DNA from: Spelaeicoccus albus
GTDB lineage: Bacteria; Actinomycetota; Actinomycetes; Actinomycetales; Brevibacteriaceae
Assembly (NCBI RefSeq): GCF_013409065.1
Contig: NZ_JACBZP010000001.1
Span: 2,294,001 to 2,358,000 of the forward strand
DNA length: 64,000 nt
Direction of reading: 5' to 3'
The notes beneath the pieces were generated by a model. That model searched no databases. It had not been told where the DNA came from and saw only the letters and a list, made by a program, of their open reading frames with translations. A program made the position numbers and the translations under genes. Position 1 is the stretch's first letter, and every line of letters starts with the position of its first letter. Below, piece after piece: positions 1-64,000 of this stretch.

Positions 1-160
1 CGTCCAGGTCGGTCAGGTCCTTACCGCCGTCCGATTCGTCGGCCAGACCGCATTTGACGGCCGCGGCACTCATCAGGTGCACGGCGGCGGTGGTGATGAT
101 CTCCACCGCAGGGACCTCGGCGATGTCTCGCGCCTCGGAATTCGTAGTTGCGTCGTTCAT
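1..160 (-). CDS. DUF1844 family protein (partial)
   Basis: Fifty-three codons are visible before the window edge; the C-terminus is missing. After a short acidic N-terminus the protein reads EIITTAAVHLMSAAAVKCGL, which matches the helical core of the small DUF1844 family. In many actinobacteria this gene stands immediately upstream of, and divergent from, infC, as here. The biochemical role of the family is unknown. The ATG at 158-160 is preceded on its own strand by AAGGTT ending six bases upstream, which fits the leaderless pattern seen at other genes in this window. The family assignment rests on the conserved core and the position and is fairly secure. Confidence 0.7.
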   Translation of the reverse strand, partial: MNDATTNSEARDIAEVPAVEIITTAAVHLMSAAAVKCGLADESDGGKDLTDLD

Positions 161-239
161 GCTGGTAACCTTGTCATAGTTCGGCTGTAGCAGCGCACGG
201 CGGGGCGGCTCGATCGAGAATCTTCTCATCGACTGTCGA

Positions 240-434
240 CGACGCCTTCCCGTCCGATAAGCTGAAACAGCAAGCAAGAGGAGGCCTTCACTCCCACCCG
301 AAGATCGCCGTCGGCGGCCGGGTTCGTGAGCGGACATGAGCGTCAAGTCCGTGCGTGTTTTCAAGGCTCCCTTTTGCGCTGCAGATGGGGGCCTTCCTCA
401 TTTGCGGACAAGCAAAGATGAAGGAGCTTTTAAC
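240..434 (+). promoter_or_regulatory. infC 5' leader with stem-loops
   Basis: The segment before infC holds a polypurine stretch, AAGAGGAGG at about 277-285, followed by two hairpins. The first pairs AAGGCTCCC (363-371) with GGGGGCCTT (387-395), with one G-T wobble. The second pairs TTTGC (401-405) with GCAAA (412-416) and abuts the ribosome binding site AAGGAG at 421-426. A possible -10 (GATAAG, about 256-261) would give a leader of roughly 170 bases. IF-3 operons are commonly regulated at the leader. This candidate is inferred from structure only. Confidence 0.4.
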
Positions 435-1106
435 ATTAGCGAGCCTCGTATTAACGACCGGATCCGCGTCCCGGAGGTGCGGTTGGTCGGTCCGAACGGT
501 GAGCAAGTCGGCATCGTGTCGCTGGACAAGGCACTGAGCCTGGCAGCGGAGGCCGATCTCGACCTCGTGGAAGTCGCTCCGCAGGCAAAGCCGCCAGTGA
601 CCAAGCTGATGGATTTCGGCAAGTTCAAGTACGAGTCGGCCATGAAGGCGCGTGAGGCCCGAAAGAATCAGGCCAACACGGTGCTGAAGGAGATCCGATT
701 CCGGCTGAAGATCGATGCGCACGACTACGAGACGAAAAAGGGCCACGTGTCGCGCTTCCTGGCCGCCGGCGACAAGGTCAAGGTCATGATCATGTTCCGC
801 GGTCGCGAGCAGTCCCGTCCCGAGATGGGAATGCGCCTGTTGAACAAACTTGCCGACGAGGTTTCCGATCTCGGTGCCGTTGAATCGGCTCCGCGCGTCG
901 ACGGGCGCAACATGGTGATGGTCATCGGACCGCACCGTTCGAAGTCGGACGCCAAGGCCGACGCGCGGCGCGAGGCACAGCGCGAGCAATCGCGTGCCAA
1001 GAACGAGGCGGCCAAAGCCGAAGAAGCAAAAGCCGGCGACGCCAAGACAGACCCGGCCGAATCAAACCCGGCCGAATCAAATACTGCAGATTCCAGCAAG
1101 GCATAA
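435..1106 (+). CDS. infC: Translation initiation factor IF-3
   Basis: IF-3 binds the 30S subunit, prevents premature 50S joining and proofreads the start codon. The protein shows the canonical N-domain ([17 protein letters not shown] onward), the linker, the C-domain ([20 protein letters not shown], then [11 protein letters not shown]) and an alanine/glutamate-rich tail of about 40 residues containing a tandem PAESN repeat. I place the start at ATT 435 because AAGGAG ends eight bases before it and homologues begin at this ISEPRIND motif. AUU is the classical infC start, used for autoregulation. A longer ATG frame opens at 336 but lacks a ribosome binding site and adds 33 residues not usual for the family. 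The gene heads an operon with rpmI and rplT. Confidence 0.93.
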
Positions 1107-1183
1107 CCACCGCACGACGCGGCGGTTATTACCGAAACGTGGCGGGCCCCGGCCCGCTCGGCAACGAAGGAGAGACGGCAGCT

Positions 1184-1378
1184 ATGCCGAAGCAAAAGAC
1201 GCACAGTGGTGCTAAAAAGCGGTTCCGCCTGACGGGTACCGGCAAAGTGATGCGCGAACAGGTGAACAACCGGCACTTGGCCGAACACAAGTCCTCGCGC
1301 CGCAAGCGCCGCCTGCAGATCGACCAGGTCATGGCCCCGGGCGATTCCAAGAAGGCCAAGAAGCTGCTCGGTCGCTGA
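1184..1378 (+). CDS. rpmI: 50S ribosomal protein L35
   Basis: A 64-residue, highly basic protein beginning [14 protein letters not shown] and ending KKAKKLLGR, the standard L35 sequence and length. It is part of the large ribosomal subunit. The ATG at 1184 is chosen over an upstream in-frame ATG at 1139 because L35 proteins start at MPK and GAAGGAGAG lies shortly before it. It lies 77 bases after infC and 92 before rplT, the universal infC-rpmI-rplT order. Confidence 0.97.
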
Positions 1379-1470
1379 ACCCGATAGGTCGGCGACCTGC
1401 CGGTCACCGTGCACAGTGCTGCGCGTACCGGCGGAAACCATTTTTAGTACGCACTTAAGGAGAGATTTTC

Positions 1471-1863
1471 GTGGCACGCGTCAAGAGGGCGGTCAACGCT
1501 CATAAGAAACGTCGGGTCATTCTCGAACGGGCCAGCGGTTACCGCGGCCAGCGTTCCAGGCTGTACCGCAAGGCCAAAGAGCAGACGATCCACTCGTTCG
1601 TCTACAACTACCGTGACCGCCGCGCCCGCAAGGGCGATTTCCGTCGCCTGTGGATCCAGCGCGTCAACGCCGCGGCCCGTGCGAACGGCATCACGTACAA
1701 CCGTTTCATCCAGGGCCTGAAGGCAGCTGAAATCGAGGTCGACCGTCGGATGCTGGCCGATCTGGCAGTCAACGACGAGAAGGCGTTCACCGCCCTCGTC
1801 GAGGCCGCGAAGAAGGCGCTGCCCGACGACGTCAACGCTGCGAAGTCCGATTCTGCCGCGTAA
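1471..1863 (+). CDS. rplT: 50S ribosomal protein L20
   Basis: 130 residues beginning with GTG ([15 protein letters not shown]), with the conserved [17 protein letters not shown] and [15 protein letters not shown] blocks of L20. L20 binds 23S rRNA early in assembly of the large subunit, and in several bacteria it represses its own operon. AAGGAG at 1457-1462 gives a well-spaced ribosome binding site. The C-terminus carries a short alanine-rich actinobacterial extension. Confidence 0.97.
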
Positions 1864-1873
1864 CGACGCCTCA

Positions 1874-2701
1874 GTGACATCCTCCGAGCGCCTGGCTCAG
1901 CCGGTATTGTCCAACCCCCGCGCCGCGCGGGTTCGAGAATATGCGAAGCTGACCAGGCGCTCGGCGCGTGTCAAGGCAGGACTTTTTATCGTCGAGGGCC
2001 CCGGCGCCATCGCCGAAGCGTTGGCGGCCGTGCCGACAAGCGGGCTTCGCGCAGCGTTCATGACGGCGGACGCCGCGGAACGCCATCCGGAAATCCTCGA
2101 CCGGGCCGCGGCCCGCGGCGTCGAATTCCGCGAATGCACCGACGACGTGCTTGCCGAAATGGCCGACACCGTCCATGCGCAGGGCATGATCGTCGTTTGT
2201 GATTTCCTCGACGTATCCCTTGAATCGGTGCTCGATGCCCGGCCCCGTCTCGTCGCAGTGCTGTCACAGGTGCGTGACCCCGGTAACGCCGGCACCATCG
2301 TGCGGGCCGCCGACGCGGCCGGCGCGGACGCCGTCATCGTCACCGATGCCAGCGTCGACCTGTACAACTCCAAGACTGTCCGCTCCACGGCCGGCAGCGT
2401 GTTTCATTTGCCGATCGTCGTCGGCGTTCCGTTGATGCAGATCGCTGCGGACGTCCGGTCGGCCGGCCTGCAGATCCTGGCAGCCGACGGCAATCAACCG
2501 GCGGTCGACCTGTTCTCCGTCGACCTGGTGCCGCCGACGGCTTGGGTGTTCGGCAACGAGGCGTGGGGGCTTCCGGCCGGGGACCGCGATCTTGCCGACA
2601 CTGCCGTCGCCGTCCCGATCTACGGGCGCGCCGAAAGCCTCAACGTCGCAGCGGCCGCCGCCGTGTGCCTCTACGCTTCGGCCCGCAGCCAACGGCAGTA
2701 G
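1874..2701 (+). CDS. TrmH/SpoU-family RNA 2'-O-methyltransferase
   Basis: 275 residues. The N-terminal region (about 10-105) is an RNA-binding 2'-O-methyltransferase domain containing SNPRAARVREYAKLTRRSAR. The C-terminal SPOUT knot shows all three SpoU motifs: DPGNAGTIVRAADAAG (136-150), WVFGNEAWGLP (224-234) and ESLNVAAAAAVCLY (254-267). It transfers methyl from SAM to a ribose 2'-OH, probably on 23S rRNA or tRNA; the exact target is not readable here. The gene starts with GTG only ten bases after rplT, so it is likely co-transcribed, an arrangement common between rplT and pheS in actinobacteria. Confidence 0.9.
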   Translation: MTSSERLAQPVLSNPRAARVREYAKLTRRSARVKAGLFIVEGPGAIAEALAAVPTSGLRAAFMTADAAERHPEILDRAAARGVEFRECTDDVLAEMADTVHAQGMIVVCDFLDVSLESVLDARPRLVAVLSQVRDPGNAGTIVRAADAAGADAVIVTDASVDLYNSKTVRSTAGSVFHLPIVVGVPLMQIAADVRSAGLQILAADGNQPAVDLFSVDLVPPTAWVFGNEAWGLPAGDRDLADTAVAVPIYGRAESLNVAAAAAVCLYASARSQRQ

Positions 2702-2728
2702 CTACCCGCCGGCCGGCCTCCGCGCGGT

Positions 2729-4096
2729 TCACGCCACCTCACTGCGGCCCTTCCAGAGAGCCGCGAGTACCAACGCGACGACGCTCAAGCCCACCATCAC
2801 CGGCACGATCGTCGACCAACTGGCGGCATTCACGCCGGGAGCGTAGAGAATGCCGATCATGACCGTCGCCCCGATCGCGCCGATATACCGGAACGTTTGA
2901 AAGATCCCCGCGGCAACGCCGGTGTCTTCGGGCCGAGACGACGCGTACATGCCTTGACTCGAAGCGATGCTGACGACGCAGTACGGAATGCCGAGGAACG
3001 CAGTCAACGCCAATACCAGCGGCACGGCGAACGAGGCGGCAAGCAGCCACAACAGCGCCGAGGCGACTCCAAGTCCAATGACGCCGGCAACGAGCACGGG
3101 CTTGACGCCTCGCCGATTGATGCTGCGCACCGCCGCCGGCGTCAGAAAGACCGAGATGGCAGCCAACGGCAACATCAACAGCCCGACAACTCCGGCTCCG
3201 TAGCCTCCCGCTTCCTGGAGTAGCTGCGGGAGTCCGAAGAACGCGCAATAGTAGACGCCGTTGAACACGGCAAAACACACGTACATCGTCAACAGGGGGC
3301 GGTTCGCCGCAAGCAGTCGGACGTCCAGGAACGGCCCCGAAAACCGAAGCTCGCGCCAGGTAAATAACGCAGCTGCCGCGATTCCGACGCCCAACAGGAT
3401 CCAGCGGAGATCCGGAAGCGGGTTCAACGCCGCCAGCATCAGTGAGACAAGCGCCGCAATGAAGGTGGCGATGCCCGGAATGTCCGAATCGCGCACGGCT
3501 GCGCCCACGGTGCCGTGATCGCGTGCGTCGTCCGCCGGCGCAAGCCGTTGCACCGAGATCAGTGCGGCAAGCGCCAACGGGACGTTGATGAAGAACAGGG
3601 CCTGCCAGCCGACGAGGCTCACGAGCAATCCACCCACGACCGGTCCGATGGCGGCGCCGGCCGTGTTGGCGACCTGGATGTAACCGAGCGGCTTCGTCGA
3701 ATGGACTCCTGCAATCCGACTGAGCTCGCCGACCATCGCCACGGCGCTGGGGAACGCCGTCGCCGTCCCGATCCCCATGAAGACGCGGGCGATGCACACG
3801 AGGAGAAAGTTCGGCGAAAACCCCGCCAACGCGCAGGTGACGGCGACTATCGCCATGCCGATGATGAAGAGGCGTTTGGGGCCGAACCTGTCGGCGAGCC
3901 GGCCCATGAGCGGTTGCGCGGCCGCCGACGTCAAATAAAACGACGTGATGACCCACGTCACGGTGGCAACGCTCAAATCGAAGTCGCCGCGCAGCACGAC
4001 AAGTGCGACGGCGATCATCGACGAGTTCAGCGGATTGAGCGCCGTCCCCAGACTCAAGGCAGAAAGCGTGAGGCCGATTCCGCGCTGTTTAGTCAC
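2729..4096 (-). CDS. MFS transporter (DHA2-like, 14-TMS type)
   Basis: About 455 residues of strongly hydrophobic sequence. Motif A (GRLADRFGPKRLF) lies after the second predicted helix, and the N-terminal half has SSMIAVALVVL and GTATAFPSAVA, typical of drug/proton antiporters of the EmrB/QacA group. It is probably a multidrug or metabolite exporter; the substrate cannot be read. A longer frame from 4177 would overlap the divergent rlmA-like gene, so I use GTG 4096, where TKQRGIGLTL begins. It converges on the SpoU methylase gene with a 27-bp gap. Confidence 0.85.
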   Translation of the reverse strand: MTKQRGIGLTLSALSLGTALNPLNSSMIAVALVVLRGDFDLSVATVTWVITSFYLTSAAAQPLMGRLADRFGPKRLFIIGMAIVAVTCALAGFSPNFLLVCIARVFMGIGTATAFPSAVAMVGELSRIAGVHSTKPLGYIQVANTAGAAIGPVVGGLLVSLVGWQALFFINVPLALAALISVQRLAPADDARDHGTVGAAVRDSDIPGIATFIAALVSLMLAALNPLPDLRWILLGVGIAAAALFTWRELRFSGPFLDVRLLAANRPLLTMYVCFAVFNGVYYCAFFGLPQLLQEAGGYGAGVVGLLMLPLAAISVFLTPAAVRSINRRGVKPVLVAGVIGLGVASALLWLLAASFAVPLVLALTAFLGIPYCVVSIASSQGMYASSRPEDTGVAAGIFQTFRYIGAIGATVMIGILYAPGVNAASWSTIVPVMVGLSVVALVLAALWKGRSEVA

Positions 4097-4167
4097 ATGC
4101 TCCAGTCTCTCGTATCGTTGAGTTCGGCCGGGGATCGCCTCCGCCGCCGGGACCGGAAAGAGGAGCC

Positions 4168-5055
4168 GTGAGCGCATTATCGGACGTTGCGCGCAACCTG
4201 GCGTGTCCGATTTGCAGCAGGTCGATGACCGAGGACGGCGGGTCGCTGGCGTGCGCTACCGGGCATAGCTTCGATATCGCGCGGCAGGGATACGCAGGCC
4301 TTGTCACGGGGGCCGGTTCTCGTATTTCGGACACGGCGGCGATGGTCGGGGCGCGGGACGAGTTCTTGACGGCCGGCCATTACGCGCCGATTGCGGACGC
4401 CGTGGTGAACGTTCTGCGCGAGGCTCCGCAACCCGACGGCGTTCGGCGGAAGCCGGTCGACTGTCCGCCGGACGCGCATCGCGGCAGCTTCGTGATCGAC
4501 CTGGCCGGCGGCACCGGGTATTACGCGGCACGGGTCATGGAGGCGATTCCCGGCGGACACGGCCTCGTCGTGGACCTGTCGAAGTACGCGCTGCGCCGTG
4601 CTGCCCGGGTACACGGCCGGGTGGCGGCAGTCGCCGCCGACGTGTGGAATTCGGTGCCGGTTCGCGATGGCGCCGCGTCCGCGGTGTTGTCGATCTTCGG
4701 GCCGCGAAATCCTGCGGAAATCGCCCGGGTGTTGGCCCCGGACGGCGTCCTCGTGGTCGTGACGCCGACGGATCGGCATTTGTCGGAATTGCGAAGCTCC
4801 CTGGGACTGATGGCCGTCGATTCCCGCAAGGCCGAACGGCTTGCCGCGCAATTGGCGATTTTCGAGGCCGGCAGCGCGCGCGAGATCGAATACCGCGTGG
4901 AGTTGTCGCACGCGGACGTTTTCACTGCCGCAATGATGGGGCCGAACGCCTTCCACCGCGATCCGGGCGAGGTCCGAACTCGAGTTGCCGAATTACCGGC
5001 GCCATTTCCCGTGACGGTGTCGGTGAGCGTGCGCACGTTCCGGCGCGCCGAATAG
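4168..5055 (+). CDS. RlmA-type 23S rRNA guanine-N1 methyltransferase
   Basis: 295 residues starting at GTG 4168 after AGGAG. The N-terminus carries the zinc site of the RlmA family (Cys13, Cys16, Cys29, His33). The SAM fold begins at VIDLAGGTGYYAARV (about 109-123), and the IFGPRNPAEIARVLAPDG segment follows the usual core. The family methylates G745 (RlmA-I) or G748 (RlmA-II, for example TlrB) of 23S rRNA; the second type lowers sensitivity to tylosin-like macrolides. Which guanine this enzyme targets cannot be decided from sequence alone. It is divergent from the MFS exporter with a 71-bp gap. A joint role in drug tolerance is possible but speculative. Confidence 0.85.
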   Translation: MSALSDVARNLACPICSRSMTEDGGSLACATGHSFDIARQGYAGLVTGAGSRISDTAAMVGARDEFLTAGHYAPIADAVVNVLREAPQPDGVRRKPVDCPPDAHRGSFVIDLAGGTGYYAARVMEAIPGGHGLVVDLSKYALRRAARVHGRVAAVAADVWNSVPVRDGAASAVLSIFGPRNPAEIARVLAPDGVLVVVTPTDRHLSELRSSLGLMAVDSRKAERLAAQLAIFEAGSAREIEYRVELSHADVFTAAMMGPNAFHRDPGEVRTRVAELPAPFPVTVSVSVRTFRRAE

Positions 5056-5067
5056 GCTGTTCGCCCG

Positions 5068-5130
5068 CGCCGAGTGGTGGCCAATGGCTGCGGAATCGCC
5101 GATTCTGCAGCCATTGGCCACCACTCGGCG
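5068..5130. repeat. Near-perfect 30-bp-arm inverted repeat
   Basis: The arms 5068-5097 and 5101-5130 are complementary over 30 positions with a single G-T wobble and a three-base GCC loop; the outer 24 bp pair perfectly. The hairpin lies 13 bp after the rlmA-like gene and 170 bp before pheS. No T-tract follows on either strand, so it is not a classical terminator. The arm contains CGAGTGGTGGCC; a shorter piece (GCCGAGTGGTGG) recurs near 36490. It could be a REP/MITE-like palindrome or a transcript stabiliser. Confidence 0.85.
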
Positions 5131-5186
5131 GGCGGGACGAGCCGCTTGCCGAAAACGGGCGGACGGCGTCCGGCAGCCGAGTGCGA

Positions 5187-6357
<1,171 letters not shown>

Positions 6358-6358
<1 letters not shown>

Positions 6359-8889
6359 TGCGCGTACCAATGAACTGGCTCGCCGATCTGGTGCCGGGCG
6401 CAACCGAACTTTCCGCTACCAAGGCCGGCGATGCCGAGCGGCTCGCCGCCGAACTGGCCTCGATCGGGCTCGAAGAAGAAGAGCTGTTCGGCCCCGAGAT
6501 CACCGGGCCCCTCGTTGTTGCGCGAGTGCTCGAGCTCGAACCGGAAAAGCATTCCAACGGCAAGACCGTCAACTGGTGCCGTGTCGACACCGGCGAAGCC
6601 GAGCCGCGCGGGATCGTCTGCGGTGCGCACAACTTTGCCGCCGGCGACCTGGTCGTCGCAGCCTTGCCCGGCGCCGTGCTGCCGGGAGACTTCCGGATCG
6701 CCGCACGCAAGACCTACGGCCACGTCTCCGACGGAATGATCTGCTCGGCGCGGGAGCTGGGCCTCGGTGACGACCACGACGGCATCATCGTGCTGGCCGA
6801 TCTCGGTCTTTCCGGCGAAGCCGGGGACGACGCGACGGTGTTGCTCGGCCTCGACCAGCACACACTCGACGTCAACGTCACCCCCGACCGCGGCTACGAA
6901 TACAGCATCCGCGGCGTCGCCCGCGAATACGCGGGGCTCAAAGGCATCCCGTTCACCGACCCGGCCGCCGTCGACGTGCCGGACGCCGCTTCGCTGCCGG
7001 ATGCCGTCGCCGTCACGCTGGCCGACGACGCCCCCATCCACGACGTGCCCGGCTGCGACAGGTTCGCCGTCCGCATCGTCCGCGGTCTCGACGCCACGAC
7101 CCCCACGCCGTACTGGATGCGTCACCGCCTGCTTCAAGCCGGCATGCGATCGATCTCTTTGATCGTCGATGTGACGAACTACGTGATGTTGGAAACCGGC
7201 CAGCCGCTGCACGGCTACGACGCCGATCTGCTCCACGGCGGCATCACGGTTCGCCGCGCGCGGTCCGGGGAAACGCTCACCACCCTCGACGACAAGACCC
7301 GCACCCTGGACCCCGAGGATCTGCTCATCACCGATTCCGGCGGCGACCGCATCCTCGGCATGGCGGGCGTCATGGGCGGAGCCGACACGGAAGTCGGCGA
7401 TGACACGAGCGCCGTGGCGATCGAGGCCGCCCACTTCGAACCCGTCACCGTGGCGCGCACGTCCAGGCGCCACCGATTGTCGTCCGAAGCGTCCCGCCGG
7501 TACGAGCGGGGCGTCGATCACGCGCTCGCCCCGCACGCGGCCGAGCTGGCAGTGCGCCTTCTCGTGCGTTACGGCGGCGGCAGTGCCGACGACGCGGCCA
7601 CCGACGTGGATGAGCGCATACCCGCCGCGCCGGTGCGCATGGCGCTCGGATTGCCTGCCGCGATTGTCGGCGTCGACTACTCCGAGGACGACGTCGTCAG
7701 GCTTCTCGAAGCGACGGGTACCCGGGTGGAACGCGAGGGCGACGAACTCGCGCTCACGGCGCCCTCCTGGCGGCAAGACCTCGTTCGCCCCGTCGACTAC
7801 GTCGAGGAAGTGGCACGGCTCGGCGGCTACTCATCGATCCCGTCGGTGCTGCCCAGCGCGCGGAAGGGCACCGGGCTGACGGCGTCCCAGCGCTACCGCC
7901 GAAATGCGTCGAACCTGTTGGCCGACCTCGGCATCACCGAGGTGCTGACCTACCCGTTCACCTCGGCCGGCCGGCACGACGATTTCCAGCTGGACTCGGA
8001 CGACCCGCGCCGGTTCAACTTCCGGTTGGCCAATCCGATCGCCGACGACCAGCCGCTCATGCGCACGTCGCTACTTGCCACGCTCGTCGATGCGGCGGTG
8101 CGGAACATCGGCCGCGGCAACAAGGACGTGGCGGTCTTCGAAACCGGCCTCGTCACCGTGCCTGTCGAACGCACCGTGCGGAAGGCGCCGCGGTACGCGC
8201 CCGGATATTTCCCGAGCGACGACGAACGCGCAGCCGTGTTCGACGCCGTGCCGCCGCAACCGCGCCACCTCGCCGCAGTCCTGACCGGGCGCCTCGACGC
8301 CGCGGGATGGTGGGGCCCCGGCCGTCCGGCCGACGCGCACGACGCCATTGAATTGACCCGTCGGCTCGCCGGCGTGGCCGGAGTCGACGCGATAGTGGAA
8401 TCGGCCGACCGCGCTCCGTTCCATCCGGGCCGTTGCGCGCGGGTGACCCTGCCCAGCGGCGCCGAGTTCGGCTATGCCGGCGAATTGCATCCGAAGGTCT
8501 GCGAGTCGCTGGATCTGCCGGCGCGAACCGTTGCCTTCGAGGTCAATCTGGACGTCGTCACGGCCGAGCCCTCCGCTACAAAGGACACCGGCGTGCTGTC
8601 GACGTATCCCGCCGCGACGCAGGACATCGCCTTGATCGTCGGCCGCGACGTGCCTGCCGCACACGTGACCGAGGCATTGCGGGACGGCGCCGGCGACCTG
8701 TTGGAGACCGTCCACTTGTTCGACCTGTACGAAGGCGAACAGGTAGGGGAGTACCGCAAATCGCTTGCCTACCGGCTCACCTTCCGGGCGCCCGACCGCA
8801 CGTTGACGGCCGACGAGGCGACCCGCGCACGGCAGGCCGCCGCAGAACAGGCAATCGCCCGGTTCGGGGCCGAAGTCAGAGGAGCGTAA
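6358..8889 (+). CDS. pheT: Phenylalanine--tRNA ligase beta subunit
   Basis: 843 residues from the ATG overlapping the pheS stop (TAATG). The domains run in standard order: N-terminal domain with an inserted OB-fold tRNA-binding domain (about 45-155, with VNWCRVDTGE), B3/B4 editing domain around residues 210-400, B5 domain, catalytic-like core (NPIADDQPLMRTSLL region), and the C-terminal anticodon-binding FDX-ACB domain beginning near LSTYPAATQDIALIV. Length and order are those of bacterial PheT. A longer in-frame reading back to 5749 lies inside pheS and is not real. Confidence 0.97.
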
Positions 8890-8891
8890 GC

Positions 8892-9674
8892 ATGGCAACA
8901 GCATTGGTCACCGGCGCATCGCGGGGCATTGGCAACATCCTGGCCCGCGCGCTTGCCGCGGCGGGCTGGCGAGTCGTCGTCACTGCCCGCGACACGGCCA
9001 AAGTCGAAGATCTGGCCGCCGAACTGAATGCCGGCCGGCCGCGCACGGCGCTTGCCGTGGGCATGGACGTTGCCATTCCGGACTCCGTGGAAATCGGCGT
9101 CACTGCCGCGCTCGATTTTGCCGGCGACGACGATCCGCTCGAACTGCTCGTGAACAACGCCGGCACCATTGAAGACGCCCCGGCCAGCCCGTGGGACGTC
9201 GACCCCGAGGAATGGTCGCGTGTCATCCAGACAAATCTGGTCGGCCCGTTCAACCTCATCAGGAGGATTGCCCCCGGCATGATCGAGCGAGGCGGCGGGC
9301 GCATCGTCGACTTGAATTCGGGCGGCGGCGCCACCGGAATGGACGACTATTCGGCCTATGGCGCGTCGAAGGCCGGACTGTTCCGGCTCGCCCAGGCCGT
9401 CCGGACGTACGGTGCCGAACACGGCATCCGGATCTTTGAAATGGCGCCCGGCGTCGTCCAGACGGAAATGACCGCCGCAATGCCCATGCATGCCGGCCGC
9501 ACCGAATGGACGACGCCCGAACAGCTGGCCGGGATGATCGTGGCCATCGCCGCCGGCGAGCTGGACGACTTTTCCGGCAGGTACATCCGGGTCGGCGCCG
9601 ACAGCCCCGAATCGCTTAAGAAGGAGGCCGCCGCCGGCCTCTCCGGCGACGCCCGGCTCCTGCGCGTGCACTGA
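8892..9674 (+). CDS. SDR-family oxidoreductase
   Basis: 260 residues. The dinucleotide-binding motif TGASRGIG is at residues 7-14, NNAG follows in the middle, and the catalytic region shows a serine in LNSGGG and YGASK (YxxxK) near residue 155. It therefore has the full classical short-chain dehydrogenase/reductase signature and probably uses NADP(H), judging from the arginine in TGASRG. The substrate is unknown. It begins two bases after pheT with a GAGGAG ribosome binding site, so it is probably transcribed with pheST, although no functional link is evident. FabG-like activity is one possibility. Confidence 0.85.
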   Translation: MATALVTGASRGIGNILARALAAAGWRVVVTARDTAKVEDLAAELNAGRPRTALAVGMDVAIPDSVEIGVTAALDFAGDDDPLELLVNNAGTIEDAPASPWDVDPEEWSRVIQTNLVGPFNLIRRIAPGMIERGGGRIVDLNSGGGATGMDDYSAYGASKAGLFRLAQAVRTYGAEHGIRIFEMAPGVVQTEMTAAMPMHAGRTEWTTPEQLAGMIVAIAAGELDDFSGRYIRVGADSPESLKKEAAAGLSGDARLLRVH

Positions 9675-9687
9675 CCGACGCTGCTGC

Positions 9688-9693
9688 TACGTT
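9688..9693 (+). promoter_or_regulatory. -10 box of leaderless amidase gene
   Basis: TACGTT ends exactly six bases before the amidase ATG at 9700, and no ribosome binding site is present. This is the geometry expected for transcription starting at the start codon. Confidence 0.5.
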
Positions 9694-9699
9694 CGGACC

Positions 9700-11106
9700 A
9701 TGGGCGAATTGCATGATCTGAGCGCCGCCGAGCAACGCGATGCGATCCGCCGCGGCGAACTCAGTTCCCGAGAACTTGTCGAACACTATCTGGAACGGAT
9801 CGCCGCCCGGAACGACGAGTTGGCGGCCTTCATCACTGTCACCGCCGACGAGGCCCGGGCCGCGGCGGCCGCCGCCGACGAACGGCAGGCGGCCGGCGGC
9901 CCGCTCGGCACATTGCACGGCATGCCGCTGGCGTTCAAGGACTTGACCGACACGGCGGGCGTGCGCACCACGTACGGCAGCGCTGCGTTTGAGCACCACG
10001 TGCCGACCAGGAATGCGCCAATGGTGCGGGCAATGAACGATGCGGGCGCCGTCAGTGTCGGGAAGACCAACGTGCCCGAGTTCGGGCTGACCGGATACAC
10101 CGAGAACCTGATAGCGCCGCCGGCCCGGCTGCCCGCCGACACTCGGCTCAGCCCCGCCGGATCGTCGGGCGGCTCCGCCGTGGCGGTCGCCGCGGGGCTC
10201 ATCCCGTTCGGCCCCGGCACGGACGGCGGGGGCTCGATTCGGATTCCCGCAGCGGCGACCGGCCTGATCGGGCTGAAACCGAACCGCGGCCGGGTCCCGA
10301 GCGGTTCGGCGCAGGAGGATCTTGCCGGCGTGGCGGTGGCCGGACCACTGGCCCGCACCGCCGAGGACGCCGGACTCTTGCTCGACGCGCTCGTCACGGG
10401 GCCCCCGCCCCGCGCCGTCACGGCAGCACCCGCCGGCCTGTCGTTCCGCGAGGCGGCGCGGCGTGCACCGGCGAGGCTGCGCATTGGCGTCAGCACGGCG
10501 TCCCCGTTCGACGGCTGGTGCGACACATCACTGTCGACCGAGGCCCGGAACTCGATGGACGCGGCCGTCCGTACCCTCGTTGCGGCGGGCCATACGGTCG
10601 ACAACGTCGACATCGACTACGGCACCGACTATCCGGACGCATTCACCGCAGTGTGGACGTCGGGCGTGGCGACCCTCGGACTTCCGGACGGAGGTCAGGA
10701 ACGGCTGACCCCGTTGACGCAAATGTTCCGCCGCCGGGCCGCCGCGGCGTCCGGACCCGATCTGACTCGCGCCGTGGGCGCCTTACGTCGGTTCGAGGCC
10801 CGCGTGATCAAGCAATATTCCGCATGCGACGTCATCCTGACGCCGGCACTCACCCGGCTGCCGCCGCCGATCGGCTGGTATTGGGAAGGCGACGCCGACC
10901 TCGACTACAGGCGCCAATGCGAATACAGCCCGTACACGTCGATGCTCAACGTGGTCGGCCTGCCGGCGATCACCGTGCCCACGTGGTGGGCGCCGTCGGG
11001 GCTGTCGATGAGCGCGCAACTGATCGGCCGGCCCAGCGACGAAGCAACCCTACTGTCGTTGGCCGGCGAGCTCGCGCGGGGCATCACGCCGGCCGGTCGC
11101 GGCTGA
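9700..11106 (+). CDS. Amidase signature (AS) family hydrolase
   Basis: 468 residues. The Ser-cisSer-Lys triad is visible: Lys80 in MPLAFKD, the serines of AGSSGGSAVAVAAG at 155-156, and the nucleophile Ser179 in GTDGGGSIRIPAA. The C-terminal part (SPYTSMLNVVGLPAITVP) is the usual closing motif. Family members hydrolyse carboxylic amides, and the group includes GatA. There is no gatB or gatC nearby, so this is more likely a free-standing aliphatic or aryl amidase than a tRNA amidotransferase subunit. Its last 57 bp overlap the convergent symporter gene. Confidence 0.87.
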   Translation: MGELHDLSAAEQRDAIRRGELSSRELVEHYLERIAARNDELAAFITVTADEARAAAAAADERQAAGGPLGTLHGMPLAFKDLTDTAGVRTTYGSAAFEHHVPTRNAPMVRAMNDAGAVSVGKTNVPEFGLTGYTENLIAPPARLPADTRLSPAGSSGGSAVAVAAGLIPFGPGTDGGGSIRIPAAATGLIGLKPNRGRVPSGSAQEDLAGVAVAGPLARTAEDAGLLLDALVTGPPPRAVTAAPAGLSFREAARRAPARLRIGVSTASPFDGWCDTSLSTEARNSMDAAVRTLVAAGHTVDNVDIDYGTDYPDAFTAVWTSGVATLGLPDGGQERLTPLTQMFRRRAAAASGPDLTRAVGALRRFEARVIKQYSACDVILTPALTRLPPPIGWYWEGDADLDYRRQCEYSPYTSMLNVVGLPAITVPTWWAPSGLSMSAQLIGRPSDEATLLSLAGELARGITPAGRG

Positions 11107-12492
11107 AATGCCTTCCCAGGCCGCCACGACCAGCACGTTGACGCCCAGGCCGATGATGCCCTCGCTGACGGCCCACGGCGGCACCAGCCAGAACGTGTAC
11201 ACGATGACGACCGCCAGGCCGGCAAGGATCCCGGCAATGATCGCCTGGGCGCTGATGCGTCGCCGGAACAGCAGCGCCGCGCCGATTGCCGGTGCCAGCT
11301 GATCGAGCCCGGAGAAAGTCAGCAACAGCAGATTGGCCAAGAGGTCCGGCATCACGATGGCCAAGATCAGGGACGCCGCGGTGGCGGCCACGACAGTCAC
11401 CTGGGTGACCGTGTATTGCCGGCGAGCGGACTTCACCCGGGCGATGTTGCGTGAGACAAGAGTGGAAATCGCAATCAACAAGACGGCCGACGGAACCATT
11501 GCCGTCGTGATCCCCGCCACGGCCAGCACGCCGATCAGCCAGTCCGGGAACATCCGGCCGGCCAGGTGCAGCAGTGCGGCGTCCGCGTCGGTGGACCGAC
11601 CGAGGATCACTACCGCGACGTAGCCGACGATCAGCGGCATCACGATGAACGTGTTGTAGATCGGCAACCACAAGTAGTTGCGGCGAAGAACTGTGGAATT
11701 TCGGGCTGCCAGGACGGGCGGCCAGCCATGCGGCAGCGTCATGAACGCAACGCCGATCGCGCTGATGGCCATATTGGAGATGTACCAGGGGATGCCGTAG
11801 TCGCCCCGGCCGTGCACCGACAACAGCGACGGCATCGTCTCCTGCACTTGATGGAACACATTCGTGAAGCCGCCGGTGAAATGGATCGGGATGGCGATGC
11901 AGACGACGAACAGCATGATGAGCATGAGCGCATCCTTGAAGTACGCGGTCGTGGCAACGCCGCGCAGCCCGGACCAGAGGACGAACGCGACAACGAGAAT
12001 GAACGCGATGACCATCGACCACACGCCGGTGGTGTGATTGCCGGTCACCAGCTGAACTATCAAACCGAGCCCGGTGATCTGCAATTGCAGGTACGGCAGC
12101 AAGAACACGACGCCGGCAATTCCGGCCAGCGTGCCGAGCGTGCGCGACGAATACGAGTTTTCGAGGAAGTCGGCTTGCGTCAAGTGTCCGTGCGACTTCG
12201 CCATCCGCCAGATTTTAGGCGCGATGAAGTAGAGCAGCAGGTAGCCGAGCGGCACATACGGCATCGAGTAGAAGGCCGCGGCGCCCCCGGATACGACAAG
12301 TCCGGCAGTGCCGAGGAACGTGAAGGTCGTGAAAGTTTCGCCCGCTTGCAACAGCCACGTCGTGGCAACTCCGAAGCGCCGCCCGCCCACTGTCCAGTCG
12401 GCCAGGTCGGTATTCGGGTGCCGGCGTCCGATGAAGCCGAGGACGGCGACCAGGACGATCCCGCCGAGGGTGACGAATTCGATGGTGCTCAT
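11050..12492 (-). CDS. Sodium:solute symporter (SSS family)
   Basis: 480 residues with about 13 predicted membrane helices. The N-terminus MSTIEFVTLGGIVLVAVLGF is followed by DLADWTVGGRRFG and ETFTTFTFLGTAG, typical of the SSS family (PutP/PanF/SglT fold). It would import an organic solute with Na+. The substrate is not readable. Its ATG overlaps the stop of the DUF3311 gene by four bases (ATGA), which in turn overlaps the M20 hydrolase gene, so hydrolase, small membrane protein and symporter form one operon. Import of an N-acylated or amide substrate followed by hydrolysis is a reasonable inference. Confidence 0.88.
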   Translation of the reverse strand: MSTIEFVTLGGIVLVAVLGFIGRRHPNTDLADWTVGGRRFGVATTWLLQAGETFTTFTFLGTAGLVVSGGAAAFYSMPYVPLGYLLLYFIAPKIWRMAKSHGHLTQADFLENSYSSRTLGTLAGIAGVVFLLPYLQLQITGLGLIVQLVTGNHTTGVWSMVIAFILVVAFVLWSGLRGVATTAYFKDALMLIMLFVVCIAIPIHFTGGFTNVFHQVQETMPSLLSVHGRGDYGIPWYISNMAISAIGVAFMTLPHGWPPVLAARNSTVLRRNYLWLPIYNTFIVMPLIVGYVAVVILGRSTDADAALLHLAGRMFPDWLIGVLAVAGITTAMVPSAVLLIAISTLVSRNIARVKSARRQYTVTQVTVVAATAASLILAIVMPDLLANLLLLTFSGLDQLAPAIGAALLFRRRISAQAIIAGILAGLAVVIVYTFWLVPPWAVSEGIIGLGVNVLVVAAWEGISAATGRRDAPRELAGQRQ

Positions 12493-12818
12493 CCGCGGGT
12501 CCTCCCGTCGGTGGTCCCGCCGGATGTCTTTTCCCGAGCCTCGGCCTCACGGGCCTCCGCGGCCCGGGTGGCCCGGTCATCGAGTTCGTCCTGCCGGCCG
12601 AGGTCGGGGCGCGTCTTCTCGATCAGTACCAGCACGAGCGTGACGAGCGCGCTGCCGGGGATGCAACTCCACCACAGGATGGTCGGCATCCCCAGGAACA
12701 AGTACGGACCGTTGAAGATCGGCAACCATTGCAAGGCAAACGCCGCAATGACCGGCAGCAGGCACAGTATGAGCCAGAGCGACTTCTGCTTGCGGGACGG
12801 CGTATCGGCGCGCCTCAT
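12489..12818 (-). CDS. DUF3311 small membrane protein
   Basis: 109 residues from ATG 12818. Two hydrophobic segments (SLWLILCLLPVIAAFALQW and the LFLGMPTILWWSCIPGSALV region) are followed by a charged, probably cytoplasmic tail. Small DUF3311 proteins are regularly encoded just before SSS symporters and are thought to act as an accessory subunit, comparable to YhdT with PanF in E. coli. It has ATGA overlaps on both sides. A longer frame back to 12941 lies inside the hydrolase gene and is rejected. Confidence 0.82.
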   Translation of the reverse strand: MRRADTPSRKQKSLWLILCLLPVIAAFALQWLPIFNGPYLFLGMPTILWWSCIPGSALVTLVLVLIEKTRPDLGRQDELDDRATRAAEAREAEAREKTSGGTTDGRTRG

Positions 12819-14017
12819 GCGTCCCGGCCCGCGAGCAGTCGCGCGCGCTGGCCGTCGTCGGTGGCCAGATCGATTGCCGTCCACGCCATGCTCACGCCGC
12901 CGTCGTACAGTGCCTGATCCGCGTCCGGCTCGGCACACCACCTGGCGAATTCGGGCTGATGGTTGGACGCACCGTGGGCATCGACCTTGATGGTCGGGTG
13001 GATTGCCGGCATGGCGAGCGACACATTGCCCATGTCCGTCGATCCGGCCTCGGCCAGCCGCTGCTGCATCGGCGTCCGGGTGAATGTGCGGCCCAGCGCC
13101 TCGGCATTTGCCCGGTAAAAGTCGACCATGGGATCGTCATTGCGGAACTCGGAGAATGCCGGCCATTCGTCGGCAATGTCGACGCTGCACCCGGTGGCGG
13201 TGGCGCCGGCTTCGAAGCATGCGCGGAGCCGCTTTTTCACGCCGTCCAGCTCGGCAATGGTATTGGCCCGCGCATCGTACAGCAGGTTGGTTTCGCTGGG
13301 CACGACGTTCGGCGCTTCGCCGCCCTTGGTGATGATGCCGTGGACGAGATCGCCGGGGTTCAGGTGCTGCCGGAGCAGGCCGATGGCGACTTGGGCGACG
13401 GTGGCGGCGTCGCCGGCGTTGATCCCTTCATTCGGCGCGGCGGCCGAGTGGGCCGCCTTGCCGGTGTAGGTGACGTCGAGGTCGACGACGGCTCGGGTGT
13501 AGTGGTCGGCGTACTCACTGGTGCCGGGGTGCACCATCATGGCGGCGTGGACACCGTCGAACACGCCGGCGTTCAACATGAAGATCTTGCCGCCGCCGAA
13601 TTCCTCGGCCGGGGTGCCGAAGACCTTGACCGTCACCCCTGCCGCATCGGCCACGTGGGCCAGCGCGATCCCGGCGGTGGCGGCGGCGCCGGCGATCACG
13701 TTGTGCCCGCACGCGTGGCCGACTCCCGGCAGTGCATCGAGTTCGGCGCAGATGCCGATCGTGAGGTCGCCGGAGCCGGCAGTGGCGACGAATGCCGTTG
13801 GCAGATCGGCAACGCCGCGCTCGATGGAGAAACCGTGCCGGCTCAAGACTGCCGTGATGGCGTCGGCCGTCCGATGTTCTTCGAACGCCACTTCCGGGTG
13901 TGCGTGCATATCGTGGCTGAGACCCACGACTTCGTCGCGGGCCGCAGCCGCAGCGCTCAGCGCGACTTCCTTCAGCTCGTTCCGGACGGCGGGCGTGGCA
14001 ACTGACGAGTCGGTCAT
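12815..14017 (-). CDS. M20 family metallo-amidohydrolase
   Basis: 400 residues of the M20 peptidase fold, AbgB/p-aminobenzoyl-glutamate or N-acyl-amino-acid hydrolase type. Metal-binding elements are visible: HAHPE (38-42), AELDALPGVGHACGHN (91-106) and TPAEEFGGGK (about 135-144). The lid domain follows (TYTGKAAHSAAAPNEGINA). These enzymes remove an acyl or aroyl group from an amino acid using two metal ions. AAAGG lies seven bases before the ATG. It is the first gene of the operon with DUF3311 and the symporter, which probably supplies its substrate. The identity of that substrate is unknown. Confidence 0.87.
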   Translation of the reverse strand: MTDSSVATPAVRNELKEVALSAAAAARDEVVGLSHDMHAHPEVAFEEHRTADAITAVLSRHGFSIERGVADLPTAFVATAGSGDLTIGICAELDALPGVGHACGHNVIAGAAATAGIALAHVADAAGVTVKVFGTPAEEFGGGKIFMLNAGVFDGVHAAMMVHPGTSEYADHYTRAVVDLDVTYTGKAAHSAAAPNEGINAGDAATVAQVAIGLLRQHLNPGDLVHGIITKGGEAPNVVPSETNLLYDARANTIAELDGVKKRLRACFEAGATATGCSVDIADEWPAFSEFRNDDPMVDFYRANAEALGRTFTRTPMQQRLAEAGSTDMGNVSLAMPAIHPTIKVDAHGASNHQPEFARWCAEPDADQALYDGGVSMAWTAIDLATDDGQRARLLAGRDA

Positions 14018-14029
14018 ATACCGGCCTTT

Positions 14030-14073
14030 CCAATAGGGCGCGTGGCGGGCGTCGGCAAGGCCCGCCCTATTGG
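14030..14073. promoter_or_regulatory. Inverted repeat before the M20 operon
   Basis: CCAATAGGGCG (14030-14040) and its exact complement (14063-14073) are separated by 22 bp. The spacer can itself pair as GGCGGGC (14044-14050) with GCCCGCC (14060-14066). The element starts 13 bp before the M20 start codon and lies between that operon and nanA. It could be a bipartite operator or a leader hairpin; no regulator gene is adjacent. Confidence 0.5.
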
Positions 14074-14151
14074 ATATTTCCAGGATGTGACCGCGTTCAC
14101 AAGTCGTCGCCCGGTGCGCGCGTCCGCGATTTCAGACTTGGCGGCGGCCAG

Positions 14152-15084
14152 TCACAGCAGACCGGCTTCGACGAGCTTGCCCTTGACGAATTCGGTGTCC
14201 GACGCGCTGAGCGGTAGGTACGGCGGCGCCGTCACCGGATTGTCGATGACGCCGAGCAAGTGCAATGCGGCCTTGAATGCGCCAAGAGCGGACGATGCCC
14301 GGCCCATCCGGTCGACGTCCGCGGCGTCCGTCAGCCCAAACAACCGAATGAGGCGCTCCTGCTCGGCTCGGGCGTCCTCCCACCGGCCTTCGGCGGTGGC
14401 GCGATAAAGCCGTACGTACCCGGCCGGGTCGACATTGCCGAGTCCCGGCACGTTCCCGTCGACGCCAAATCCGAATGCCGAGTCGACGGTGAGTTCGGAA
14501 CCGGTGAGGACCGAGAATCCGGCGAGGTTCGCATCGTGCGCCGCAAGCACCAGGGCGCGGATCCCCGCATCGTCACCGCTTGAATCCTTGACGCCGGCAA
14601 TGACGCCGTCGCGGCCGAGGTTCGTCAATAGGCCGGCAGACAGCTTCGTCCCGGTCGATACGGGGATGTCGTAAGCGAACACGGGCAGTGACGTAGCGGC
14701 CTTGACGTCGCGGAAGTGCCTGTCGATCTCGGCCGGGTGCGTCCGGGTGTAGAACGGCGCCGTGACGACCACGCCGTCCGCACCGAGTTCTTCGGCCTGC
14801 CGCACGTGTTCGATCACGCGTAGCGTCGCGGTATCGATGGCTCCGACCAAAACCGGCACCCGGCCGTCGGCTGCTGCCACTGCCGCGGCGACGGCCCGGC
14901 CGCGCTCGGCCGGCGGCAACAGGGCTGCTTCGCCGGTTGAGCCGAGGACGAACAGGCCGTCGACGCCGGCGCTCAATAAATGGTCGACGAGTCGCGTGAG
15001 CGAATTCTCGTCAACGGAGTAGTCGTCATTCAATGGCGTGACGAGCGGCGGGACGACCCCGGTCAAGCGGTCAATGGTTGTCAT
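14152..15084 (-). CDS. nanA: N-acetylneuraminate lyase-type aldolase
   Basis: 310 residues of the DHDPS/NAL TIM-barrel family. The carboxylate-binding motif is GSTGE (48-52), as in sialic-acid lyases, rather than the GTTGE of dihydrodipicolinate synthases. The catalytic Tyr138 is in FAYDIP and the Schiff-base Lys166 in GVKDSSG. PFYTRTHPAEIDRHF resembles corynebacterial NanA. The enzyme would cleave N-acetylneuraminate to N-acetylmannosamine and pyruvate. The strongest support is the neighbour: a NanT-like transporter 66 bp upstream in the same direction. nanE and nanK are not in this window. Another 2-keto-acid aldolase activity cannot be excluded. Confidence 0.78.
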   Translation of the reverse strand: MTTIDRLTGVVPPLVTPLNDDYSVDENSLTRLVDHLLSAGVDGLFVLGSTGEAALLPPAERGRAVAAAVAAADGRVPVLVGAIDTATLRVIEHVRQAEELGADGVVVTAPFYTRTHPAEIDRHFRDVKAATSLPVFAYDIPVSTGTKLSAGLLTNLGRDGVIAGVKDSSGDDAGIRALVLAAHDANLAGFSVLTGSELTVDSAFGFGVDGNVPGLGNVDPAGYVRLYRATAEGRWEDARAEQERLIRLFGLTDAADVDRMGRASSALGAFKAALHLLGVIDNPVTAPPYLPLSASDTEFVKGKLVEAGLL

Positions 15085-15103
15085 GAGTGCTCCTTGTTTT
15101 GCG

Positions 15104-15122
15104 GTACCGGGCTTCCCGGTAC
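15104..15122 (-). other. Intercistronic hairpin nanT-nanA
   Basis: An 8-bp perfect stem (GTACCGGG with CCCGGTAC, three-base loop) lies between the nanT stop and the nanA start. No T-tract follows on the transcribed strand, so it may modulate processing or relative expression rather than terminate. Confidence 0.45.
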
Positions 15123-15150
15123 GGGGTTGATAGTGGTGGCGACGGCGACG

Positions 15151-16617
15151 TCAAAACGCCGATGCCATGTCCTGCGTCGGTTTGCCGCCGTCGGCGGTGT
15201 CGCTGTCCCATACCGATTGCGGGTCGACGAGTTTTTGGATCCGGGTCGGGATATTGAATCCGATCAGGATCATCACGACGAAGGTGAGACCGAACGAGAG
15301 GACCGCCAACGCCGTCCCGAGCGGCATGGTGGTGGCCAGACTCGCGCCGAGGACCGGCGCCACGGCCCCGCCGAGTGCCCCGACGTTATAGCTGAACCCG
15401 AGGCCCGCAGCGCGCTTTTCCACGTCGAAGTATGCGCCGATCCACTTGGGGAGCAAGCCGGAAATTCCTTGACCGAAGACCTGTTGGACAAAGAGCAGGA
15501 GCCCGAGCAGGATCAGGCTGTTCCCGCCGATGGCAAAGACCGGGAAGATCACGATCTGTGAAATGAGCAGGCTCACCCAGTAGGCGCGCCTGGTGCCGAA
15601 CTTGTCGCCCGTGAACCCGGCCACCCAGCAGCCGACTGCGGCGCCGAAGCCGGAGAAGAACAGCACATTGGACACGTCGTGCGCCGAATAGTGCAGTCCC
15701 GTCTTCAAATAGGTCGGCAGCAGTGCTTGGATGGGCCACGAATAGAGGAACGCGCAGAACACCGTGAACATCACGATGAGCCCGATCGCCCAGCGCTTCC
15801 CGGTGAACTGGACCATGTACGAGACGAAGACGGCAGCCGTGATGACGCCGAGCACTGCGACGAGCCAGCCGGGGGCGGTCTCGGAGAAGATGACGATGAG
15901 TGCCGTAATGGCGATGAGTGCCGTGATCACGTTGACTGCCGTGAACTTGCCGGTGAACAAGACCGACAGCATGTCGGGCGTGCGCTTCGTATCGCCGCGT
16001 CGGGCGGCCGCGTCCTGCCACGACGTGGATTCGGGCAGGCTGCGACGCAGCCAGAGCGTGATGACTATCGGGATGAGCCCGATCGCGAACAGCGCCCGCC
16101 AACCGAATTGCGGGACGACGAGTGCGTAGCATTGTGCTGCCACGACTGTGCCGATGGAGTAGCCGGAGATCAAGAACCCGCTGGCCTTGTTGCGCATGCG
16201 GGCCGGCCACGATTCGATCACGTAGGTCGAGCTGGTGCCGTATTCGCCGGCCATGCCGAGACCGATCATGAGTCTGGCGGCGAACAAAACCCAGTAGGCG
16301 GGAGCGATCGCGCAGATCAGCGATCCGACGGAAAACAGCACGATGGACGTGATCATGGCGTCCTTGCGGCCGAACCTGTCGCCGATGGCACCGATCGCCA
16401 GCCCGCCGAACCAGCGGCTGATGAACGCCGCCGAGATGAGACTTGCCGCTTGCACGGTGGTGAGGTGGAACTCTTGGGAAATCTCGGTCAGAACCAGGGT
16501 GATGAGGACGAAATCGAATCCGTCGAGAAAGTAGCCGAGCCATGCGGCGATGAAGGATTTCCACTGGCTCGCGGAAATTTCTCGGTACCAGGCGGTGCGC
16601 GTCTTTGCTTCGCTCAT
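15151..16617 (-). CDS. nanT: NanT-like sialic acid MFS transporter
   Basis: About 488 residues. The sequence follows E. coli NanT closely in several blocks: [20 protein letters not shown], the [18 protein letters not shown] segment, [37 protein letters not shown] and [18 protein letters not shown]. It also has the longer central region (about 14 helices) that separates NanT from ordinary 12-helix sugar porters. It would import N-acetylneuraminate with protons. The start is the internal ATG 16617, with GGAG seven bases upstream. It leads an apparent two-gene operon with nanA and has a candidate operator in its promoter region. Confidence 0.85.
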
Positions 16618-16669
16618 TCGTGGTCTCCAAAACTGCGGCAACTCGGTTGCCGATGGATGGCATGACATA

Positions 16670-16684
16670 GGACATCAGACGTCC
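16670..16684. promoter_or_regulatory. Candidate operator upstream of nanT
   Basis: GGACATCAGACGTCC is a 15-bp imperfect palindrome: the outer GGAC/GTCC pair exactly, and the mismatches are confined to one pair flanking the centre. It lies 53-67 bp upstream of the nanT start codon, close to A+T-rich sequence that could hold the promoter. Sialic-acid operons are usually controlled by GntR- or RpiR-type repressors; none is encoded next to the pair. Confidence 0.4.
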
Positions 16685-16790
16685 AACATGTGACAAACCT
16701 AGCATTGGGAGATCCGGCGTGTAAACACGAGGTGCCGACCGGATCGTTTCCGGTCGGCACCACTGCGCACGGCTTCGCCGCGTGACGAGC

Positions 16791-17765
16791 CTAGGGGATC
16801 AATACGACCTTCCCCGTCGTCTGACGCCCCTCCAGATCGCGGTGGGCCCGGGCGGCATCGCGGAGCGGGTAGGTTGCGCCCACCCGGAAGTTCAGCCAGC
16901 CGGCGCTCAAGCCGTCAAAGAGCATCGACGCCCGGGTATCGAGCTCTTCGCGCGTCAACGCGAAATGCGCGAGCGTCGGGCGCGTCAGCGACAACGAGCC
17001 GGCCGAGTTGAGGCGTTGAATGTCGAACGGCGGCACCTGCCCGCTGGCACCGCCGAACAAAACGAGCGTTCCGCGGACGGCCAGGGACTCGAGACTGGCG
17101 TCGAACGTGTCCTTGCCGACCCCGTCATAGACGACATCGACGCCGCGTCCGGACGTCAGATCGCGCACCGTCCCGGCAATGTCGACGCCGGGGCCGTAGA
17201 GGAACACGTCGTCGGCGCCGGCGCCGCGGGAGAGCTCCGCCTTCTCGTCGGTGCCGACGGTCGTGATCACGCGCGCGCCCAGATGCTTGAGAATTTGCGT
17301 GAGCAGAAGCCCGACGCCGCCGGCTCCGGCATGCACGAGAGCCGTGGTACCGCTCCCGGCCGGGTAGCTCGACGTCGCCAGGTACTGGGCGGTCAGCCCC
17401 TGCAACGGGATGGCTGCCGCGGTCGTGTCGTCGACGCCGTCCGGCACGGTGAGCGCACGGGCGGCGTTGACGACTGCCAGGGTGGAATAGCTGCCGGGGG
17501 AGTCGTGCCAGGCGACGCGGTCACCGACCGCATGGCTCGTGACGCCCTCGCCGACCGCTGCGACGGTTCCGGCGCCTTCCGAACCCGGGATATGCGGGTA
17601 ATCCATCGGGTACACCCCGGACCGCTTGTACGTATCGATGAAGTTCACGCCGGCGCCCGCCGTCTTCACGAGCAACTGCCCGGCGTCGGGGACCGGGTCC
17701 GCGACGTCGACGAACTCGAGAACCTCCGGTCCGCCTGCCCGCATTGCCTGAATCGCTTGCGCCAT
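16791..17765 (-). CDS. NADPH:quinone oxidoreductase, zinc-independent MDR
   Basis: 324 residues. The N-terminal GroES-like domain contains GAGVNFIDTYKRSGVYP and the HIPGSEGAGTV motif; the Rossmann domain contains LVHAGAGGVGLLLTQ. The zinc-ligand cysteines of alcohol dehydrogenases are absent, which together with the YKRSG motif marks the quinone reductase (QOR) group. It reduces quinones or enones with NADPH. ATG 17765 is preferred over an upstream ATG at 17780 because GGAGG lies five bases before it. It is downstream of the methyltransferase gene on the same strand, with 83 bp between. Confidence 0.88.
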   Translation of the reverse strand: MAQAIQAMRAGGPEVLEFVDVADPVPDAGQLLVKTAGAGVNFIDTYKRSGVYPMDYPHIPGSEGAGTVAAVGEGVTSHAVGDRVAWHDSPGSYSTLAVVNAARALTVPDGVDDTTAAAIPLQGLTAQYLATSSYPAGSGTTALVHAGAGGVGLLLTQILKHLGARVITTVGTDEKAELSRGAGADDVFLYGPGVDIAGTVRDLTSGRGVDVVYDGVGKDTFDASLESLAVRGTLVLFGGASGQVPPFDIQRLNSAGSLSLTRPTLAHFALTREELDTRASMLFDGLSAGWLNFRVGATYPLRDAARAHRDLEGRQTTGKVVLIP

Positions 17766-17848
17766 CTGTGCCTCCATCATTGGTGCGTGATTTTCGGTGT
17801 GAATGCCGATTAGTCGGACAACCGCTCGCGTAGTTCACCTTATTCCGC

Positions 17849-18655
17849 CTACCGCTCGTGCCGGGTCGCCGTCGGCGGGGGCTTGTGTTGTCGGGGCGCC
17901 GCGGTACCCGCCGGCGCAGTCAGCAGATGAAGCAGGTACCCGTACGACAGGCCTGTCGCATCCGGATGACGCGCAAGCCAGTCGCCGGCGACCTCGGACG
18001 GGAATTCCATCCGGAGAACGGCGGCCAGGTCGGCGCGGGAGTCGAACGACCAACTGCTCATGACCGGGTTGGTCTCGGCCCCGCGATCGGCCCACCAGCG
18101 GTGAATGGCACGACCCTCGCCTTGAGCGTCGGCCCATGAACTCTCGGCCAGCAGGTCGGCGAACTCTCCCCGGCGCTGATCGTTGTCGATCACGACGAGT
18201 GAGCCGCCCGGCCGTAACACTCGCATGACCTCGTCCAGTCCGGGGTCGCAGTCGTTCTCGTCACTGGGAAAGAAATAGGCGAACCGGGCGTGGACGACGT
18301 CGACGGAGTCGCCCGGCAGCGGAATATGTTCGGCCGATCCACGCAATACCGTCGCCCCACCCGATCGGGCACGCGCGGCAGGGAGCAGCGCGGCGTCCGG
18401 TTCGATGCCGATGACCTCGCGGGCGTCGGCGGCGTACCGGGGCAGCCAGTAACCGGTGCCGCAACCCAAGTCGACGATGCGCTTGCCGGCCCACGGAGCA
18501 GCCCCGATCAGCTCATGCCAGAGCGTGTCGTCATGATCGATCGCCGCGTTTTCGATTTCGTAGAGCTCGGGATGGAGACCCTGGTTCGGGGCCTTGGCGA
18601 AGTCGGCGGGCGCGTTCCCGGACGTCGGGGACTGCTCATTCCATAGCGACGGCAT
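17849..18655 (-). CDS. Class I SAM-dependent methyltransferase
   Basis: 268 residues. Motif I, VDLGCGTGYWLPRYA, is near residue 62; GIEPDAALLPAA (motif II) and DVVHARFAYFF (motif III) follow. This is the Methyltransf_11 type fold. The DPGLDEVMRVLRPGGSLVVID segment is the usual post-core element. The substrate is unknown. AGGAG precedes the ATG, and the gene lies only 19 bp downstream of pcrA, so it is probably read from the pcrA promoter; no functional link to DNA repair is evident. It ends in a Pro/Lys-rich tail. Confidence 0.83.
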   Translation of the reverse strand: MPSLWNEQSPTSGNAPADFAKAPNQGLHPELYEIENAAIDHDDTLWHELIGAAPWAGKRIVDLGCGTGYWLPRYAADAREVIGIEPDAALLPAARARSGGATVLRGSAEHIPLPGDSVDVVHARFAYFFPSDENDCDPGLDEVMRVLRPGGSLVVIDNDQRRGEFADLLAESSWADAQGEGRAIHRWWADRGAETNPVMSSWSFDSRADLAAVLRMEFPSEVAGDWLARHPDATGLSYGYLLHLLTAPAGTAAPRQHKPPPTATRHER

Positions 18656-18674
18656 GGCTCTCCTGTCGGGGCGG

Positions 18675-21050
18675 CTAAATTTTTTCCACCGGCGCGTAGC
18701 GTAGCAGCAGGCGCTTCGTCCCGGCGGAGCCGAAATCGACCTTGGCCACGGCCTTGTCGCCGGTCCCGGCCACTTCGATGACAGTGCCGAGCCCGAAACT
18801 GTCGTGGCTCACCCGTTGACCGACTTCGACCGAGATCGGTTCCCGGTTCGGCTGGATCCGTCCCATTGACGGGGTGCGGCTCGGAGCAGGCGACCGGTAA
18901 CCGGCGCCGGCCGACGTCGGCGACCCCAACCCGCCGGAGCCGGCATTGCCGAGCCGGCGCCAATCGATCAGCGAGGACGGAATCTCTGAAAGGAACCGGC
19001 TCGGCGGGTTGAACTGCGGCTGTCCCCACACACTGCGGGTTTCGGCCCTGGTGACGTAGAGACGCCGTCTGGCCCGAGTCAGTCCGACGTAGGCGAGTCG
19101 CCGTTCTTCAGCAAGCTCCGTGGTGTTTGAAAACGAGCGGGCGTGCGGGAACGCGCCGTCCTCGAGCCCCGTCAAGAAAACGACGGGGAACTCCAGCCCC
19201 TTGGCCGTGTGCAGCGTCATCAGCGTGACGACGCCCCGGTCGTCGTCCTCGTCCGGGATCTGATCGGCGTCCGCGACAAGCGAGACCTGCTCGAGGAAGG
19301 CAGCGAGGTCGCCGTCCGGATTCGTGCGCGAATAGTCCTCGACCACCGCAACGAGCTCGGCAAGGTTCTCCACGCGCGTTTCGTCCTGCGGATCGGTGCT
19401 CCCGCGCAGTTCCGACAAGTAGCCGGTCTGTTCGAGGACCGCCTCCAGCACGCGCGGCGGTGCATTGGTTTCGACGACGGTCTGCAGGTCGTCGAGGAGT
19501 TGAACGAACGACCGGACGGCCTTGAGGGAGCGGGTGGCAAGCCCGGGCGCCTCGTCGGCCCGCCGGAGCGCGTCGGAGAACGGGATGCGCTCGCGGTCGG
19601 CGAATGCGGCGACCATGGCCTCGGCCCGGTCGCCGATTGCCCGCTTGGGCACATTCAAGATGCGGCGAAGATTGACGGTGTCGGTCGGGTTGGCCAGCAC
19701 CCGCAGGTACGCCAGGGCATCGCGGATCTCGCGGCGTTCGTAGAACCGGGTGCCGCCGACGACCTTGTAGGGAAGGCCGACCCGGACGAGCACCTCTTCC
19801 AAGGCACGGGATTGCGCATTGGTGCGGTAGAAGATCGCGACATCGCCCGGCTTGGCCTCGCCTTCATCGCTGAGCCTGTCGATCTCGTCGGCGATGAACT
19901 GGGCTTCGTCGTGTTCGTTGTCCGCGACGTAGCCGACGATCAGCTCGCCGGCGCCTTCGGACGTCCACAGCTTCTTGTCCGGGCGTTCGGAATTCTGCGA
20001 AATCACGGAGTTCGCTGCCGACAGGATGTTCTGCGTCGACCGGTAGTTCTGCTCCAACAGAATTGTCCGTGCCGACGGATAATCGTTTTCGAATTCGATG
20101 ATATTGCGAATCGATGCGCCGCGAAACGCGTAAATCGACTGGTCGGCGTCGCCCACGACTGTCAATTCCGCCGGGGGAAGCGAGTCGTCCGGCGGGCCGA
20201 CTATCTCGCGCACCAGGGCGTATTGCGCGTGGTTGGTGTCCTGGTACTCGTCAACGAGCACGTGTCGGAACCGACGGCGGTAATGCTCGGCGATCTGCGG
20301 AAACGCCCGGAACATGTTCACTGTCGTCATGATCAAATCGTCGAAATCGAACGCGCCGGCCTGCCGAAGCCGCTCGGTGTACAGCCGGTAGACCTCGGCG
20401 ACGGCCCGCTGGTTCGGATCGGTCTCGGAGGCCCGCGACGAATAGGCGTCGTCATCGACGAGTTCGTTCTTCAAGTTCGAGATCTGGAACGCCAGCGACT
20501 TCGGCGGGAACCTCTTGGGATCCAAATCGGCCTCGCGGGCGCACAACGTGATCAAGCGCAGCGAATCGGCGGCATCGTAAATCGAGAAATTCGATTTGAT
20601 GCCGATCGCCTTGGCCTCCCGGCGCAAAATACGCACACACGCCGAGTGGAAGGTCGAGATCCACATCGCCTTTGCTTGCGGGCCGACGAGGCCCGTGATC
20701 CGCTCGACCATTTCCGCCGCCGCCTTATTGGTGAACGTGATGGCCAGGATCTCGCTGGGGCGAGCACGTCCGGTCTGCAGCAAGCGGGCGATCCGCCGAG
20801 TCAGCACAGTTGTCTTGCCCGAGCCGGCGCCGGCAACGATGAGCAGCGGCGCCCCTTCGTGCTCAACCGCGTGCCGCTGCTGCTGATTGAGGCCGTCGAA
20901 GACGTCCGGCGGCGGGGCGCTTCCCGCAGGTGCCGCCGCGGCGGCGACCGGCGCGGCGTCCGCGCGGTCGCCCGGATCGTCCGGCAACGGCCGGGGAAGA
21001 GCGGACGACGAATGCGGGCGGTCGGAGAAAAGGTCGAACATAGTGCTCAT
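18675..21050 (-). CDS. pcrA: ATP-dependent DNA helicase PcrA/UvrD1
   Basis: 791 residues of superfamily 1A 3'-5' helicase. Walker A is VAGAGSGKTTVLTRR (72-86); LAITFTNKAAAEM, MWISTFHSACVRIL, LVDEYQDTN, VGDADQSIYAFRGA and MTLHTAKGLEFPVVFL follow in order. The C-terminus ends with a Tudor-like domain (VGQRVSHDSFGLGTVIEV) that binds RNA polymerase in PcrA/UvrD. It acts in nucleotide excision repair, transcription-coupled repair and replication-fork clearing. The N-terminal 50 residues are a proline/alanine-rich extension. TAGGCT stands nine bases before the ATG as a likely -10. Confidence 0.95.
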   Translation of the reverse strand: MSTMFDLFSDRPHSSSALPRPLPDDPGDRADAAPVAAAAAPAGSAPPPDVFDGLNQQQRHAVEHEGAPLLIVAGAGSGKTTVLTRRIARLLQTGRARPSEILAITFTNKAAAEMVERITGLVGPQAKAMWISTFHSACVRILRREAKAIGIKSNFSIYDAADSLRLITLCAREADLDPKRFPPKSLAFQISNLKNELVDDDAYSSRASETDPNQRAVAEVYRLYTERLRQAGAFDFDDLIMTTVNMFRAFPQIAEHYRRRFRHVLVDEYQDTNHAQYALVREIVGPPDDSLPPAELTVVGDADQSIYAFRGASIRNIIEFENDYPSARTILLEQNYRSTQNILSAANSVISQNSERPDKKLWTSEGAGELIVGYVADNEHDEAQFIADEIDRLSDEGEAKPGDVAIFYRTNAQSRALEEVLVRVGLPYKVVGGTRFYERREIRDALAYLRVLANPTDTVNLRRILNVPKRAIGDRAEAMVAAFADRERIPFSDALRRADEAPGLATRSLKAVRSFVQLLDDLQTVVETNAPPRVLEAVLEQTGYLSELRGSTDPQDETRVENLAELVAVVEDYSRTNPDGDLAAFLEQVSLVADADQIPDEDDDRGVVTLMTLHTAKGLEFPVVFLTGLEDGAFPHARSFSNTTELAEERRLAYVGLTRARRRLYVTRAETRSVWGQPQFNPPSRFLSEIPSSLIDWRRLGNAGSGGLGSPTSAGAGYRSPAPSRTPSMGRIQPNREPISVEVGQRVSHDSFGLGTVIEVAGTGDKAVAKVDFGSAGTKRLLLRYAPVEKI

Positions 21051-21178
21051 GATTGTTCAAGCCTACGGCCCGGCCCCGACACCGGGCGACTCGAGCGGGC
21101 CATCGTTTTGCGCTGACCGGCACGTTACGACAAACTGGGTGCTGGAGAGATTCGGCAGCCGCCCGCGATCCGGATCGA

Positions 21179-21250
21179 TCCGTCCTGGTGTAATGGCAGC
21201 ACGCCGGCCTTTGGAGCCGTGCAGTCTAGGTTCGAATCCTGGGGACGGAA
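21179..21250 (+). tRNA. tRNA-Gln (anticodon TTG)
   Basis: A 72-base cloverleaf. The acceptor TCCGTCC (21179-21185) pairs with GGACGGA (21243-21249), the discriminator is A, and the CCA is not encoded. The anticodon loop CTTTGGA (21209-21215) gives TTG, read by CAA/CAG. The T arm contains TTCGAAT. A small hairpin GCCGAA-gcaa-TTCGGC follows at 21254-21269. It lies between pcrA (opposite strand) and glmU. Confidence 0.96.
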
Positions 21251-21373
21251 CTAGCCGAAGCAATTCGGCGGCCCGGGACCGCCCTGGCGACGGGCACGGA
21301 TCGTCGCCGGGGACGCCGCGGGCACGGTGATAGTTTGGGCCAGACAAACACTGTCGATCCACCCGTAAGGACG

Positions 21374-22837
21374 ATGCTCGTGAGTGAAACCCGCCCCGTC
21401 GCCGTCATCGTATTGGCCGCCGGCGAAGGTACGCGAATGAAGTCCGCGACGCCGAAGGTTTTGCATCCGATCGGGGGCCGGTCGCTGATCCACCACGCGC
21501 TCGCGGCCGCGGCGGGGACGAAACCCGACAACCTGATTGCCGTCGTCCGGCATGAACGAGAACTCGTCGCAGGCCATATCGCCGGGCTCGATGGTCTGCA
21601 GCCCGCGCCGCAGCTTGCCGATCAGGACGACGTGAAGGGCACCGGCCGTGCCGTCGAGTGCGGGCTGGAATTGCTTGATCCGGACGCCGGCGGCACCGTC
21701 GTGGTCAGCTATGGAGACGTTCCGCTGCTGGCGACCGAGACCATGAATGCGCTCGTCGACTTCCACGTCTGCGGCGGATACGGCGTCAGCGTGCTGTCGG
21801 CCCGCGTGGCCGATCCGAGCGGGTACGGGCGAATCGTGCGCAGCGATGACGGCGGCGTCGACGGCATCGTCGAACACAAGGACGCCTCCGAAGCCCAGCG
21901 CGCCATCACCGAGATCAACTCGGGAATTTACGCGTTCGACTTGGCGGTGTTGCGTTCGGCCTTGGCCCGCGTGACCACCGACAACGCGCAAGGCGAGAAG
22001 TATCTGACCGATGTGCTGGCACTGGCCAAAGCGGACGGCGCGGCCGTTGCCGCGTTGACGACGGACGACGTCTGGCAGGTCGAAGGCGCCAACGACCGCG
22101 TCCAGCTTGCCGCGCTCGGCCGGGAGATGAACAGGCGTGTGTGCGAGAAATGGATGCGCGCCGGGGTGACGATTGTCGACCCGGCAACCACGTGGATCAG
22201 TGCCGACACCGAACTTGCCGCGGACGTCACGCTACTGCCCGGCGTTCAGCTGCACGGTGCCACGACCGTGGAGACCGGCGCGGTCATCGGCCCCGACACG
22301 ACTTTGACATCGGTCGAGGTCGGGCAGCGTGCGGAGGTCGTTCGCACGCACGGCTCCCTTGCGGTACTCGGCGCCGACGTGAAAGTCGGCCCCTTTGCGT
22401 ATTTGCGCCCGGGCACCGACCTCGGGGCTCGCGGGAAGATCGGCACGTTCGTCGAGACCAAGAACGCCCAGATCGGCGAGGGGTCGAAAGTGCCGCATTT
22501 GAGTTACGTCGGCGATGCGTCGATCGGCGAGGAGTCGAATATCGGTGCGGCGTCCGTGTTCGTCAATTACGACGGAGTCGCCAAGCACCGCACCGAGGTC
22601 GGATCGCATGTGCGCACCGGCTCGGACAACATGTTCGTCGCGCCGGTCACGGTCGGCGACGGAGCGTATTCGGGGGCGGGCACCGTGATCCGCAAGGATG
22701 TGCCGCCCGGGGCGTTGGCCATCAACGTGGCCCCGCAACGCAACATCGAAGGCTGGGTCGCAAGCAAGCGTCCCGGCTCGCCGGCGGACGAAGCAAGTCG
22801 CGGTGCGCAGGATCCAGGCGAGGGGAGCCAAAACTAA
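21374..22837 (+). CDS. glmU: Bifunctional UDP-GlcNAc pyrophosphorylase/GlcN-1-P acetyltransferase
   Basis: About 487 residues. The N-terminal uridyltransferase domain begins with VIVLAAGEGTRMKSATPKVL and includes GTGRAVECGL. The C-terminal half is a left-handed beta helix of hexapeptide repeats with the acetyltransferase signature KVPHLSYVGDASIGEESNIG. It makes UDP-GlcNAc, the precursor of peptidoglycan. The start is ATG 21374 or, with better spacing from AAGGA, GTG 21380. The C-terminal tail is short and hydrophilic. Its stop is directly followed by the prs ATG, a pairing common in actinobacteria. Confidence 0.96.
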   Translation: MLVSETRPVAVIVLAAGEGTRMKSATPKVLHPIGGRSLIHHALAAAAGTKPDNLIAVVRHERELVAGHIAGLDGLQPAPQLADQDDVKGTGRAVECGLELLDPDAGGTVVVSYGDVPLLATETMNALVDFHVCGGYGVSVLSARVADPSGYGRIVRSDDGGVDGIVEHKDASEAQRAITEINSGIYAFDLAVLRSALARVTTDNAQGEKYLTDVLALAKADGAAVAALTTDDVWQVEGANDRVQLAALGREMNRRVCEKWMRAGVTIVDPATTWISADTELAADVTLLPGVQLHGATTVETGAVIGPDTTLTSVEVGQRAEVVRTHGSLAVLGADVKVGPFAYLRPGTDLGARGKIGTFVETKNAQIGEGSKVPHLSYVGDASIGEESNIGAASVFVNYDGVAKHRTEVGSHVRTGSDNMFVAPVTVGDGAYSGAGTVIRKDVPPGALAINVAPQRNIEGWVASKRPGSPADEASRGAQDPGEGSQN

Positions 22838-23818
22838 ATGACAGGTATCGTCACCAAGAACTCGAAGCGGATGGTGTTCGTTTCGGGACGGGCTCACCCG
22901 GAGCTTGCCAGACAGGTGTCCGAATCACTCGGCACCGACGTGGCACCGACCGATGCGTACGATTTCGCCAATGGTGAGATCTATGTCCGATTCGGTGAGA
23001 GCGTGCGCGGCGCGGACGTCTTCGTGCTGCAAAGTCATACGGCACCCATCAACGAATGGCTGATGGAACAGCTGCTGATGATCGATGCGCTCAAGCGGGC
23101 GTCGGCCAAGCGCATCACCGTCATTTCGCCGTTCTTCCCCTACGCCCGGCAGGACAAGAAGCACCGCGGCCGCGAGCCGATCTCGGCGCGCCTTGTCGCC
23201 GATCTGTACAAGACGGCCGGCGCCGACCGGCTGATGTCGGTCGACCTGCACACCTCGCAGATCCAGGGGTTCTTCGACGGCCCGGTCGACCATTTGATGG
23301 CACTGCCGATCCTTGCCGAATACGTCAACCGCAAATACCGCGACAACCGGCTCGCCGTCGTATCGCCGGACGCCGGCCGGATCAAGGTGGCCGAGCAGTG
23401 GAGCGCCAGCCTGGGCGGCGCGCCGCTGGCCTTCATTCACAAGACCCGGGATATTCATCAGCCCAATTCGACGAAGGCCAACCGGGTGGTCGGCGACGTC
23501 GAGGATCGGGTTTGCGTGCTGGTCGACGACATGATCGACACCGGCGGCACCATCGTGCAGGCCGCAAACGCCATCATGGAGGCCGGCGCGGCGGGCGTCG
23601 TCATCGTGTCGACTCACGCGGTGTTCTCGGGCCCTGCGGTCGACAGACTGAAAAACTCGGTCGTCTCCGAAGTGATAGTCACCAACACCTTGCCGCTGAG
23701 CGAAGACAAACACTTCGACAAGCTGACGGTGCTGTCGATCGCCCCGTTGCTGGCCCGGGCCATGCGCGAAGTGTTCGAGGACGGATCGGTCACCAGCTTG
23801 TTCGACGGAACCTTTTAA
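22838..23818 (+). CDS. prs: Ribose-phosphate pyrophosphokinase
   Basis: 326 residues, standard for PRPP synthase. It shows the flexible-loop region YARQDKKHRGREPISARLVA, the ribose-phosphate-binding DLHTSQIQGFF segment, and the PRPP-binding loop VCVLVDDMIDTGGTI (about residues 226-240). It converts ribose-5-phosphate and ATP to PRPP for purine, pyrimidine, histidine, tryptophan and NAD synthesis. It is coupled to glmU, with zero bases between the stop and its ATG. Confidence 0.97.
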   Translation: MTGIVTKNSKRMVFVSGRAHPELARQVSESLGTDVAPTDAYDFANGEIYVRFGESVRGADVFVLQSHTAPINEWLMEQLLMIDALKRASAKRITVISPFFPYARQDKKHRGREPISARLVADLYKTAGADRLMSVDLHTSQIQGFFDGPVDHLMALPILAEYVNRKYRDNRLAVVSPDAGRIKVAEQWSASLGGAPLAFIHKTRDIHQPNSTKANRVVGDVEDRVCVLVDDMIDTGGTIVQAANAIMEAGAAGVVIVSTHAVFSGPAVDRLKNSVVSEVIVTNTLPLSEDKHFDKLTVLSIAPLLARAMREVFEDGSVTSLFDGTF

Positions 23819-23863
23819 CCCGTCGCTTCCCGCCCCGACATTTCACAGAAGCCACCGGCCGAT

Positions 23864-23892
23864 TTCGACTTGGGCGGCGCTTTCGATAGACT
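23864..23892 (+). promoter_or_regulatory. Candidate rplY promoter
   Basis: TTCGAC (23864-23869), a 17-bp spacer, and TAGACT (23887-23892) form a plausible vegetative promoter about 160 bp before rplY. The -10 is good and the -35 poor. The rest of the 235-bp gap between prs and rplY shows no ORF. Confidence 0.4.
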
Positions 23893-24053
23893 GGGGCGAA
23901 CAACCTCGGCGAGGGAGAGGCCGGAAGACGGGCTTTCCGTGATCGACGCGGTGGCGACTTATCGGCCTGAAGACGACTTCTTGAGGGCGCCTGCGCCGCG
24001 GCGGACGCCGGGCTCGCAGCCTCAGCACAACTCATCAGTTCAAGGAGTCACAT

Positions 24054-24728
24054 ATGTCCGAGCAGAAGCTCATCGGCCTGCCGCGCACCGAATTCGGTAA
24101 GGGCGCCGCCCGCCGACTGCGCCGCGAATCGCGCATCCCCGCCGTCATGTACGGCCACGGCGACACCACCACCCACCTGTCCCTCCCGGGCCACGAAACA
24201 ATGATGGCTTTCAAACACGCCAACGCTCTGCTGGACATCGAGGTGAACGGCAAAGTGCAGTTGGCACTTGCCAAGGAAGTACAGCGGCACCCGGTGACGT
24301 GGGACATCGAACACGTCGACCTGGTCGAGGTCAAGCGCGGAGAAAAGGTCGAGGTCGAGGTGTACGTGCAGGTCACGGGCGAGGCCGCTCCCGGCACCGT
24401 CGTCGGCCTGGAAGAGCAGACGCTGCTCATCAGTGCCGACGCGTCCAAGCTTCCCGAGCAGATTGAGGTCTCCGTCGAAGGACTCGAAGTCGGCGAACAC
24501 GTGTTGGCCGAAGCCGTCACGCTTCCGGCCGGCGTCGAACTCGTCACCGACCCGGAGGTGCTGGTCGTCAACATCAGCGCCGAGCGCACGGCCGAAGAAG
24601 TCGAGGCCGAACTCGAAGAAGCCGAAGCCGAGATCGCCGAGACCAAGGGCGAGCCCGAGCCGACGGCAGAGGAAGCCCCCGTCGAAACAGCCGCGGACTC
24701 CGAAGAATCGACCGAGTCCGAGGACTGA
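24054..24728 (+). CDS. rplY: 50S ribosomal protein L25/general stress protein Ctc
   Basis: 224 residues, the long (Ctc/TL5) form. Residues 1-95 are the 5S rRNA-binding L25 domain ([23 protein letters not shown]). Residues 100-190 are the beta-rich C-terminal domain, and the last 35 are a Glu/Ala-rich acidic tail. It binds 5S rRNA at the central protuberance. AAGGAG gives a well-spaced ribosome binding site. Its TGA stop overlaps the proposed pth initiation region, as in the common ctc-pth pair. Confidence 0.95.
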
Positions 24729-25327
24729 GCATCGTCGATACGACCACGTGGCTGATAGTCGGGCTCGGGAATCCCGGGCCCGACTATTCGGCTACCCGGC
24801 ACAATGTCGGGCAAATGGTGGCGGACGCGCTGGCATCCCGGATGGGCGCGACGTTCCGCACCCACAAGGCTCGCGCCCAGGTGGCCACCGGCCGGCTCGG
24901 CACCGGGCCGGGCGGCGTCCCGGGGCCCAAGACGATAGTTGCCAAACCGTCCAGCTTCATGAACCTGTCGGGCGGCCCGGTCGCCGCGTTGATGAAATTC
25001 TTTTCTCTCGACGTGTCATCGCTGATAGTCGTGCACGACGAACTCGATATCCCGTTCGACACCCTCAAACTCAAGCGCGGCGGCGGTGACGGCGGGCATA
25101 ACGGGCTGAAGAGCATCACTGCGGCAATCGGCAGCAAGGACTACCTGCGGGTGCGGGTCGGGATCTCCCGTCCGCCGGGGCGCATGGACGCTGCCGCCTA
25201 CGTGTTGAAAAAGTTCGGAACCAGCGAGCGCCGTGATCTGCCGATGGCGCTCTCGGACGCGGCGGACGCCCTTGAGATACTCACCACCGAAGGGTTGGCG
25301 AAAGCCCAACTCAAATATCACAGTTGA
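24725..25327 (+). CDS. pth: Peptidyl-tRNA hydrolase, non-canonical start
   Basis: The complete Pth fold is present: [20 protein letters not shown] with the catalytic His and the tRNA-binding Asn, then [22 protein letters not shown] and GGHNGLKSI. It frees tRNA from prematurely released peptidyl-tRNA. The only conventional start, ATG 24815, would delete the first conserved motif including Asn16 and His26. Upstream in frame there is no ATG, GTG or TTG back into the ctc tail. CTG 24725, overlapping the ctc TGA as CTGA, or ATC 24731, six bases after GAGGA, are the plausible initiators. I annotate from CTG (200 residues). A sequencing error is the alternative. Confidence 0.85.
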
Positions 25328-25347
25328 GTCACGGTTTGATGTCGAGC

Positions 25348-25375
25348 TTGGAAAATCGCTTTTAGCGGCTAAGCT
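25348..25375 (+). promoter_or_regulatory. Candidate promoter of LuxR regulator gene
   Basis: TTGGAA (25348-25353), a 16-bp spacer and TAAGCT (25370-25375) resemble a vegetative promoter. It would give a leader of about 80 bases. Confidence 0.45.
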
Positions 25376-25381
25376 GTGGAT

Positions 25382-25415
25382 TGCAAGACCTCCACTGGGG
25401 GGAGGCGGCCTTGCA
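25382..25415 (+). other. Leader stem-loop before LuxR regulator gene
   Basis: TGCAAG pairs with CTTGCA and the inner CCTCC with GGAGG, making a two-part stem 47 bp upstream of the start codon. The GGAGG inside the stem could mimic or mask a ribosome binding site; the real one (GGAGG, 25452-25456) lies downstream. Confidence 0.4.
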
Positions 25416-25461
25416 CCAATTGTAGCGCGCAGCCTTTGTATGCGACTGGTGTGGAGGTTCC

Positions 25462-28176
25462 ATGGCTACTACGAGTGTGCGTCCGCTGTTGAACGGCGGG
25501 CCCACGGCGTGGCCTGAGGTCGGCAGAGATCTCGAAATTGAGCACGTTTCCAAGCTGTTGAACGACCCGAACTGCCAGGGTGTCATGCTCTTGGGCGAAC
25601 TCGGCGTCGGAAAGACCTGGATCGGTAAGCGTGGATTGTCATCGCTTGACGTCGAAGTCATTCCACTGCGGGCAACTGCACTTGTCGCGGACATTCCGAT
25701 GGGCGCACTGGGCCCGTTGCTGGCGCGACTGCCCGAGCGGCCGACGGATGCGATCGCCGCCTTGCAAATGCTGGTGCAGTACTTCGGCAATCGATCGAAC
25801 ATCGTGCCGATAGTGTTGGAGATCGACGACGCACACCATTTGGACGACTCGTCCGCCATGGTGATCACGCAGTTGGTCCTCGGCGGACAGGTCAAGTTGT
25901 TGGCCACGGGTCGGCCGGCGCCGATGCCGCACGTCGAGTTGATGGAACTCGTCAACGAGGGCTACCTGACAGTCGTGCACGTGCAGCCGATGGAAAGCAC
26001 GACCATTGCTCGGCTCGTCCGGGGCTTCTTCAACGGGCAAGTGTCGCGTCAACTCGAATCCGCAGTCGTCGGCGCGGTCGGTGGAAACCCGTTCCTGCTG
26101 AAAATGCTTTTGAGCGAGCTCGTCGACTCCGATGCGGTGGTGGAGTCGGACGGCGTCTGGGTACTGACCCGTGCCGAGACCGATTCCTGGCTCAACCGCG
26201 GCGCCATCGCGCACGCACAGGCCCGGCTGGCCCGACTTCCCTCCGTGTTGCGGGCCACTTTGGAGACGGTGGCGGTGGCCGAGCCCATTAGCCGTGTTTC
26301 GTTGCTTGAGCTTGTTGACGAACAAGACGTCGACGAGCTCGTGGGGATGGATCTGCTGAGCGTCACCCGCCACCCGGCGGTCGTCAGCGTCCACCAGACC
26401 TTGTTCGGCGAAGCGTTGCGTCGTGCAGTTCCGGCCGGCCGGCGCAACGAGATCCGTGACCGGCTCAACGCGAAGCTCGACCGGTCCAGGTTGACGTACT
26501 GGCGTCTCATGACAATGGTCAAGCTCGATATGGCCTGCAACGCCATGGTGCCGGCCGAGGACGCCGTGAAGGCTGCCCGTTTCGCGATTGGCGCGAACGA
26601 CGGGCATTTCGCCCTTCGCGTCATCGATTCGGTCGAATCGCGCGACGACGTTGATGAACAGACCACGTTCGACTTGGGACTGCTTCGTGCCGCTGCCCGG
26701 ATCATGGTGGACGGCGCGGAGGCCGGCCTGGCCGATCTGGAGCAACTCTGCTCGCAGCCGCTCGACCTGCACAATCTCGTCAATGTCTACGCGACGCGGG
26801 CAAGGATTTGCCTGTCCGAACGAGGCGATATCGAACGAACCGTCGCGATCTTGCGCGAAGGGGAAAGCAGGCTCGACGACTACGCGGACGAGGCCGGTAA
26901 AGCCGACGCCCGTATTCGGTTCGGGGCCGGCCATCTCATCACCGCGACGCGGGCCGGCAGGTTCGCCGAGGCAATGCCGGGCTTGGAGAAGATGTACACG
27001 GACGGCGACGTGTCGCTGGTGCTCAAAATCGACATCGCCCACTCGTTGTGCGAGTGCTACCTGGCCACCGGTCGACTGCATCGGGCAATCCTGGTGTCGG
27101 AATGGCTTCGCGGGCTCTTGAGCGAATGGCCGGATCTGCCGATGGCGTTGCAGCGCAACGCGCTTGAAACGGTCTGCGCCACGTCCATCGCCGCCAGCGA
27201 TTGGCAGACCGCGACTGCGGTCCTGCACGACGTCTACCGGCGAGCCGGCAGATTCATCGTGCTCAATGGCGGCGCGACCGAGATGACGCAGGCAGTCATT
27301 CACTTGGGCAAGGGCAACGTCAAGCATGCGCTGAAACACTTGAAGGGCGCACTGGCGGCAAGCAAGATGTTCGACCCCAGCGGGATCAAGCCGCATATTT
27401 TCGCCACGATGGCACAGGCGTACGACTTGGTGGGCGACGAATCCTCCGCCGTGAAATACCTGCGTGCCGCCGAGAGCGAATTGGCCCGTTGCAATCACGG
27501 CATGTACTTCAAGTCGACAGTCGAATTGACGATTCTGACGTGCCGGACGCGGATGGGGACAACCGATGCGCTGACGGATCTGGCCGCGTTCGCCGACCGG
27601 ATGAAGGCCGCCGGCTTGCTCTACCTCGAGCTGGACGCGCTCGTCGTCCTCGGAATGGCCGGCGATTCGCGTGCGCTCGGCGAGCTGATAGCGCGTACCG
27701 GCGAGGCCGAAGGCCTCAAGGCGCGGGTGTATCGGCTGTACGGCGAGGGACGGCTGGCCGAAGACCCGCAAAAACTGATGCGGGCCGCCGGACTTGCGCA
27801 GGAAGGATCGCAGCACCTGTTGGCCGCGCAATTGGCATCCGCCGGCTTGCAGGCCATGACCGCGCCAAAGACGCGTCAGGAAATACTGTTGCGCAACAAC
27901 TTGCGAGTCTTGTTCGACAGATGCCGGTCGAAGTGCGAGGACGTCGTCGATTCGCTCTTTGCGTTGGATGCCGACGCCAACGCCGAACAGCTGACCGCTC
28001 GCGAACGCGAGATCGTGCAACTGTTGGCCAAGGGCATGAGCAACCGGGACATCGCCGACGAGTTGACGGTGTCGGTACGAACCGTCGAAGGCCACTTGTA
28101 TCGGATCTACCCGAAGCTTGGCGTGAACCGGCGCGGGGACATCCCCATGGCCGTGAACGCGCTGCCGACCGAGTAG
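25462..28176 (+). CDS. LAL-type LuxR family ATPase regulator
   Basis: 904 residues with the architecture of large ATP-binding LuxR regulators. The P-loop is LGELGVGKT (44-52) and Walker B IVLEIDDAHHLDD (117-129). A long helical, TPR-like middle spans about 330-830. The C-terminal LuxR helix-turn-helix is LTAREREIVQLLAKGMSNRD (about 841-860) followed by SVRTVEGHLYRIYPKLGV. Such proteins sense a ligand or partner through the ATPase/TPR module and activate transcription. The start is supported by GGAGG five bases upstream. No metabolic cluster is adjacent, so its target is unknown; pth is upstream and mfd lies 548 bp downstream. Confidence 0.9.
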   Translation: MATTSVRPLLNGGPTAWPEVGRDLEIEHVSKLLNDPNCQGVMLLGELGVGKTWIGKRGLSSLDVEVIPLRATALVADIPMGALGPLLARLPERPTDAIAALQMLVQYFGNRSNIVPIVLEIDDAHHLDDSSAMVITQLVLGGQVKLLATGRPAPMPHVELMELVNEGYLTVVHVQPMESTTIARLVRGFFNGQVSRQLESAVVGAVGGNPFLLKMLLSELVDSDAVVESDGVWVLTRAETDSWLNRGAIAHAQARLARLPSVLRATLETVAVAEPISRVSLLELVDEQDVDELVGMDLLSVTRHPAVVSVHQTLFGEALRRAVPAGRRNEIRDRLNAKLDRSRLTYWRLMTMVKLDMACNAMVPAEDAVKAARFAIGANDGHFALRVIDSVESRDDVDEQTTFDLGLLRAAARIMVDGAEAGLADLEQLCSQPLDLHNLVNVYATRARICLSERGDIERTVAILREGESRLDDYADEAGKADARIRFGAGHLITATRAGRFAEAMPGLEKMYTDGDVSLVLKIDIAHSLCECYLATGRLHRAILVSEWLRGLLSEWPDLPMALQRNALETVCATSIAASDWQTATAVLHDVYRRAGRFIVLNGGATEMTQAVIHLGKGNVKHALKHLKGALAASKMFDPSGIKPHIFATMAQAYDLVGDESSAVKYLRAAESELARCNHGMYFKSTVELTILTCRTRMGTTDALTDLAAFADRMKAAGLLYLELDALVVLGMAGDSRALGELIARTGEAEGLKARVYRLYGEGRLAEDPQKLMRAAGLAQEGSQHLLAAQLASAGLQAMTAPKTRQEILLRNNLRVLFDRCRSKCEDVVDSLFALDADANAEQLTAREREIVQLLAKGMSNRDIADELTVSVRTVEGHLYRIYPKLGVNRRGDIPMAVNALPTE

Positions 28177-28514
28177 TCCTCGGGGCGGATGCGAGTAGTC
28201 CGCGTCGAAAAGTGAAGAAGTCCGTACTCGTGCTTCCGGTCTGGGCGCTGCCTAGAGTGAAATGCATCAGTCGAACCGGATGTGCGGTATTCGGGGAGAC
28301 TGCCGGATGAGATCACCACTATCCGGACCGTCCAATTCGGCACTCTCTACCCCCCGAAGGTAATGCCGGACGTCGGCCGGGAGCGCCCCTGCGCTTCTTG
28401 GGCTTCGAGCCACGGACGTGCTCGGTGGTGGTGGGACTCAGCCGGACTTGTCGGCCGCGTTTACGCCGCCGACCACGGTGCGCCCGCGACTATGGGGATA
28501 TTCAGGGGCGCACG

Positions 28515-28543
28515 CGCGGGGCACACGGGTCGTGTGCCCCGCG
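28515..28543 (+). terminator. 13-bp G+C hairpin before the triple repeat
   Basis: CGCGGGGCACACG pairs perfectly with CGTGTGCCCCGCG around a GGT loop. No uridine run follows, so termination would be hairpin-only or the element may have another role. It is 340 bp after the LuxR gene and 180 bp before mfd. Confidence 0.45.
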
Positions 28544-28590
28544 CCTTCCGTTTGGGTAGCGCCTTCCGTTTGAGCAGCGCCTTCCGTTTG
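28541..28590. repeat. Three 14-bp direct repeats, 18-bp period
   Basis: GCGCCTTCCGTTTG occurs identically at 28541-28554, 28559-28572 and 28577-28590, with four-base spacers GGTA and AGCA. The first copy shares three bases with the right arm of the preceding hairpin. This could be an iteron-like binding site or a product of slippage. Confidence 0.85.
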
Positions 28591-28724
28591 GGGCCGGAAC
28601 CCGCGTTTGCCCGCAGCAGTAAACTGGACGAGGAAGCCGTGCGACTCACCGATTGCACGGCCCGGTCGTCGTGCGCGCATGACGGCTCATCGTCAACTCT
28701 CACCCTCCAGACGGGACCATTGCC

Positions 28725-31700
28725 ATGTTGTCCGGCATCCAGACAGTGCTTTCAACCGACCCCACGGTCAAGGCGCTGCATACCGACCTCGCCTCCGCCA
28801 CAGTGGATGCGGTTGCCGGACTCTGGCCCGCATTGACCGCTGACTGGTCGACGGAGCGGCCCCTGCTCGTCGTCACGGCAACCGGCAGGGAGGCCGATGA
28901 AGTGGCTGCCGCGGCCGGCGAATTCATGGATCCGGAGACTATCGCCGTCTTTCATTCATGGGAGACCTTGCCGCACGAACGGCTGTCGCCCCGGTCGGAC
29001 ACCGTCGGCCGCCGGCTGTCGGTGCTGCGTAGGCTGCGCCATCCCGGTCCGGTGCCGATACGACTCGTCGTCGCGCCGGTGCGGGCGGTCCTCCAACCGC
29101 TCGTCAAGGGATTGGGCGATCTGGAGCCGGTGGCTTTCTCGGTCGGGGACGACGTGTCGTTGACCGAAGTTTCCGAATCCCTGTCGGCAGCCGCGTATTC
29201 GCGAGTCGACATGGTGTCCCGTCGCGGCGAATACGCCATCCGGGGCGGCATCCTCGACGTGTTCCCGCCAACCGAGCCGCATCCGTTGCGTATCGAGTTC
29301 TTTGGTGACGAGGTCGACGAGATCCGCGCTTTTTCCGTCGCCGATCAGCGTTCGCACGAATTGACCGAGGAAGGACGCCGGACGGCGCCGACAAGCCTCT
29401 GGGCGCCGCCGTGCCGCGAGCTGTTGCTCACCGACTCGGTGCGTGAGCGGGCCGCCGCGCTGATCCCGGAATTCCCTGCGGCCGCCGAAATGCTCGAGCG
29501 GATCTCGGCCGGAATAGCCGTTGAAGGCATGGAATCACTGGCGCCCGCGCTGGTCGACGGGATGGAGCCGTTTGTTGCGAACCTGCCGGCCGGCACGCGA
29601 ATCGTCGTGGTACAGCCCGAACGCGTCAGCGCCCGAGCCGCCGATCTCGTCTCGACCAGCGAGGAATTCCTTGCCGCGGCGTGGACGGGGGCCAGTGCCG
29701 GCGGAAAGGCGCCGATTGACCTATCTGCGGCTAGCTACCGCACGTTCGAGCAGACCAAAGAGGCCGCCGACGTCCTCCAATTCGATTGGTGGGAACTTGG
29801 CGGGTTCGCGCATGACGAAGAACTCGTCGACGAAGTCGGATACTTTTCGATCGATGCGCGCGAGGTGCGCGGCTACGAAGGCGACGTCGACAAAGTACTG
29901 ACCGACTTGCGCGAATTGGTGTCGGCCGGCTGGAAGATAGTCGTCGCGACCGTGGGCCACGGCCCGGCCGGCAGACTGATGGAAGTCTTCCGCGAAGCCG
30001 AAGTGCCGGCCCGGCGAGACGACGACGTCGATGCCGAGCCGCCGTCCGGCCTCGTGATAGTGACGACTGCCGCGACCGCGGGCGGGTTTGTGTCCGAGTC
30101 GTTGAAGCTTGCGTTCCTCACCGAAGCCGACGTCCTCGGGCGGTCCGGCGCCGGCAGCACTCGCGATATGCGTCGGTTGCCCAGTCGCCGCCGGAACATG
30201 GTGGACCCGCTGCAATTGCGTCCGGGCGACTTCGTGGTGCACGAACAGCACGGTGTCGGCAAGTTCGTCGAGATGACGCAGCGGACCGTCGGCCGCGGGG
30301 ACGCGGCGCACACGCGCGAATATCTCGTCATCGAATATGCGCCGGCCAAGCGCGGCCAGCCGGGGGACAGGCTGTACGTGCCGTCCGATTCCCTCGACCA
30401 AGTGACGAAATACGTCGGCGGCGAGTCGCCGTCGCTGTCGAAGATGGGCGGCTCGGACTGGGCCAAAACGAAGTCGCGGGCGCGCAAGGCCGTCAAGGAG
30501 ATCGCCGGCGAGCTGATCCGGCTGTACTCGGCGCGGCAAGCGACGTCCGGTCATACCTTTGGCCCGGATACGCCGTGGCAGCGTGAACTCGAGGACGCAT
30601 TCAGCTATATCGAAACGCCCGACCAGCTCACGACCATCGACGAGGTCAAAGCCGATATGGAAAAGCCGGTGCCGATGGACCGGTTGATTTGCGGCGACGT
30701 CGGGTACGGCAAGACGGAGATCGCCGTGCGCGCTGCATTCAAAGCGGTACAGGACGGCAAGCAAGTGGCCGTGTTGGTGCCGACAACCTTGCTTGTGCAA
30801 CAGCATTACGACACATTTGCCGAGCGCTTTTCCGGCTTTCCCGTCACAGTCGCGCCGCTGTCGCGGTTCCAGACCGGTTCCGAAGCCAGGAAAGTCAAGG
30901 AATCACTGGCATCCGGAGGGCTGGACGTCGTCATCGGGACGCACCGGCTGCTTTCGGGCGAAGCTCGGTTCAAGGATCTGGGGCTCATCATCGTGGACGA
31001 GGAGCAGCGATTCGGCGTCGAGCACAAGGAAACGCTCAAGGCGTTGCGAACCAACGTGGACGTATTGTCGATGTCCGCCACGCCGATTCCGCGCACGCTC
31101 GAAATGGCGGTCACCGGCATCAGGGAGATGTCGACGCTTGCCACGCCACCCGAGGAACGTCATCCCGTGCTCACCTACGTGGGCGGCTACGACGAGAAGC
31201 AGGTCACGGCCGCGATCCGGCGCGAGCTGCTCCGCGAAGGGCAAGTGTTCTTCATCCACAACCGGGTCGATTCCATTGACGAAGCCGCAAAACGAATCGG
31301 CGAGCTGGTGCCGGAAGCGCGGATCGCCGTGGCACACGGCAAGATGCACGAGCGCCGGCTCGAACAGGTCATCGTGGACTTCTGGGAAGGCAAGTTCGAT
31401 GTGCTCGTGTGCACGACGATAGTCGAGAACGGTATCGACATCTCGAACGCGAACACCCTGATCATCGACAGGGCCGACCGATTGGGACTGTCGCAGCTGC
31501 ACCAGTTGCGCGGTCGGGTCGGCCGCGGACGCGAGCGTGCGTATTCGTACTTCCTGTATCCGGCCGATCACGAGTTGACCGAAACGGCACATGAGCGCCT
31601 GCACACGTTAGCCGCCCATTCCGACCTGGGAGCCGGAATGCAGGTGGCCATGAAGGATCTGGAGATCCGCGGCGCCGGCAATCTGCTCGGGGGTGAACAG

Positions 31701-32297
31701 TCCGGCCAGATCGAGGGCGTGGGATTCGACCTTTACGTGCGCCTAGTGGGTGAGGCAGTCGCGAATTATCGCGGCGATATGCCCGAGCCGGAGCACGAAG
31801 TGCGAATCGAGCTGCCGGTGGACGCGCACTTGCCGCACGACTACGTGCCACACGAGAGGCTCCGGCTGGAGGCGTATCGCAAGCTCGCGGCCGCGGGGTC
31901 GCCGCAAGTCATCGAGGATGTCTGCGACGAGCTTGCGGACAGGTACGGTCCGCTGCCGCTGCCGGTGCGTACTCTTGCCGACGTGGCCAGGCTGCGTGTG
32001 CACGCGCGTGAGTTCGGGGTCTTCGAGATCTTGGCGCAAGGCAATTTCATCCGGTTCGCGCCGGTCGAGCTACGCGACTCGCAGGTGATGCGGCTGAAGC
32101 GGCTGTACCCGCGGGCCATGCTCAAGCCGGCCATCCGGTCGATCTTGGTGCCGAGGCCGAAAGACGGCGGGATCGGCGGCGCCGCCCTGAGCGGCAGCGA
32201 TCTGCTGGCCTGGGTGAGCGACGTGCTGGACGGCGTGCTCGGCGACGACGTGTCGACCGCTGCGCGAGTCGGCACCACCTCGGCCTCCGCCAAATAG
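28725..32297 (+). CDS. mfd: Transcription-repair coupling factor
   Basis: 1190 residues, the normal Mfd length. The UvrB-homology module occupies the first third (SRRGEYAIRGGILDVFPPTE). The RNA-polymerase-interacting domain follows (RPGDFVVHEQHGVGKFVEM). The SF2 translocase has GDVGYGKTEIAVRAAF (from about residue 656), IIVDEEQRFGVEHKE, SMSATPIPRTLEMAV and QLHQLRGRVGRGRERAYSYF. The C-terminal domain closes the protein. Mfd removes stalled RNA polymerase and recruits UvrA. The ribosome binding site is weak. The gene stands alone and converges on mazG. Confidence 0.96.
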   Translation: MLSGIQTVLSTDPTVKALHTDLASATVDAVAGLWPALTADWSTERPLLVVTATGREADEVAAAAGEFMDPETIAVFHSWETLPHERLSPRSDTVGRRLSVLRRLRHPGPVPIRLVVAPVRAVLQPLVKGLGDLEPVAFSVGDDVSLTEVSESLSAAAYSRVDMVSRRGEYAIRGGILDVFPPTEPHPLRIEFFGDEVDEIRAFSVADQRSHELTEEGRRTAPTSLWAPPCRELLLTDSVRERAAALIPEFPAAAEMLERISAGIAVEGMESLAPALVDGMEPFVANLPAGTRIVVVQPERVSARAADLVSTSEEFLAAAWTGASAGGKAPIDLSAASYRTFEQTKEAADVLQFDWWELGGFAHDEELVDEVGYFSIDAREVRGYEGDVDKVLTDLRELVSAGWKIVVATVGHGPAGRLMEVFREAEVPARRDDDVDAEPPSGLVIVTTAATAGGFVSESLKLAFLTEADVLGRSGAGSTRDMRRLPSRRRNMVDPLQLRPGDFVVHEQHGVGKFVEMTQRTVGRGDAAHTREYLVIEYAPAKRGQPGDRLYVPSDSLDQVTKYVGGESPSLSKMGGSDWAKTKSRARKAVKEIAGELIRLYSARQATSGHTFGPDTPWQRELEDAFSYIETPDQLTTIDEVKADMEKPVPMDRLICGDVGYGKTEIAVRAAFKAVQDGKQVAVLVPTTLLVQQHYDTFAERFSGFPVTVAPLSRFQTGSEARKVKESLASGGLDVVIGTHRLLSGEARFKDLGLIIVDEEQRFGVEHKETLKALRTNVDVLSMSATPIPRTLEMAVTGIREMSTLATPPEERHPVLTYVGGYDEKQVTAAIRRELLREGQVFFIHNRVDSIDEAAKRIGELVPEARIAVAHGKMHERRLEQVIVDFWEGKFDVLVCTTIVENGIDISNANTLIIDRADRLGLSQLHQLRGRVGRGRERAYSYFLYPADHELTETAHERLHTLAAHSDLGAGMQVAMKDLEIRGAGNLLGGEQSGQIEGVGFDLYVRLVGEAVANYRGDMPEPEHEVRIELPVDAHLPHDYVPHERLRLEAYRKLAAAGSPQVIEDVCDELADRYGPLPLPVRTLADVARLRVHAREFGVFEILAQGNFIRFAPVELRDSQVMRLKRLYPRAMLKPAIRSILVPRPKDGGIGGAALSGSDLLAWVSDVLDGVLGDDVSTAARVGTTSASAK

Positions 32298-32362
32298 GGC
32301 GGCACCCGGCGTCCGGGCCGCTGCGGCCGCGTTCCGCGCGAGCCCGCACGCGATATGGAATG

Positions 32363-33034
32363 TCAGGAAGATTCTTGCCGGCGCGCCGCCCGCTCGAGAT
32401 CGCGGACGGCGTGTCGTAAGGCTGCTTCGGCATCGACGCCCTTTTCTTCGGCTTCACGCACAAGCGTTAAAAGTTCCGCGCCGATCCGCCCGGCCTCCGG
32501 GTCCGCATCGCCCGGCGTCGCACTTTCCGGGTCGGGGACGTCGAGCCGCGCACGCCCGATCCTTCGCAGTACCTTGTGCGCGCGGGTCAGTGCCGGCAAC
32601 GCCGTGGGAATGCCGTCAAACATCGATTCGCGGTCGGACTTCTCAGCGGCCTTGATCGTTTCCCAGGCACCCTCGACCCATTCGATGTCGACGGCGCCGC
32701 CGGGAAAAGCATCGGACCCCGTGTCGAAAACGTGCGGGTGTCGCCGGACGACTTTTCGGAGCAGCGCCGCGGCGACGTCGTCCAACGTGAACGCCGAGGA
32801 GTCTTCCTCCCCGAGTCGTGAGTGGAAGACGACTTGCCAGAGCACGTCGCCGAGCTCTTCGACCATGTCGTCGGCAGTGCCGGTCTCGACCGCGTCGACG
32901 TATTCGTAGCACTCCTCGATCAAATACGGCAGGAGCGTGCGGTGGGTCTGTTCGGCGCTCCATGGGCAGCCGCCGGGGGAGCGGAGCGTGTCGATAGCGC
33001 TGCGGAGGTCGTCAAGGGATCCGGTCTGTGCCAC
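32363..33034 (-). CDS. mazG: MazG nucleotide pyrophosphohydrolase
   Basis: 223 residues starting at GTG. The N-terminal MazG domain has CPWSAEQTHRTLLPYLIEEC, EELGDVLWQVVFHSRL and RRHPHVF, which carry the E-x-x-E and E-x-x-D magnesium-binding pattern. The C-terminal third is degenerate, as in the single-domain actinobacterial form. It hydrolyses non-canonical or excess NTPs to NMP and pyrophosphate. TAGGCT ends six bases before the GTG, with GTCACA 17 bp further up, so the gene is probably leaderless. It is convergent with mfd (65-bp gap), a neighbour pair usual in actinobacteria. Confidence 0.92.
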   Translation of the reverse strand: MAQTGSLDDLRSAIDTLRSPGGCPWSAEQTHRTLLPYLIEECYEYVDAVETGTADDMVEELGDVLWQVVFHSRLGEEDSSAFTLDDVAAALLRKVVRRHPHVFDTGSDAFPGGAVDIEWVEGAWETIKAAEKSDRESMFDGIPTALPALTRAHKVLRRIGRARLDVPDPESATPGDADPEAGRIGAELLTLVREAEEKGVDAEAALRHAVRDLERAARRQESS

Positions 33035-33040
33035 AGTGCC

Positions 33041-33069
33041 AGCCTAAACCTCCCGGCGTACGCTGTGAC
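33041..33069 (-). promoter_or_regulatory. mazG promoter, leaderless
   Basis: On the minus strand a GTCACA-like -35 (33064-33069), a 17-bp spacer and TAGGCT (33041-33046) are followed six bases later by the GTG start. Confidence 0.5.
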
Positions 33070-33088
33070 CGGCTCGCGGACCGCAATC

Positions 33089-33832
33089 TCAGTCGGCGAG
33101 AATCCGGTAAATCGACCGGCGCGCATCGTCGAGAATCTCGGCGACCTGGTGAGCCTGCTCGTCGCTGGCGGCGAAACGAAGTTGATGGACGGCGCCCATC
33201 AGCTTGGCGATGCTGCCGGCCAGTTCGGCGTCGTCCTCGGACTTTCCGGTCGCGCCTTCCCAGGCGGCTTCAAGTTCGTCGGCATGCTCGGCGATATAAC
33301 TGCGGCCGGCGTCGGTCAGCGTGAAATCGGTCCGGCTTCCTTCGCCGTCGGGCTCGATCAGACCGTCGTCCTGCAACTGTTGAAGGGTCGGATAGACGGA
33401 GCCCGGGCTGGGCCGCCACGCGCCGTCCGTGGTGTGCTTGATGGTCTTGATCAGCTGGTAACCGTTGGAGGGCTCTTGCGCCAAGAGCGATAAAATTGCC
33501 GCCCTGACGTCTCCTTTGCGGGCACGCCGTTCGCGGAACGGGCCGAAGCGAGGGAAGTCGCCGCCCATTCCGAAACCGCCAAATCGGCCCATCGGCGGCC
33601 CAAAAGCTCCCGGGCCATGACCGCCGCGCCCGCCGCGCCCACCACGCCCGCCTCGCCCGCCGCGGCCGTGCGGACCACGGTCTTCGGGGCCGCCGCGTCC
33701 GTGGTCGAAGCCGTGTCCTCGGCCCGTGTGCTCGTCATTAGCGCTCCAGTCGTCGCGGGTGTTGTCGGGGTCATGGCGCTCACTCTCGTTCGTGTCGTCA
33801 CTGTCATTGCTGTCGTGGTATTCGCGGGTCAT
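33089..33832 (-). CDS. PadR family regulator with RGG-rich N-terminus
   Basis: 247 residues from ATG 33832 (GGAG eight bases upstream). The first 100 residues are unusual: an acidic Asp/Asn/Ser stretch, then a Gly/Arg/His-rich run including GRGGRGGRGGRGGRGG and a GPPMGRFGGFGMGG patch. Residues about 105-185 are the PadR winged helix (RAAILSLLAQEPSNGYQLIK, then PSPGSVYPTLQQLQDDGL), followed by the dimerising C-terminal helices. PadR proteins repress genes in response to phenolics or drugs and usually control themselves. Palindromes overlie the upstream promoter. No obvious target gene other than itself is adjacent; eno is divergent. Confidence 0.88.
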   Translation of the reverse strand: MTREYHDSNDSDDTNESERHDPDNTRDDWSANDEHTGRGHGFDHGRGGPEDRGPHGRGGRGGRGGRGGRGGHGPGAFGPPMGRFGGFGMGGDFPRFGPFRERRARKGDVRAAILSLLAQEPSNGYQLIKTIKHTTDGAWRPSPGSVYPTLQQLQDDGLIEPDGEGSRTDFTLTDAGRSYIAEHADELEAAWEGATGKSEDDAELAGSIAKLMGAVHQLRFAASDEQAHQVAEILDDARRSIYRILAD

Positions 33833-33884
33833 GAGAATTTCTCCATGTCGGTAGGTGTCGGTTGTTGCGAAAAATTGATGTATC

Positions 33885-33928
33885 ACGACTGTCGTATGAC
33901 TATCGCGATATGCCAACGATATATCGTT
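33885..33928. promoter_or_regulatory. Palindromic operators of padR
   Basis: Three palindromes lie in the padR-eno gap: ACGACTGTCGT (33885-33895), TATCGCGATA (33901-33910) and the perfect 14-mer AACGATATATCGTT (33915-33928). The last overlaps the -10 of the padR promoter. The A+T-rich TATCG-type core resembles PadR-family binding sites. Autorepression is inferred. Confidence 0.6.
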
Positions 33929-33944
33929 AAAATTTCGATGTCAA
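33916..33944 (-). promoter_or_regulatory. padR promoter
   Basis: On the minus strand a consensus TTGACA (33939-33944), a 17-bp spacer and TATCGT (33916-33921) form the best -35/-10 pair in the window, about 85 bp before the padR start. Confidence 0.65.
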
Positions 33945-34035
33945 CGGCTGGGCAACTCGGTTGCGAAGTGCTGCACGTCGAAGGCGTGCTTTAGTCTTAG
34001 AAAGAGCCGACCAATCACCGAATGATGAGGAGTAA

Positions 34036-35316
<1,281 letters not shown>

Positions 35317-35341
35317 TTTCGGCTCCGCACACGGCACACTA

Positions 35342-35378
35342 GAAGGGCACGCTGTTTCTCTGCGACGGCGTGCCCTTC
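35342..35378 (+). terminator. Hairpin after eno
   Basis: GAAGGGCACGC (35342-35352) pairs exactly with GCGTGCCCTTC (35368-35378), 25 bp after the eno stop. No T-run follows. It may partially terminate or protect the eno transcript and so lower expression of ftsB downstream. Confidence 0.55.
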
Positions 35379-35411
35379 CCGTGTCGGAGAGAGTAGAGAA
35401 TGGGGTGAATC

Positions 35412-35945
35412 GTGACGGCCAAGAGACGTCCGGCTACCCGTCGCCGTCAGAGCTCGGCACCCTCGGAAGGCCGTCGCCCCCGCGAGGCCGCACGCGATCG
35501 GGACGTCGCCGATCCTCCCGGCGACCCCACCAGGCCGGCACGTCGACTTTCCGGCAGAATGCTGGCCATGGCCGGCGTCCTGCTTCTGCTCGTGTTGTTG
35601 TTTGCCCCGACAGTGCGCACATTCATCCGGCAGCAGCAGCAGATCTCCGAACTCAAATCGAGCATTTCCGACACTAAGCACGACGTGTCGAAGCTCAAGC
35701 ACGAGCGCGCACAAATGAACGATCCGAACTACGTGCGACAGCTGGCCCGCAAGCGGCTCCTCTATACGATGCCCGGTGAGAAGAGCTTCATCGTGATCAA
35801 CAAGGACAAGGCCCCGACCGTGAAGCAGCACGGCGTCGACAACGGTAAAGTGGTGTCGCCCACCAATAGCCAGGAATGGTATTCGGGGCTGTGGGACTCG
35901 GTGCAACGCGCCGGCACCCAACGCCCCATGACCGTTTCTCCATGA
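35412..35945 (+). CDS. FtsB/DivIC-like septum formation initiator
   Basis: 177 residues from GTG. A basic, disordered N-terminus of about 48 residues precedes one membrane helix (MLAMAGVLLLLVLLFAPTVR), then a coiled coil (QQQQISELKSSISDTKHDVS) and the family motif NDPNYVRQLARKRLLYTMPGE. This is the bitopic FtsB/DivIC topology. In the divisome it bridges FtsL and FtsQ. Its position between eno and DUF501 is conserved in actinobacteria and supports the call. Confidence 0.9.
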   Translation: MTAKRRPATRRRQSSAPSEGRRPREAARDRDVADPPGDPTRPARRLSGRMLAMAGVLLLLVLLFAPTVRTFIRQQQQISELKSSISDTKHDVSKLKHERAQMNDPNYVRQLARKRLLYTMPGEKSFIVINKDKAPTVKQHGVDNGKVVSPTNSQEWYSGLWDSVQRAGTQRPMTVSP

Positions 35946-35972
35946 TGCCGGCTCGGGTCGGCGAGGAATGAC

Positions 35973-36479
35973 ATGATCGATACCGCGACCACTGCCGATC
36001 TGCACGACGTCGCCGACCAACTCGGGCGGTTGCCGCGCGGCGTCGTCGGGATTGCCGCCCGGTGCCGCTGCGATAAGCCACTTGTCGTGGCAACGGCACC
36101 GAGACTCGACGACGGCACGCCCTTCCCGACCGTGTATTACCTCACGCATCCGGCAGTGACGGCCGCGGTCTCCCGGCTTGAGGCGGATGGCGTGATGGCC
36201 GACATGACGGCACGATTGGCCGAAGACCCTGAGCTTGCCGCAGGATATGTGCGGGCGCACGAAGCATACCTGCGTGACCGCGACGAGGTCGGACGCCGGG
36301 CCGGAACCGGTGCGGTCCCGGAAATCGACGGGATCTCGGCCGGCGGGATGCCCACCCGGGTGAAATGCCTGCACGTGCTTGCGGCGCATGCGCTGGCGGC
36401 CGGGCCGGACGTTAACCCGTTGGGAGACGAGACGCTCGAACGGATCAATTGGTCACCGGCGCGCTGTTGCTGCGCCTGA
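35973..36479 (+). CDS. DUF501 family protein
   Basis: 168 residues. The family core is clear: LPRGVVGIAARCRCDKPLVV, TPFPTVYYLTHPAVTAAVSR and GMPTRVKCLHVLAAHALAAG. Conserved cysteines in RCRC and KCLH suggest metal binding, but no activity has been established as far as I know. The protein ends in an unusual CCCA. It lies 27 bp after the FtsB-like gene and before ppx, the typical DUF501 context, although here a divergent FAD gene is inserted between DUF501 and ppx. Confidence 0.87.
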   Translation: MIDTATTADLHDVADQLGRLPRGVVGIAARCRCDKPLVVATAPRLDDGTPFPTVYYLTHPAVTAAVSRLEADGVMADMTARLAEDPELAAGYVRAHEAYLRDRDEVGRRAGTGAVPEIDGISAGGMPTRVKCLHVLAAHALAAGPDVNPLGDETLERINWSPARCCCA

Positions 36480-36524
36480 CCTCCCCCGCCCTTTCGCCGA
36501 GTGGTGGAGGGCAGCGGAGGAGGG

Positions 36525-37973
36525 TCATCCGTGCGGCGACAAGTCCGGTACGCCGGCGTTGAACCGTCGTCGTAGGGCAAGCCGCGCAGCATAGAAGCCG
36601 GCAAGACCATGCACCGACGGGCCGGGGGGAGTCGAGGAACTCGCCAGGAACACGTTCGGCAGCGGCGTGGCCCACGGCGTCGGGCCGAGCACCGGACGCC
36701 GAATGAGCTGCGGAAGGGTTACGGCACCTGCCGAGAAATCGCCGCCGACGCAATTGGGGTTGTAGTCGCCGAGCTCCTTGGCCGAGCGGTAGGCCTTGCC
36801 GATGATCAGGTCCTTGAACCCGGGAGCGAATCGTTCGATCTGGCCCTCGATAGCTCCCGACACATCGACGTCGGAACCGTTCGGCACGTGCGAATACGCC
36901 CACAAGGTGTGTTGGCCGGCCGGAGCGCGGCTCGAGTCGAACAAGCTGGGCTGTGCAACGAGCACGAACGGATTGTCCGGATGGACGCCGGAGGCAACTT
37001 GTGCTTCGCTGCGGGCGATGTCGGCCCGGCTGCCGCCTAAATGCACTGTCGGCGTCCTGCCGACGTTCTCGTCCGCCCACGGCACGGGGCCGGACAAGGC
37101 GTAATCAACCTTGGACACGGCGCCGCCGTATTTCAAGCTTTCCAAGGCCCGCAGATAGTTCGAAGGAAAGTGGTCGGCGCCGATCCGGGCCAGAGAGCGC
37201 GCGCTGACGTCGAGCAGGACGGCCCGGGCCGGGGGCAACTCTTGCAGTGATTTCACCATGTGTCCGGTGACGATTTCACCGCCGTGGGCCACGAAGTCGT
37301 CGACCAGCGCATCCATGATGGCTTGCGAACCACCGACCGGAACCGGCCAGCCGGCAGCGTGGGCCTGCAAGGCGAGTACCATCCCGGCGCCGGCAGTGCT
37401 GAGAGAAGGCATGCGGCCGACCGAATGGGCGTTGACCCCGGCCAGCAGCGCGGGGGCGACCGGGCCGCTGAAACGTGCATTCCACGCCGGACTACCTTGT
37501 TCGAGTACGCGCAGGCCGAACCGCAGTGCCGACGCAGGGTCCCGCGGGAGCCGCATGAGTTGGGAAAACGCGAAATCGATGACGCCGTCGATATGCGGAA
37601 CCAACGGGGCGAACAGCTTCCGCCACGCGGGGCCGTCACGGCCGAGCGATTCCGCCGTCCGGTTGACGTCGCGGAACGCCAACCCCGCCGGGCCGTCGTC
37701 GAGCGGGTGCGCGTACGACATGTCTGGCACGACGAACGGCACGCGCCGGCGGATGTCGAACGCCTTGAAGAACGGCGAGGACAGCACTTGAGGATGTATC
37801 GCCGAGCACTCATCGTGCAAAAAGCCCGGCAGCGTCATCTCGGACGAGCGCGCGGCACCGCCGAGCGTCCGGCTGCCCTCGATGAGCTGCACCGACAAAC
37901 CGGCACGGGCCAGGGTCACGGCGGCGGCTAAACCATTCGGCCCCGAGCCGACAACTATTGCGTCGAATTGCAC
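36525..37973 (-). CDS. FAD-dependent phytoene desaturase-like oxidoreductase
   Basis: 482 residues starting at GTG. The FAD-binding GxGxxG motif is at the N-terminus (IVVGSGPNGLAAAVTLARAG), followed by GGAARSSEMTLPGF. The C-terminus carries the second flavin motif (PNVFLASSSTPPGPSVHGLAG). It belongs to the NAD(P)/FAD-dependent CrtI-like group that includes desaturases and amine oxidases. No carotenoid genes are nearby, so the substrate is unknown. CAGACT ends six bases before the start, suggesting a leaderless transcript. It interrupts the DUF501-ppx order on the opposite strand. Confidence 0.83.
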   Translation of the reverse strand: MQFDAIVVGSGPNGLAAAVTLARAGLSVQLIEGSRTLGGAARSSEMTLPGFLHDECSAIHPQVLSSPFFKAFDIRRRVPFVVPDMSYAHPLDDGPAGLAFRDVNRTAESLGRDGPAWRKLFAPLVPHIDGVIDFAFSQLMRLPRDPASALRFGLRVLEQGSPAWNARFSGPVAPALLAGVNAHSVGRMPSLSTAGAGMVLALQAHAAGWPVPVGGSQAIMDALVDDFVAHGGEIVTGHMVKSLQELPPARAVLLDVSARSLARIGADHFPSNYLRALESLKYGGAVSKVDYALSGPVPWADENVGRTPTVHLGGSRADIARSEAQVASGVHPDNPFVLVAQPSLFDSSRAPAGQHTLWAYSHVPNGSDVDVSGAIEGQIERFAPGFKDLIIGKAYRSAKELGDYNPNCVGGDFSAGAVTLPQLIRRPVLGPTPWATPLPNVFLASSSTPPGPSVHGLAGFYAARLALRRRFNAGVPDLSPHG

Positions 37974-38082
37974 GTAGCCAGTCTGTCATGACCGTGGCGG
38001 TCGCCCGTGGAACCGTGCTTACTCGCGCCCACGCGGCGCCCTCAATTGCCAGGCCGTCACCCGGCACGGCAAAGTATGAAGC

Positions 38083-39066
38083 ATGACTCGAGTAGCTGCC
38101 TTCGATTGCGGAACGAATTCACTGCGTTTGCTGGTCGCCGATATCGATGACGACGGGGCGCGTGAAATCGACCGCCGCATGGAGGTCGTGCGGTTGGGCC
38201 AGGGCGTGGACGCCACGGGCGGATTTGCGCCCGAAGCGCTGCAACGCACGTTTGCGGTGGTGGATCGGTACGCGGCGCTCTGTCGGGAATTGGGTGTCGA
38301 ACGGATCCGGTTCGTGGCGACGTCGGCCAGCCGGGACGCCGGCAACCGTGATGAGTTCATGGCGGGAATTCGCGCCAGGCTCGGCGTCGACCCCGAAGTC
38401 GTCACTGGCGACGAGGAGGCCGATCTGTCGTTCGTCGGTGCCACGAAGAGCCTTGCCTCGGACGGTTTGACGAGAGAGGGTGCACAGCACGACGCGTCGA
38501 CGCGCGTACGGTCCGTCGCGTCGCCGCAGTTGGTCGTGGACCTGGGCGGCGGGTCGACCGAGCTCGTACTCGGCGATGCCGACGGGGGAGTCAAAGCCGC
38601 GTTCAGCATGAACATCGGGTGCGTCCGGATCACCGAGCGCCATTTGCACTCCGATCCGCCGACGGCCGCCGAGATCAGCGCAGCGCGCACGGACGTCAAC
38701 GCTTCACTCGATGTGGCTTCGGACGTCGTCCCGCTTGACGCCGTGGGCGCCCTGATCGGGGTGGCCGGCACCGTGACGACAGTGACGGCGCACGCCCTCG
38801 GGCTGTCGAAGTACGACAGGGACGCGATTCACGGCACCGAACTTCCGCTCCAGCGCTTGTTCGACGCGTGTGACGACCTGACGGCGATGACGCGCGAGGA
38901 ACGTGCGGCACTGCCGTTTATGCACCCGGGCCGAGTCGACGTGATCGGCGCCGGCGCGCTCGTGTGGCGGCTCGTCGTCGAACGGGTGGCCGCGGCGTCC
39001 GGAATCACCTCGGTCTTCGCCAGCGAGGAAGACATCCTCGACGGCATCGCGTGGAAGCTCGCCTAA
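38083..39066 (+). CDS. Ppx/GppA family exopolyphosphatase
   Basis: 327 residues of the ASKHA phosphatase fold. The phosphate-1 motif is VAAFDCGTNSLRLLVADI (4-21) and the phosphate-2 motif QLVVDLGGGSTELVLG lies near residue 150. TSASRDAGNRDEFMAGI is the usual linker. It removes terminal phosphate from polyphosphate and/or pppGpp; the short single-module form resembles actinobacterial Ppx1/Ppx2. The start ATG lies close to an AAGTAT -10-like element. The next gene, a subtilisin, begins two bases after its stop. Confidence 0.92.
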   Translation: MTRVAAFDCGTNSLRLLVADIDDDGAREIDRRMEVVRLGQGVDATGGFAPEALQRTFAVVDRYAALCRELGVERIRFVATSASRDAGNRDEFMAGIRARLGVDPEVVTGDEEADLSFVGATKSLASDGLTREGAQHDASTRVRSVASPQLVVDLGGGSTELVLGDADGGVKAAFSMNIGCVRITERHLHSDPPTAAEISAARTDVNASLDVASDVVPLDAVGALIGVAGTVTTVTAHALGLSKYDRDAIHGTELPLQRLFDACDDLTAMTREERAALPFMHPGRVDVIGAGALVWRLVVERVAAASGITSVFASEEDILDGIAWKLA

Positions 39067-39068
39067 CC

Positions 39069-40403
39069 ATGCGCACGTCCGCCAGCCCCCGCCGACACGT
39101 CACGCGGCTTTCCGCCGCGCTGGCCGCGGTGGCGTTGGCGGCGGCCTCGATCGGCGTGCCGGCGGCCGCGGACTCCATTCGCGACAAGGAATGGTGGCTG
39201 GGCCAGTACAACGTCCGGCAGGCGTGGAAAGTGACCAAAGGGCGCGGCGTCACTGTCGCAGTCATCGATTCGGGCGTGGACGGCACACAGCCGGACTTGA
39301 AGAAATCGGTCATTAAAGCCGCCGATTTCTCGGGTCTGGGCAAGGACGGCACGACCCCCATCGGGTCGCCGGAATCGTTGTTCCACGGGACCGCGGTGGC
39401 GAGCGTGCTGGCCGGACACGGGCACGGGCACGGCGGGAAGTCGGGCATCATAGGCGTGGCCCCGCGGGCGAAGCTGCTTTCGGCATCGGTCTGGCTGGGA
39501 TCAAATATGCCGGACGGCGTCACCGGGCAGCGAGTCGAGGTCGCCAAAGCGGTGCGCTGGGCCGTGGACAACGGCGCCTCGGTGATCAATCTGTCGCTCG
39601 GATGGAACGATCCGGCTTGGCCGGTCGGCTGGGACAAGGCCTTCGAATATGCCGCACAGCACGACGTCGTGGTGGTGGCGTGCGTGGGAAATCGGTCGCA
39701 GGGAGCGACCGAAGCGTGGTCGCCGTCGACGATTCCGGGAGTGATAGGCGTAACGGGCCTGCGGAAAAACGGCACCGTGAGCAAGGCGGAGAGCGCGCCG
39801 GGTATTGCGGTGGACCTGGCCGGCCCGGGGGAAGACCTGCCGGTGAGCTGGTATCGCGGAGGGTATGCCGACGCCGAAGGCAGCTCGTTCGCCACGCCCG
39901 TCGTCGCCGGTGCAGCTGCTTTGATCCGCGCCGCGCATCCGCACATGTCCGCGGCGAACGTGATCAACCGGCTGTACGCCACCGCCAAGCCGGTGAAAGG
40001 TCATCACGGCGTGACGACAACGGGCAGCCCGGATCCGTTGGTCGGCCACGGCCGGATCGATGTCGGCGCCGCCGTGACGTCGAAAGTGCCGTCGGTGCGG
40101 TCGAACCCGGACGGATCCTTGTCGCAGTGGATCACCATGCACCGGCGCGCCGAAGACGCTCCGAAGTCGCCGCTGAAGGCGGGCGAGTCGGATGCGCAAA
40201 CGGACGGGACGGCGTCGCCGGCGCCTAACGGGTCGGAAAGTGCGCCCACCACCGTGAAGGGCGATTCTGTCGACGTTCCTCGCCCCGGAAGCGCGCAAAG
40301 CCAGGCCGGTCCGGTATTCCTGATCCTGGTCGGGGCGGCCATCGTGGTTGTCTTGGCCGGAGGTCTGGCATTGGCGATTCGAGGCCGACGTCTCACAAAA
40401 TGA
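39069..40403 (+). CDS. Membrane-anchored S8 serine protease (mycosin-like)
   Basis: 444 residues. A signal peptide (about 1-34, cleavage after PAAA) precedes a subtilisin domain with the complete triad: Asp67 in VAVIDSGVD, His106 in FHGTAVAS and Ser273 in GSSFATPVVAG, with oxyanion Asn208. A Ser/Pro-rich linker of about 60 residues leads to one C-terminal membrane helix (VFLILVGAAIVVVLAGGLAL) and a basic stop. This topology places the protease outside the cell, as in mycosins. No type VII secretion genes are in the window, so a mycosin role is not claimed. It is coupled to ppx. Confidence 0.88.
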   Translation: MRTSASPRRHVTRLSAALAAVALAAASIGVPAAADSIRDKEWWLGQYNVRQAWKVTKGRGVTVAVIDSGVDGTQPDLKKSVIKAADFSGLGKDGTTPIGSPESLFHGTAVASVLAGHGHGHGGKSGIIGVAPRAKLLSASVWLGSNMPDGVTGQRVEVAKAVRWAVDNGASVINLSLGWNDPAWPVGWDKAFEYAAQHDVVVVACVGNRSQGATEAWSPSTIPGVIGVTGLRKNGTVSKAESAPGIAVDLAGPGEDLPVSWYRGGYADAEGSSFATPVVAGAAALIRAAHPHMSAANVINRLYATAKPVKGHHGVTTTGSPDPLVGHGRIDVGAAVTSKVPSVRSNPDGSLSQWITMHRRAEDAPKSPLKAGESDAQTDGTASPAPNGSESAPTTVKGDSVDVPRPGSAQSQAGPVFLILVGAAIVVVLAGGLALAIRGRRLTK

Positions 40404-40443
40404 GACAACCGGGCCTCCTCGTGAAAGAATTCACAAGCAAGAC

Positions 40444-40449
40444 TACGAT
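40444..40449 (+). promoter_or_regulatory. -10 box of leaderless ndh
   Basis: TACGAT ends six bases before the ndh ATG; GTGAAA 17 bp further upstream matches four positions of the -35 consensus. Confidence 0.5.
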
Positions 40450-40455
40450 GAGACC

Positions 40456-41844
40456 ATGGCATTGATTCGAAACAGCAAACTTCGTCCCCGTATCCTCATC
40501 GTCGGCGGTGGCTATCTCGGCTTTGCGACTGCGCAGCGGCTGCAGAAGTCGGTCGCGCACGGCGAAGCAACTATCACGGTCGTCGACCCGCACCCGTATA
40601 TGACGTACCTGCCGTTCCTTCCGGAGGTGGCCGGCGGCTCGATCGAACCGCGCCACGCCCTGGTTCCGCTACGCCGTCACCTGCGCAAATGCGAAATCGT
40701 CAGCGGCAAGGTCACCAAGATCACGCACGCCGAGAAGTCGGTAGTTGTCGAGCCGGGCATCGGTGAGCCCTTTGAACTCGACTACGACCACATCATCATC
40801 GCGGCCGGAAGCGTGCCGCGCACCCTGCCGATTCCGGGGCTGGCCGAAGAAGGCATCGGGTTCAAGCAGATCGAAGAGGCAGTCGCGCTGCGCGATCGAG
40901 TGCTCACCCGGCTGGACGAGGCCGCGCTGATCGAGGACGACGCGGAACGGCGCAAGGCGCTCACGTTCGTCTTTGTCGGCGGCGGATTCGCCGGCATCGA
41001 ATCGCTTGCCGAGCTGCAGGATATGGCAAGCGACGCCGTCCGACACTATGACACGTTGACGGACGCCGACATCCGCTTCGTTCTGGTTGAAGCGCTCGGT
41101 CGCGTCATGCCGGAGGTCGGCGAGGCGCAGGCGCGTTGGGTTGTCGAATCGCTACGCGAACGCGGTGTGGACGTGTACCTGGAGACATTCCTCAAGAGCT
41201 GCGAGAACAAGCACATCGTGCTGTCGACCGGTGAGGAATTCGACGCCGACACAGTGGTGTGGAATGCCGGCGTCAAGGCCAACCCGGTGCTTGTCGACTC
41301 CGATCTGCCGATCGACGAGCGCGGCCGGTTGCAGGTTCGCGCCGATCTCCAGGTCGAAGACGACAACGGCAATGTCGTCGAAGGTGCCTGGGGCGCCGGC
41401 GACGTGGCAGCCGTGCCGGATCTGACCGGCGGCGGAGTTGGCGGCTATTGCGTGCCGAACGCCCAGCACGCCATCCGCCAGGCGCCGGTCCTGGTCCAGA
41501 ACGTTTTGTCGGCGCTGCGCGGCGGCGACGACTTCAAGCAGTACTCGCACAAGACGATCGGATCCGTTGCCGGACTCGGCGTCGGCAAGGGCGTCGCGCA
41601 GATCGGAGACTTCGAGGCGCGCGGCTTGCTGGCGTGGATCATGCACCGCGGTTACCACGGCTACGCAATGCCGACCCTCGAGCGTAAGGTGCGTTTGTTC
41701 GGCAACTGGTTCGTCGGGGCGCTGTTTGGCCGCGATGCCAGCCAGGTTGTCGACCTCGGCGACCCGCGCGGAGCATTCGTTGAGGCAGCTCACTCGAAGC
41801 CGGCCCCGAAGAAGGACACCAAAAAGGAGCCGGCCAAGTCGTAA
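40456..41844 (+). CDS. ndh: Type II NADH dehydrogenase (NDH-2)
   Basis: 462 residues. The FAD-binding motif ILIVGGGYLGFATAQRL (14-30) and the second, NADH-binding motif FVFVGGGFAGIESLAEL (about 174-190) flank the two-dinucleotide fold. The WGAGDVAAVPD motif closes the FAD site. The C-terminal amphipathic region (LLAWIMHRGYHGYAMPTLER) anchors the enzyme to the membrane. It passes electrons from NADH to menaquinone without pumping protons. The protein ends in a Lys/Pro tail. It has its own -10 box and a strong hairpin after its stop, so it is probably monocistronic. Confidence 0.93.
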   Translation: MALIRNSKLRPRILIVGGGYLGFATAQRLQKSVAHGEATITVVDPHPYMTYLPFLPEVAGGSIEPRHALVPLRRHLRKCEIVSGKVTKITHAEKSVVVEPGIGEPFELDYDHIIIAAGSVPRTLPIPGLAEEGIGFKQIEEAVALRDRVLTRLDEAALIEDDAERRKALTFVFVGGGFAGIESLAELQDMASDAVRHYDTLTDADIRFVLVEALGRVMPEVGEAQARWVVESLRERGVDVYLETFLKSCENKHIVLSTGEEFDADTVVWNAGVKANPVLVDSDLPIDERGRLQVRADLQVEDDNGNVVEGAWGAGDVAAVPDLTGGGVGGYCVPNAQHAIRQAPVLVQNVLSALRGGDDFKQYSHKTIGSVAGLGVGKGVAQIGDFEARGLLAWIMHRGYHGYAMPTLERKVRLFGNWFVGALFGRDASQVVDLGDPRGAFVEAAHSKPAPKKDTKKEPAKS

Positions 41845-41863
41845 GTAACCTCCGGCTTTGACA

Positions 41864-41903
41864 CGGCGGCTCGGATCGGGATTTCACCCGCTCCGAGCCG
41901 CCG
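41864..41903 (+). terminator. Terminator-like hairpin after ndh
   Basis: CGGCGGCTCGGA (41864-41875) pairs with TCCGAGCCGCCG (41892-41903), and an inner CGGG with CCCG, separated by one mismatch: a 16-bp stem with a six-base loop. No T-run follows. It separates ndh from the tRNA gene. Confidence 0.65.
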
Positions 41904-41942
41904 CGGCTGTGTCTGGCTAGACTTGACACTGTTCCATTGCAC

Positions 41943-42016
41943 GCCCCAATAGCCCAATCGGCAGAGGCAGCAGACTTAAAATCTGTTCAGTGTGGGTTCG
42001 AGTCCCACTTGGGGCA
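41943..42016 (+). tRNA. tRNA with anticodon TAA (Leu), short variable arm
   Basis: A 74-base cloverleaf. The acceptor GCCCCAA (41943-41949) pairs with TTGGGGC (42009-42015), discriminator A, CCA not encoded in full. The anticodon stem GCAGA/TCTGT closes the loop CTTAAAA, giving anticodon TAA, which reads UUA leucine codons. The variable region is only about five bases (TCAGT), whereas leucine tRNAs are class II with a long arm. The T arm GTGGG-TTCGAGT-CCCAC is normal. I believe similar short genes are annotated as tRNA-Leu in other Micrococcales; the charging identity is not certain. Confidence 0.85.
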
Positions 42017-42087
42017 CCGAGGCAAGACCGTGACCAGGTACGACAACGGCAGCACGGTTGTTGCGACGTCTAGTGGGAAGAAGCACC

Positions 42088-43446
42088 ATGCACACGTACG
42101 CGAAGCGTCGTGACCGAGCCGTCGCAGGGGTGGCGGCAACCCTTAGCGACGAATCGCCCGTCGTGGGACTGATCGATTTGGACCTTATCGATGAGCGTGC
42201 CGAGGAGTTGCGCAATGCCTTTCGCAACGATCAACCCGTGCTGCACACGATTGCCGCGAAAGCAATACCGCTCGGAGCCGTGCTCGCTCAGTGCGCAACA
42301 CGCGGAATGGGCTGCGAGGTAGCCAGTCCCGGGGAGCTCGAGCTGGCTCTCGCAACGGGGTTCAGTCCTGAAAACATAGTTTTTGATTCTCCGGCTAAAA
42401 CAGTCGGTGATCTTCGATCGGCTCTGAAGCTCGGTGTGGGTATCAATTTCGACAACTTCACCGAAGTCGCTCGTTTTGACGAGATCCTCGCTCAAGCTGA
42501 CGCGCTCCCCGAAAACGGCATGGGCTTGCGCATCAATCCTCAGTTAGCGCCGGGCAGCATTACGGCGATGAGCACGGCGACAAAGATTTCGAAGTTCGGA
42601 GTTGGCCTCGCCGACGAGGGAACCCGAGAGGAGATCATTTCCACATATCTTGAACGCAGCTGGATGAATCAAATACATGTTCACTCCGGATCTCAGGGCA
42701 TGTCCCTGGAACAATCCGCGACAGCCGTGCGCGTGATTGTTGAACTTGCCAACGAGATCAACGACCGAAGCGTCCAGCTTTACGGCACGCGACGGGTCAA
42801 GCGAATCGACATCGGCGGCGGGCTGCCCGTCAACTATTATTCTGACGAAGTGGCCCCGAGCTACCGGGAGTATCGCCTGATCCTTGAAGAGTTGGTTCCC
42901 GAACTATTCGACTATGAGCTCGTCACCGAGTTCGGACGATCCCTTGCCGCAAAATCGGGATCGATCCTCAGCCGCGTGGAATACGTCAAGAAAACAGGGG
43001 GACGGCGCATCGCTACAACCCATGCCGGCGTCCAGGTCGTGACCCGGACGGCGTATATGCCGAATGACTGGCCGCTCAGGGTGATTGCGCTGACCGCGGA
43101 CGGTGAGAGAAAGACCACGCCGGAAGAATTGCACGACGTAGCCGGGCCGGCCTGCTTTTCCGGGGACCTTGTCGCACAAGCGACGCTCTTGCCGCGACTG
43201 GACACCGGTGACACGGTTCTCATCCCCGATACCGGGGCGTACTGCTTCACCAGTCACTACTCGTACAACATGTTGCCCCGAATACCCGTGCTCGGCTATC
43301 GACAAAACGGCAGCGAGTTGGAGTACTTCCAGCTGCGAAAGCTCCAGACGACGGAGGACGTCGTCGCCGAAGCAGGGCCTCAAGAAGCCCCGCAAATCGA
43401 TCCATGCTCGGTCCGCGTCGGCGGTGCCATGGCATCGTCGAATTGA
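42088..43446 (+). CDS. PLP-dependent fold-type III decarboxylase (LysA-like)
   Basis: 452 residues from ATG 42088. The PLP lysine is Lys58 in TIAAKAIPLG. HVHSGSQG, the phosphate-binding DIGGGLP, TEFGRSL (replacing the usual EPGR), the catalytic cysteine in CFSGD and GAYCFTSHYSYN all follow the diaminopimelate/ornithine decarboxylase pattern. It would decarboxylate an amino acid; the variant EFGR motif argues against simple LysA. Base composition is visibly more A+T-rich than neighbouring genes, and a TTA codon occurs at residue 153. It lies 72 bp after the tRNA and has no biosynthetic partners, which suggests acquisition by transfer. Confidence 0.83.
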   Translation: MHTYAKRRDRAVAGVAATLSDESPVVGLIDLDLIDERAEELRNAFRNDQPVLHTIAAKAIPLGAVLAQCATRGMGCEVASPGELELALATGFSPENIVFDSPAKTVGDLRSALKLGVGINFDNFTEVARFDEILAQADALPENGMGLRINPQLAPGSITAMSTATKISKFGVGLADEGTREEIISTYLERSWMNQIHVHSGSQGMSLEQSATAVRVIVELANEINDRSVQLYGTRRVKRIDIGGGLPVNYYSDEVAPSYREYRLILEELVPELFDYELVTEFGRSLAAKSGSILSRVEYVKKTGGRRIATTHAGVQVVTRTAYMPNDWPLRVIALTADGERKTTPEELHDVAGPACFSGDLVAQATLLPRLDTGDTVLIPDTGAYCFTSHYSYNMLPRIPVLGYRQNGSELEYFQLRKLQTTEDVVAEAGPQEAPQIDPCSVRVGGAMASSN

Positions 43447-43465
43447 CGCACTCGCAGCAATTGCG

Positions 43466-44836
43466 TCAGAGGTTGGGTTTCACATCCTTCTTAAAGGCAT
43501 GTTGCAGCTGATCCTTGGCATCGGCCAGCGTCTCTTTCGGATCCGTGTTCTGGCTGAGCACTTTGATCAACCCGTCGTTCAGGACTTTTAGGCCGCTCGG
43601 GATGAACGCGAGCGCCCAGTCCTGCGAGCGAGTGTGCGGCAGTTGCTTGATCGCTGTGTCGAGCAAGGGGTTGGAGGCAATCAGCTTCTTCGTGTTCGCC
43701 GACTTGCGCAACGGCATGTAACCGGTGGCCTTGGCCAAGCCGACGGTGTTTTCGGGCGAGGTCAGGAACTTGATGAATCGTGCCGCGGCGACCTGCTCCT
43801 CCGGTGAGATGTCCTTTGGGATTGCCAAGCCGGCGCCGCCCGTAGGGCAGACATTGTCTGTCGCTTCGGGGCCGCCCGGCAAGAAGCCGACTCCTACATC
43901 GAACTTGCCCTTGGCCGCCTCGACAACACCGATAAGCCCTCCGGTTGAGCTGACGGTCGCCGAACAGGCTTCGGCGGACAAGTGATCGGTCGACGAACTC
44001 GAGGCCGTGACATTTGCCCACTTGCCTTCGAATACTCCCTTGCGGGCCCAGTCGGTCGCCTTGACTGCGCCGTCCGTATCGAGAGTGAGATCGAACTTCT
44101 TGCTGTAGGCACCGCCCCAGCCCCAGACCTTGTTTTCGAAGGTCCACGCAATGTAATCACCTGCGTAAACGAACTGTTTCTTGGTGCCCAGATCGGCCGA
44201 TTTGAGCTTCTTGGTCCACTCTTCGAATTCCATCCAGGTCTTTGGCGCGCGATCGGGAAGGCCGGCCTTCTTCCAATGTGATTTGTTGTAGTAAAAGAGC
44301 GGTGTCGAGCGGGCATACGGCACGCCCCATTGCTGGTTGTCGTACGAGTAGTCGTCCCACAGTGTGTCGTTGTAGTCGTCCTTGTCGATGTTTTCGGATT
44401 TCACGAGGGCATCGATAGGGATGATCGACCCGTTCAAGTAGTACTTGAACCACGTGTTCACGATCACGACGCCCGGCAGTCCGCCGCCGACTTGTGCGGT
44501 CTGGAATTTCTGCGCAACCGATGCGTAGTCCGAGCCGGCTGTCACGAGCTTGACCGTGGTGTCGCTCTGCTGTGAATTCCACTTGTCGACAACCTTCTGC
44601 TCATACGCCTGATTCGCTGCAGGGTGGTTTGACCAGAATTCGATCTTCTTGGCGGGTTTGACCCCCGAGTAGTCCTTGGACCCGGTCGACTTGGTCGAAC
44701 CGCTGGCGCTGGTGGACAGGCCGGAACATGCGGCAAGCGCCGCCGCGGAGAGCCCGAGCGCACCTCCGCCAAGAAGCTGGCGCCTGCGGATACTGGAGGA
44801 TTGCGCTTCATGTCGAGTCAAGAGAAGGGAACTCAT
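43466..44836 (-). CDS. Tat-exported ABC solute-binding lipoprotein (UgpB-like)
   Basis: 456 residues from ATG 44836. The signal combines a twin-arginine motif (SIRRRQLLGG, 15-24) with a lipobox ending at Cys37 (AALAAC). The mature part is a family 1 carbohydrate/glycerol-phosphate binding protein: KIEFWSNHPAANQAYEQKVV at the start, KTWMEFEEWTKKLKS in the hinge, PTGGAGLAIPKDISPEEQVA near the C-terminus. It should capture a sugar or glycerol-phosphate at the outer membrane face. No permease or ATPase gene is next to it, so the rest of the importer must lie elsewhere. It is more A+T-rich than the average gene here and converges on the decarboxylase with a 19-bp gap. Confidence 0.88.
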   Translation of the reverse strand: MSSLLLTRHEAQSSSIRRRQLLGGGALGLSAAALAACSGLSTSASGSTKSTGSKDYSGVKPAKKIEFWSNHPAANQAYEQKVVDKWNSQQSDTTVKLVTAGSDYASVAQKFQTAQVGGGLPGVVIVNTWFKYYLNGSIIPIDALVKSENIDKDDYNDTLWDDYSYDNQQWGVPYARSTPLFYYNKSHWKKAGLPDRAPKTWMEFEEWTKKLKSADLGTKKQFVYAGDYIAWTFENKVWGWGGAYSKKFDLTLDTDGAVKATDWARKGVFEGKWANVTASSSSTDHLSAEACSATVSSTGGLIGVVEAAKGKFDVGVGFLPGGPEATDNVCPTGGAGLAIPKDISPEEQVAAARFIKFLTSPENTVGLAKATGYMPLRKSANTKKLIASNPLLDTAIKQLPHTRSQDWALAFIPSGLKVLNDGLIKVLSQNTDPKETLADAKDQLQHAFKKDVKPNL

Positions 44837-45281
44837 GAAATTGCCTTTCGTAGCCGGAGTCGTTGTACTGCGACGTTCTACGGCTGAGTAAGGCTGCAGA
44901 GCTTCACAGTGGCCGATCCGAGGCGCCAAGCTCTCGTGCTCTCTATCGCGAGGGTTCCGGCGTCGTCATCCGTCCGGATCATCCGTATTAGCTTTATCAC
45001 AGATTGCCGCGCCTCAGGCGGCCAATTCGGTCGACTCATCTTCACTTTTCCTGTGGCATCACGAGTGCCCGCGACAACAACGGTTGTGGAACCGCGATTG
45101 GTGGAGGAGCTGAATCGATTGATGTGACCGTCGAGAATCGAGCGCAGCAATCGGAGCGAATATGATGCGCGTTTCAGCTATTCCTCCTCGTACGTCGCAG
45201 GCTACGGCTCACCGACGTTCTCAAGACTTATCATGGTCGGTGTCGCCGAGACCGTCGTCGACTCGACGAGAAGGGAACGCT
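44837..45281. other. 445-bp gap between lipoprotein and MBL genes
   Basis: The two flanking genes diverge from this gap. A minus-strand frame at 44878-45150 (90 codons) ends 41 bp before the lipoprotein ATG. Its C-terminal two-thirds looks protein-like (VIKLIRMIRTDDDAGTLAIE) but I recognise no family. It could be a remnant of a gene lost next to the lipoprotein. TTATCA near 45226 may be a -10 for the downstream hydrolase gene. Nothing else is evident. Confidence 0.4.
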
Positions 45282-46058
45282 ATGGCGTGGAATGCCGGCC
45301 CCAACACGTATGAAGTTGCCGCGGGCGTCTTCCACGTTGTCGGCCCCGCATCGAACTGGACGATCCTAGTCGAGGCCGGCCGGCCCGCGCTGATCGATTG
45401 CGGCTACCCCAGGGACGACGCGTACGTTCTCGGGTCGCTCCGACACCTTGGCTTCGAGCCTTCCGATGTCGTCGGCATTGCCGCCACGCACGGGCACGTG
45501 GACCATATCGGGCTGGCCCACAAATTCCAAAAGCGCTACGGCACTCCGGTTTTCGCTACCGGCGACGAAGCGGCGAACGTCACGCGCGAAGTCGTCGACC
45601 AGGTTGCAGTGCCGGAAGTTCTGCGACAATCGTGGCGGCCGCGAGTTGCGCTGTGGCTCACTCACGCAATGCGCAGCGGCGCCACCGATCCGGTCGGTGT
45701 CTCGAGAGTCACCGAGGTGGTTCCGGGCAGGCCGCTGGATTTGCCGCTGCACCCCGTCCCCGTTTCAGTCCCGGGGCATACTCGCGGGCACACGAGTTTT
45801 CTACTCGAAGATCGGGACGTTCTTATTGCCGGGGACGCGCTCATGACTGCCCACCCGACCACCGGTACCACCGGGCCTTCGCTGCTACCGGACATGTTCA
45901 ATTACGATACCGAACTGGCATTCGCCAGCCTGGACGTCATCGCCGATTACGACACGGCCTTGCTGCTTCCCGGACACGGGCTTGCCGACGACTCCGGGTC
46001 CAAAAAGGCCGTCGATCGCGTCCGGCGCGCATGGCACGCACGTGTCGGCGGTCGTTGA
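45282..46058 (+). CDS. MBL-fold metallo-hydrolase
   Basis: 258 residues from ATG 45282, after GAGAAGGGA. The metallo-beta-lactamase signature THGHVDHIG has His70, His72, Asp74 and His75. The second-site ligands are VPGHTRGHTSF, the aspartate in IAGDALM and LLPGHG. This is the glyoxalase II-like branch; substrates may be thioesters, lactones or phosphoesters. No partner gene indicates which. A frame opening at 45162 lacks a ribosome binding site and is not used. Confidence 0.87.
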   Translation: MAWNAGPNTYEVAAGVFHVVGPASNWTILVEAGRPALIDCGYPRDDAYVLGSLRHLGFEPSDVVGIAATHGHVDHIGLAHKFQKRYGTPVFATGDEAANVTREVVDQVAVPEVLRQSWRPRVALWLTHAMRSGATDPVGVSRVTEVVPGRPLDLPLHPVPVSVPGHTRGHTSFLLEDRDVLIAGDALMTAHPTTGTTGPSLLPDMFNYDTELAFASLDVIADYDTALLLPGHGLADDSGSKKAVDRVRRAWHARVGGR

Positions 46059-46085
46059 CTCGGACATGCGACCATGGCACAGTTC

Positions 46086-46099
46086 GATTGTCGACAATC
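46086..46099. promoter_or_regulatory. 14-bp perfect palindrome before permease gene
   Basis: GATTGTCGACAATC is its own complement and lies 73 bp upstream of the permease start. A TTGACT (46055-46060) with CACAGT 17 bp downstream could be a promoter whose start site this palindrome would cover. The TTGTC/GACAA half-sites resemble GntR-family operators such as the one at 59115, but without the central base. Confidence 0.45.
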
Positions 46100-46172
46100 A
46101 TTCTTCGGGTCTTTCCGATGATGCCCGGACCCGGCCGCACGACGCACGTCAGTGCACGGAAAGGACCGCTTG

Positions 46173-47624
46173 ATGGACGTTCCCGCCGAGCAACAGCAGT
46201 CGAACCACGGCGGCCGGGCGCCGCACGGCCCCAAAAAGCTGCGGTCGCGGCATATCACCATGATCACCCTCGGCGGGATCATCGGATCGAGCCTTTTCGT
46301 CGGCTCGGCCAACATCATCCGTTCAGTCGGTCCGACCGCCGTCGTATCCTATCTTGTGGGTGGGCTGCTCGTCTATCTGGCCATGCTCATGCTCGGCGAG
46401 ATGGCGGCCGTGCGGCCCGCCGTCGGGTCGTTCATGGAATACGCCCGAGTCGGCCTCGGCGATTGGGCCGCCTATCTGGTCGGTTGGCTTTACTGGTATT
46501 TCTGGGTGGGTGTTCTGGCCTACGAGGCCGTGATCGGCGGGCATACCTTGAACGGCTGGTTCCATGGCTTGCCTCCGTGGGCCTGGTCGTTATTGCTCCT
46601 CGGCGTGTTCGTCCTGACCAACCTGATTTCCGTTCGCTCGTTCGGCGAAACCGAATTCTGGCTGGCCAGCATCAAAATTGCCGCAATCGTCGTCTTTTTG
46701 GGCGCCGGTTTGCTCTTCGTCCTCGGACTATGGCCGGACAGTAGCTTCTCGGTTCACAATCTCTGGCAGCACGGCGGCTTCGTCCCGCAAGGCTTCGGTG
46801 CAATCCTGACCGGTGTAGCTTTGGTCATCTTTTCGTATTTCGGCACTGAAATCGCGGTGATGGCCTCCGCCGAATCCGAAGATCCGCCGGCGGGGATCCG
46901 GCTTGCGACAATCACAGTCATCTGGCGCGTGCTGCTGTTCTTCGTCGGATCGATTTTGATCATCACGATGGTTGTGCCGTGGGACAAGCTGCCGGCAGCG
47001 ACGGGGGTGGCCAATGCGCCGTTCACTCTCATGTTTGAGAAATTCGGAATTCCGGCCGCCTCGATCGTCATGGAACTCGTCATCTTCTCGGCCGTCGTGT
47101 CGGTGCTCAACTCGGGGCTTTACTCCGCGTCGAGGATGTTCGCGTCATTGGCCGACAAAGGATTCGCGCCAAAGATCGTCAGCCGCAAGGCACGCAATGG
47201 CGTGCCGGTCGTCGCCGTGTTCGCATCAACTGCGGGCGGAGTGATCGCGGCAATTGCCAACTTCATTGCGCCGAACTCGGGCATCTTTGACTTCATCATG
47301 AATTCCGCCGGCCTTGTCGCCTTGTTCGTGTACGTGTTCATCGCACTCACTCATATGAGGCTTCGCCAGAAGATGACCGCGCACGAAGTTGCCGGACTGA
47401 AGGTCAAGGTGAAGCTCTTCCCTTGGCTCAACATTTTTCTGATCGCTGCCGTGGCAGTCGTCGTAGTAATCATGCTGACCACTCCTGTCGGACGCACTCA
47501 AGTGTGGACCAGTTTGGTCGCCACCGGCGTCCTGCTGCTCTTTTGGCCGTTGGTGCGCCGGAAGCTCGCTGCCATGCGCGGTGAAAACACTCTCGAAGCG
47601 GACCGGTCGAATCACTCCGCTTGA
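46173..47624 (+). CDS. Amino acid permease (APC superfamily)
   Basis: 483 residues with about 12 membrane helices. The first helix carries the substrate-binding loop ITLGGIIGSSLFVGSA, and helix 6 the FSYFGTEIAVMASAESEDP motif, both typical of the amino acid transporter (AAT) family (GabP/AnsP/RocE). It is probably a proton-coupled importer; the exact amino acid cannot be assigned. ATG 46173 is preferred because AAGGA lies seven bases upstream. An upstream palindrome may be its operator. A hairpin centred on GAGAATTCTC follows about 55 bp after the stop. Confidence 0.88.
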   Translation: MDVPAEQQQSNHGGRAPHGPKKLRSRHITMITLGGIIGSSLFVGSANIIRSVGPTAVVSYLVGGLLVYLAMLMLGEMAAVRPAVGSFMEYARVGLGDWAAYLVGWLYWYFWVGVLAYEAVIGGHTLNGWFHGLPPWAWSLLLLGVFVLTNLISVRSFGETEFWLASIKIAAIVVFLGAGLLFVLGLWPDSSFSVHNLWQHGGFVPQGFGAILTGVALVIFSYFGTEIAVMASAESEDPPAGIRLATITVIWRVLLFFVGSILIITMVVPWDKLPAATGVANAPFTLMFEKFGIPAASIVMELVIFSAVVSVLNSGLYSASRMFASLADKGFAPKIVSRKARNGVPVVAVFASTAGGVIAAIANFIAPNSGIFDFIMNSAGLVALFVYVFIALTHMRLRQKMTAHEVAGLKVKVKLFPWLNIFLIAAVAVVVVIMLTTPVGRTQVWTSLVATGVLLLFWPLVRRKLAAMRGENTLEADRSNHSA

Positions 47625-47675
47625 TCGCCGGACGCCCGCCCGGGCGCCGAGCCATCGACGAATTTCGGAAAATAA

Positions 47676-47699
47676 CTGGCACGGAGAATTCTCTCGTGC
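47676..47699 (+). other. Hairpin downstream of the permease gene
   Basis: GCACG and CGTGC bracket the palindrome GAGAATTCTC, forming a stem with one bulge, about 50 bp after the permease stop and 70 bp before the small peptide gene. It may terminate the permease transcript or control the peptide. Confidence 0.35.
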
Positions 47700-47768
47700 T
47701 TATCATGGTTCCACAGCGCGCCGCGGATAAATTCCGAAAGGCGCGAAATGTCAGGAAAGGGGTGAACC

Positions 47769-47867
47769 GTGAAAATGACTAATATTGATGGATTGATCGC
47801 TAATGCGACGGGCATCTGCGCCGCGAATCTCTGCGCGCCGGTTCGCCCGCTGCTCGTCCGCGGCTAG
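47769..47867 (+). CDS. 32-residue two-cysteine peptide (unrecognised)
   Basis: A 32-codon frame from GTG with an AAAGGGG ribosome binding site six bases upstream. The product begins MKMTNIDGLIANATG and ends with a two-cysteine segment, ICAANLCAPVRPLLVRG. It is followed within 25 bp by a hairpin with a T-run, so it looks like a complete small transcription unit. The shape (hydrophilic front, short Cys-containing basic C-terminus) could be an amino-acid-responsive leader peptide, a regulatory peptide or a RiPP-like precursor. No maturase or cysteine biosynthetic gene is nearby. I do not recognise a family. Confidence 0.5.
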   Translation: MKMTNIDGLIANATGICAANLCAPVRPLLVRG

Positions 47868-47888
47868 CGGGCACTCAGCCTCACCGTC

Positions 47889-47924
47889 ACGAAGCGCCGT
47901 TTCCGAGCGACTTCGTTTTCTCTT
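47889..47924 (+). terminator. Rho-independent terminator after the peptide gene
   Basis: ACGAAGCG pairs with CG-a-CTTCGT (47908-47916) and is followed by TTTC and TCTT. The right half, CCGAGCGA (47903-47910), can alternatively pair perfectly with TCGCTCGG (47926-47933), so two mutually exclusive structures are possible. Confidence 0.6.
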
Positions 47925-48007
47925 ATCGCTCGGTTCGATGGATCCTACGCAAATACCGGTCCGTCACTGCGCCGAATAACGCCAATTTTCAACAAAGGAC
48001 CAAATTC

Positions 48008-48205
48008 GTGCTTGACCGCGCCCAAAAATCGTCACAAACATTCCGAAAAAAGAAAAGAGCTAAGTCCATGAAACCATTGACCGGCCGAATACATCGGTTC
48101 TCCTCCTGGCTGGATTCGTTCGCCGATCGAACCTCCTCGCAGGCAGAATACGAACGCGCTCGCGAAAAGACACTCCTCTGGATGGCCATGAACGGCATCC
48201 GCTGA
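48008..48205 (+). CDS. 65-residue basic protein (hypothetical)
   Basis: A 65-residue frame from GTG, with AAAGGA eight bases upstream. The N-terminus is strongly basic (SSQTFRKKKRAKSM); the rest is predicted helical and charged (TSSQAEYERAREKTLLWMAM). An internal ATG at 48068 would give a 45-residue product. There is no signal peptide, membrane helix or recognised domain. Its context is the small peptide gene upstream and the PRC-barrel gene downstream. The good ribosome binding site and the lack of an overlapping gene support it as real; its function is unknown. Confidence 0.5.
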   Translation: MLDRAQKSSQTFRKKKRAKSMKPLTGRIHRFSSWLDSFADRTSSQAEYERAREKTLLWMAMNGIR

Positions 48206-48283
48206 CGGGACGGGTGTCGCCGCGAGCACGGACTGGGTACTGTGCATAATGACAAGAACGCGAACCGAGAGAAGAGGTGCGAG

Positions 48284-48640
48284 ATGTTCGAAGCGGACGA
48301 TATTCGTGACTGGCAGGGCGAGGACGTTGTCGACGTCAACGGATCGAAGATCGGCCCGTTCGAGCAGACGTATTTCGACAACACGACCGAGCAGCCGGTC
48401 TTCGCGACGGTTCGCATCGGCCTTCCGGGGAAGCGCCGATACGTCTTCGTGCCACTCGACGGTGCGCGCGTCTCGCCGAAATACGTGCGCGTCCAATGGG
48501 AAAAGGACGTCGTGAAGGAGGCCCCGTACTTGGAGCCGGAAGGCGAGCTGACTGGCGACCAGGAACCCGAGATCTTTGAACACTTCGGGTACGAATACCA
48601 CCGCGGAGCGACCGGCGAACGGCGGCTCGGTCGGCGCTGA
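48284..48640 (+). CDS. PRC-barrel domain protein
   Basis: 118 residues from ATG 48284 (AGAGG seven bases upstream). The sequence IRDWQGEDVVDVNGSKIG followed by the beta-strand segments PVFATVRIG and RRYVFVPLDGARV is a PRC-barrel, the fold of RimM and photosynthetic reaction-centre H subunits. The C-terminal part (EIFEHFGYEYHRGATGERRL) is common in actinobacterial stand-alone PRC proteins, often described as stress-related. Its molecular partner is not known. Confidence 0.82.
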   Translation: MFEADDIRDWQGEDVVDVNGSKIGPFEQTYFDNTTEQPVFATVRIGLPGKRRYVFVPLDGARVSPKYVRVQWEKDVVKEAPYLEPEGELTGDQEPEIFEHFGYEYHRGATGERRLGRR

Positions 48641-48719
48641 GGGCGTAGCGTCGGGAATAAGGGCGAACGTCCATCCGGCGCACGCCCGATGGACGAATGC
48701 TCGCACTGAGGCGGCGGAT

Positions 48720-49709
48720 ATGGTTCGTGCACGTGAAACGCGTAGTCCGGACGACGGGTCGGAGCCGAACGCGCAACCGGACCGAGCCGAGGCGTCACGA
48801 GTCGGACTACGGATAACACGATCGCTCGGCACTGCCGCCGGGGCCGTAGTCGGCGCATGCGGCGTTCTCGTCGCCGAAGCCTCCTGGACCAGACGGCACA
48901 CGGGGCCGAAGCTGCGAGTCGTCGCCCCGGACGACTCCGGGCTTTTCGACCCCGGCTACGGCGGCGAGCCGATTCGCTTGACGATCCTCGGCGATTCAAA
49001 TGCGGCAGGAGTCGGAGTGCCGCACGCCGACGAGACAGTCGGCTCGCACCTGGCCGCCGGTCTGGCAACCGCAGCCAAGCGTCCCGTCGCCCTATGCAAC
49101 GTCGCTTTTTCGGGTGCCCAAACGCGCGATCTTGCCGCTCAAATCGCCGGTGCTGCGGTCCCAGCCGGATGGCCGGACGTGTGTCTGATAGTAGTCGGCG
49201 GCAACGACGTGATGCATCTTCGATCGATCTCCCGGTCCGCGCAATTGCTGGGGGAGTCGATCCGTCTCTTGCGTTCCCGTGGGGCGGAGGTCGTGGTCGC
49301 CACGTGTCCGGACATGGGTGCCGAACGACCATTATTGCAGCCGTTGCGGCTGATTGCGGGACGCTACGGCAAGCTGCTTGCACTGTCGCAAACCATCGTC
49401 GCCCTTCGTGCCGGAGCCCGGACGGTGTCGCTCGTTGATTCGCTCGGGCCGATATTCCGGCATTTCTCGGCGGAAATGTTCGCAAGTGACAGATTCCATC
49501 CGTCGCCGGCGGGTTATGCGCTGGCGGCCGACGTGCTACTTCCGAGCGTGTGTGCGGCGTCCGCGCGCTTTATTGCCGAAAAGAAGCCGTACCCGCATCG
49601 CGTCTACCGCAGGCCAAAGCGGCGGCCGGCGACGCGCGTGGCGTTTTGGCTCGCCCGTCGACCGACGCTAGGACAAATGTCCTGCCGAACAAAGGACATT
49701 CGACACTAA
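48720..49709 (+). CDS. SGNH/GDSL-family hydrolase
   Basis: About 329 residues. After a charged N-terminus, a hydrophobic segment (ITRSLGTAAGAVVGACGVLV, 32-51) may anchor or export the protein. The SGNH blocks follow: block I ILGDSNAAGVG with nucleophile Ser93, a central GGNDV (block III), and the catalytic Asp/His in DRFHPSPAGY. It would be an esterase or acyl hydrolase acting on the cell envelope or lipids. The basic C-terminus (RRPKRRPATR) is unusual. The start ATG is the most plausible of several; its ribosome binding site is weak. Confidence 0.82.
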   Translation: MVRARETRSPDDGSEPNAQPDRAEASRVGLRITRSLGTAAGAVVGACGVLVAEASWTRRHTGPKLRVVAPDDSGLFDPGYGGEPIRLTILGDSNAAGVGVPHADETVGSHLAAGLATAAKRPVALCNVAFSGAQTRDLAAQIAGAAVPAGWPDVCLIVVGGNDVMHLRSISRSAQLLGESIRLLRSRGAEVVVATCPDMGAERPLLQPLRLIAGRYGKLLALSQTIVALRAGARTVSLVDSLGPIFRHFSAEMFASDRFHPSPAGYALAADVLLPSVCAASARFIAEKKPYPHRVYRRPKRRPATRVAFWLARRPTLGQMSCRTKDIRH

Positions 49710-49765
49710 CGAGCAAAGCATGCGGAGCCTACGTTGAACACATCAACTCCGACGAAGGGTCTGAC

Positions 49766-50251
49766 ATGTTCGCTTCAACCCGCTCCAACACACCGGAATC
49801 GGCGGATCGTACGCGCTGCCGAATGCTTCGCATCTGTACGATCTTTGCGGCTGCATTGATCGACGCCGGCATCTGGTTTGCCGCCGTGCGCGTCGGCGAC
49901 GTGCAACTCGTTTATGCCGCCGGCCCGGAAACCACGGCCATTGGCATCGCGTCGGTGGTCGCGGCGGTAGTCGTGACGGGCGCCCTCGCGTGGGGACTGC
50001 TGGCGGCACTCGGGAAAATCACCCGGCATGCAGCGGCGGTCTGGACGACGATCGCCGTGGCGGTGACGGCGGTGTCGCTGATCTCCCCGCTGACGACTGC
50101 CCAGAACCGGCCGGCCATGACGATACTCGTCTGCATGCACGTTGCCGCAGCTGTTGTCGTCATCACCGGATTCAGAATCAGCGCGTCACGGACCGAAGGG
50201 AGGCGCGAATCCCGCCGCCGCGCGCACGCCGTCGAAGCGGCATCCTCATGA
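49766..50251 (+). CDS. DUF6069-like four-helix membrane protein
   Basis: 161 residues from ATG 49766, AAGGG seven bases upstream. Four hydrophobic segments are visible: ICTIFAAALIDAGIWFAAV, TTAIGIASVVAAVVVTGALA, AVWTTIAVAVTAVSLISPL and AMTILVCMHVAAAVVVITGF, with the VQLVYAAGPE loop between the first two. The order resembles the small actinobacterial DUF6069 proteins. Function is unknown. The C-terminus is short and basic, hence probably cytoplasmic. Confidence 0.65.
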   Translation: MFASTRSNTPESADRTRCRMLRICTIFAAALIDAGIWFAAVRVGDVQLVYAAGPETTAIGIASVVAAVVVTGALAWGLLAALGKITRHAAAVWTTIAVAVTAVSLISPLTTAQNRPAMTILVCMHVAAAVVVITGFRISASRTEGRRESRRRAHAVEAASS

Positions 50252-50404
50252 GCCTGACCGATCGTCCGGCTTGGTCGACCCGGCTCTGCCGGACGCGGCC
50301 GGCCGGTCCGTCGACCGGCGGGTCGGCGCCGCGGGCACCGAATTCATACGAAATGCTCAGCCCTGGCACGGGGCGAAACGTCGGAATCGGCAGGAGACGA
50401 GGCG

Positions 50405-50410
50405 TATCGT
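50405..50410 (+). promoter_or_regulatory. -10 box of leaderless PBP gene
   Basis: TATCGT ends six bases before the GTG start of the PBP gene, which has no usable ribosome binding site. This geometry decides the GTG 50417 start over an out-of-frame ATG at 50415. Confidence 0.5.
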
Positions 50411-50416
50411 ACAGAT

Positions 50417-52840
50417 GTGGTTTCTCAAGGCAAATCGGCAGGCAGCGCACTTGGCGCCTTCTTCGGATTCATCGGAATCAGCTGCGTGGTCGGCGTCCTG
50501 ATGGCCGGCGTCGGCATCCCGGCGGCGGGTGTGGCAGCCAGTGGAACGAAAAGCGGCATCAAAGTGTTCAACTCGCTCCCGGCGACGCTGTCCGAAAAGC
50601 CGCTGGCGCAAAGCAGCACCATGTTGGCGGCTGACGGGTCGGTCATTGCCAAGTTCTACTGGGAGAACCGGATCGAAGAGCCGTTGTCGAAAATCTCCAA
50701 GACGGTGCAGGACGCGACGGTCGCCACCGAGGATTATCGGTTCTTCCAGCACGGCGGGGTCGACCTGCAGGGGATCGCCCGGGCCGCCGTCCACGATGTG
50801 CTGTCTCCCAATCTTCAAGGCGCGTCGACCCTGACGCAGCAATACGTGAAGAACGTTCTGGTCGAGCAGGCCGCGGAAGGCGGCGATTCGAAGAAGGCGG
50901 CGGCCCGGGTCGCCAAGGTGACCGACTCGTCCGGGATGTCGGGGATATCTCGCAAACTTCGGCAGGCCAAACTGGCGATCGCCATTGAGAAGAAGTACAG
51001 CAAGAAGGAAATCCTGAACCGGTATCTGAACATCAACAACTACGGAGGCAGTCCCCGGCAGTACGGCGTCGAGGCCGCCAGCAGGCATTTTTGGGGAATT
51101 CATGCCAGCAAACTGTCGATTCCGCAGGCGGCCTTGCTGGCCGGTATCGTCAAGGACCCCAGCGCTTTCAACCCCGAAACCCATCCGAAGGCCGCGCTCA
51201 ACCGGCGTAATACGGTGCTGCATTTAATGCACGAGCACGGGTACATCAATGCTTCGCAATACGCCCAAGCAAAGAAGACCGGCCTTAACCTCAATATTCA
51301 CGAGACGTCGAACGGTTGCGCTAACGCCGGCATTTCCGCCTACTTCTGCGACTACGTCGAACAGACGATCGCCACGTCGCCACAGTTCGGCAAGACGGTG
51401 AGCGATCGGCTCGGATTGCTCACGCGCGGCGGCCTGACCATCAAGACGACACTCGACCCGAAGCTCGAACACTCGGCTCAGCGGATCGTTTCAGGGCGTG
51501 TGCCGGACACCGACCCGTCGGGAGTCGGGCAAGCCCTCACCACTGTGCAACCCGGAACCGGAAAAGTGCTCGCCATGGTGCAGAACCGCAAATATTCGGT
51601 GGCGCCCAAACCCAAGGACGGGTACACATCAGTCAACTACAACGTCGGGAAGAAGCTGCACGGCGGGAGCGGATTCCAGGTGGGATCCACGTATAAGGTG
51701 TTTACCTTGGCGGCGTGGCTGAAGGACGGTCACACTCTGCACGATCGGGTCGACGCCACGCGGCGGAACTTCCCGGCGAGCTCGTGGACCTACAAGGGCT
51801 GTCCCAAGAACGCCGGAGCGTGGGACCCTCACAATTCGGAAGACGGCGAAGGCACGAGCTCGATGTCGGCGCTGACTGCGACTGTGCAATCGGTGAACAC
51901 GGCGTTCGCCGCCATGGCCAACGAGATCAACATGTGCGATATCCAAGGCGCGGCAAAAAAGCTCGGCGTCCGGTGGGGCAACGGGAAGTCGTTGGACGCC
52001 AAGAACGCCAACGGGTCGATCCCCGCGCTCTTCCCGTCATCGGTTCTCGGCACAGTGACCACGACGCCCCTGGACATGGCGTCGGCCTACGCGGCGTTCG
52101 CCGACAAGGGCAAATACTGCGCACCCGTCGGCATCACGTCGATCACCAACGCGAAAGGCAAGAAACTGCCGGTGCCCAGCGCGAACTGTCATCAGGCAAT
52201 TTCAAAGAAAATCGCCACCGGCGTCGCCTGGGCCCTCACCCAGACATTCAACGGGGGCACCACCGAGGATTTGAAGATCGGCATGCCGGCCGGAGCAAAG
52301 ACCGGTACGACGAACTTCTCGGTGGGCGCCGGATGGCTCGACGGATTCACCAAGGGCATGTCGACGGCCGTATGGACGGGCAGCCCGACCGGTAACGATC
52401 CGGCGTTGGGCAATGGGCGGATACCGGTTGGCGGGCACTATTACGGCCCGAACTACGGTGCCGCGATCTCCGGGCCGACTTGGCAGGCCTTCATGAAGCA
52501 AAACGCCAAACGGTACAAGGTCGGAAAATTCGCCAAACCCGGCAACGACATCCTCGGGTATACGCCGCCGCCCGAACCGCCCGAGCCGACGACCAACCCC
52601 GACCAGGAATCCAACGATTCCGGTGAGCCGTCCTCGCCGTCGTCGACAAGTTCGTCGCCGTCATCGGATCCGACCACGACGGAGCCGTCCTCGCCGTCGT
52701 CTTCGAAGTCCAGCCCGCCGAGTCGGACGACGGCTCCGACCACGAAGCCGACGAATGCCCCTCATCCGCCACCGTCGCATCCGGTCCACAACGGTCATGG
52801 CGGCAACAACGGCCACGGTCACGGCCACGGCGGACATTAG
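50417..52840 (+). CDS. Bifunctional class A penicillin-binding protein
   Basis: 807 residues. One N-terminal membrane helix (about 12-40) precedes a GT51 transglycosylase with catalytic Glu105 in TVATEDYRFFQHGGVD and GASTLTQQYVKN (136-147). The transpeptidase has SxxK as GSTYK (about residue 424), SxN as SVN in TVQSVNTAF, and KTGT near residue 630. It polymerises and crosslinks peptidoglycan. After residue 720 the tail is Pro/Ser/Thr-rich and ends in a Gly/His/Asn-rich run (HNGHGGNNGHGHGHGGH), which looks like a wall-exposed spacer and possible metal-binding end. A convergent terminator hairpin follows. Confidence 0.94.
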   Translation: MVSQGKSAGSALGAFFGFIGISCVVGVLMAGVGIPAAGVAASGTKSGIKVFNSLPATLSEKPLAQSSTMLAADGSVIAKFYWENRIEEPLSKISKTVQDATVATEDYRFFQHGGVDLQGIARAAVHDVLSPNLQGASTLTQQYVKNVLVEQAAEGGDSKKAAARVAKVTDSSGMSGISRKLRQAKLAIAIEKKYSKKEILNRYLNINNYGGSPRQYGVEAASRHFWGIHASKLSIPQAALLAGIVKDPSAFNPETHPKAALNRRNTVLHLMHEHGYINASQYAQAKKTGLNLNIHETSNGCANAGISAYFCDYVEQTIATSPQFGKTVSDRLGLLTRGGLTIKTTLDPKLEHSAQRIVSGRVPDTDPSGVGQALTTVQPGTGKVLAMVQNRKYSVAPKPKDGYTSVNYNVGKKLHGGSGFQVGSTYKVFTLAAWLKDGHTLHDRVDATRRNFPASSWTYKGCPKNAGAWDPHNSEDGEGTSSMSALTATVQSVNTAFAAMANEINMCDIQGAAKKLGVRWGNGKSLDAKNANGSIPALFPSSVLGTVTTTPLDMASAYAAFADKGKYCAPVGITSITNAKGKKLPVPSANCHQAISKKIATGVAWALTQTFNGGTTEDLKIGMPAGAKTGTTNFSVGAGWLDGFTKGMSTAVWTGSPTGNDPALGNGRIPVGGHYYGPNYGAAISGPTWQAFMKQNAKRYKVGKFAKPGNDILGYTPPPEPPEPTTNPDQESNDSGEPSSPSSTSSSPSSDPTTTEPSSPSSSKSSPPSRTTAPTTKPTNAPHPPPSHPVHNGHGGNNGHGHGHGGH

Positions 52841-52915
52841 CGGGTTCGCCCGTGCGCGCTCCGTTCCACGTGGGTCCAGCTCTTCCGCGTGAGCGTATTG
52901 CACGTTCTACGCCCA

Positions 52916-52938
52916 CGCGGAGGGCCGATCCCTCCGCG
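52916..52938. terminator. Bidirectional hairpin between PBP and hydrolase genes
   Basis: CGCGGAGGG (52916-52924) pairs with CCCTCCGCG (52930-52938) around a five-base loop, in the 104-bp gap between two convergent cell-wall genes. There is no T-run on either side. Confidence 0.6.
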
Positions 52939-52944
52939 GTGTGT

Positions 52945-54126
52945 CTAGTACCAGTTGTGGCTGACTTCGTGCGACCATGCGCCGCACGGCGATCCATAGC
53001 TGGCGCGAATGTAGCCGAGGCCCCAATTGACCTGCGTGCGGTAATTGGTGCGCCAATCGGAGCCGGCGCTGGCCATCTTGCTGGCCGGGAGTGACTGCGG
53101 GATGCCGTAGGCGTGGCTTGACGGGTTGACGGCGTACGTATCCCAGTCCGACTCCTGATTCCACAGGTTGAGCAGACATCCGTATTGGCTGCTGCTCCAG
53201 CCGTAAGCCGCTAGCCGGGACCGCGCGTATGCCCGCGCCGTGGACGGGCTGCCGCCGCCGTACGACGGCGTGCTGGTGCTTCCCGACGAGCTGGACGACG
53301 CCTGCTGGGCACGCCTGGCGGCGGCGCGTTCGGCGGCTCGGCGGGCAGCCGCTTGCTGGGCGCGGTACGCCTTACGCGCCGCCACGCCGTCCTGATAGCG
53401 CTTTTCGACCTTGACGCTGCGATGCTTCAACGTCGCCAACTGTGCCACGAGCGTCTTGCTGCGTTTTTTCGCCTTCGCGACCTCGTGATCGGCCGCGGCC
53501 TTCGCCGCCTGCGCTGCTTCGAAGGCGCGATGGGCGGCGTCGGACAATTTCTTGCGTTCGCCGGCGGCCACCTTTGCCTGCGCCGTCAGCGATTCGGTGG
53601 ATTTCTTGGCTTGTTCGGCCCGAGCCAAGAGCTTGGAATTGCGCGAGCTGAGCAAACCGAGGTCGCTTCTGGCATCCAGCATGCTGTTCGCGCGGCTCGG
53701 ATTGAGCATCAAGGCCATGGACGGCGAAGGCGTCGATCCGCCGTTCTTGTACGACTGGACGGCGACGCGGCTGACCTTCTTCTGCATGGCTGCCTGATCG
53801 CGTTCGGTCTGCTTGAGCTTGTCCTTCAACCGCTCCATCTTGGCGGTCGCGGCGTCCAGTCTGCTGCGGGCCGTATCGTATTCGGCGCCCTTCTCGACGG
53901 CTTCGTCGCCGAGCTTGGCGGCCTTGGCCTGCACATGGTGCAAAAGCTTTGTGATGGTTCCGATCTCGGATTTCGTCTCGCTCACGTGCTCCCTGGCGTG
54001 CTTGACGTCGCTCCAGGTCGGATACTTCGATTTGGCAGCCGCCGGCGCGGTCAGCAAACCCGTGCCGAGCACCACGCCAAGGGCGATGGCCAGCACGCGG
54101 TGAGCACGTGAACGACGAAATAGCAT
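52945..54126 (-). CDS. Coiled-coil murein hydrolase, transglycosylase-like C-terminus
   Basis: 393 residues from ATG 54126 (GGAGG seven bases upstream). A signal peptide (AIALGVVLGTGLLTAPAAA) is followed by a long coiled coil (about 40-280) of the PcsB/RipA-like type. A Ser/Gly linker then leads to a C-terminal lysozyme-like domain with LLNLWNQESDWDTYAVNPSS and HAYGIPQSLPASKM, where the Glu in NQESDW is the likely catalytic acid. It ends in SHNWY. It probably cleaves peptidoglycan at the septum, with the coiled coil holding it inactive. It converges on the PBP gene, so wall synthesis and cleavage genes are neighbours. Confidence 0.86.
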   Translation of the reverse strand: MLFRRSRAHRVLAIALGVVLGTGLLTAPAAAKSKYPTWSDVKHAREHVSETKSEIGTITKLLHHVQAKAAKLGDEAVEKGAEYDTARSRLDAATAKMERLKDKLKQTERDQAAMQKKVSRVAVQSYKNGGSTPSPSMALMLNPSRANSMLDARSDLGLLSSRNSKLLARAEQAKKSTESLTAQAKVAAGERKKLSDAAHRAFEAAQAAKAAADHEVAKAKKRSKTLVAQLATLKHRSVKVEKRYQDGVAARKAYRAQQAAARRAAERAAARRAQQASSSSSGSTSTPSYGGGSPSTARAYARSRLAAYGWSSSQYGCLLNLWNQESDWDTYAVNPSSHAYGIPQSLPASKMASAGSDWRTNYRTQVNWGLGYIRASYGSPCGAWSHEVSHNWY

Positions 54127-54243
54127 AGGGGTACCTCCGCAGGAAAGCCTACGGGCATGTGGGGGGAAATCCCGGTAGATTCCGGTAGCGCGCCGCAACT
54201 TTTCAAACAGCGGCGCCGCTCGCACCGAATGCTCCGAGTTGAA

Positions 54244-55167
54244 TTAGACCTGCGGCATCACCCTCCGTGCAATCAGCTCCAGATGGTCGAGATCCTGCAG
54301 ATCCATGATCTGAAGGTACACCCGTTCGACGCCGTCCGCGGCCAAAGCCTGCAAACTTTCGGCGGCTTCGTCCACCGTGCCGGCAATTCCCGCTCGGCGC
54401 AGTTCGGCAGGATCGCGTCCGATGGCCTCGGCCCGGGAGGCGAATTCGGCTTCGGTGCGTCCGACGACGGCGATCATGCTGGTCGAGTAGGTCAGCGTGT
54501 CGGGATCGCGCTCGATGGCTTGGCAGGCCTCGCGCACGTTCCGGAACTTTGCAGATATGTCGGCGCGATCGGGGAACGGCAAATTGAACTCGCCGGCGAA
54601 CCGGGCGGCAAGCGCCGGCGTCCTGCTCGGACCGCCGCCGCCGACGATGACGGGCAGCGTGGCTTGGACCGGCGTGGCCAGACCGGGGCAATCGACGAGC
54701 GAATAGTGTTCGCCGTCGAAATTGAATCGTCCGCCGGACGGCGTGTTCCAGATCCCCGTCAGGATCTCGAGTTGTTCTTCGAGCATGCCGAATCGGCGAG
54801 CCGGGAACGGAATGCCGTAGGCCTCGTGTTCGCGCCGATACCAGCCGGTGCCCAGACCGATCTCGACGCGGCCGCCGGACATCTGATCGACGCCCGCGGC
54901 TTGGACGGCCAAGATTCCGGGCCATCGATACGTGACGGAGGATACGAGCGTGCCCAGCCGAATCCGCGATGTTTCCCGTGCCAGGCCGGCCAGCGTCGTC
55001 CACGCATCGGTCGGCCCGGGCCGACCATCCGTGTGATCGCCCATATGCAGGTAGTGGTCGGAACTGAAGAACGCGTCGAAGCCGAGGTCTTCGGTAGCGC
55101 GGGCGACGGCAAGCAGATCGTCGTACGTGGCACCTTGTTGGGGTTCGGTGAAGATGCGAAGTTTCAT
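54244..55167 (-). CDS. LLM-class F420-dependent oxidoreductase
   Basis: 307 residues of the luciferase-like TIM barrel. The N-terminal MKLRIFTEPQQGATYDDLL, FSSDHYLHMGDH, IGLGTGWYRREHEAYGIPFP and PVIVGGGGPSRTPALAARFA fit the F420-binding LLM subgroup. The substrate is unknown. The gene has its own TAGGCT box six bases before the ATG and is divergent from the first aldo-keto reductase gene. Confidence 0.87.
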   Translation of the reverse strand: MKLRIFTEPQQGATYDDLLAVARATEDLGFDAFFSSDHYLHMGDHTDGRPGPTDAWTTLAGLARETSRIRLGTLVSSVTYRWPGILAVQAAGVDQMSGGRVEIGLGTGWYRREHEAYGIPFPARRFGMLEEQLEILTGIWNTPSGGRFNFDGEHYSLVDCPGLATPVQATLPVIVGGGGPSRTPALAARFAGEFNLPFPDRADISAKFRNVREACQAIERDPDTLTYSTSMIAVVGRTEAEFASRAEAIGRDPAELRRAGIAGTVDEAAESLQALAADGVERVYLQIMDLQDLDHLELIARRVMPQV

Positions 55168-55173
55168 GTGCTC

Positions 55174-55179
55174 AGCCTA
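55174..55179 (-). promoter_or_regulatory. -10 box of leaderless LLM gene
   Basis: On the minus strand TAGGCT ends six bases before the ATG at 55167; no ribosome binding site is present. Confidence 0.5.
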
Positions 55180-55220
55180 AGCGTGCGCGACTCGCCCGAT
55201 GGCCGGAGCGTGCGCAGGAA

Positions 55221-55226
55221 TACTCT
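55221..55226 (+). promoter_or_regulatory. -10 box of leaderless AKR gene
   Basis: TACTCT ends six bases before the ATG at 55233. A GAAGG directly abutting the start is too close to act as a ribosome binding site. Confidence 0.45.
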
Positions 55227-55232
55227 TGAAGG

Positions 55233-56237
55233 ATGGATTACCGATACCTCGGCCACAGCGGCCTGAAAATCTCCGAAATCACGTACGGCAACTGGCTCAC
55301 GCACGGCTCACAGGTGGAGAACGACGTCGCCACCGAATGCGTGCATGCTGCGCTGGATGCCGGCATCACGACGTTCGACACTGCCGACGTCTACGCGAAT
55401 GGCGCCGCCGAAGAAGTGCTCGGCAAGGCACTGGCCGGTCAGCGCCGCGAATCGTTGGAGATCTTCACGAAGGTGTACTTCCCGGTCGGTCCGGCCGGAC
55501 CGAACGACACGGGCCTTTCGCGTAAACACATCATGGAAGGCATCGACAATTCGTTGCGCCGATTGCAGACCGACTACGTCGACCTGTACCAGGCGCACCG
55601 GTTCGACGTCGAGACGCCGCTCGAGGAGACCATCGCGGCATTCGCGGACGTCGTGCGCGCCGGTAAGGCTCTCTATATCGGCGTTTCGGAGTGGCCGGCC
55701 GACAAACTGCGCGCCGGCCAGGAGCTGGCACGCCAGGCGGGCTTTTCCATTGTGTCGAATCAGCCGCAGTATTCGGCGTTGTGGCGGGTGATCGAGGGGG
55801 AGGTCGTGCCGGCGTCGCGCGAGCTCGGCATCAGCCAGATCGTGTGGTCGCCCATGGCGCAGGGCGTGCTGTCCGGCAAGTATCTGCCGGGCCAGGCAGC
55901 GCCCGCGGGCTCCCGCGCCACCGACGACAAGGGCGGCGCCAAGACCATCAAGAGCCTTCTGAACGACGATCTGCTCACCCGCGTGCAGAATTTGAAGCCC
56001 ATTGCCGACGAGCTCGGGCTGAAAATGTCGCAGTTGGCGATCGCGTGGGTGTTGCAGAACGACAATGTGGCAGCTGCCCTGGTCGGGGCCTCGCGTCCGG
56101 AACAGATCGCGGAAAACGTGCAGGCCGGCGGCGTCAAGATCCCGGACGATGCCATGGCGAAGATCTCCGACACCCTTGGCGATTCGGCAGTGACGGATCC
56201 GTCGAATATCGCCACGCCGAAAAACCGGCTGGCTTAG
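55233..56237 (+). CDS. Aldo/keto reductase, potassium-channel-beta type
   Basis: 334 residues. The N-terminus MDYRYLGHSGLKISEITYGN, the active-site aspartate and tyrosine in TFDTADVYANGAAEE, the lysine in TKVYFPVG, and YQAHRFD and SEWPADKL place it in the AKR family near KvAP-beta/YghZ-like NADPH reductases. It reduces aldehydes or ketones; the substrate is not known. It is convergent with the second AKR gene, with a 25-bp gap. Confidence 0.89.
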   Translation: MDYRYLGHSGLKISEITYGNWLTHGSQVENDVATECVHAALDAGITTFDTADVYANGAAEEVLGKALAGQRRESLEIFTKVYFPVGPAGPNDTGLSRKHIMEGIDNSLRRLQTDYVDLYQAHRFDVETPLEETIAAFADVVRAGKALYIGVSEWPADKLRAGQELARQAGFSIVSNQPQYSALWRVIEGEVVPASRELGISQIVWSPMAQGVLSGKYLPGQAAPAGSRATDDKGGAKTIKSLLNDDLLTRVQNLKPIADELGLKMSQLAIAWVLQNDNVAAALVGASRPEQIAENVQAGGVKIPDDAMAKISDTLGDSAVTDPSNIATPKNRLA

Positions 56238-56262
56238 CTATCCGGAGTTCGAGCGCCCCGCG

Positions 56263-57093
56263 TTAGAACTCTTCGTGTACGTCCGGATCGCCGCCGAGCC
56301 GACCGGTCTCCATGGCCGACAGCACTGACATCTCGTCGTCGCTCAGAGTAAAACTGAAAACGTCGAGGTTGGCGCGGCGCCGCTCCGGCGTACCCGATTT
56401 CGGGATCGGCACGGCGCCGCGCTGAACGTGCCACCGCAAGACCACCTGCGCCGGGGTCACGGAATGTGCGTCGGCGATGCCGGTCACGCGGTCGTCATCG
56501 ACGACACCGCTGGCTCGGCCGAGCGGACTCCACGACTGGGTCACGATGCCGAGCGCGGAATTGACCCGAAGCATATTGGGCTGCGGGAAGAACGGATGCA
56601 CTTCGATCTGGTTGACTGCCGGCCCGGTGCCGCCCTCTCGCTCGAGTTCGGCAAGATGCTCGGCGGCGAAGTTCGACACCCCGATCGACCGGACCAGTCC
56701 GTCCTGTTGCAGCTGACGGAATGCCCGCCACGTGTCGATGTACCTGTTTTGCTTCGGCAACGGCCAGTGGATCAAATACATGTCGAGGTAATCCAGACCA
56801 AGCCGCTGCAGAGACTCGCGGCACGACCGCAACGTCTCCCGGTACCCGTGGTCACGCCCCGGCAGCTTCGTGGTGATGCGCAATTCGTCGCGCGGCACGC
56901 CGGAGGCTGCAATTGCCCGGCCGACGGCTTCCTCATTACGGTAATTCACTGCCGTGTCGATCAGCCGATAGCCGATGTCGATGGCGTCGGAGACGGCGTC
57001 CGTTGCTTCCTGGCCGGTCAACGGATAGGTACCGAATCCGACGGCCGGCATAGTTGTTCCGTCATTCAAAGTTACGTCCGGTGTGGATGTCAT
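56263..57093 (-). CDS. Aldo/keto reductase, 2,5-diketo-gluconate reductase type
   Basis: 276 residues. The AKR5-like signatures are GFGTYPLTG at the N-terminus, LIDTAVNYRNEEAVGRAI with catalytic Asp and Tyr, the lysine in TTKLPG, LIHWPLP with the catalytic His, and VPIPKSGTPERRRANLDVF for NADPH binding. Related enzymes reduce 2,5-diketo-D-gluconate, methylglyoxal or other carbonyls. TAGCGT ends six bases before the ATG. It is a second reductase beside the one at 55233 but from a different AKR branch. Confidence 0.89.
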   Translation of the reverse strand: MTSTPDVTLNDGTTMPAVGFGTYPLTGQEATDAVSDAIDIGYRLIDTAVNYRNEEAVGRAIAASGVPRDELRITTKLPGRDHGYRETLRSCRESLQRLGLDYLDMYLIHWPLPKQNRYIDTWRAFRQLQQDGLVRSIGVSNFAAEHLAELEREGGTGPAVNQIEVHPFFPQPNMLRVNSALGIVTQSWSPLGRASGVVDDDRVTGIADAHSVTPAQVVLRWHVQRGAVPIPKSGTPERRRANLDVFSFTLSDDEMSVLSAMETGRLGGDPDVHEEF

Positions 57094-57099
57094 GCCCTC

Positions 57100-57105
57100 A
57101 CGCTA
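57100..57105 (-). promoter_or_regulatory. -10 box of second leaderless AKR gene
   Basis: On the minus strand TAGCGT ends six bases before the ATG at 57093, with no ribosome binding site. Confidence 0.5.
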
Positions 57106-57126
57106 TCGTGGAGCCGGGCGGTGCGG

Positions 57127-58359
57127 CTATGAGCCGGTGACGCGTCGCACGCCGATGAAACGGTCGCGGCCGGCCAGCGTCGCCATGACCAGCTGAACTG
57201 CCAAGCAGACTTCGATGGCGGTGATCGGCAGTGTCCATCCGGAACCGAGGTCGTGCAGGAGTCCGAACATCGTCGGTCCGCACGCTGCAATCAGGTAGCC
57301 GATGGACTGGGCCATCCCGGACAAGGCTGCGGCTTGACGGTGATGTTCGGTGCGCAGCCCGAACAAGCTGAGCCCCAGCACTATGCAGCTACCGCTGCCC
57401 AGTCCGGCAAAGATCATCCACACGACCATTGCCTGCGGAAAGAGGAGGATGCCCGTGAACTCGACGGCGCTGCACAGCGTGCCGGCAATGCAGAGGCCCC
57501 GTTGGTCGCGCACGCGGTGAATCAACGTTGAGGTAAGCAGGCTGGTCAGAAGCCCGACGAGTTGGAACAAGAACAGATGCCAGCCTGCTCGGGTCGCCGA
57601 CCCTCCCATTGCCTGTTCGATGGATGGAACCCACGCCGCCGTGACGAAGAACATCATGGACTGCACACCCATGAAGATCGTGACCTGCCACGCCAGCGCC
57701 GACCCCCATGGGGACCGGTAACGCGCCGCCGCTCCGACGGTTTCGATGCCGGTGGCTCCGGTCGGCGGTGCCGACCGTTTGGCAAGTTGCGGGGCGAACA
57801 CGGCAAGCCCGATGAGCGCAAGTCCCGCCCAGATCCCCAGGGACAATCGCCATGCCTGGCCGTCTGCTCCGGCCATCGGCACGGCAATGCCGGATGCAAG
57901 CGCGGCAACCCCTCCTTGTACTGCGGAGTAAATTCCGGTGAGTTGACCGATCCGGTTCGGAAAATCCCGTTTGAGCAGCGGCGGAAGGAGTACGTTGATG
58001 AACGCGATGGCCCCGCCCAGTCCGACCGTGCCTGCCCAGATCATTCCGGGCGCCGGGACCGAGCGGAGCACGATGGCGCACCCGAGGAGGGCGACCGCCG
58101 CCCACAGGGTGCGCTCCATTCCCCAACGTGCGGCGACGAGCGGCGCAATGGGCGAGAACGCGGCAAATCCGAGGAGCGGGATCGAGGTGAGGAGGCCCGC
58201 CGTGCCGGACGACATGTGCAGATCGGCTGCGATGAAATCGAGGACCGGGCCGACACTCGTGATGCTGCAACGCAGGTTGGCGGCCAACACCATGATGCCG
58301 ATGACGAGCAGCCAGCGCCGCGACCCGAGGATACGCGCGGGCGCGGGTTCAACGGTCAT
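57127..58359 (-). CDS. CynX/NimT-family MFS transporter
   Basis: 410 residues, about 12 membrane helices. The first helix region LAANLRCSITSVGPVLDFI and LLTSIPLLGFAAFSPIAP are characteristic of the CynX/NimT group (cyanate and 2-nitroimidazole transporters). GLRTEHHRQAAALSGMAQSIGY is the second-half signature. The substrate is unknown. Its ATG overlaps the stop of the GntR regulator gene (ATGA), so repressor and transporter form an operon, most likely with the regulator sensing the transported compound or a product. Confidence 0.88.
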   Translation of the reverse strand: MTVEPAPARILGSRRWLLVIGIMVLAANLRCSITSVGPVLDFIAADLHMSSGTAGLLTSIPLLGFAAFSPIAPLVAARWGMERTLWAAVALLGCAIVLRSVPAPGMIWAGTVGLGGAIAFINVLLPPLLKRDFPNRIGQLTGIYSAVQGGVAALASGIAVPMAGADGQAWRLSLGIWAGLALIGLAVFAPQLAKRSAPPTGATGIETVGAAARYRSPWGSALAWQVTIFMGVQSMMFFVTAAWVPSIEQAMGGSATRAGWHLFLFQLVGLLTSLLTSTLIHRVRDQRGLCIAGTLCSAVEFTGILLFPQAMVVWMIFAGLGSGSCIVLGLSLFGLRTEHHRQAAALSGMAQSIGYLIAACGPTMFGLLHDLGSGWTLPITAIEVCLAVQLVMATLAGRDRFIGVRRVTGS

Positions 58360-59102
58360 GAGCGGTGCCCTTCCGCCGCACAGTGCGAACCGCTCGGCGG
58401 GACGGCGTGTGAGACGTGCGCGCTGTGCACTATCGCTCCGGTGACCGATTCGGCAAGTGCGGCGTTCCGGTCTTCAATCGCGGCGAACAACGCGTCGTGA
58501 CGGGAGTTCACGCCATCGATGTCGTCGAGATAGTGCTGAAGCCCGGACGGGGCAAGCAGTGCAATGTCGAGCGAATCGGCCACCTGCGCCAAGTGGCCGT
58601 GCAGCTCGGCAAGCAGCTCGTTGTGTCCGGCGCGAACAACCGCACGGTGGAATGCGGCGTCCGCCGCAAAGAACGCCGCGTCGTCGCGGGCGGCCAGTGC
58701 GGCATCCCGGTCGGTCAAGCACGCGCGGATGGCAGCGAGATCATCCGGCGTGGCGTTCTGCGCGGCAAGACGGGCGGCGCGTTGTTCCAAAAGCATGCGA
58801 ACTTCGAATACGTCGTCCGACTTCGCAGTGTCGAGCCGACGCCGGATGGCGACTTCCAACTCGCTGGTGGCCAGCACATACGTTCCGTCTCCCGGCCTGG
58901 CCTGCAACAGGCCGGAATGAACGAGCGAGCGGATGGCCTCACGCACGGTGTTGCGACTGACGTGCAACGACTCGGTGAGTGCTTGTTCGGTCGGGATCTT
59001 CCGGCCGACCGCCCATTCGCCGGCCGCTATCAGCTCGCGGAGTTGACCGGCGACCTGTGCCGACAAAGTCTCGCTGCGGCGCGGAGCGTGCAGGGCCGAC
59101 AT
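58356..59102 (-). CDS. GntR family regulator, FCD (FadR) type
   Basis: 248 residues from ATG 59102 (GGAGG five bases upstream). The N-terminal winged helix contains PTEQALTESLHVSRNTVREA (about 38-57) and the C-terminal half is an all-helical FCD ligand domain with metal-type residues in FHRAVVRAGHNELLAEL and the HDALFAAI motif. It represses, and is released by, a small carboxylate or similar ligand. It is the first gene of the operon with the CynX-like transporter. A consensus FadR-type palindrome lies 13 bp upstream of the start, arguing for autoregulation. Confidence 0.9.
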   Translation of the reverse strand: MSALHAPRRSETLSAQVAGQLRELIAAGEWAVGRKIPTEQALTESLHVSRNTVREAIRSLVHSGLLQARPGDGTYVLATSELEVAIRRRLDTAKSDDVFEVRMLLEQRAARLAAQNATPDDLAAIRACLTDRDAALAARDDAAFFAADAAFHRAVVRAGHNELLAELHGHLAQVADSLDIALLAPSGLQHYLDDIDGVNSRHDALFAAIEDRNAALAESVTGAIVHSAHVSHAVPPSGSHCAAEGHRS

Positions 59103-59114
59103 GCAAACCTCCAA

Positions 59115-59125
59115 TTGTCGGACAA
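59115..59125. promoter_or_regulatory. FadR-type operator of the gntR-MFS operon
   Basis: TTGTCGGACAA is a perfect 5+1+5 palindrome and matches the FadR-subfamily consensus TnGTnnnACnA at every fixed position. It lies 13-23 bp upstream of the gntR start codon. Confidence 0.65.
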
Positions 59126-59198
59126 ATACGATGATTACCCTACCTCGCGCCGAACTAACCTCTCGCACACCCCTCCCGCGAGTGGGCGGAGGAGGAGG

Positions 59199-60332
59199 CT
59201 ACCGGGAACTGAGGTAGTTGCTGACGAATTTGGTCAGCTGCGCATTTTGCGAACTCAGCAGCCCGTCCGGCAGCGATTTCAAGAACACCCCCGGCGCCGG
59301 CTTCTTCGTCACCTCGGCACCGGACAGCGCGGACACGAGTGCCGCGCGCCGGTACCGCTCGTCCTCGTAATCGCGTAACGCAGCGATGGTCTCGAGGTCG
59401 GTAGTTGCTCGGCCGACGACTCGGCCGAGCACCCACGCATCCTCCAAGGCCTGATTGGCGCCTTGTGCCAGCGACGGCGGCCAGGCGTGGGCGGCGTCGC
59501 CGGCCAGCGTGATCCGCCCTCGGCCCCACCGCTTGTGCACGGTGTGACGCAAATGCACGAACGGTTGCATGTCGGACGAATGCGCTGCGGCAAGAACCTT
59601 TTGCACGTCGTCGCATTCCCACGACCCGAATGCCCGGTGAATTGTCTCGACACCGTCATCGTCCGAGCTGCCGGGTACGTCGAACCACCACTGCAACAGT
59701 CCGTTTCCGGCCGGGTTCATGCCGCACATGCCCTCCGGTCCGACAACCATGACTCCGCTGGTTCCGTTGGTGACCGAGCAATCGACGGGAGTCAGTCCCT
59801 GCCACGTGGTCCAGCCCATCTCGCGGGCGGTATCGCCGCGGATTGCCGCACGCACCGCCGAGTGCACGCCGTCCGCACCTATCAAGAAGTCGCCGGTGTG
59901 CACGCTGCCGTCGTCAAGGTTCAGCCGGGCCCTGGTTCCCAGGTCGGCCGCATCGGTACAGGCGGAGCCGAAGTGAACGGTGCCGACCGGCAGTCCGGCG
60001 GACAGTGCGTCGATGAGTTCGGCGCGCGTGACGCTGATGGCGGGGGAGCCGAATCGCTTTTCCGACCGGGTCAAGTCGATCGACAGCACTTTGTCTCCGG
60101 ACGGCGTCCAGCGTTCCATTGTTTCGAGTCGGACGCCGAGATCGGTCACCGGCACCCCCAAGGATTCGAGGATGCCCGTGCCTCCTCCCCAGAGGGTCAC
60201 GGCGGATCCCTCGCGGAGCAGTGCGCGGCCCCGTTCGAACACGTCGACGGAGACGCCGGACGCCGCCAAAGCGTGGGCCGTGGCAAGCCCGCACACTCCG
60301 GCTCCGGCGATGACAGCGGTCATGGCAACCAT
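59199..60332 (-). CDS. FAD-dependent monooxygenase
   Basis: 377 residues. The FAD motif AVIAGAGVCGLATAHALA is at the N-terminus, the DG motif is FLIGADGVHSAVRAAI, and the second FAD motif ITLAGDAAHAWPPSLAQGAN follows. This is the group A flavoprotein hydroxylase pattern (salicylate or p-hydroxybenzoate type). The substrate is unknown. The start is ATG 60332 or 60323; a GACTTT element ending six bases before 60332 favours the longer form as a leaderless start. A 7+7 palindrome overlaps this promoter. It is divergent from gdhA. Confidence 0.87.
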   Translation of the reverse strand: MVAMTAVIAGAGVCGLATAHALAASGVSVDVFERGRALLREGSAVTLWGGGTGILESLGVPVTDLGVRLETMERWTPSGDKVLSIDLTRSEKRFGSPAISVTRAELIDALSAGLPVGTVHFGSACTDAADLGTRARLNLDDGSVHTGDFLIGADGVHSAVRAAIRGDTAREMGWTTWQGLTPVDCSVTNGTSGVMVVGPEGMCGMNPAGNGLLQWWFDVPGSSDDDGVETIHRAFGSWECDDVQKVLAAAHSSDMQPFVHLRHTVHKRWGRGRITLAGDAAHAWPPSLAQGANQALEDAWVLGRVVGRATTDLETIAALRDYEDERYRRAALVSALSGAEVTKKPAPGVFLKSLPDGLLSSQNAQLTKFVSNYLSSR

Positions 60333-60348
60333 GAGACCAAAGTCTCAT
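60331..60348. promoter_or_regulatory. Inverted repeat in the monooxygenase-gdhA gap
   Basis: ATGAGAC (60331-60337) and GTCTCAT (60342-60348) are exact complements separated by four bases, a TetR-like operator geometry. The repeat covers the proposed monooxygenase -10 and the start codon itself. No TetR gene is adjacent. Confidence 0.5.
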
Positions 60349-60394
60349 ATATCGGGCCCGATTGGTGTGACCCACCCCATGCTGGGATATTTGA

Positions 60395-61741
<1,347 letters not shown>

Positions 61742-61775
61742 CCGATGCGGCCGGATCGGCCGCCGCCGGCAACAC

Positions 61776-61815
61776 AAAACCGCGCAGCCCGGAACATTCC
61801 GGGCTGCGCGGTTTT
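61776..61815. terminator. Bidirectional terminator after gdhA
   Basis: The arms 61776-61794 and 61797-61815 are complementary over 19 positions, starting with AAAA and ending with TTTT, with a G+C core (CCGCGCAGCCCGG). It can serve both gdhA and the convergent DUF1461 gene. Confidence 0.9.
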
Positions 61816-61829
61816 GACGTGGGAGGAAC

Positions 61830-62981
61830 TCAGACAGCCGTGCGCTGTCCCCGAGGCTTGCGGGGCCAGTTGAAGATCAGCAGCAGAATCGCAACTATCA
61901 CGGTGGCGCCACCGATGAAGATGCCGGCGTCGGTCCAGAACGTGTCGGGGTAGAGCCGGATCAGGGTGTCGTTGTCGTAGAAGGTCCAGGTGCCGTTCTT
62001 GAAGAACACCGAATGGAAATCGGAGAAGAACGTGTTCCAGCGCAATGCTGCGAACACGCCTACCGCGATGACGAAAACCAGCGTCACTATGGAGCCCGAG
62101 AACAAGGACATCGAAAGGCCGCGGCGGGTGCGCCTGGCCAAATAGATGCCGAAGATGATCGAACCGATCAGCAAGATCGTTGCGACGAGGAAGTAGATCA
62201 CGATCACGGTCTTGACGTCGTGCATGTGCGCGACCTCGCCCGGCTTGAACACGGGCTTACCGGCCTGCAGCACCTTGTCGTCATTGCCGGGGTAGACGAG
62301 GTTGCTCAGGAACCGGGAACCATCGAAGTTCATCAGGTACCCGCTGACGTACGACGCCCAGTGCACCCGATCGTCACCCGTGAAGCCGAAAGCGTCGGCG
62401 GGGAACCCCGGACGAATCTTGTACTCGAACCACGAAAACACCGGCGTGATGACGACGCGCATGGCCAAGGCGATCACAACCAGCGGCACGCTGATGGTGA
62501 TCCACACACGAGCCAGACCGGCCAGGAAGCCGTGCGCCTCCCTCGAACCGTTGCGTTCGCGCACGTGCAGGTCGACCGAACGCGGAGCGTCCGTATCGGC
62601 CGTCTGCGTCTCGGCGGGTCCGTCCTCGGTGGTCGCCGGAGCATCATCGGCCATGACGGCGGCCCATTCTTCATCGCTGAGCACCGACGGCTTGCCGGCG
62701 TCGCGCGCAGTGGTGGGGCCGGCGGAATCGGTGTCCGTCGACTCGGCACTGGGTGAACCGGCACCGGCCGGATCAGTACTGGCCGGATCAGTACTGGCCG
62801 GATCGGCACCCGTCGAATCAGCGCCGGCGGATTCGGTGCCGTCAAAATCGATACTGGTCGAACCGTCGCCGCCGGACATGCCGGTGTCGTCCGAGCCTGG
62901 CCCTTCGTCAACTGCCGGCTCGCTGTGCGAATTCAAGCGCCGGGTGACGAGATCGTCGGTATCGGTCGTCGAGGTGGTCAT
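61830..62981 (-). CDS. TIGR01906/DUF1461 integral membrane protein
   Basis: 383 residues from ATG 62981 (GGAGG five bases upstream). The first 155 residues are disordered and rich in Asp/Ser/Thr/Ala, with imperfect tandem repeats such as [20 protein letters not shown]. The membrane part has about four or five helices: [38 protein letters not shown], the [20 protein letters not shown] segment and one at the C-terminus. The extracytoplasmic [10 protein letters not shown] motif is diagnostic of the family. Function is unknown. The open frame continues upstream to 63995 antisense to hrpA; that part is not coding. Confidence 0.85.
62766..62810. repeat. 15-bp tandem repeat in DUF1461 gene
   Basis: GGCCGGATCAGTACT occurs twice in tandem (62766-62780, 62781-62795) and a third, diverged copy follows. 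It encodes the SerThrAspProAla repeats of the disordered N-terminus and is prone to in-frame length change. Confidence 0.85.
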
Positions 62982-63087
62982 TGCGTCCTCCGGGGAAGTG
63001 GACTTTTGAACGCCGTTTGCGTCACTCACACCTTCATCTTGGCACGCAACCCTCGTAAACCTGCGGATTTCGGCTGGCCAGTCGGGA

Positions 63088-63093
63088 TAGTAT
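63088..63093 (+). promoter_or_regulatory. -10 box of leaderless hrpA
   Basis: TAGTAT ends five bases before the GTG at 63099 and no ribosome binding site is visible. Confidence 0.5.
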
Positions 63094-63098
63094 CGAGC

Positions 63099-64000
63099 GT
63101 GACGATGACTGCCGCACCCATTACCTACCCGCCCGATCTGCCCATCAGTGCACGCCGTGACGACATTGCTGCGGCAATCCGTGACAATCAAGTCGTCATA
63201 ATCGCCGGCGAGACCGGCAGCGGCAAAACCACGCAACTCCCGAAGATCTGTCTCGAGCTGGGGCTCGACGAGGGCGGGCTGATCGGCCACACGCAGCCGC
63301 GCCGGATCGCGGCGCGTACCGTGGCCGACCGGATTGCCGGCGAATTGGGCAGCAGGCTGGGCGGCCGCGTCGGGTATCAAGTGCGCTTCACCTCGCAGGT
63401 GGCCGCCGATACGGCAGTGAAGGTGATGACCGACGGGATTCTGCTGGCCGGGATCGGCCGCGACCCCGATTTGAAGCGCTACAGCGCCATCATCATCGAC
63501 GAAGCACACGAGCGCAGCCTCAATATCGACTTCATCCTGGGGTACCTCAAAAGACTCTTGCCGCGCCGCCCCGGTCTCAAGGTCATCATCACGTCGGCCA
63601 CGATCGACCCGGAACGGTTCTCTCGGCACTTCTTCGATGCTCCGATCATCGAAGTGTCCGGCCGCACCTATCCGGTCGAGATCCGCTATCGGCCGTTGGT
63701 GGCCGAGAGCTCCGGCGACGACGCGGACGACTCGGACGAGGCGGACGACGATCCGCTCGCCTCGCGTACCCGTGATCAAAGCGAGGGGATCATCGCCGCA
63801 GTCGACGAGCTGATGCGCGAGCCGCCCGGAGACATCCTCGTTTTTTTGAGCGGCGAACGCGAAATCCGCGACACGCTCGAACAGCTCACCGGCCACTTGG
63901 AACGCCGGCGAGGAGCCGCAGCCCGCCCGGTCGACGTCATCCCGCTTTACGCCAGACTGTCCTCGGGCGAACAGCACCGGGTATTCACCGACCATTCGCG
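63099..64000 (+). CDS. hrpA: ATP-dependent RNA helicase HrpA (partial)
   Basis: The first 300 residues of a DEAH-box helicase; the gene runs past the window end. Walker A is [20 protein letters not shown] (about 34-53); [16 protein letters not shown] (motif Ia), [20 protein letters not shown] (motif II, about 131-150) and [13 protein letters not shown] (motif III) follow in HrpA order. An acidic insert ([12 protein letters not shown], near residue 211) lies before the second RecA domain. HrpA remodels RNA and rescues stalled ribosomes in E. coli. It begins at GTG 63099 or ATG 63105; the -10 box five bases before the GTG favours the first. It is divergent from the DUF1461 gene. Confidence 0.92.

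Follow-up and report, generated by a model that had tools for sequence, protein, structure and literature searches.

A short open reading frame with a near-consensus Shine-Dalgarno sequence and a terminator-like hairpin in Spelaeicoccus albus: a candidate lineage-restricted small-protein gene

The window analyzed here, a 64,000-nucleotide stretch of the Spelaeicoccus albus genome (NZ_JACBZP010000001.1, positions 2,294,001 to 2,358,000), contains an amino-acid permease gene whose stop codon lies at 47624, followed in turn by a 32-codon open reading frame (ORF), a hairpin with a T-tail, and a doubtful, orphan 65-codon frame at 48008-48205 (+). The 32-codon ORF occupies 47769-47867 on the plus strand, with a GTG start, an alternative start at the ATG at 47775, and a TAG stop codon ending at 47867. 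The positions originally given for this ORF, its ribosome-binding site (RBS), the GTG start, the T-run hairpin, and an alternative pairing of that hairpin all hold in the sequence. Beyond the 65-codon frame, the products of the downstream genes match PRC-barrel, GDSL lipase, and transglycosylase/transpeptidase profiles. Over 46173-48205, the GC content is 0.596 in the permease gene and 0.53-0.59 across the peptide region and the 65-codon frame, versus 0.646 for the window. The 144 nt between the permease gene and the ORF (47625-47768) fold at -56 kcal/mol against a shuffle mean of -47.1 kcal/mol (z -2.43, with 1 of 200 shuffles as stable). A search of the region against Rfam, these 144 nt included, returned nothing at the gathering threshold or at E <= 5, and a scan of 46000-49500 for sigma-70-type promoters found none.

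The ORF combines a strong translation signal with a mild codon signal. Just 5' of the GTG at 47769 lies the near-consensus Shine-Dalgarno (SD) sequence AGGAAAGGGGTGA (47753-47765, +), whose duplex with an assumed anti-SD, rather than one taken from this genome, is computed at -17.2 kcal/mol. None of the 44 long genes of the window, each given its best start within the first 50 codons, has an SD as strong (these reference genes are our own calls, 42 made by a filter on length and GC3 and two added by hand), and only 0.05% of 4000 random 20-mers from the window match this duplex. Likewise, not one of 400 dinucleotide-shuffled 383-nt regions yielded, on either strand, an ORF of at least 32 amino acids with an equally strong SD. 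When both strands of the 64 kb were scanned for ORFs of 15-60 amino acids with an SD of -13 kcal/mol or below, just two were recovered, one of them being 47769-47867, which scores -16.4 kcal/mol in the narrower SD window of that scan. The second, at 24035-24169 (-), has 44 codons, two Cys residues, and an SD of -14.5 kcal/mol, and is mostly antisense to the start of the gene at 24054. At up to three mismatches, the SD-start context has no further copy in the same genome. As for codon use, the frame scores 6.6 bits versus -9.7 and -6.1 bits in the other two frames, a value reached by a fraction of 0.0004 of 5000 random sequences when the window-wide composition serves as the control and, under the stricter control of dinucleotide-shuffling the ORF itself, by 3.4% of the shuffles. 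The translation signals thus stand above chance, in keeping with the good RBS and GTG start that had been proposed from the sequence. Because its SD is stronger than that of any of the 44 genes and its codon use is acceptable, the ORF is probably translated.

The hairpin that follows begins 22 nt past the stop codon and, together with its T-rich tail, spans 47889-47924 (+). Its stem (47889-47916), interrupted by two bulges, folds at -12.8 kcal/mol, with 7 of 200 shuffles folding equally well, and it runs into the tail TTTCTCTT at 47917-47924. It is not among the predictions of a consensus terminator scanner. A scan of the window recovered 55 merged T-tailed hairpins at -8 kcal/mol or below, of which 22, mostly within genes, are at -12.8 kcal/mol or below; at this rate, about 1% of 57-nt stretches would be expected to hold one. 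The T-run hairpin predicted directly after the frame is present at -12.8 kcal/mol and is probably an intrinsic terminator, plausible though of modest strength. At -35.0 kcal/mol, a textbook terminator between two gene ends is much the strongest T-tailed hairpin in the window; it lies at 61741-61830 on the minus strand, with its T-tail at 61778.

The predicted 32-residue product is mildly hydrophobic (GRAVY 0.69) with a net charge of +2, and its two Cys residues, Cys17 and Cys22, are encoded by single codons four codons apart. A single-sequence AlphaFold model, built with no alignment, places helices at residues 5-22 and 26-30 (mean pLDDT 75.8, pTM 0.35). The peptide matched nothing in Pfam, NCBIfam, PHROGs, PADLOC, or the PDB sequences. 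The suggestion that it might be a signalling peptide or a small modified peptide found no positive support, and no modification enzyme family, as would be expected beside a ribosomally made modified peptide, was recognized among the 13 neighboring gene products (36525-56237).

Relatives were sought in three overlapping samples that include the source genome: 60 genomes from the family, 396 from the order, and 394 from the class. The genome collection represents the genus by one species, and the peptide was compared at the family level and beyond. With tblastn, the peptide matches 14 of the 60 family genomes at E <= 1, the source genome counted (best in another genome, E 0.047), 2 of the 396 order genomes at E <= 0.05 (own included; best other 0.037), and 2 of the 394 class genomes (own included; best other 0.045). 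Judged by these comparisons, the weak matches in all three samples are such as chance predicts. Searches of plasmid and phage records were empty at E <= 10, and, as far as tblastn is sensitive to a query of 32 residues, no convincing homologue was detected beyond the lineage. The original prediction had named a frame unconserved in close relatives as evidence against itself; such a lack of conservation is what the family, order, and class samples display, the genus being represented by a single species. Against 177 fetched loci, the best match other than the peptide's own had an E value of 0.002 (an MFS protein) and the best within permease loci 0.35. Across 78 of 80 permease loci (L108 and L114 were left out because the match ran to the contig end), seven short ORFs with an SD of -11 kcal/mol or below lie within 700 nt 3' of the permease, none of them similar to ours by eye.

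The DNA segment 47600-48290 has matches at E <= 1 in 57 of the 60 family genomes, the best in another genome being a 25-base match (5.6e-4), and the matches listed comprise short pieces only, with no extended match among them. In a genome of a sister genus, the relatives of the permease, PRC-barrel, and lipase genes lie far apart, and the neighborhood is not conserved. The closest permease among the matches listed is from Flexivirga (81% identity in the best segment), and a permease match at E <= 1e-60 is present in three of five family genomes searched (best 42%); because Brevibacterium permeases of 61-66% are also among the matches listed, we draw no conclusion on its transfer. The 65-codon frame, with an SD of about -6 kcal/mol, a GC content of 0.53, and a codon score that 1.9% of shuffles equal or exceed, has matches in 38 of 60 family genomes at E <= 1 (best other 0.0156), and a recurring match is antisense to an aminopeptidase P gene at the one locus checked. 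A 45-codon version starting at the ATG at 48068 is matched in 2 of 396 order genomes at E <= 0.01 (own included; the other 0.0097). Neither the full frame in the 60 family genomes nor the shorter version in the 396 order genomes has a convincing homologue, and 48008-48205 is perhaps no gene at all, or perhaps one that begins at 48068.

Several further foldings involve the ORF or the hairpin. A 10-bp helix with one G-U pair joins 47760-47769, that is, the RBS and the first base of the start codon, to distal codons of the same ORF at 47839-47848 (overall extent 47760-47848, +); its probability is 0.54-0.95 depending on transcript length, and 2% of 1000 shuffles give a duplex as strong. Gating of the RBS by the ORF's own codons was rejected, as the mean RBS accessibility of 0.26, against a gene median of 0.39, is not unusual, with 23% of the 44 genes as low or lower. 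A hairpin across the ORF end and stop codon (47845-47872, +; 47845-47851 with 47866-47872) has an energy of -18.9 kcal/mol when a 41-mer is folded alone, a value matched by 14 of 200 shuffles, but is outcompeted by the RBS helix in longer RNAs (probability 0.00-0.02). Finally, the right arm of the terminator can pair, as had been noted, with 47926-47933, forming an alternative hairpin at 47903-47933 (+) with a perfect 8-bp stem (47903-47910 with 47926-47933), a 15-nt loop containing the T-run, and an energy of -12.3 kcal/mol. This pairing exists, and 0 of 200 shuffles of a hand-picked 37-mer are as good, but the window has 39 perfect hairpins of at least 8 bp with loops of 3-20 nt, and because 0.23 of these are expected per 383 nt, the alternative hairpin is not beyond chance.

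The reading that we prefer, giving it about even chances on these sequence features, is that 47769-47867 is a genuine gene for a small protein, translated, confined to this lineage, and furnished with a terminator of its own. What has been computed for it is the near-consensus SD, the codon preference, a hairpin resembling a terminator, and the failure to detect relatives; from there we infer that it would be transcribed, translated at a high rate, and active as a 32-residue peptide. The transcript would probably be either a short separate unit or the last part of the permease mRNA, ending at the hairpin and T-run at 47889-47924, and the product, as a guess, might be a small helical peptide with a partner protein or the membrane as its site of action. 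Several points speak against such a gene, namely, the lack of a homologue on which selection could be tested, the empty promoter scan, and the weakness of the codon signal under the stricter control. The missing homologue and the codon score also lend some weight to a distinctly less probable but still serious reading, by which the ORF is non-functional and intergenic, its SD-like purine run is fortuitous, and the hairpin ends the permease transcript. In favor of this are also an RBS accessibility that is ordinary to low, an alternative hairpin within chance, and the fact that the locus was chosen post hoc; the strength of the SD and its spacing, on the other hand, are far beyond chance. On the evidence, the ORF does not stand above an ordinary orphan small ORF, though with so strong an SD it is well suited to attempts at detecting the product directly.

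A regulatory leader had also been suggested, in which ribosome behavior on a leader peptide or upstream ORF, such as stalling at the Cys codons, would determine, by way of the hairpins, whether the polymerase reads on into the PRC-barrel gene or the 65-residue frame. This has in its favor a short ORF with a strong SD just 5' of a T-tailed hairpin and an alternative pairing, the presence of two or more Cys residues in only 2.8% of 31-residue windows from the 44 gene products, and the Cys-run leader peptides upstream of cys operons in Actinobacteria that are mentioned in an excerpt of PMC1262725. We nonetheless hold it to be unlikely in view of partition-function folding of nascent RNAs, in which the terminator and the alternative helix were compared with and without ribosome edges, the ribosome being set at either Cys codon or at the stop codon (edges 47835, 47850, and 47880). 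In RNA ending at 47925, the terminator helix has a probability of 0.82-0.96 in four ribosome-free RNAs and 0.97 in each of the three with a ribosome edge, and it therefore dominates in 7 of 7 cases. Once the RNA extends to 47960, it is outdone by the alternative hairpin (0.91-0.98 versus 0.01-0.06), with the ribosome present or absent, and in RNA ending at 48205 both values are low, 0.02-0.10 for the terminator and 0.01-0.25 for the alternative. The two structures are mutually exclusive, and no upstream element, ribosome position included, selects between them; the competitor, which requires 47926-47933, is made only once the polymerase has passed the T-run, just as the original prediction had cautioned in finding classical antitermination not obvious. 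Attenuation is thus unsupported, for the terminator forms in nascent RNA whether or not a ribosome is placed on it. Of the hallmarks of a leader-peptide attenuator, the locus has the short ORF with an SD 5' of a terminator, its translation being itself predicted, and it lacks both an antiterminator dependent on ribosome position (in RNA to 47925, with no ribosome or any of the three edges) and a following gene whose metabolic role corresponds to the regulatory codons. The Cys codons are singles at 17 and 22 of 32 and form no run near the stop, the next frame is an orphan with a weak SD, and no cysteine or sulfur gene was recognized among the 13 neighboring products, consistent with the earlier remark that neither a cysteine gene nor a modification enzyme is adjacent.

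Less likely again is a small RNA or dual-function RNA ending at 47924, to which the ORF would be secondary: the upstream 144 nt are structured and the end is terminator-like, but there is no Rfam match, the DNA matches in the family are short pieces, and the strong SD favors translation. We consider very improbable a translated leader with Cys codons in which, after the polymerase has passed the T-run, 47926-47933 capture the right arm of the terminator and so undo it, with the pairing between SD and codons possibly feeding back on translation; if true, the read-through RNA would be protected from, or committed against, 3'-end formation, unlike in classical antitermination. Hardly credible at all is the reading of the ORF as what is left of the beginning of a larger gene, such as one for an MFS transporter, to whose first membrane helix the peptide bears a resemblance, since the class-level match (E 0.045, in genome G612), though it falls in an MFS_1 protein with 11 of 20 residues identical, is the one match at E <= 0.05 in 393 other genomes, below chance expectation, and the peptide has no Pfam match and its in-frame continuation past the stop is not MFS-like by eye. 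This 11-of-20-residue likeness, to the first helix of the product of L143:391-1713 (-), was taken as probably due to chance.

Canestrari et al. (2020) reportedly dealt with leaderless polycysteine ORFs of mycobacteria. Actinobacterial Cys leader peptides, in an excerpt of PMC1262725, have runs of Cys codons before cys genes, often without clear terminators, and leaders precede amino-acid genes in Streptomyces lividans in an excerpt of PMC8079986. Like the Cys leaders of the former, the present locus offers a short ORF with Cys codons in an actinobacterial host; unlike them, as far as the excerpt describes them, it has no Cys run, no recognized downstream cys gene, a strong SD rather than the leaderless start of the mycobacterial ORFs, and a terminator that in folding is uncoupled from ribosome position. 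With the trp and leuS attenuators of Actinobacteria, as excerpted from the same two sources, it has in common a small ORF followed by a hairpin with a T-run; it differs from what is described there in that no antiterminator overlaps the left arm of the terminator and the ORF, the competitor lies 3' of the T-run, and no matching amino-acid gene follows. With the leaders in these excerpts, the locus shares only the short ORF and the hairpin, and at most it would work as any small gene does that carries a terminator of its own. It is like the intergenic orphan small ORFs as a class in its unannotated size, its SD, and its lack of homologues, and unlike them in an SD above that of any of the 44 long genes of the window and in a terminator-like hairpin of its own.

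By itself, 47769-47867 has no bearing on a long-standing open question, and it presents a clear and cheap test case, with one genome and one start codon to consider. If translated, it would add to the small proteins that are specific to one lineage and whose initiation signals are very strong, a kind that annotation based on length can miss.
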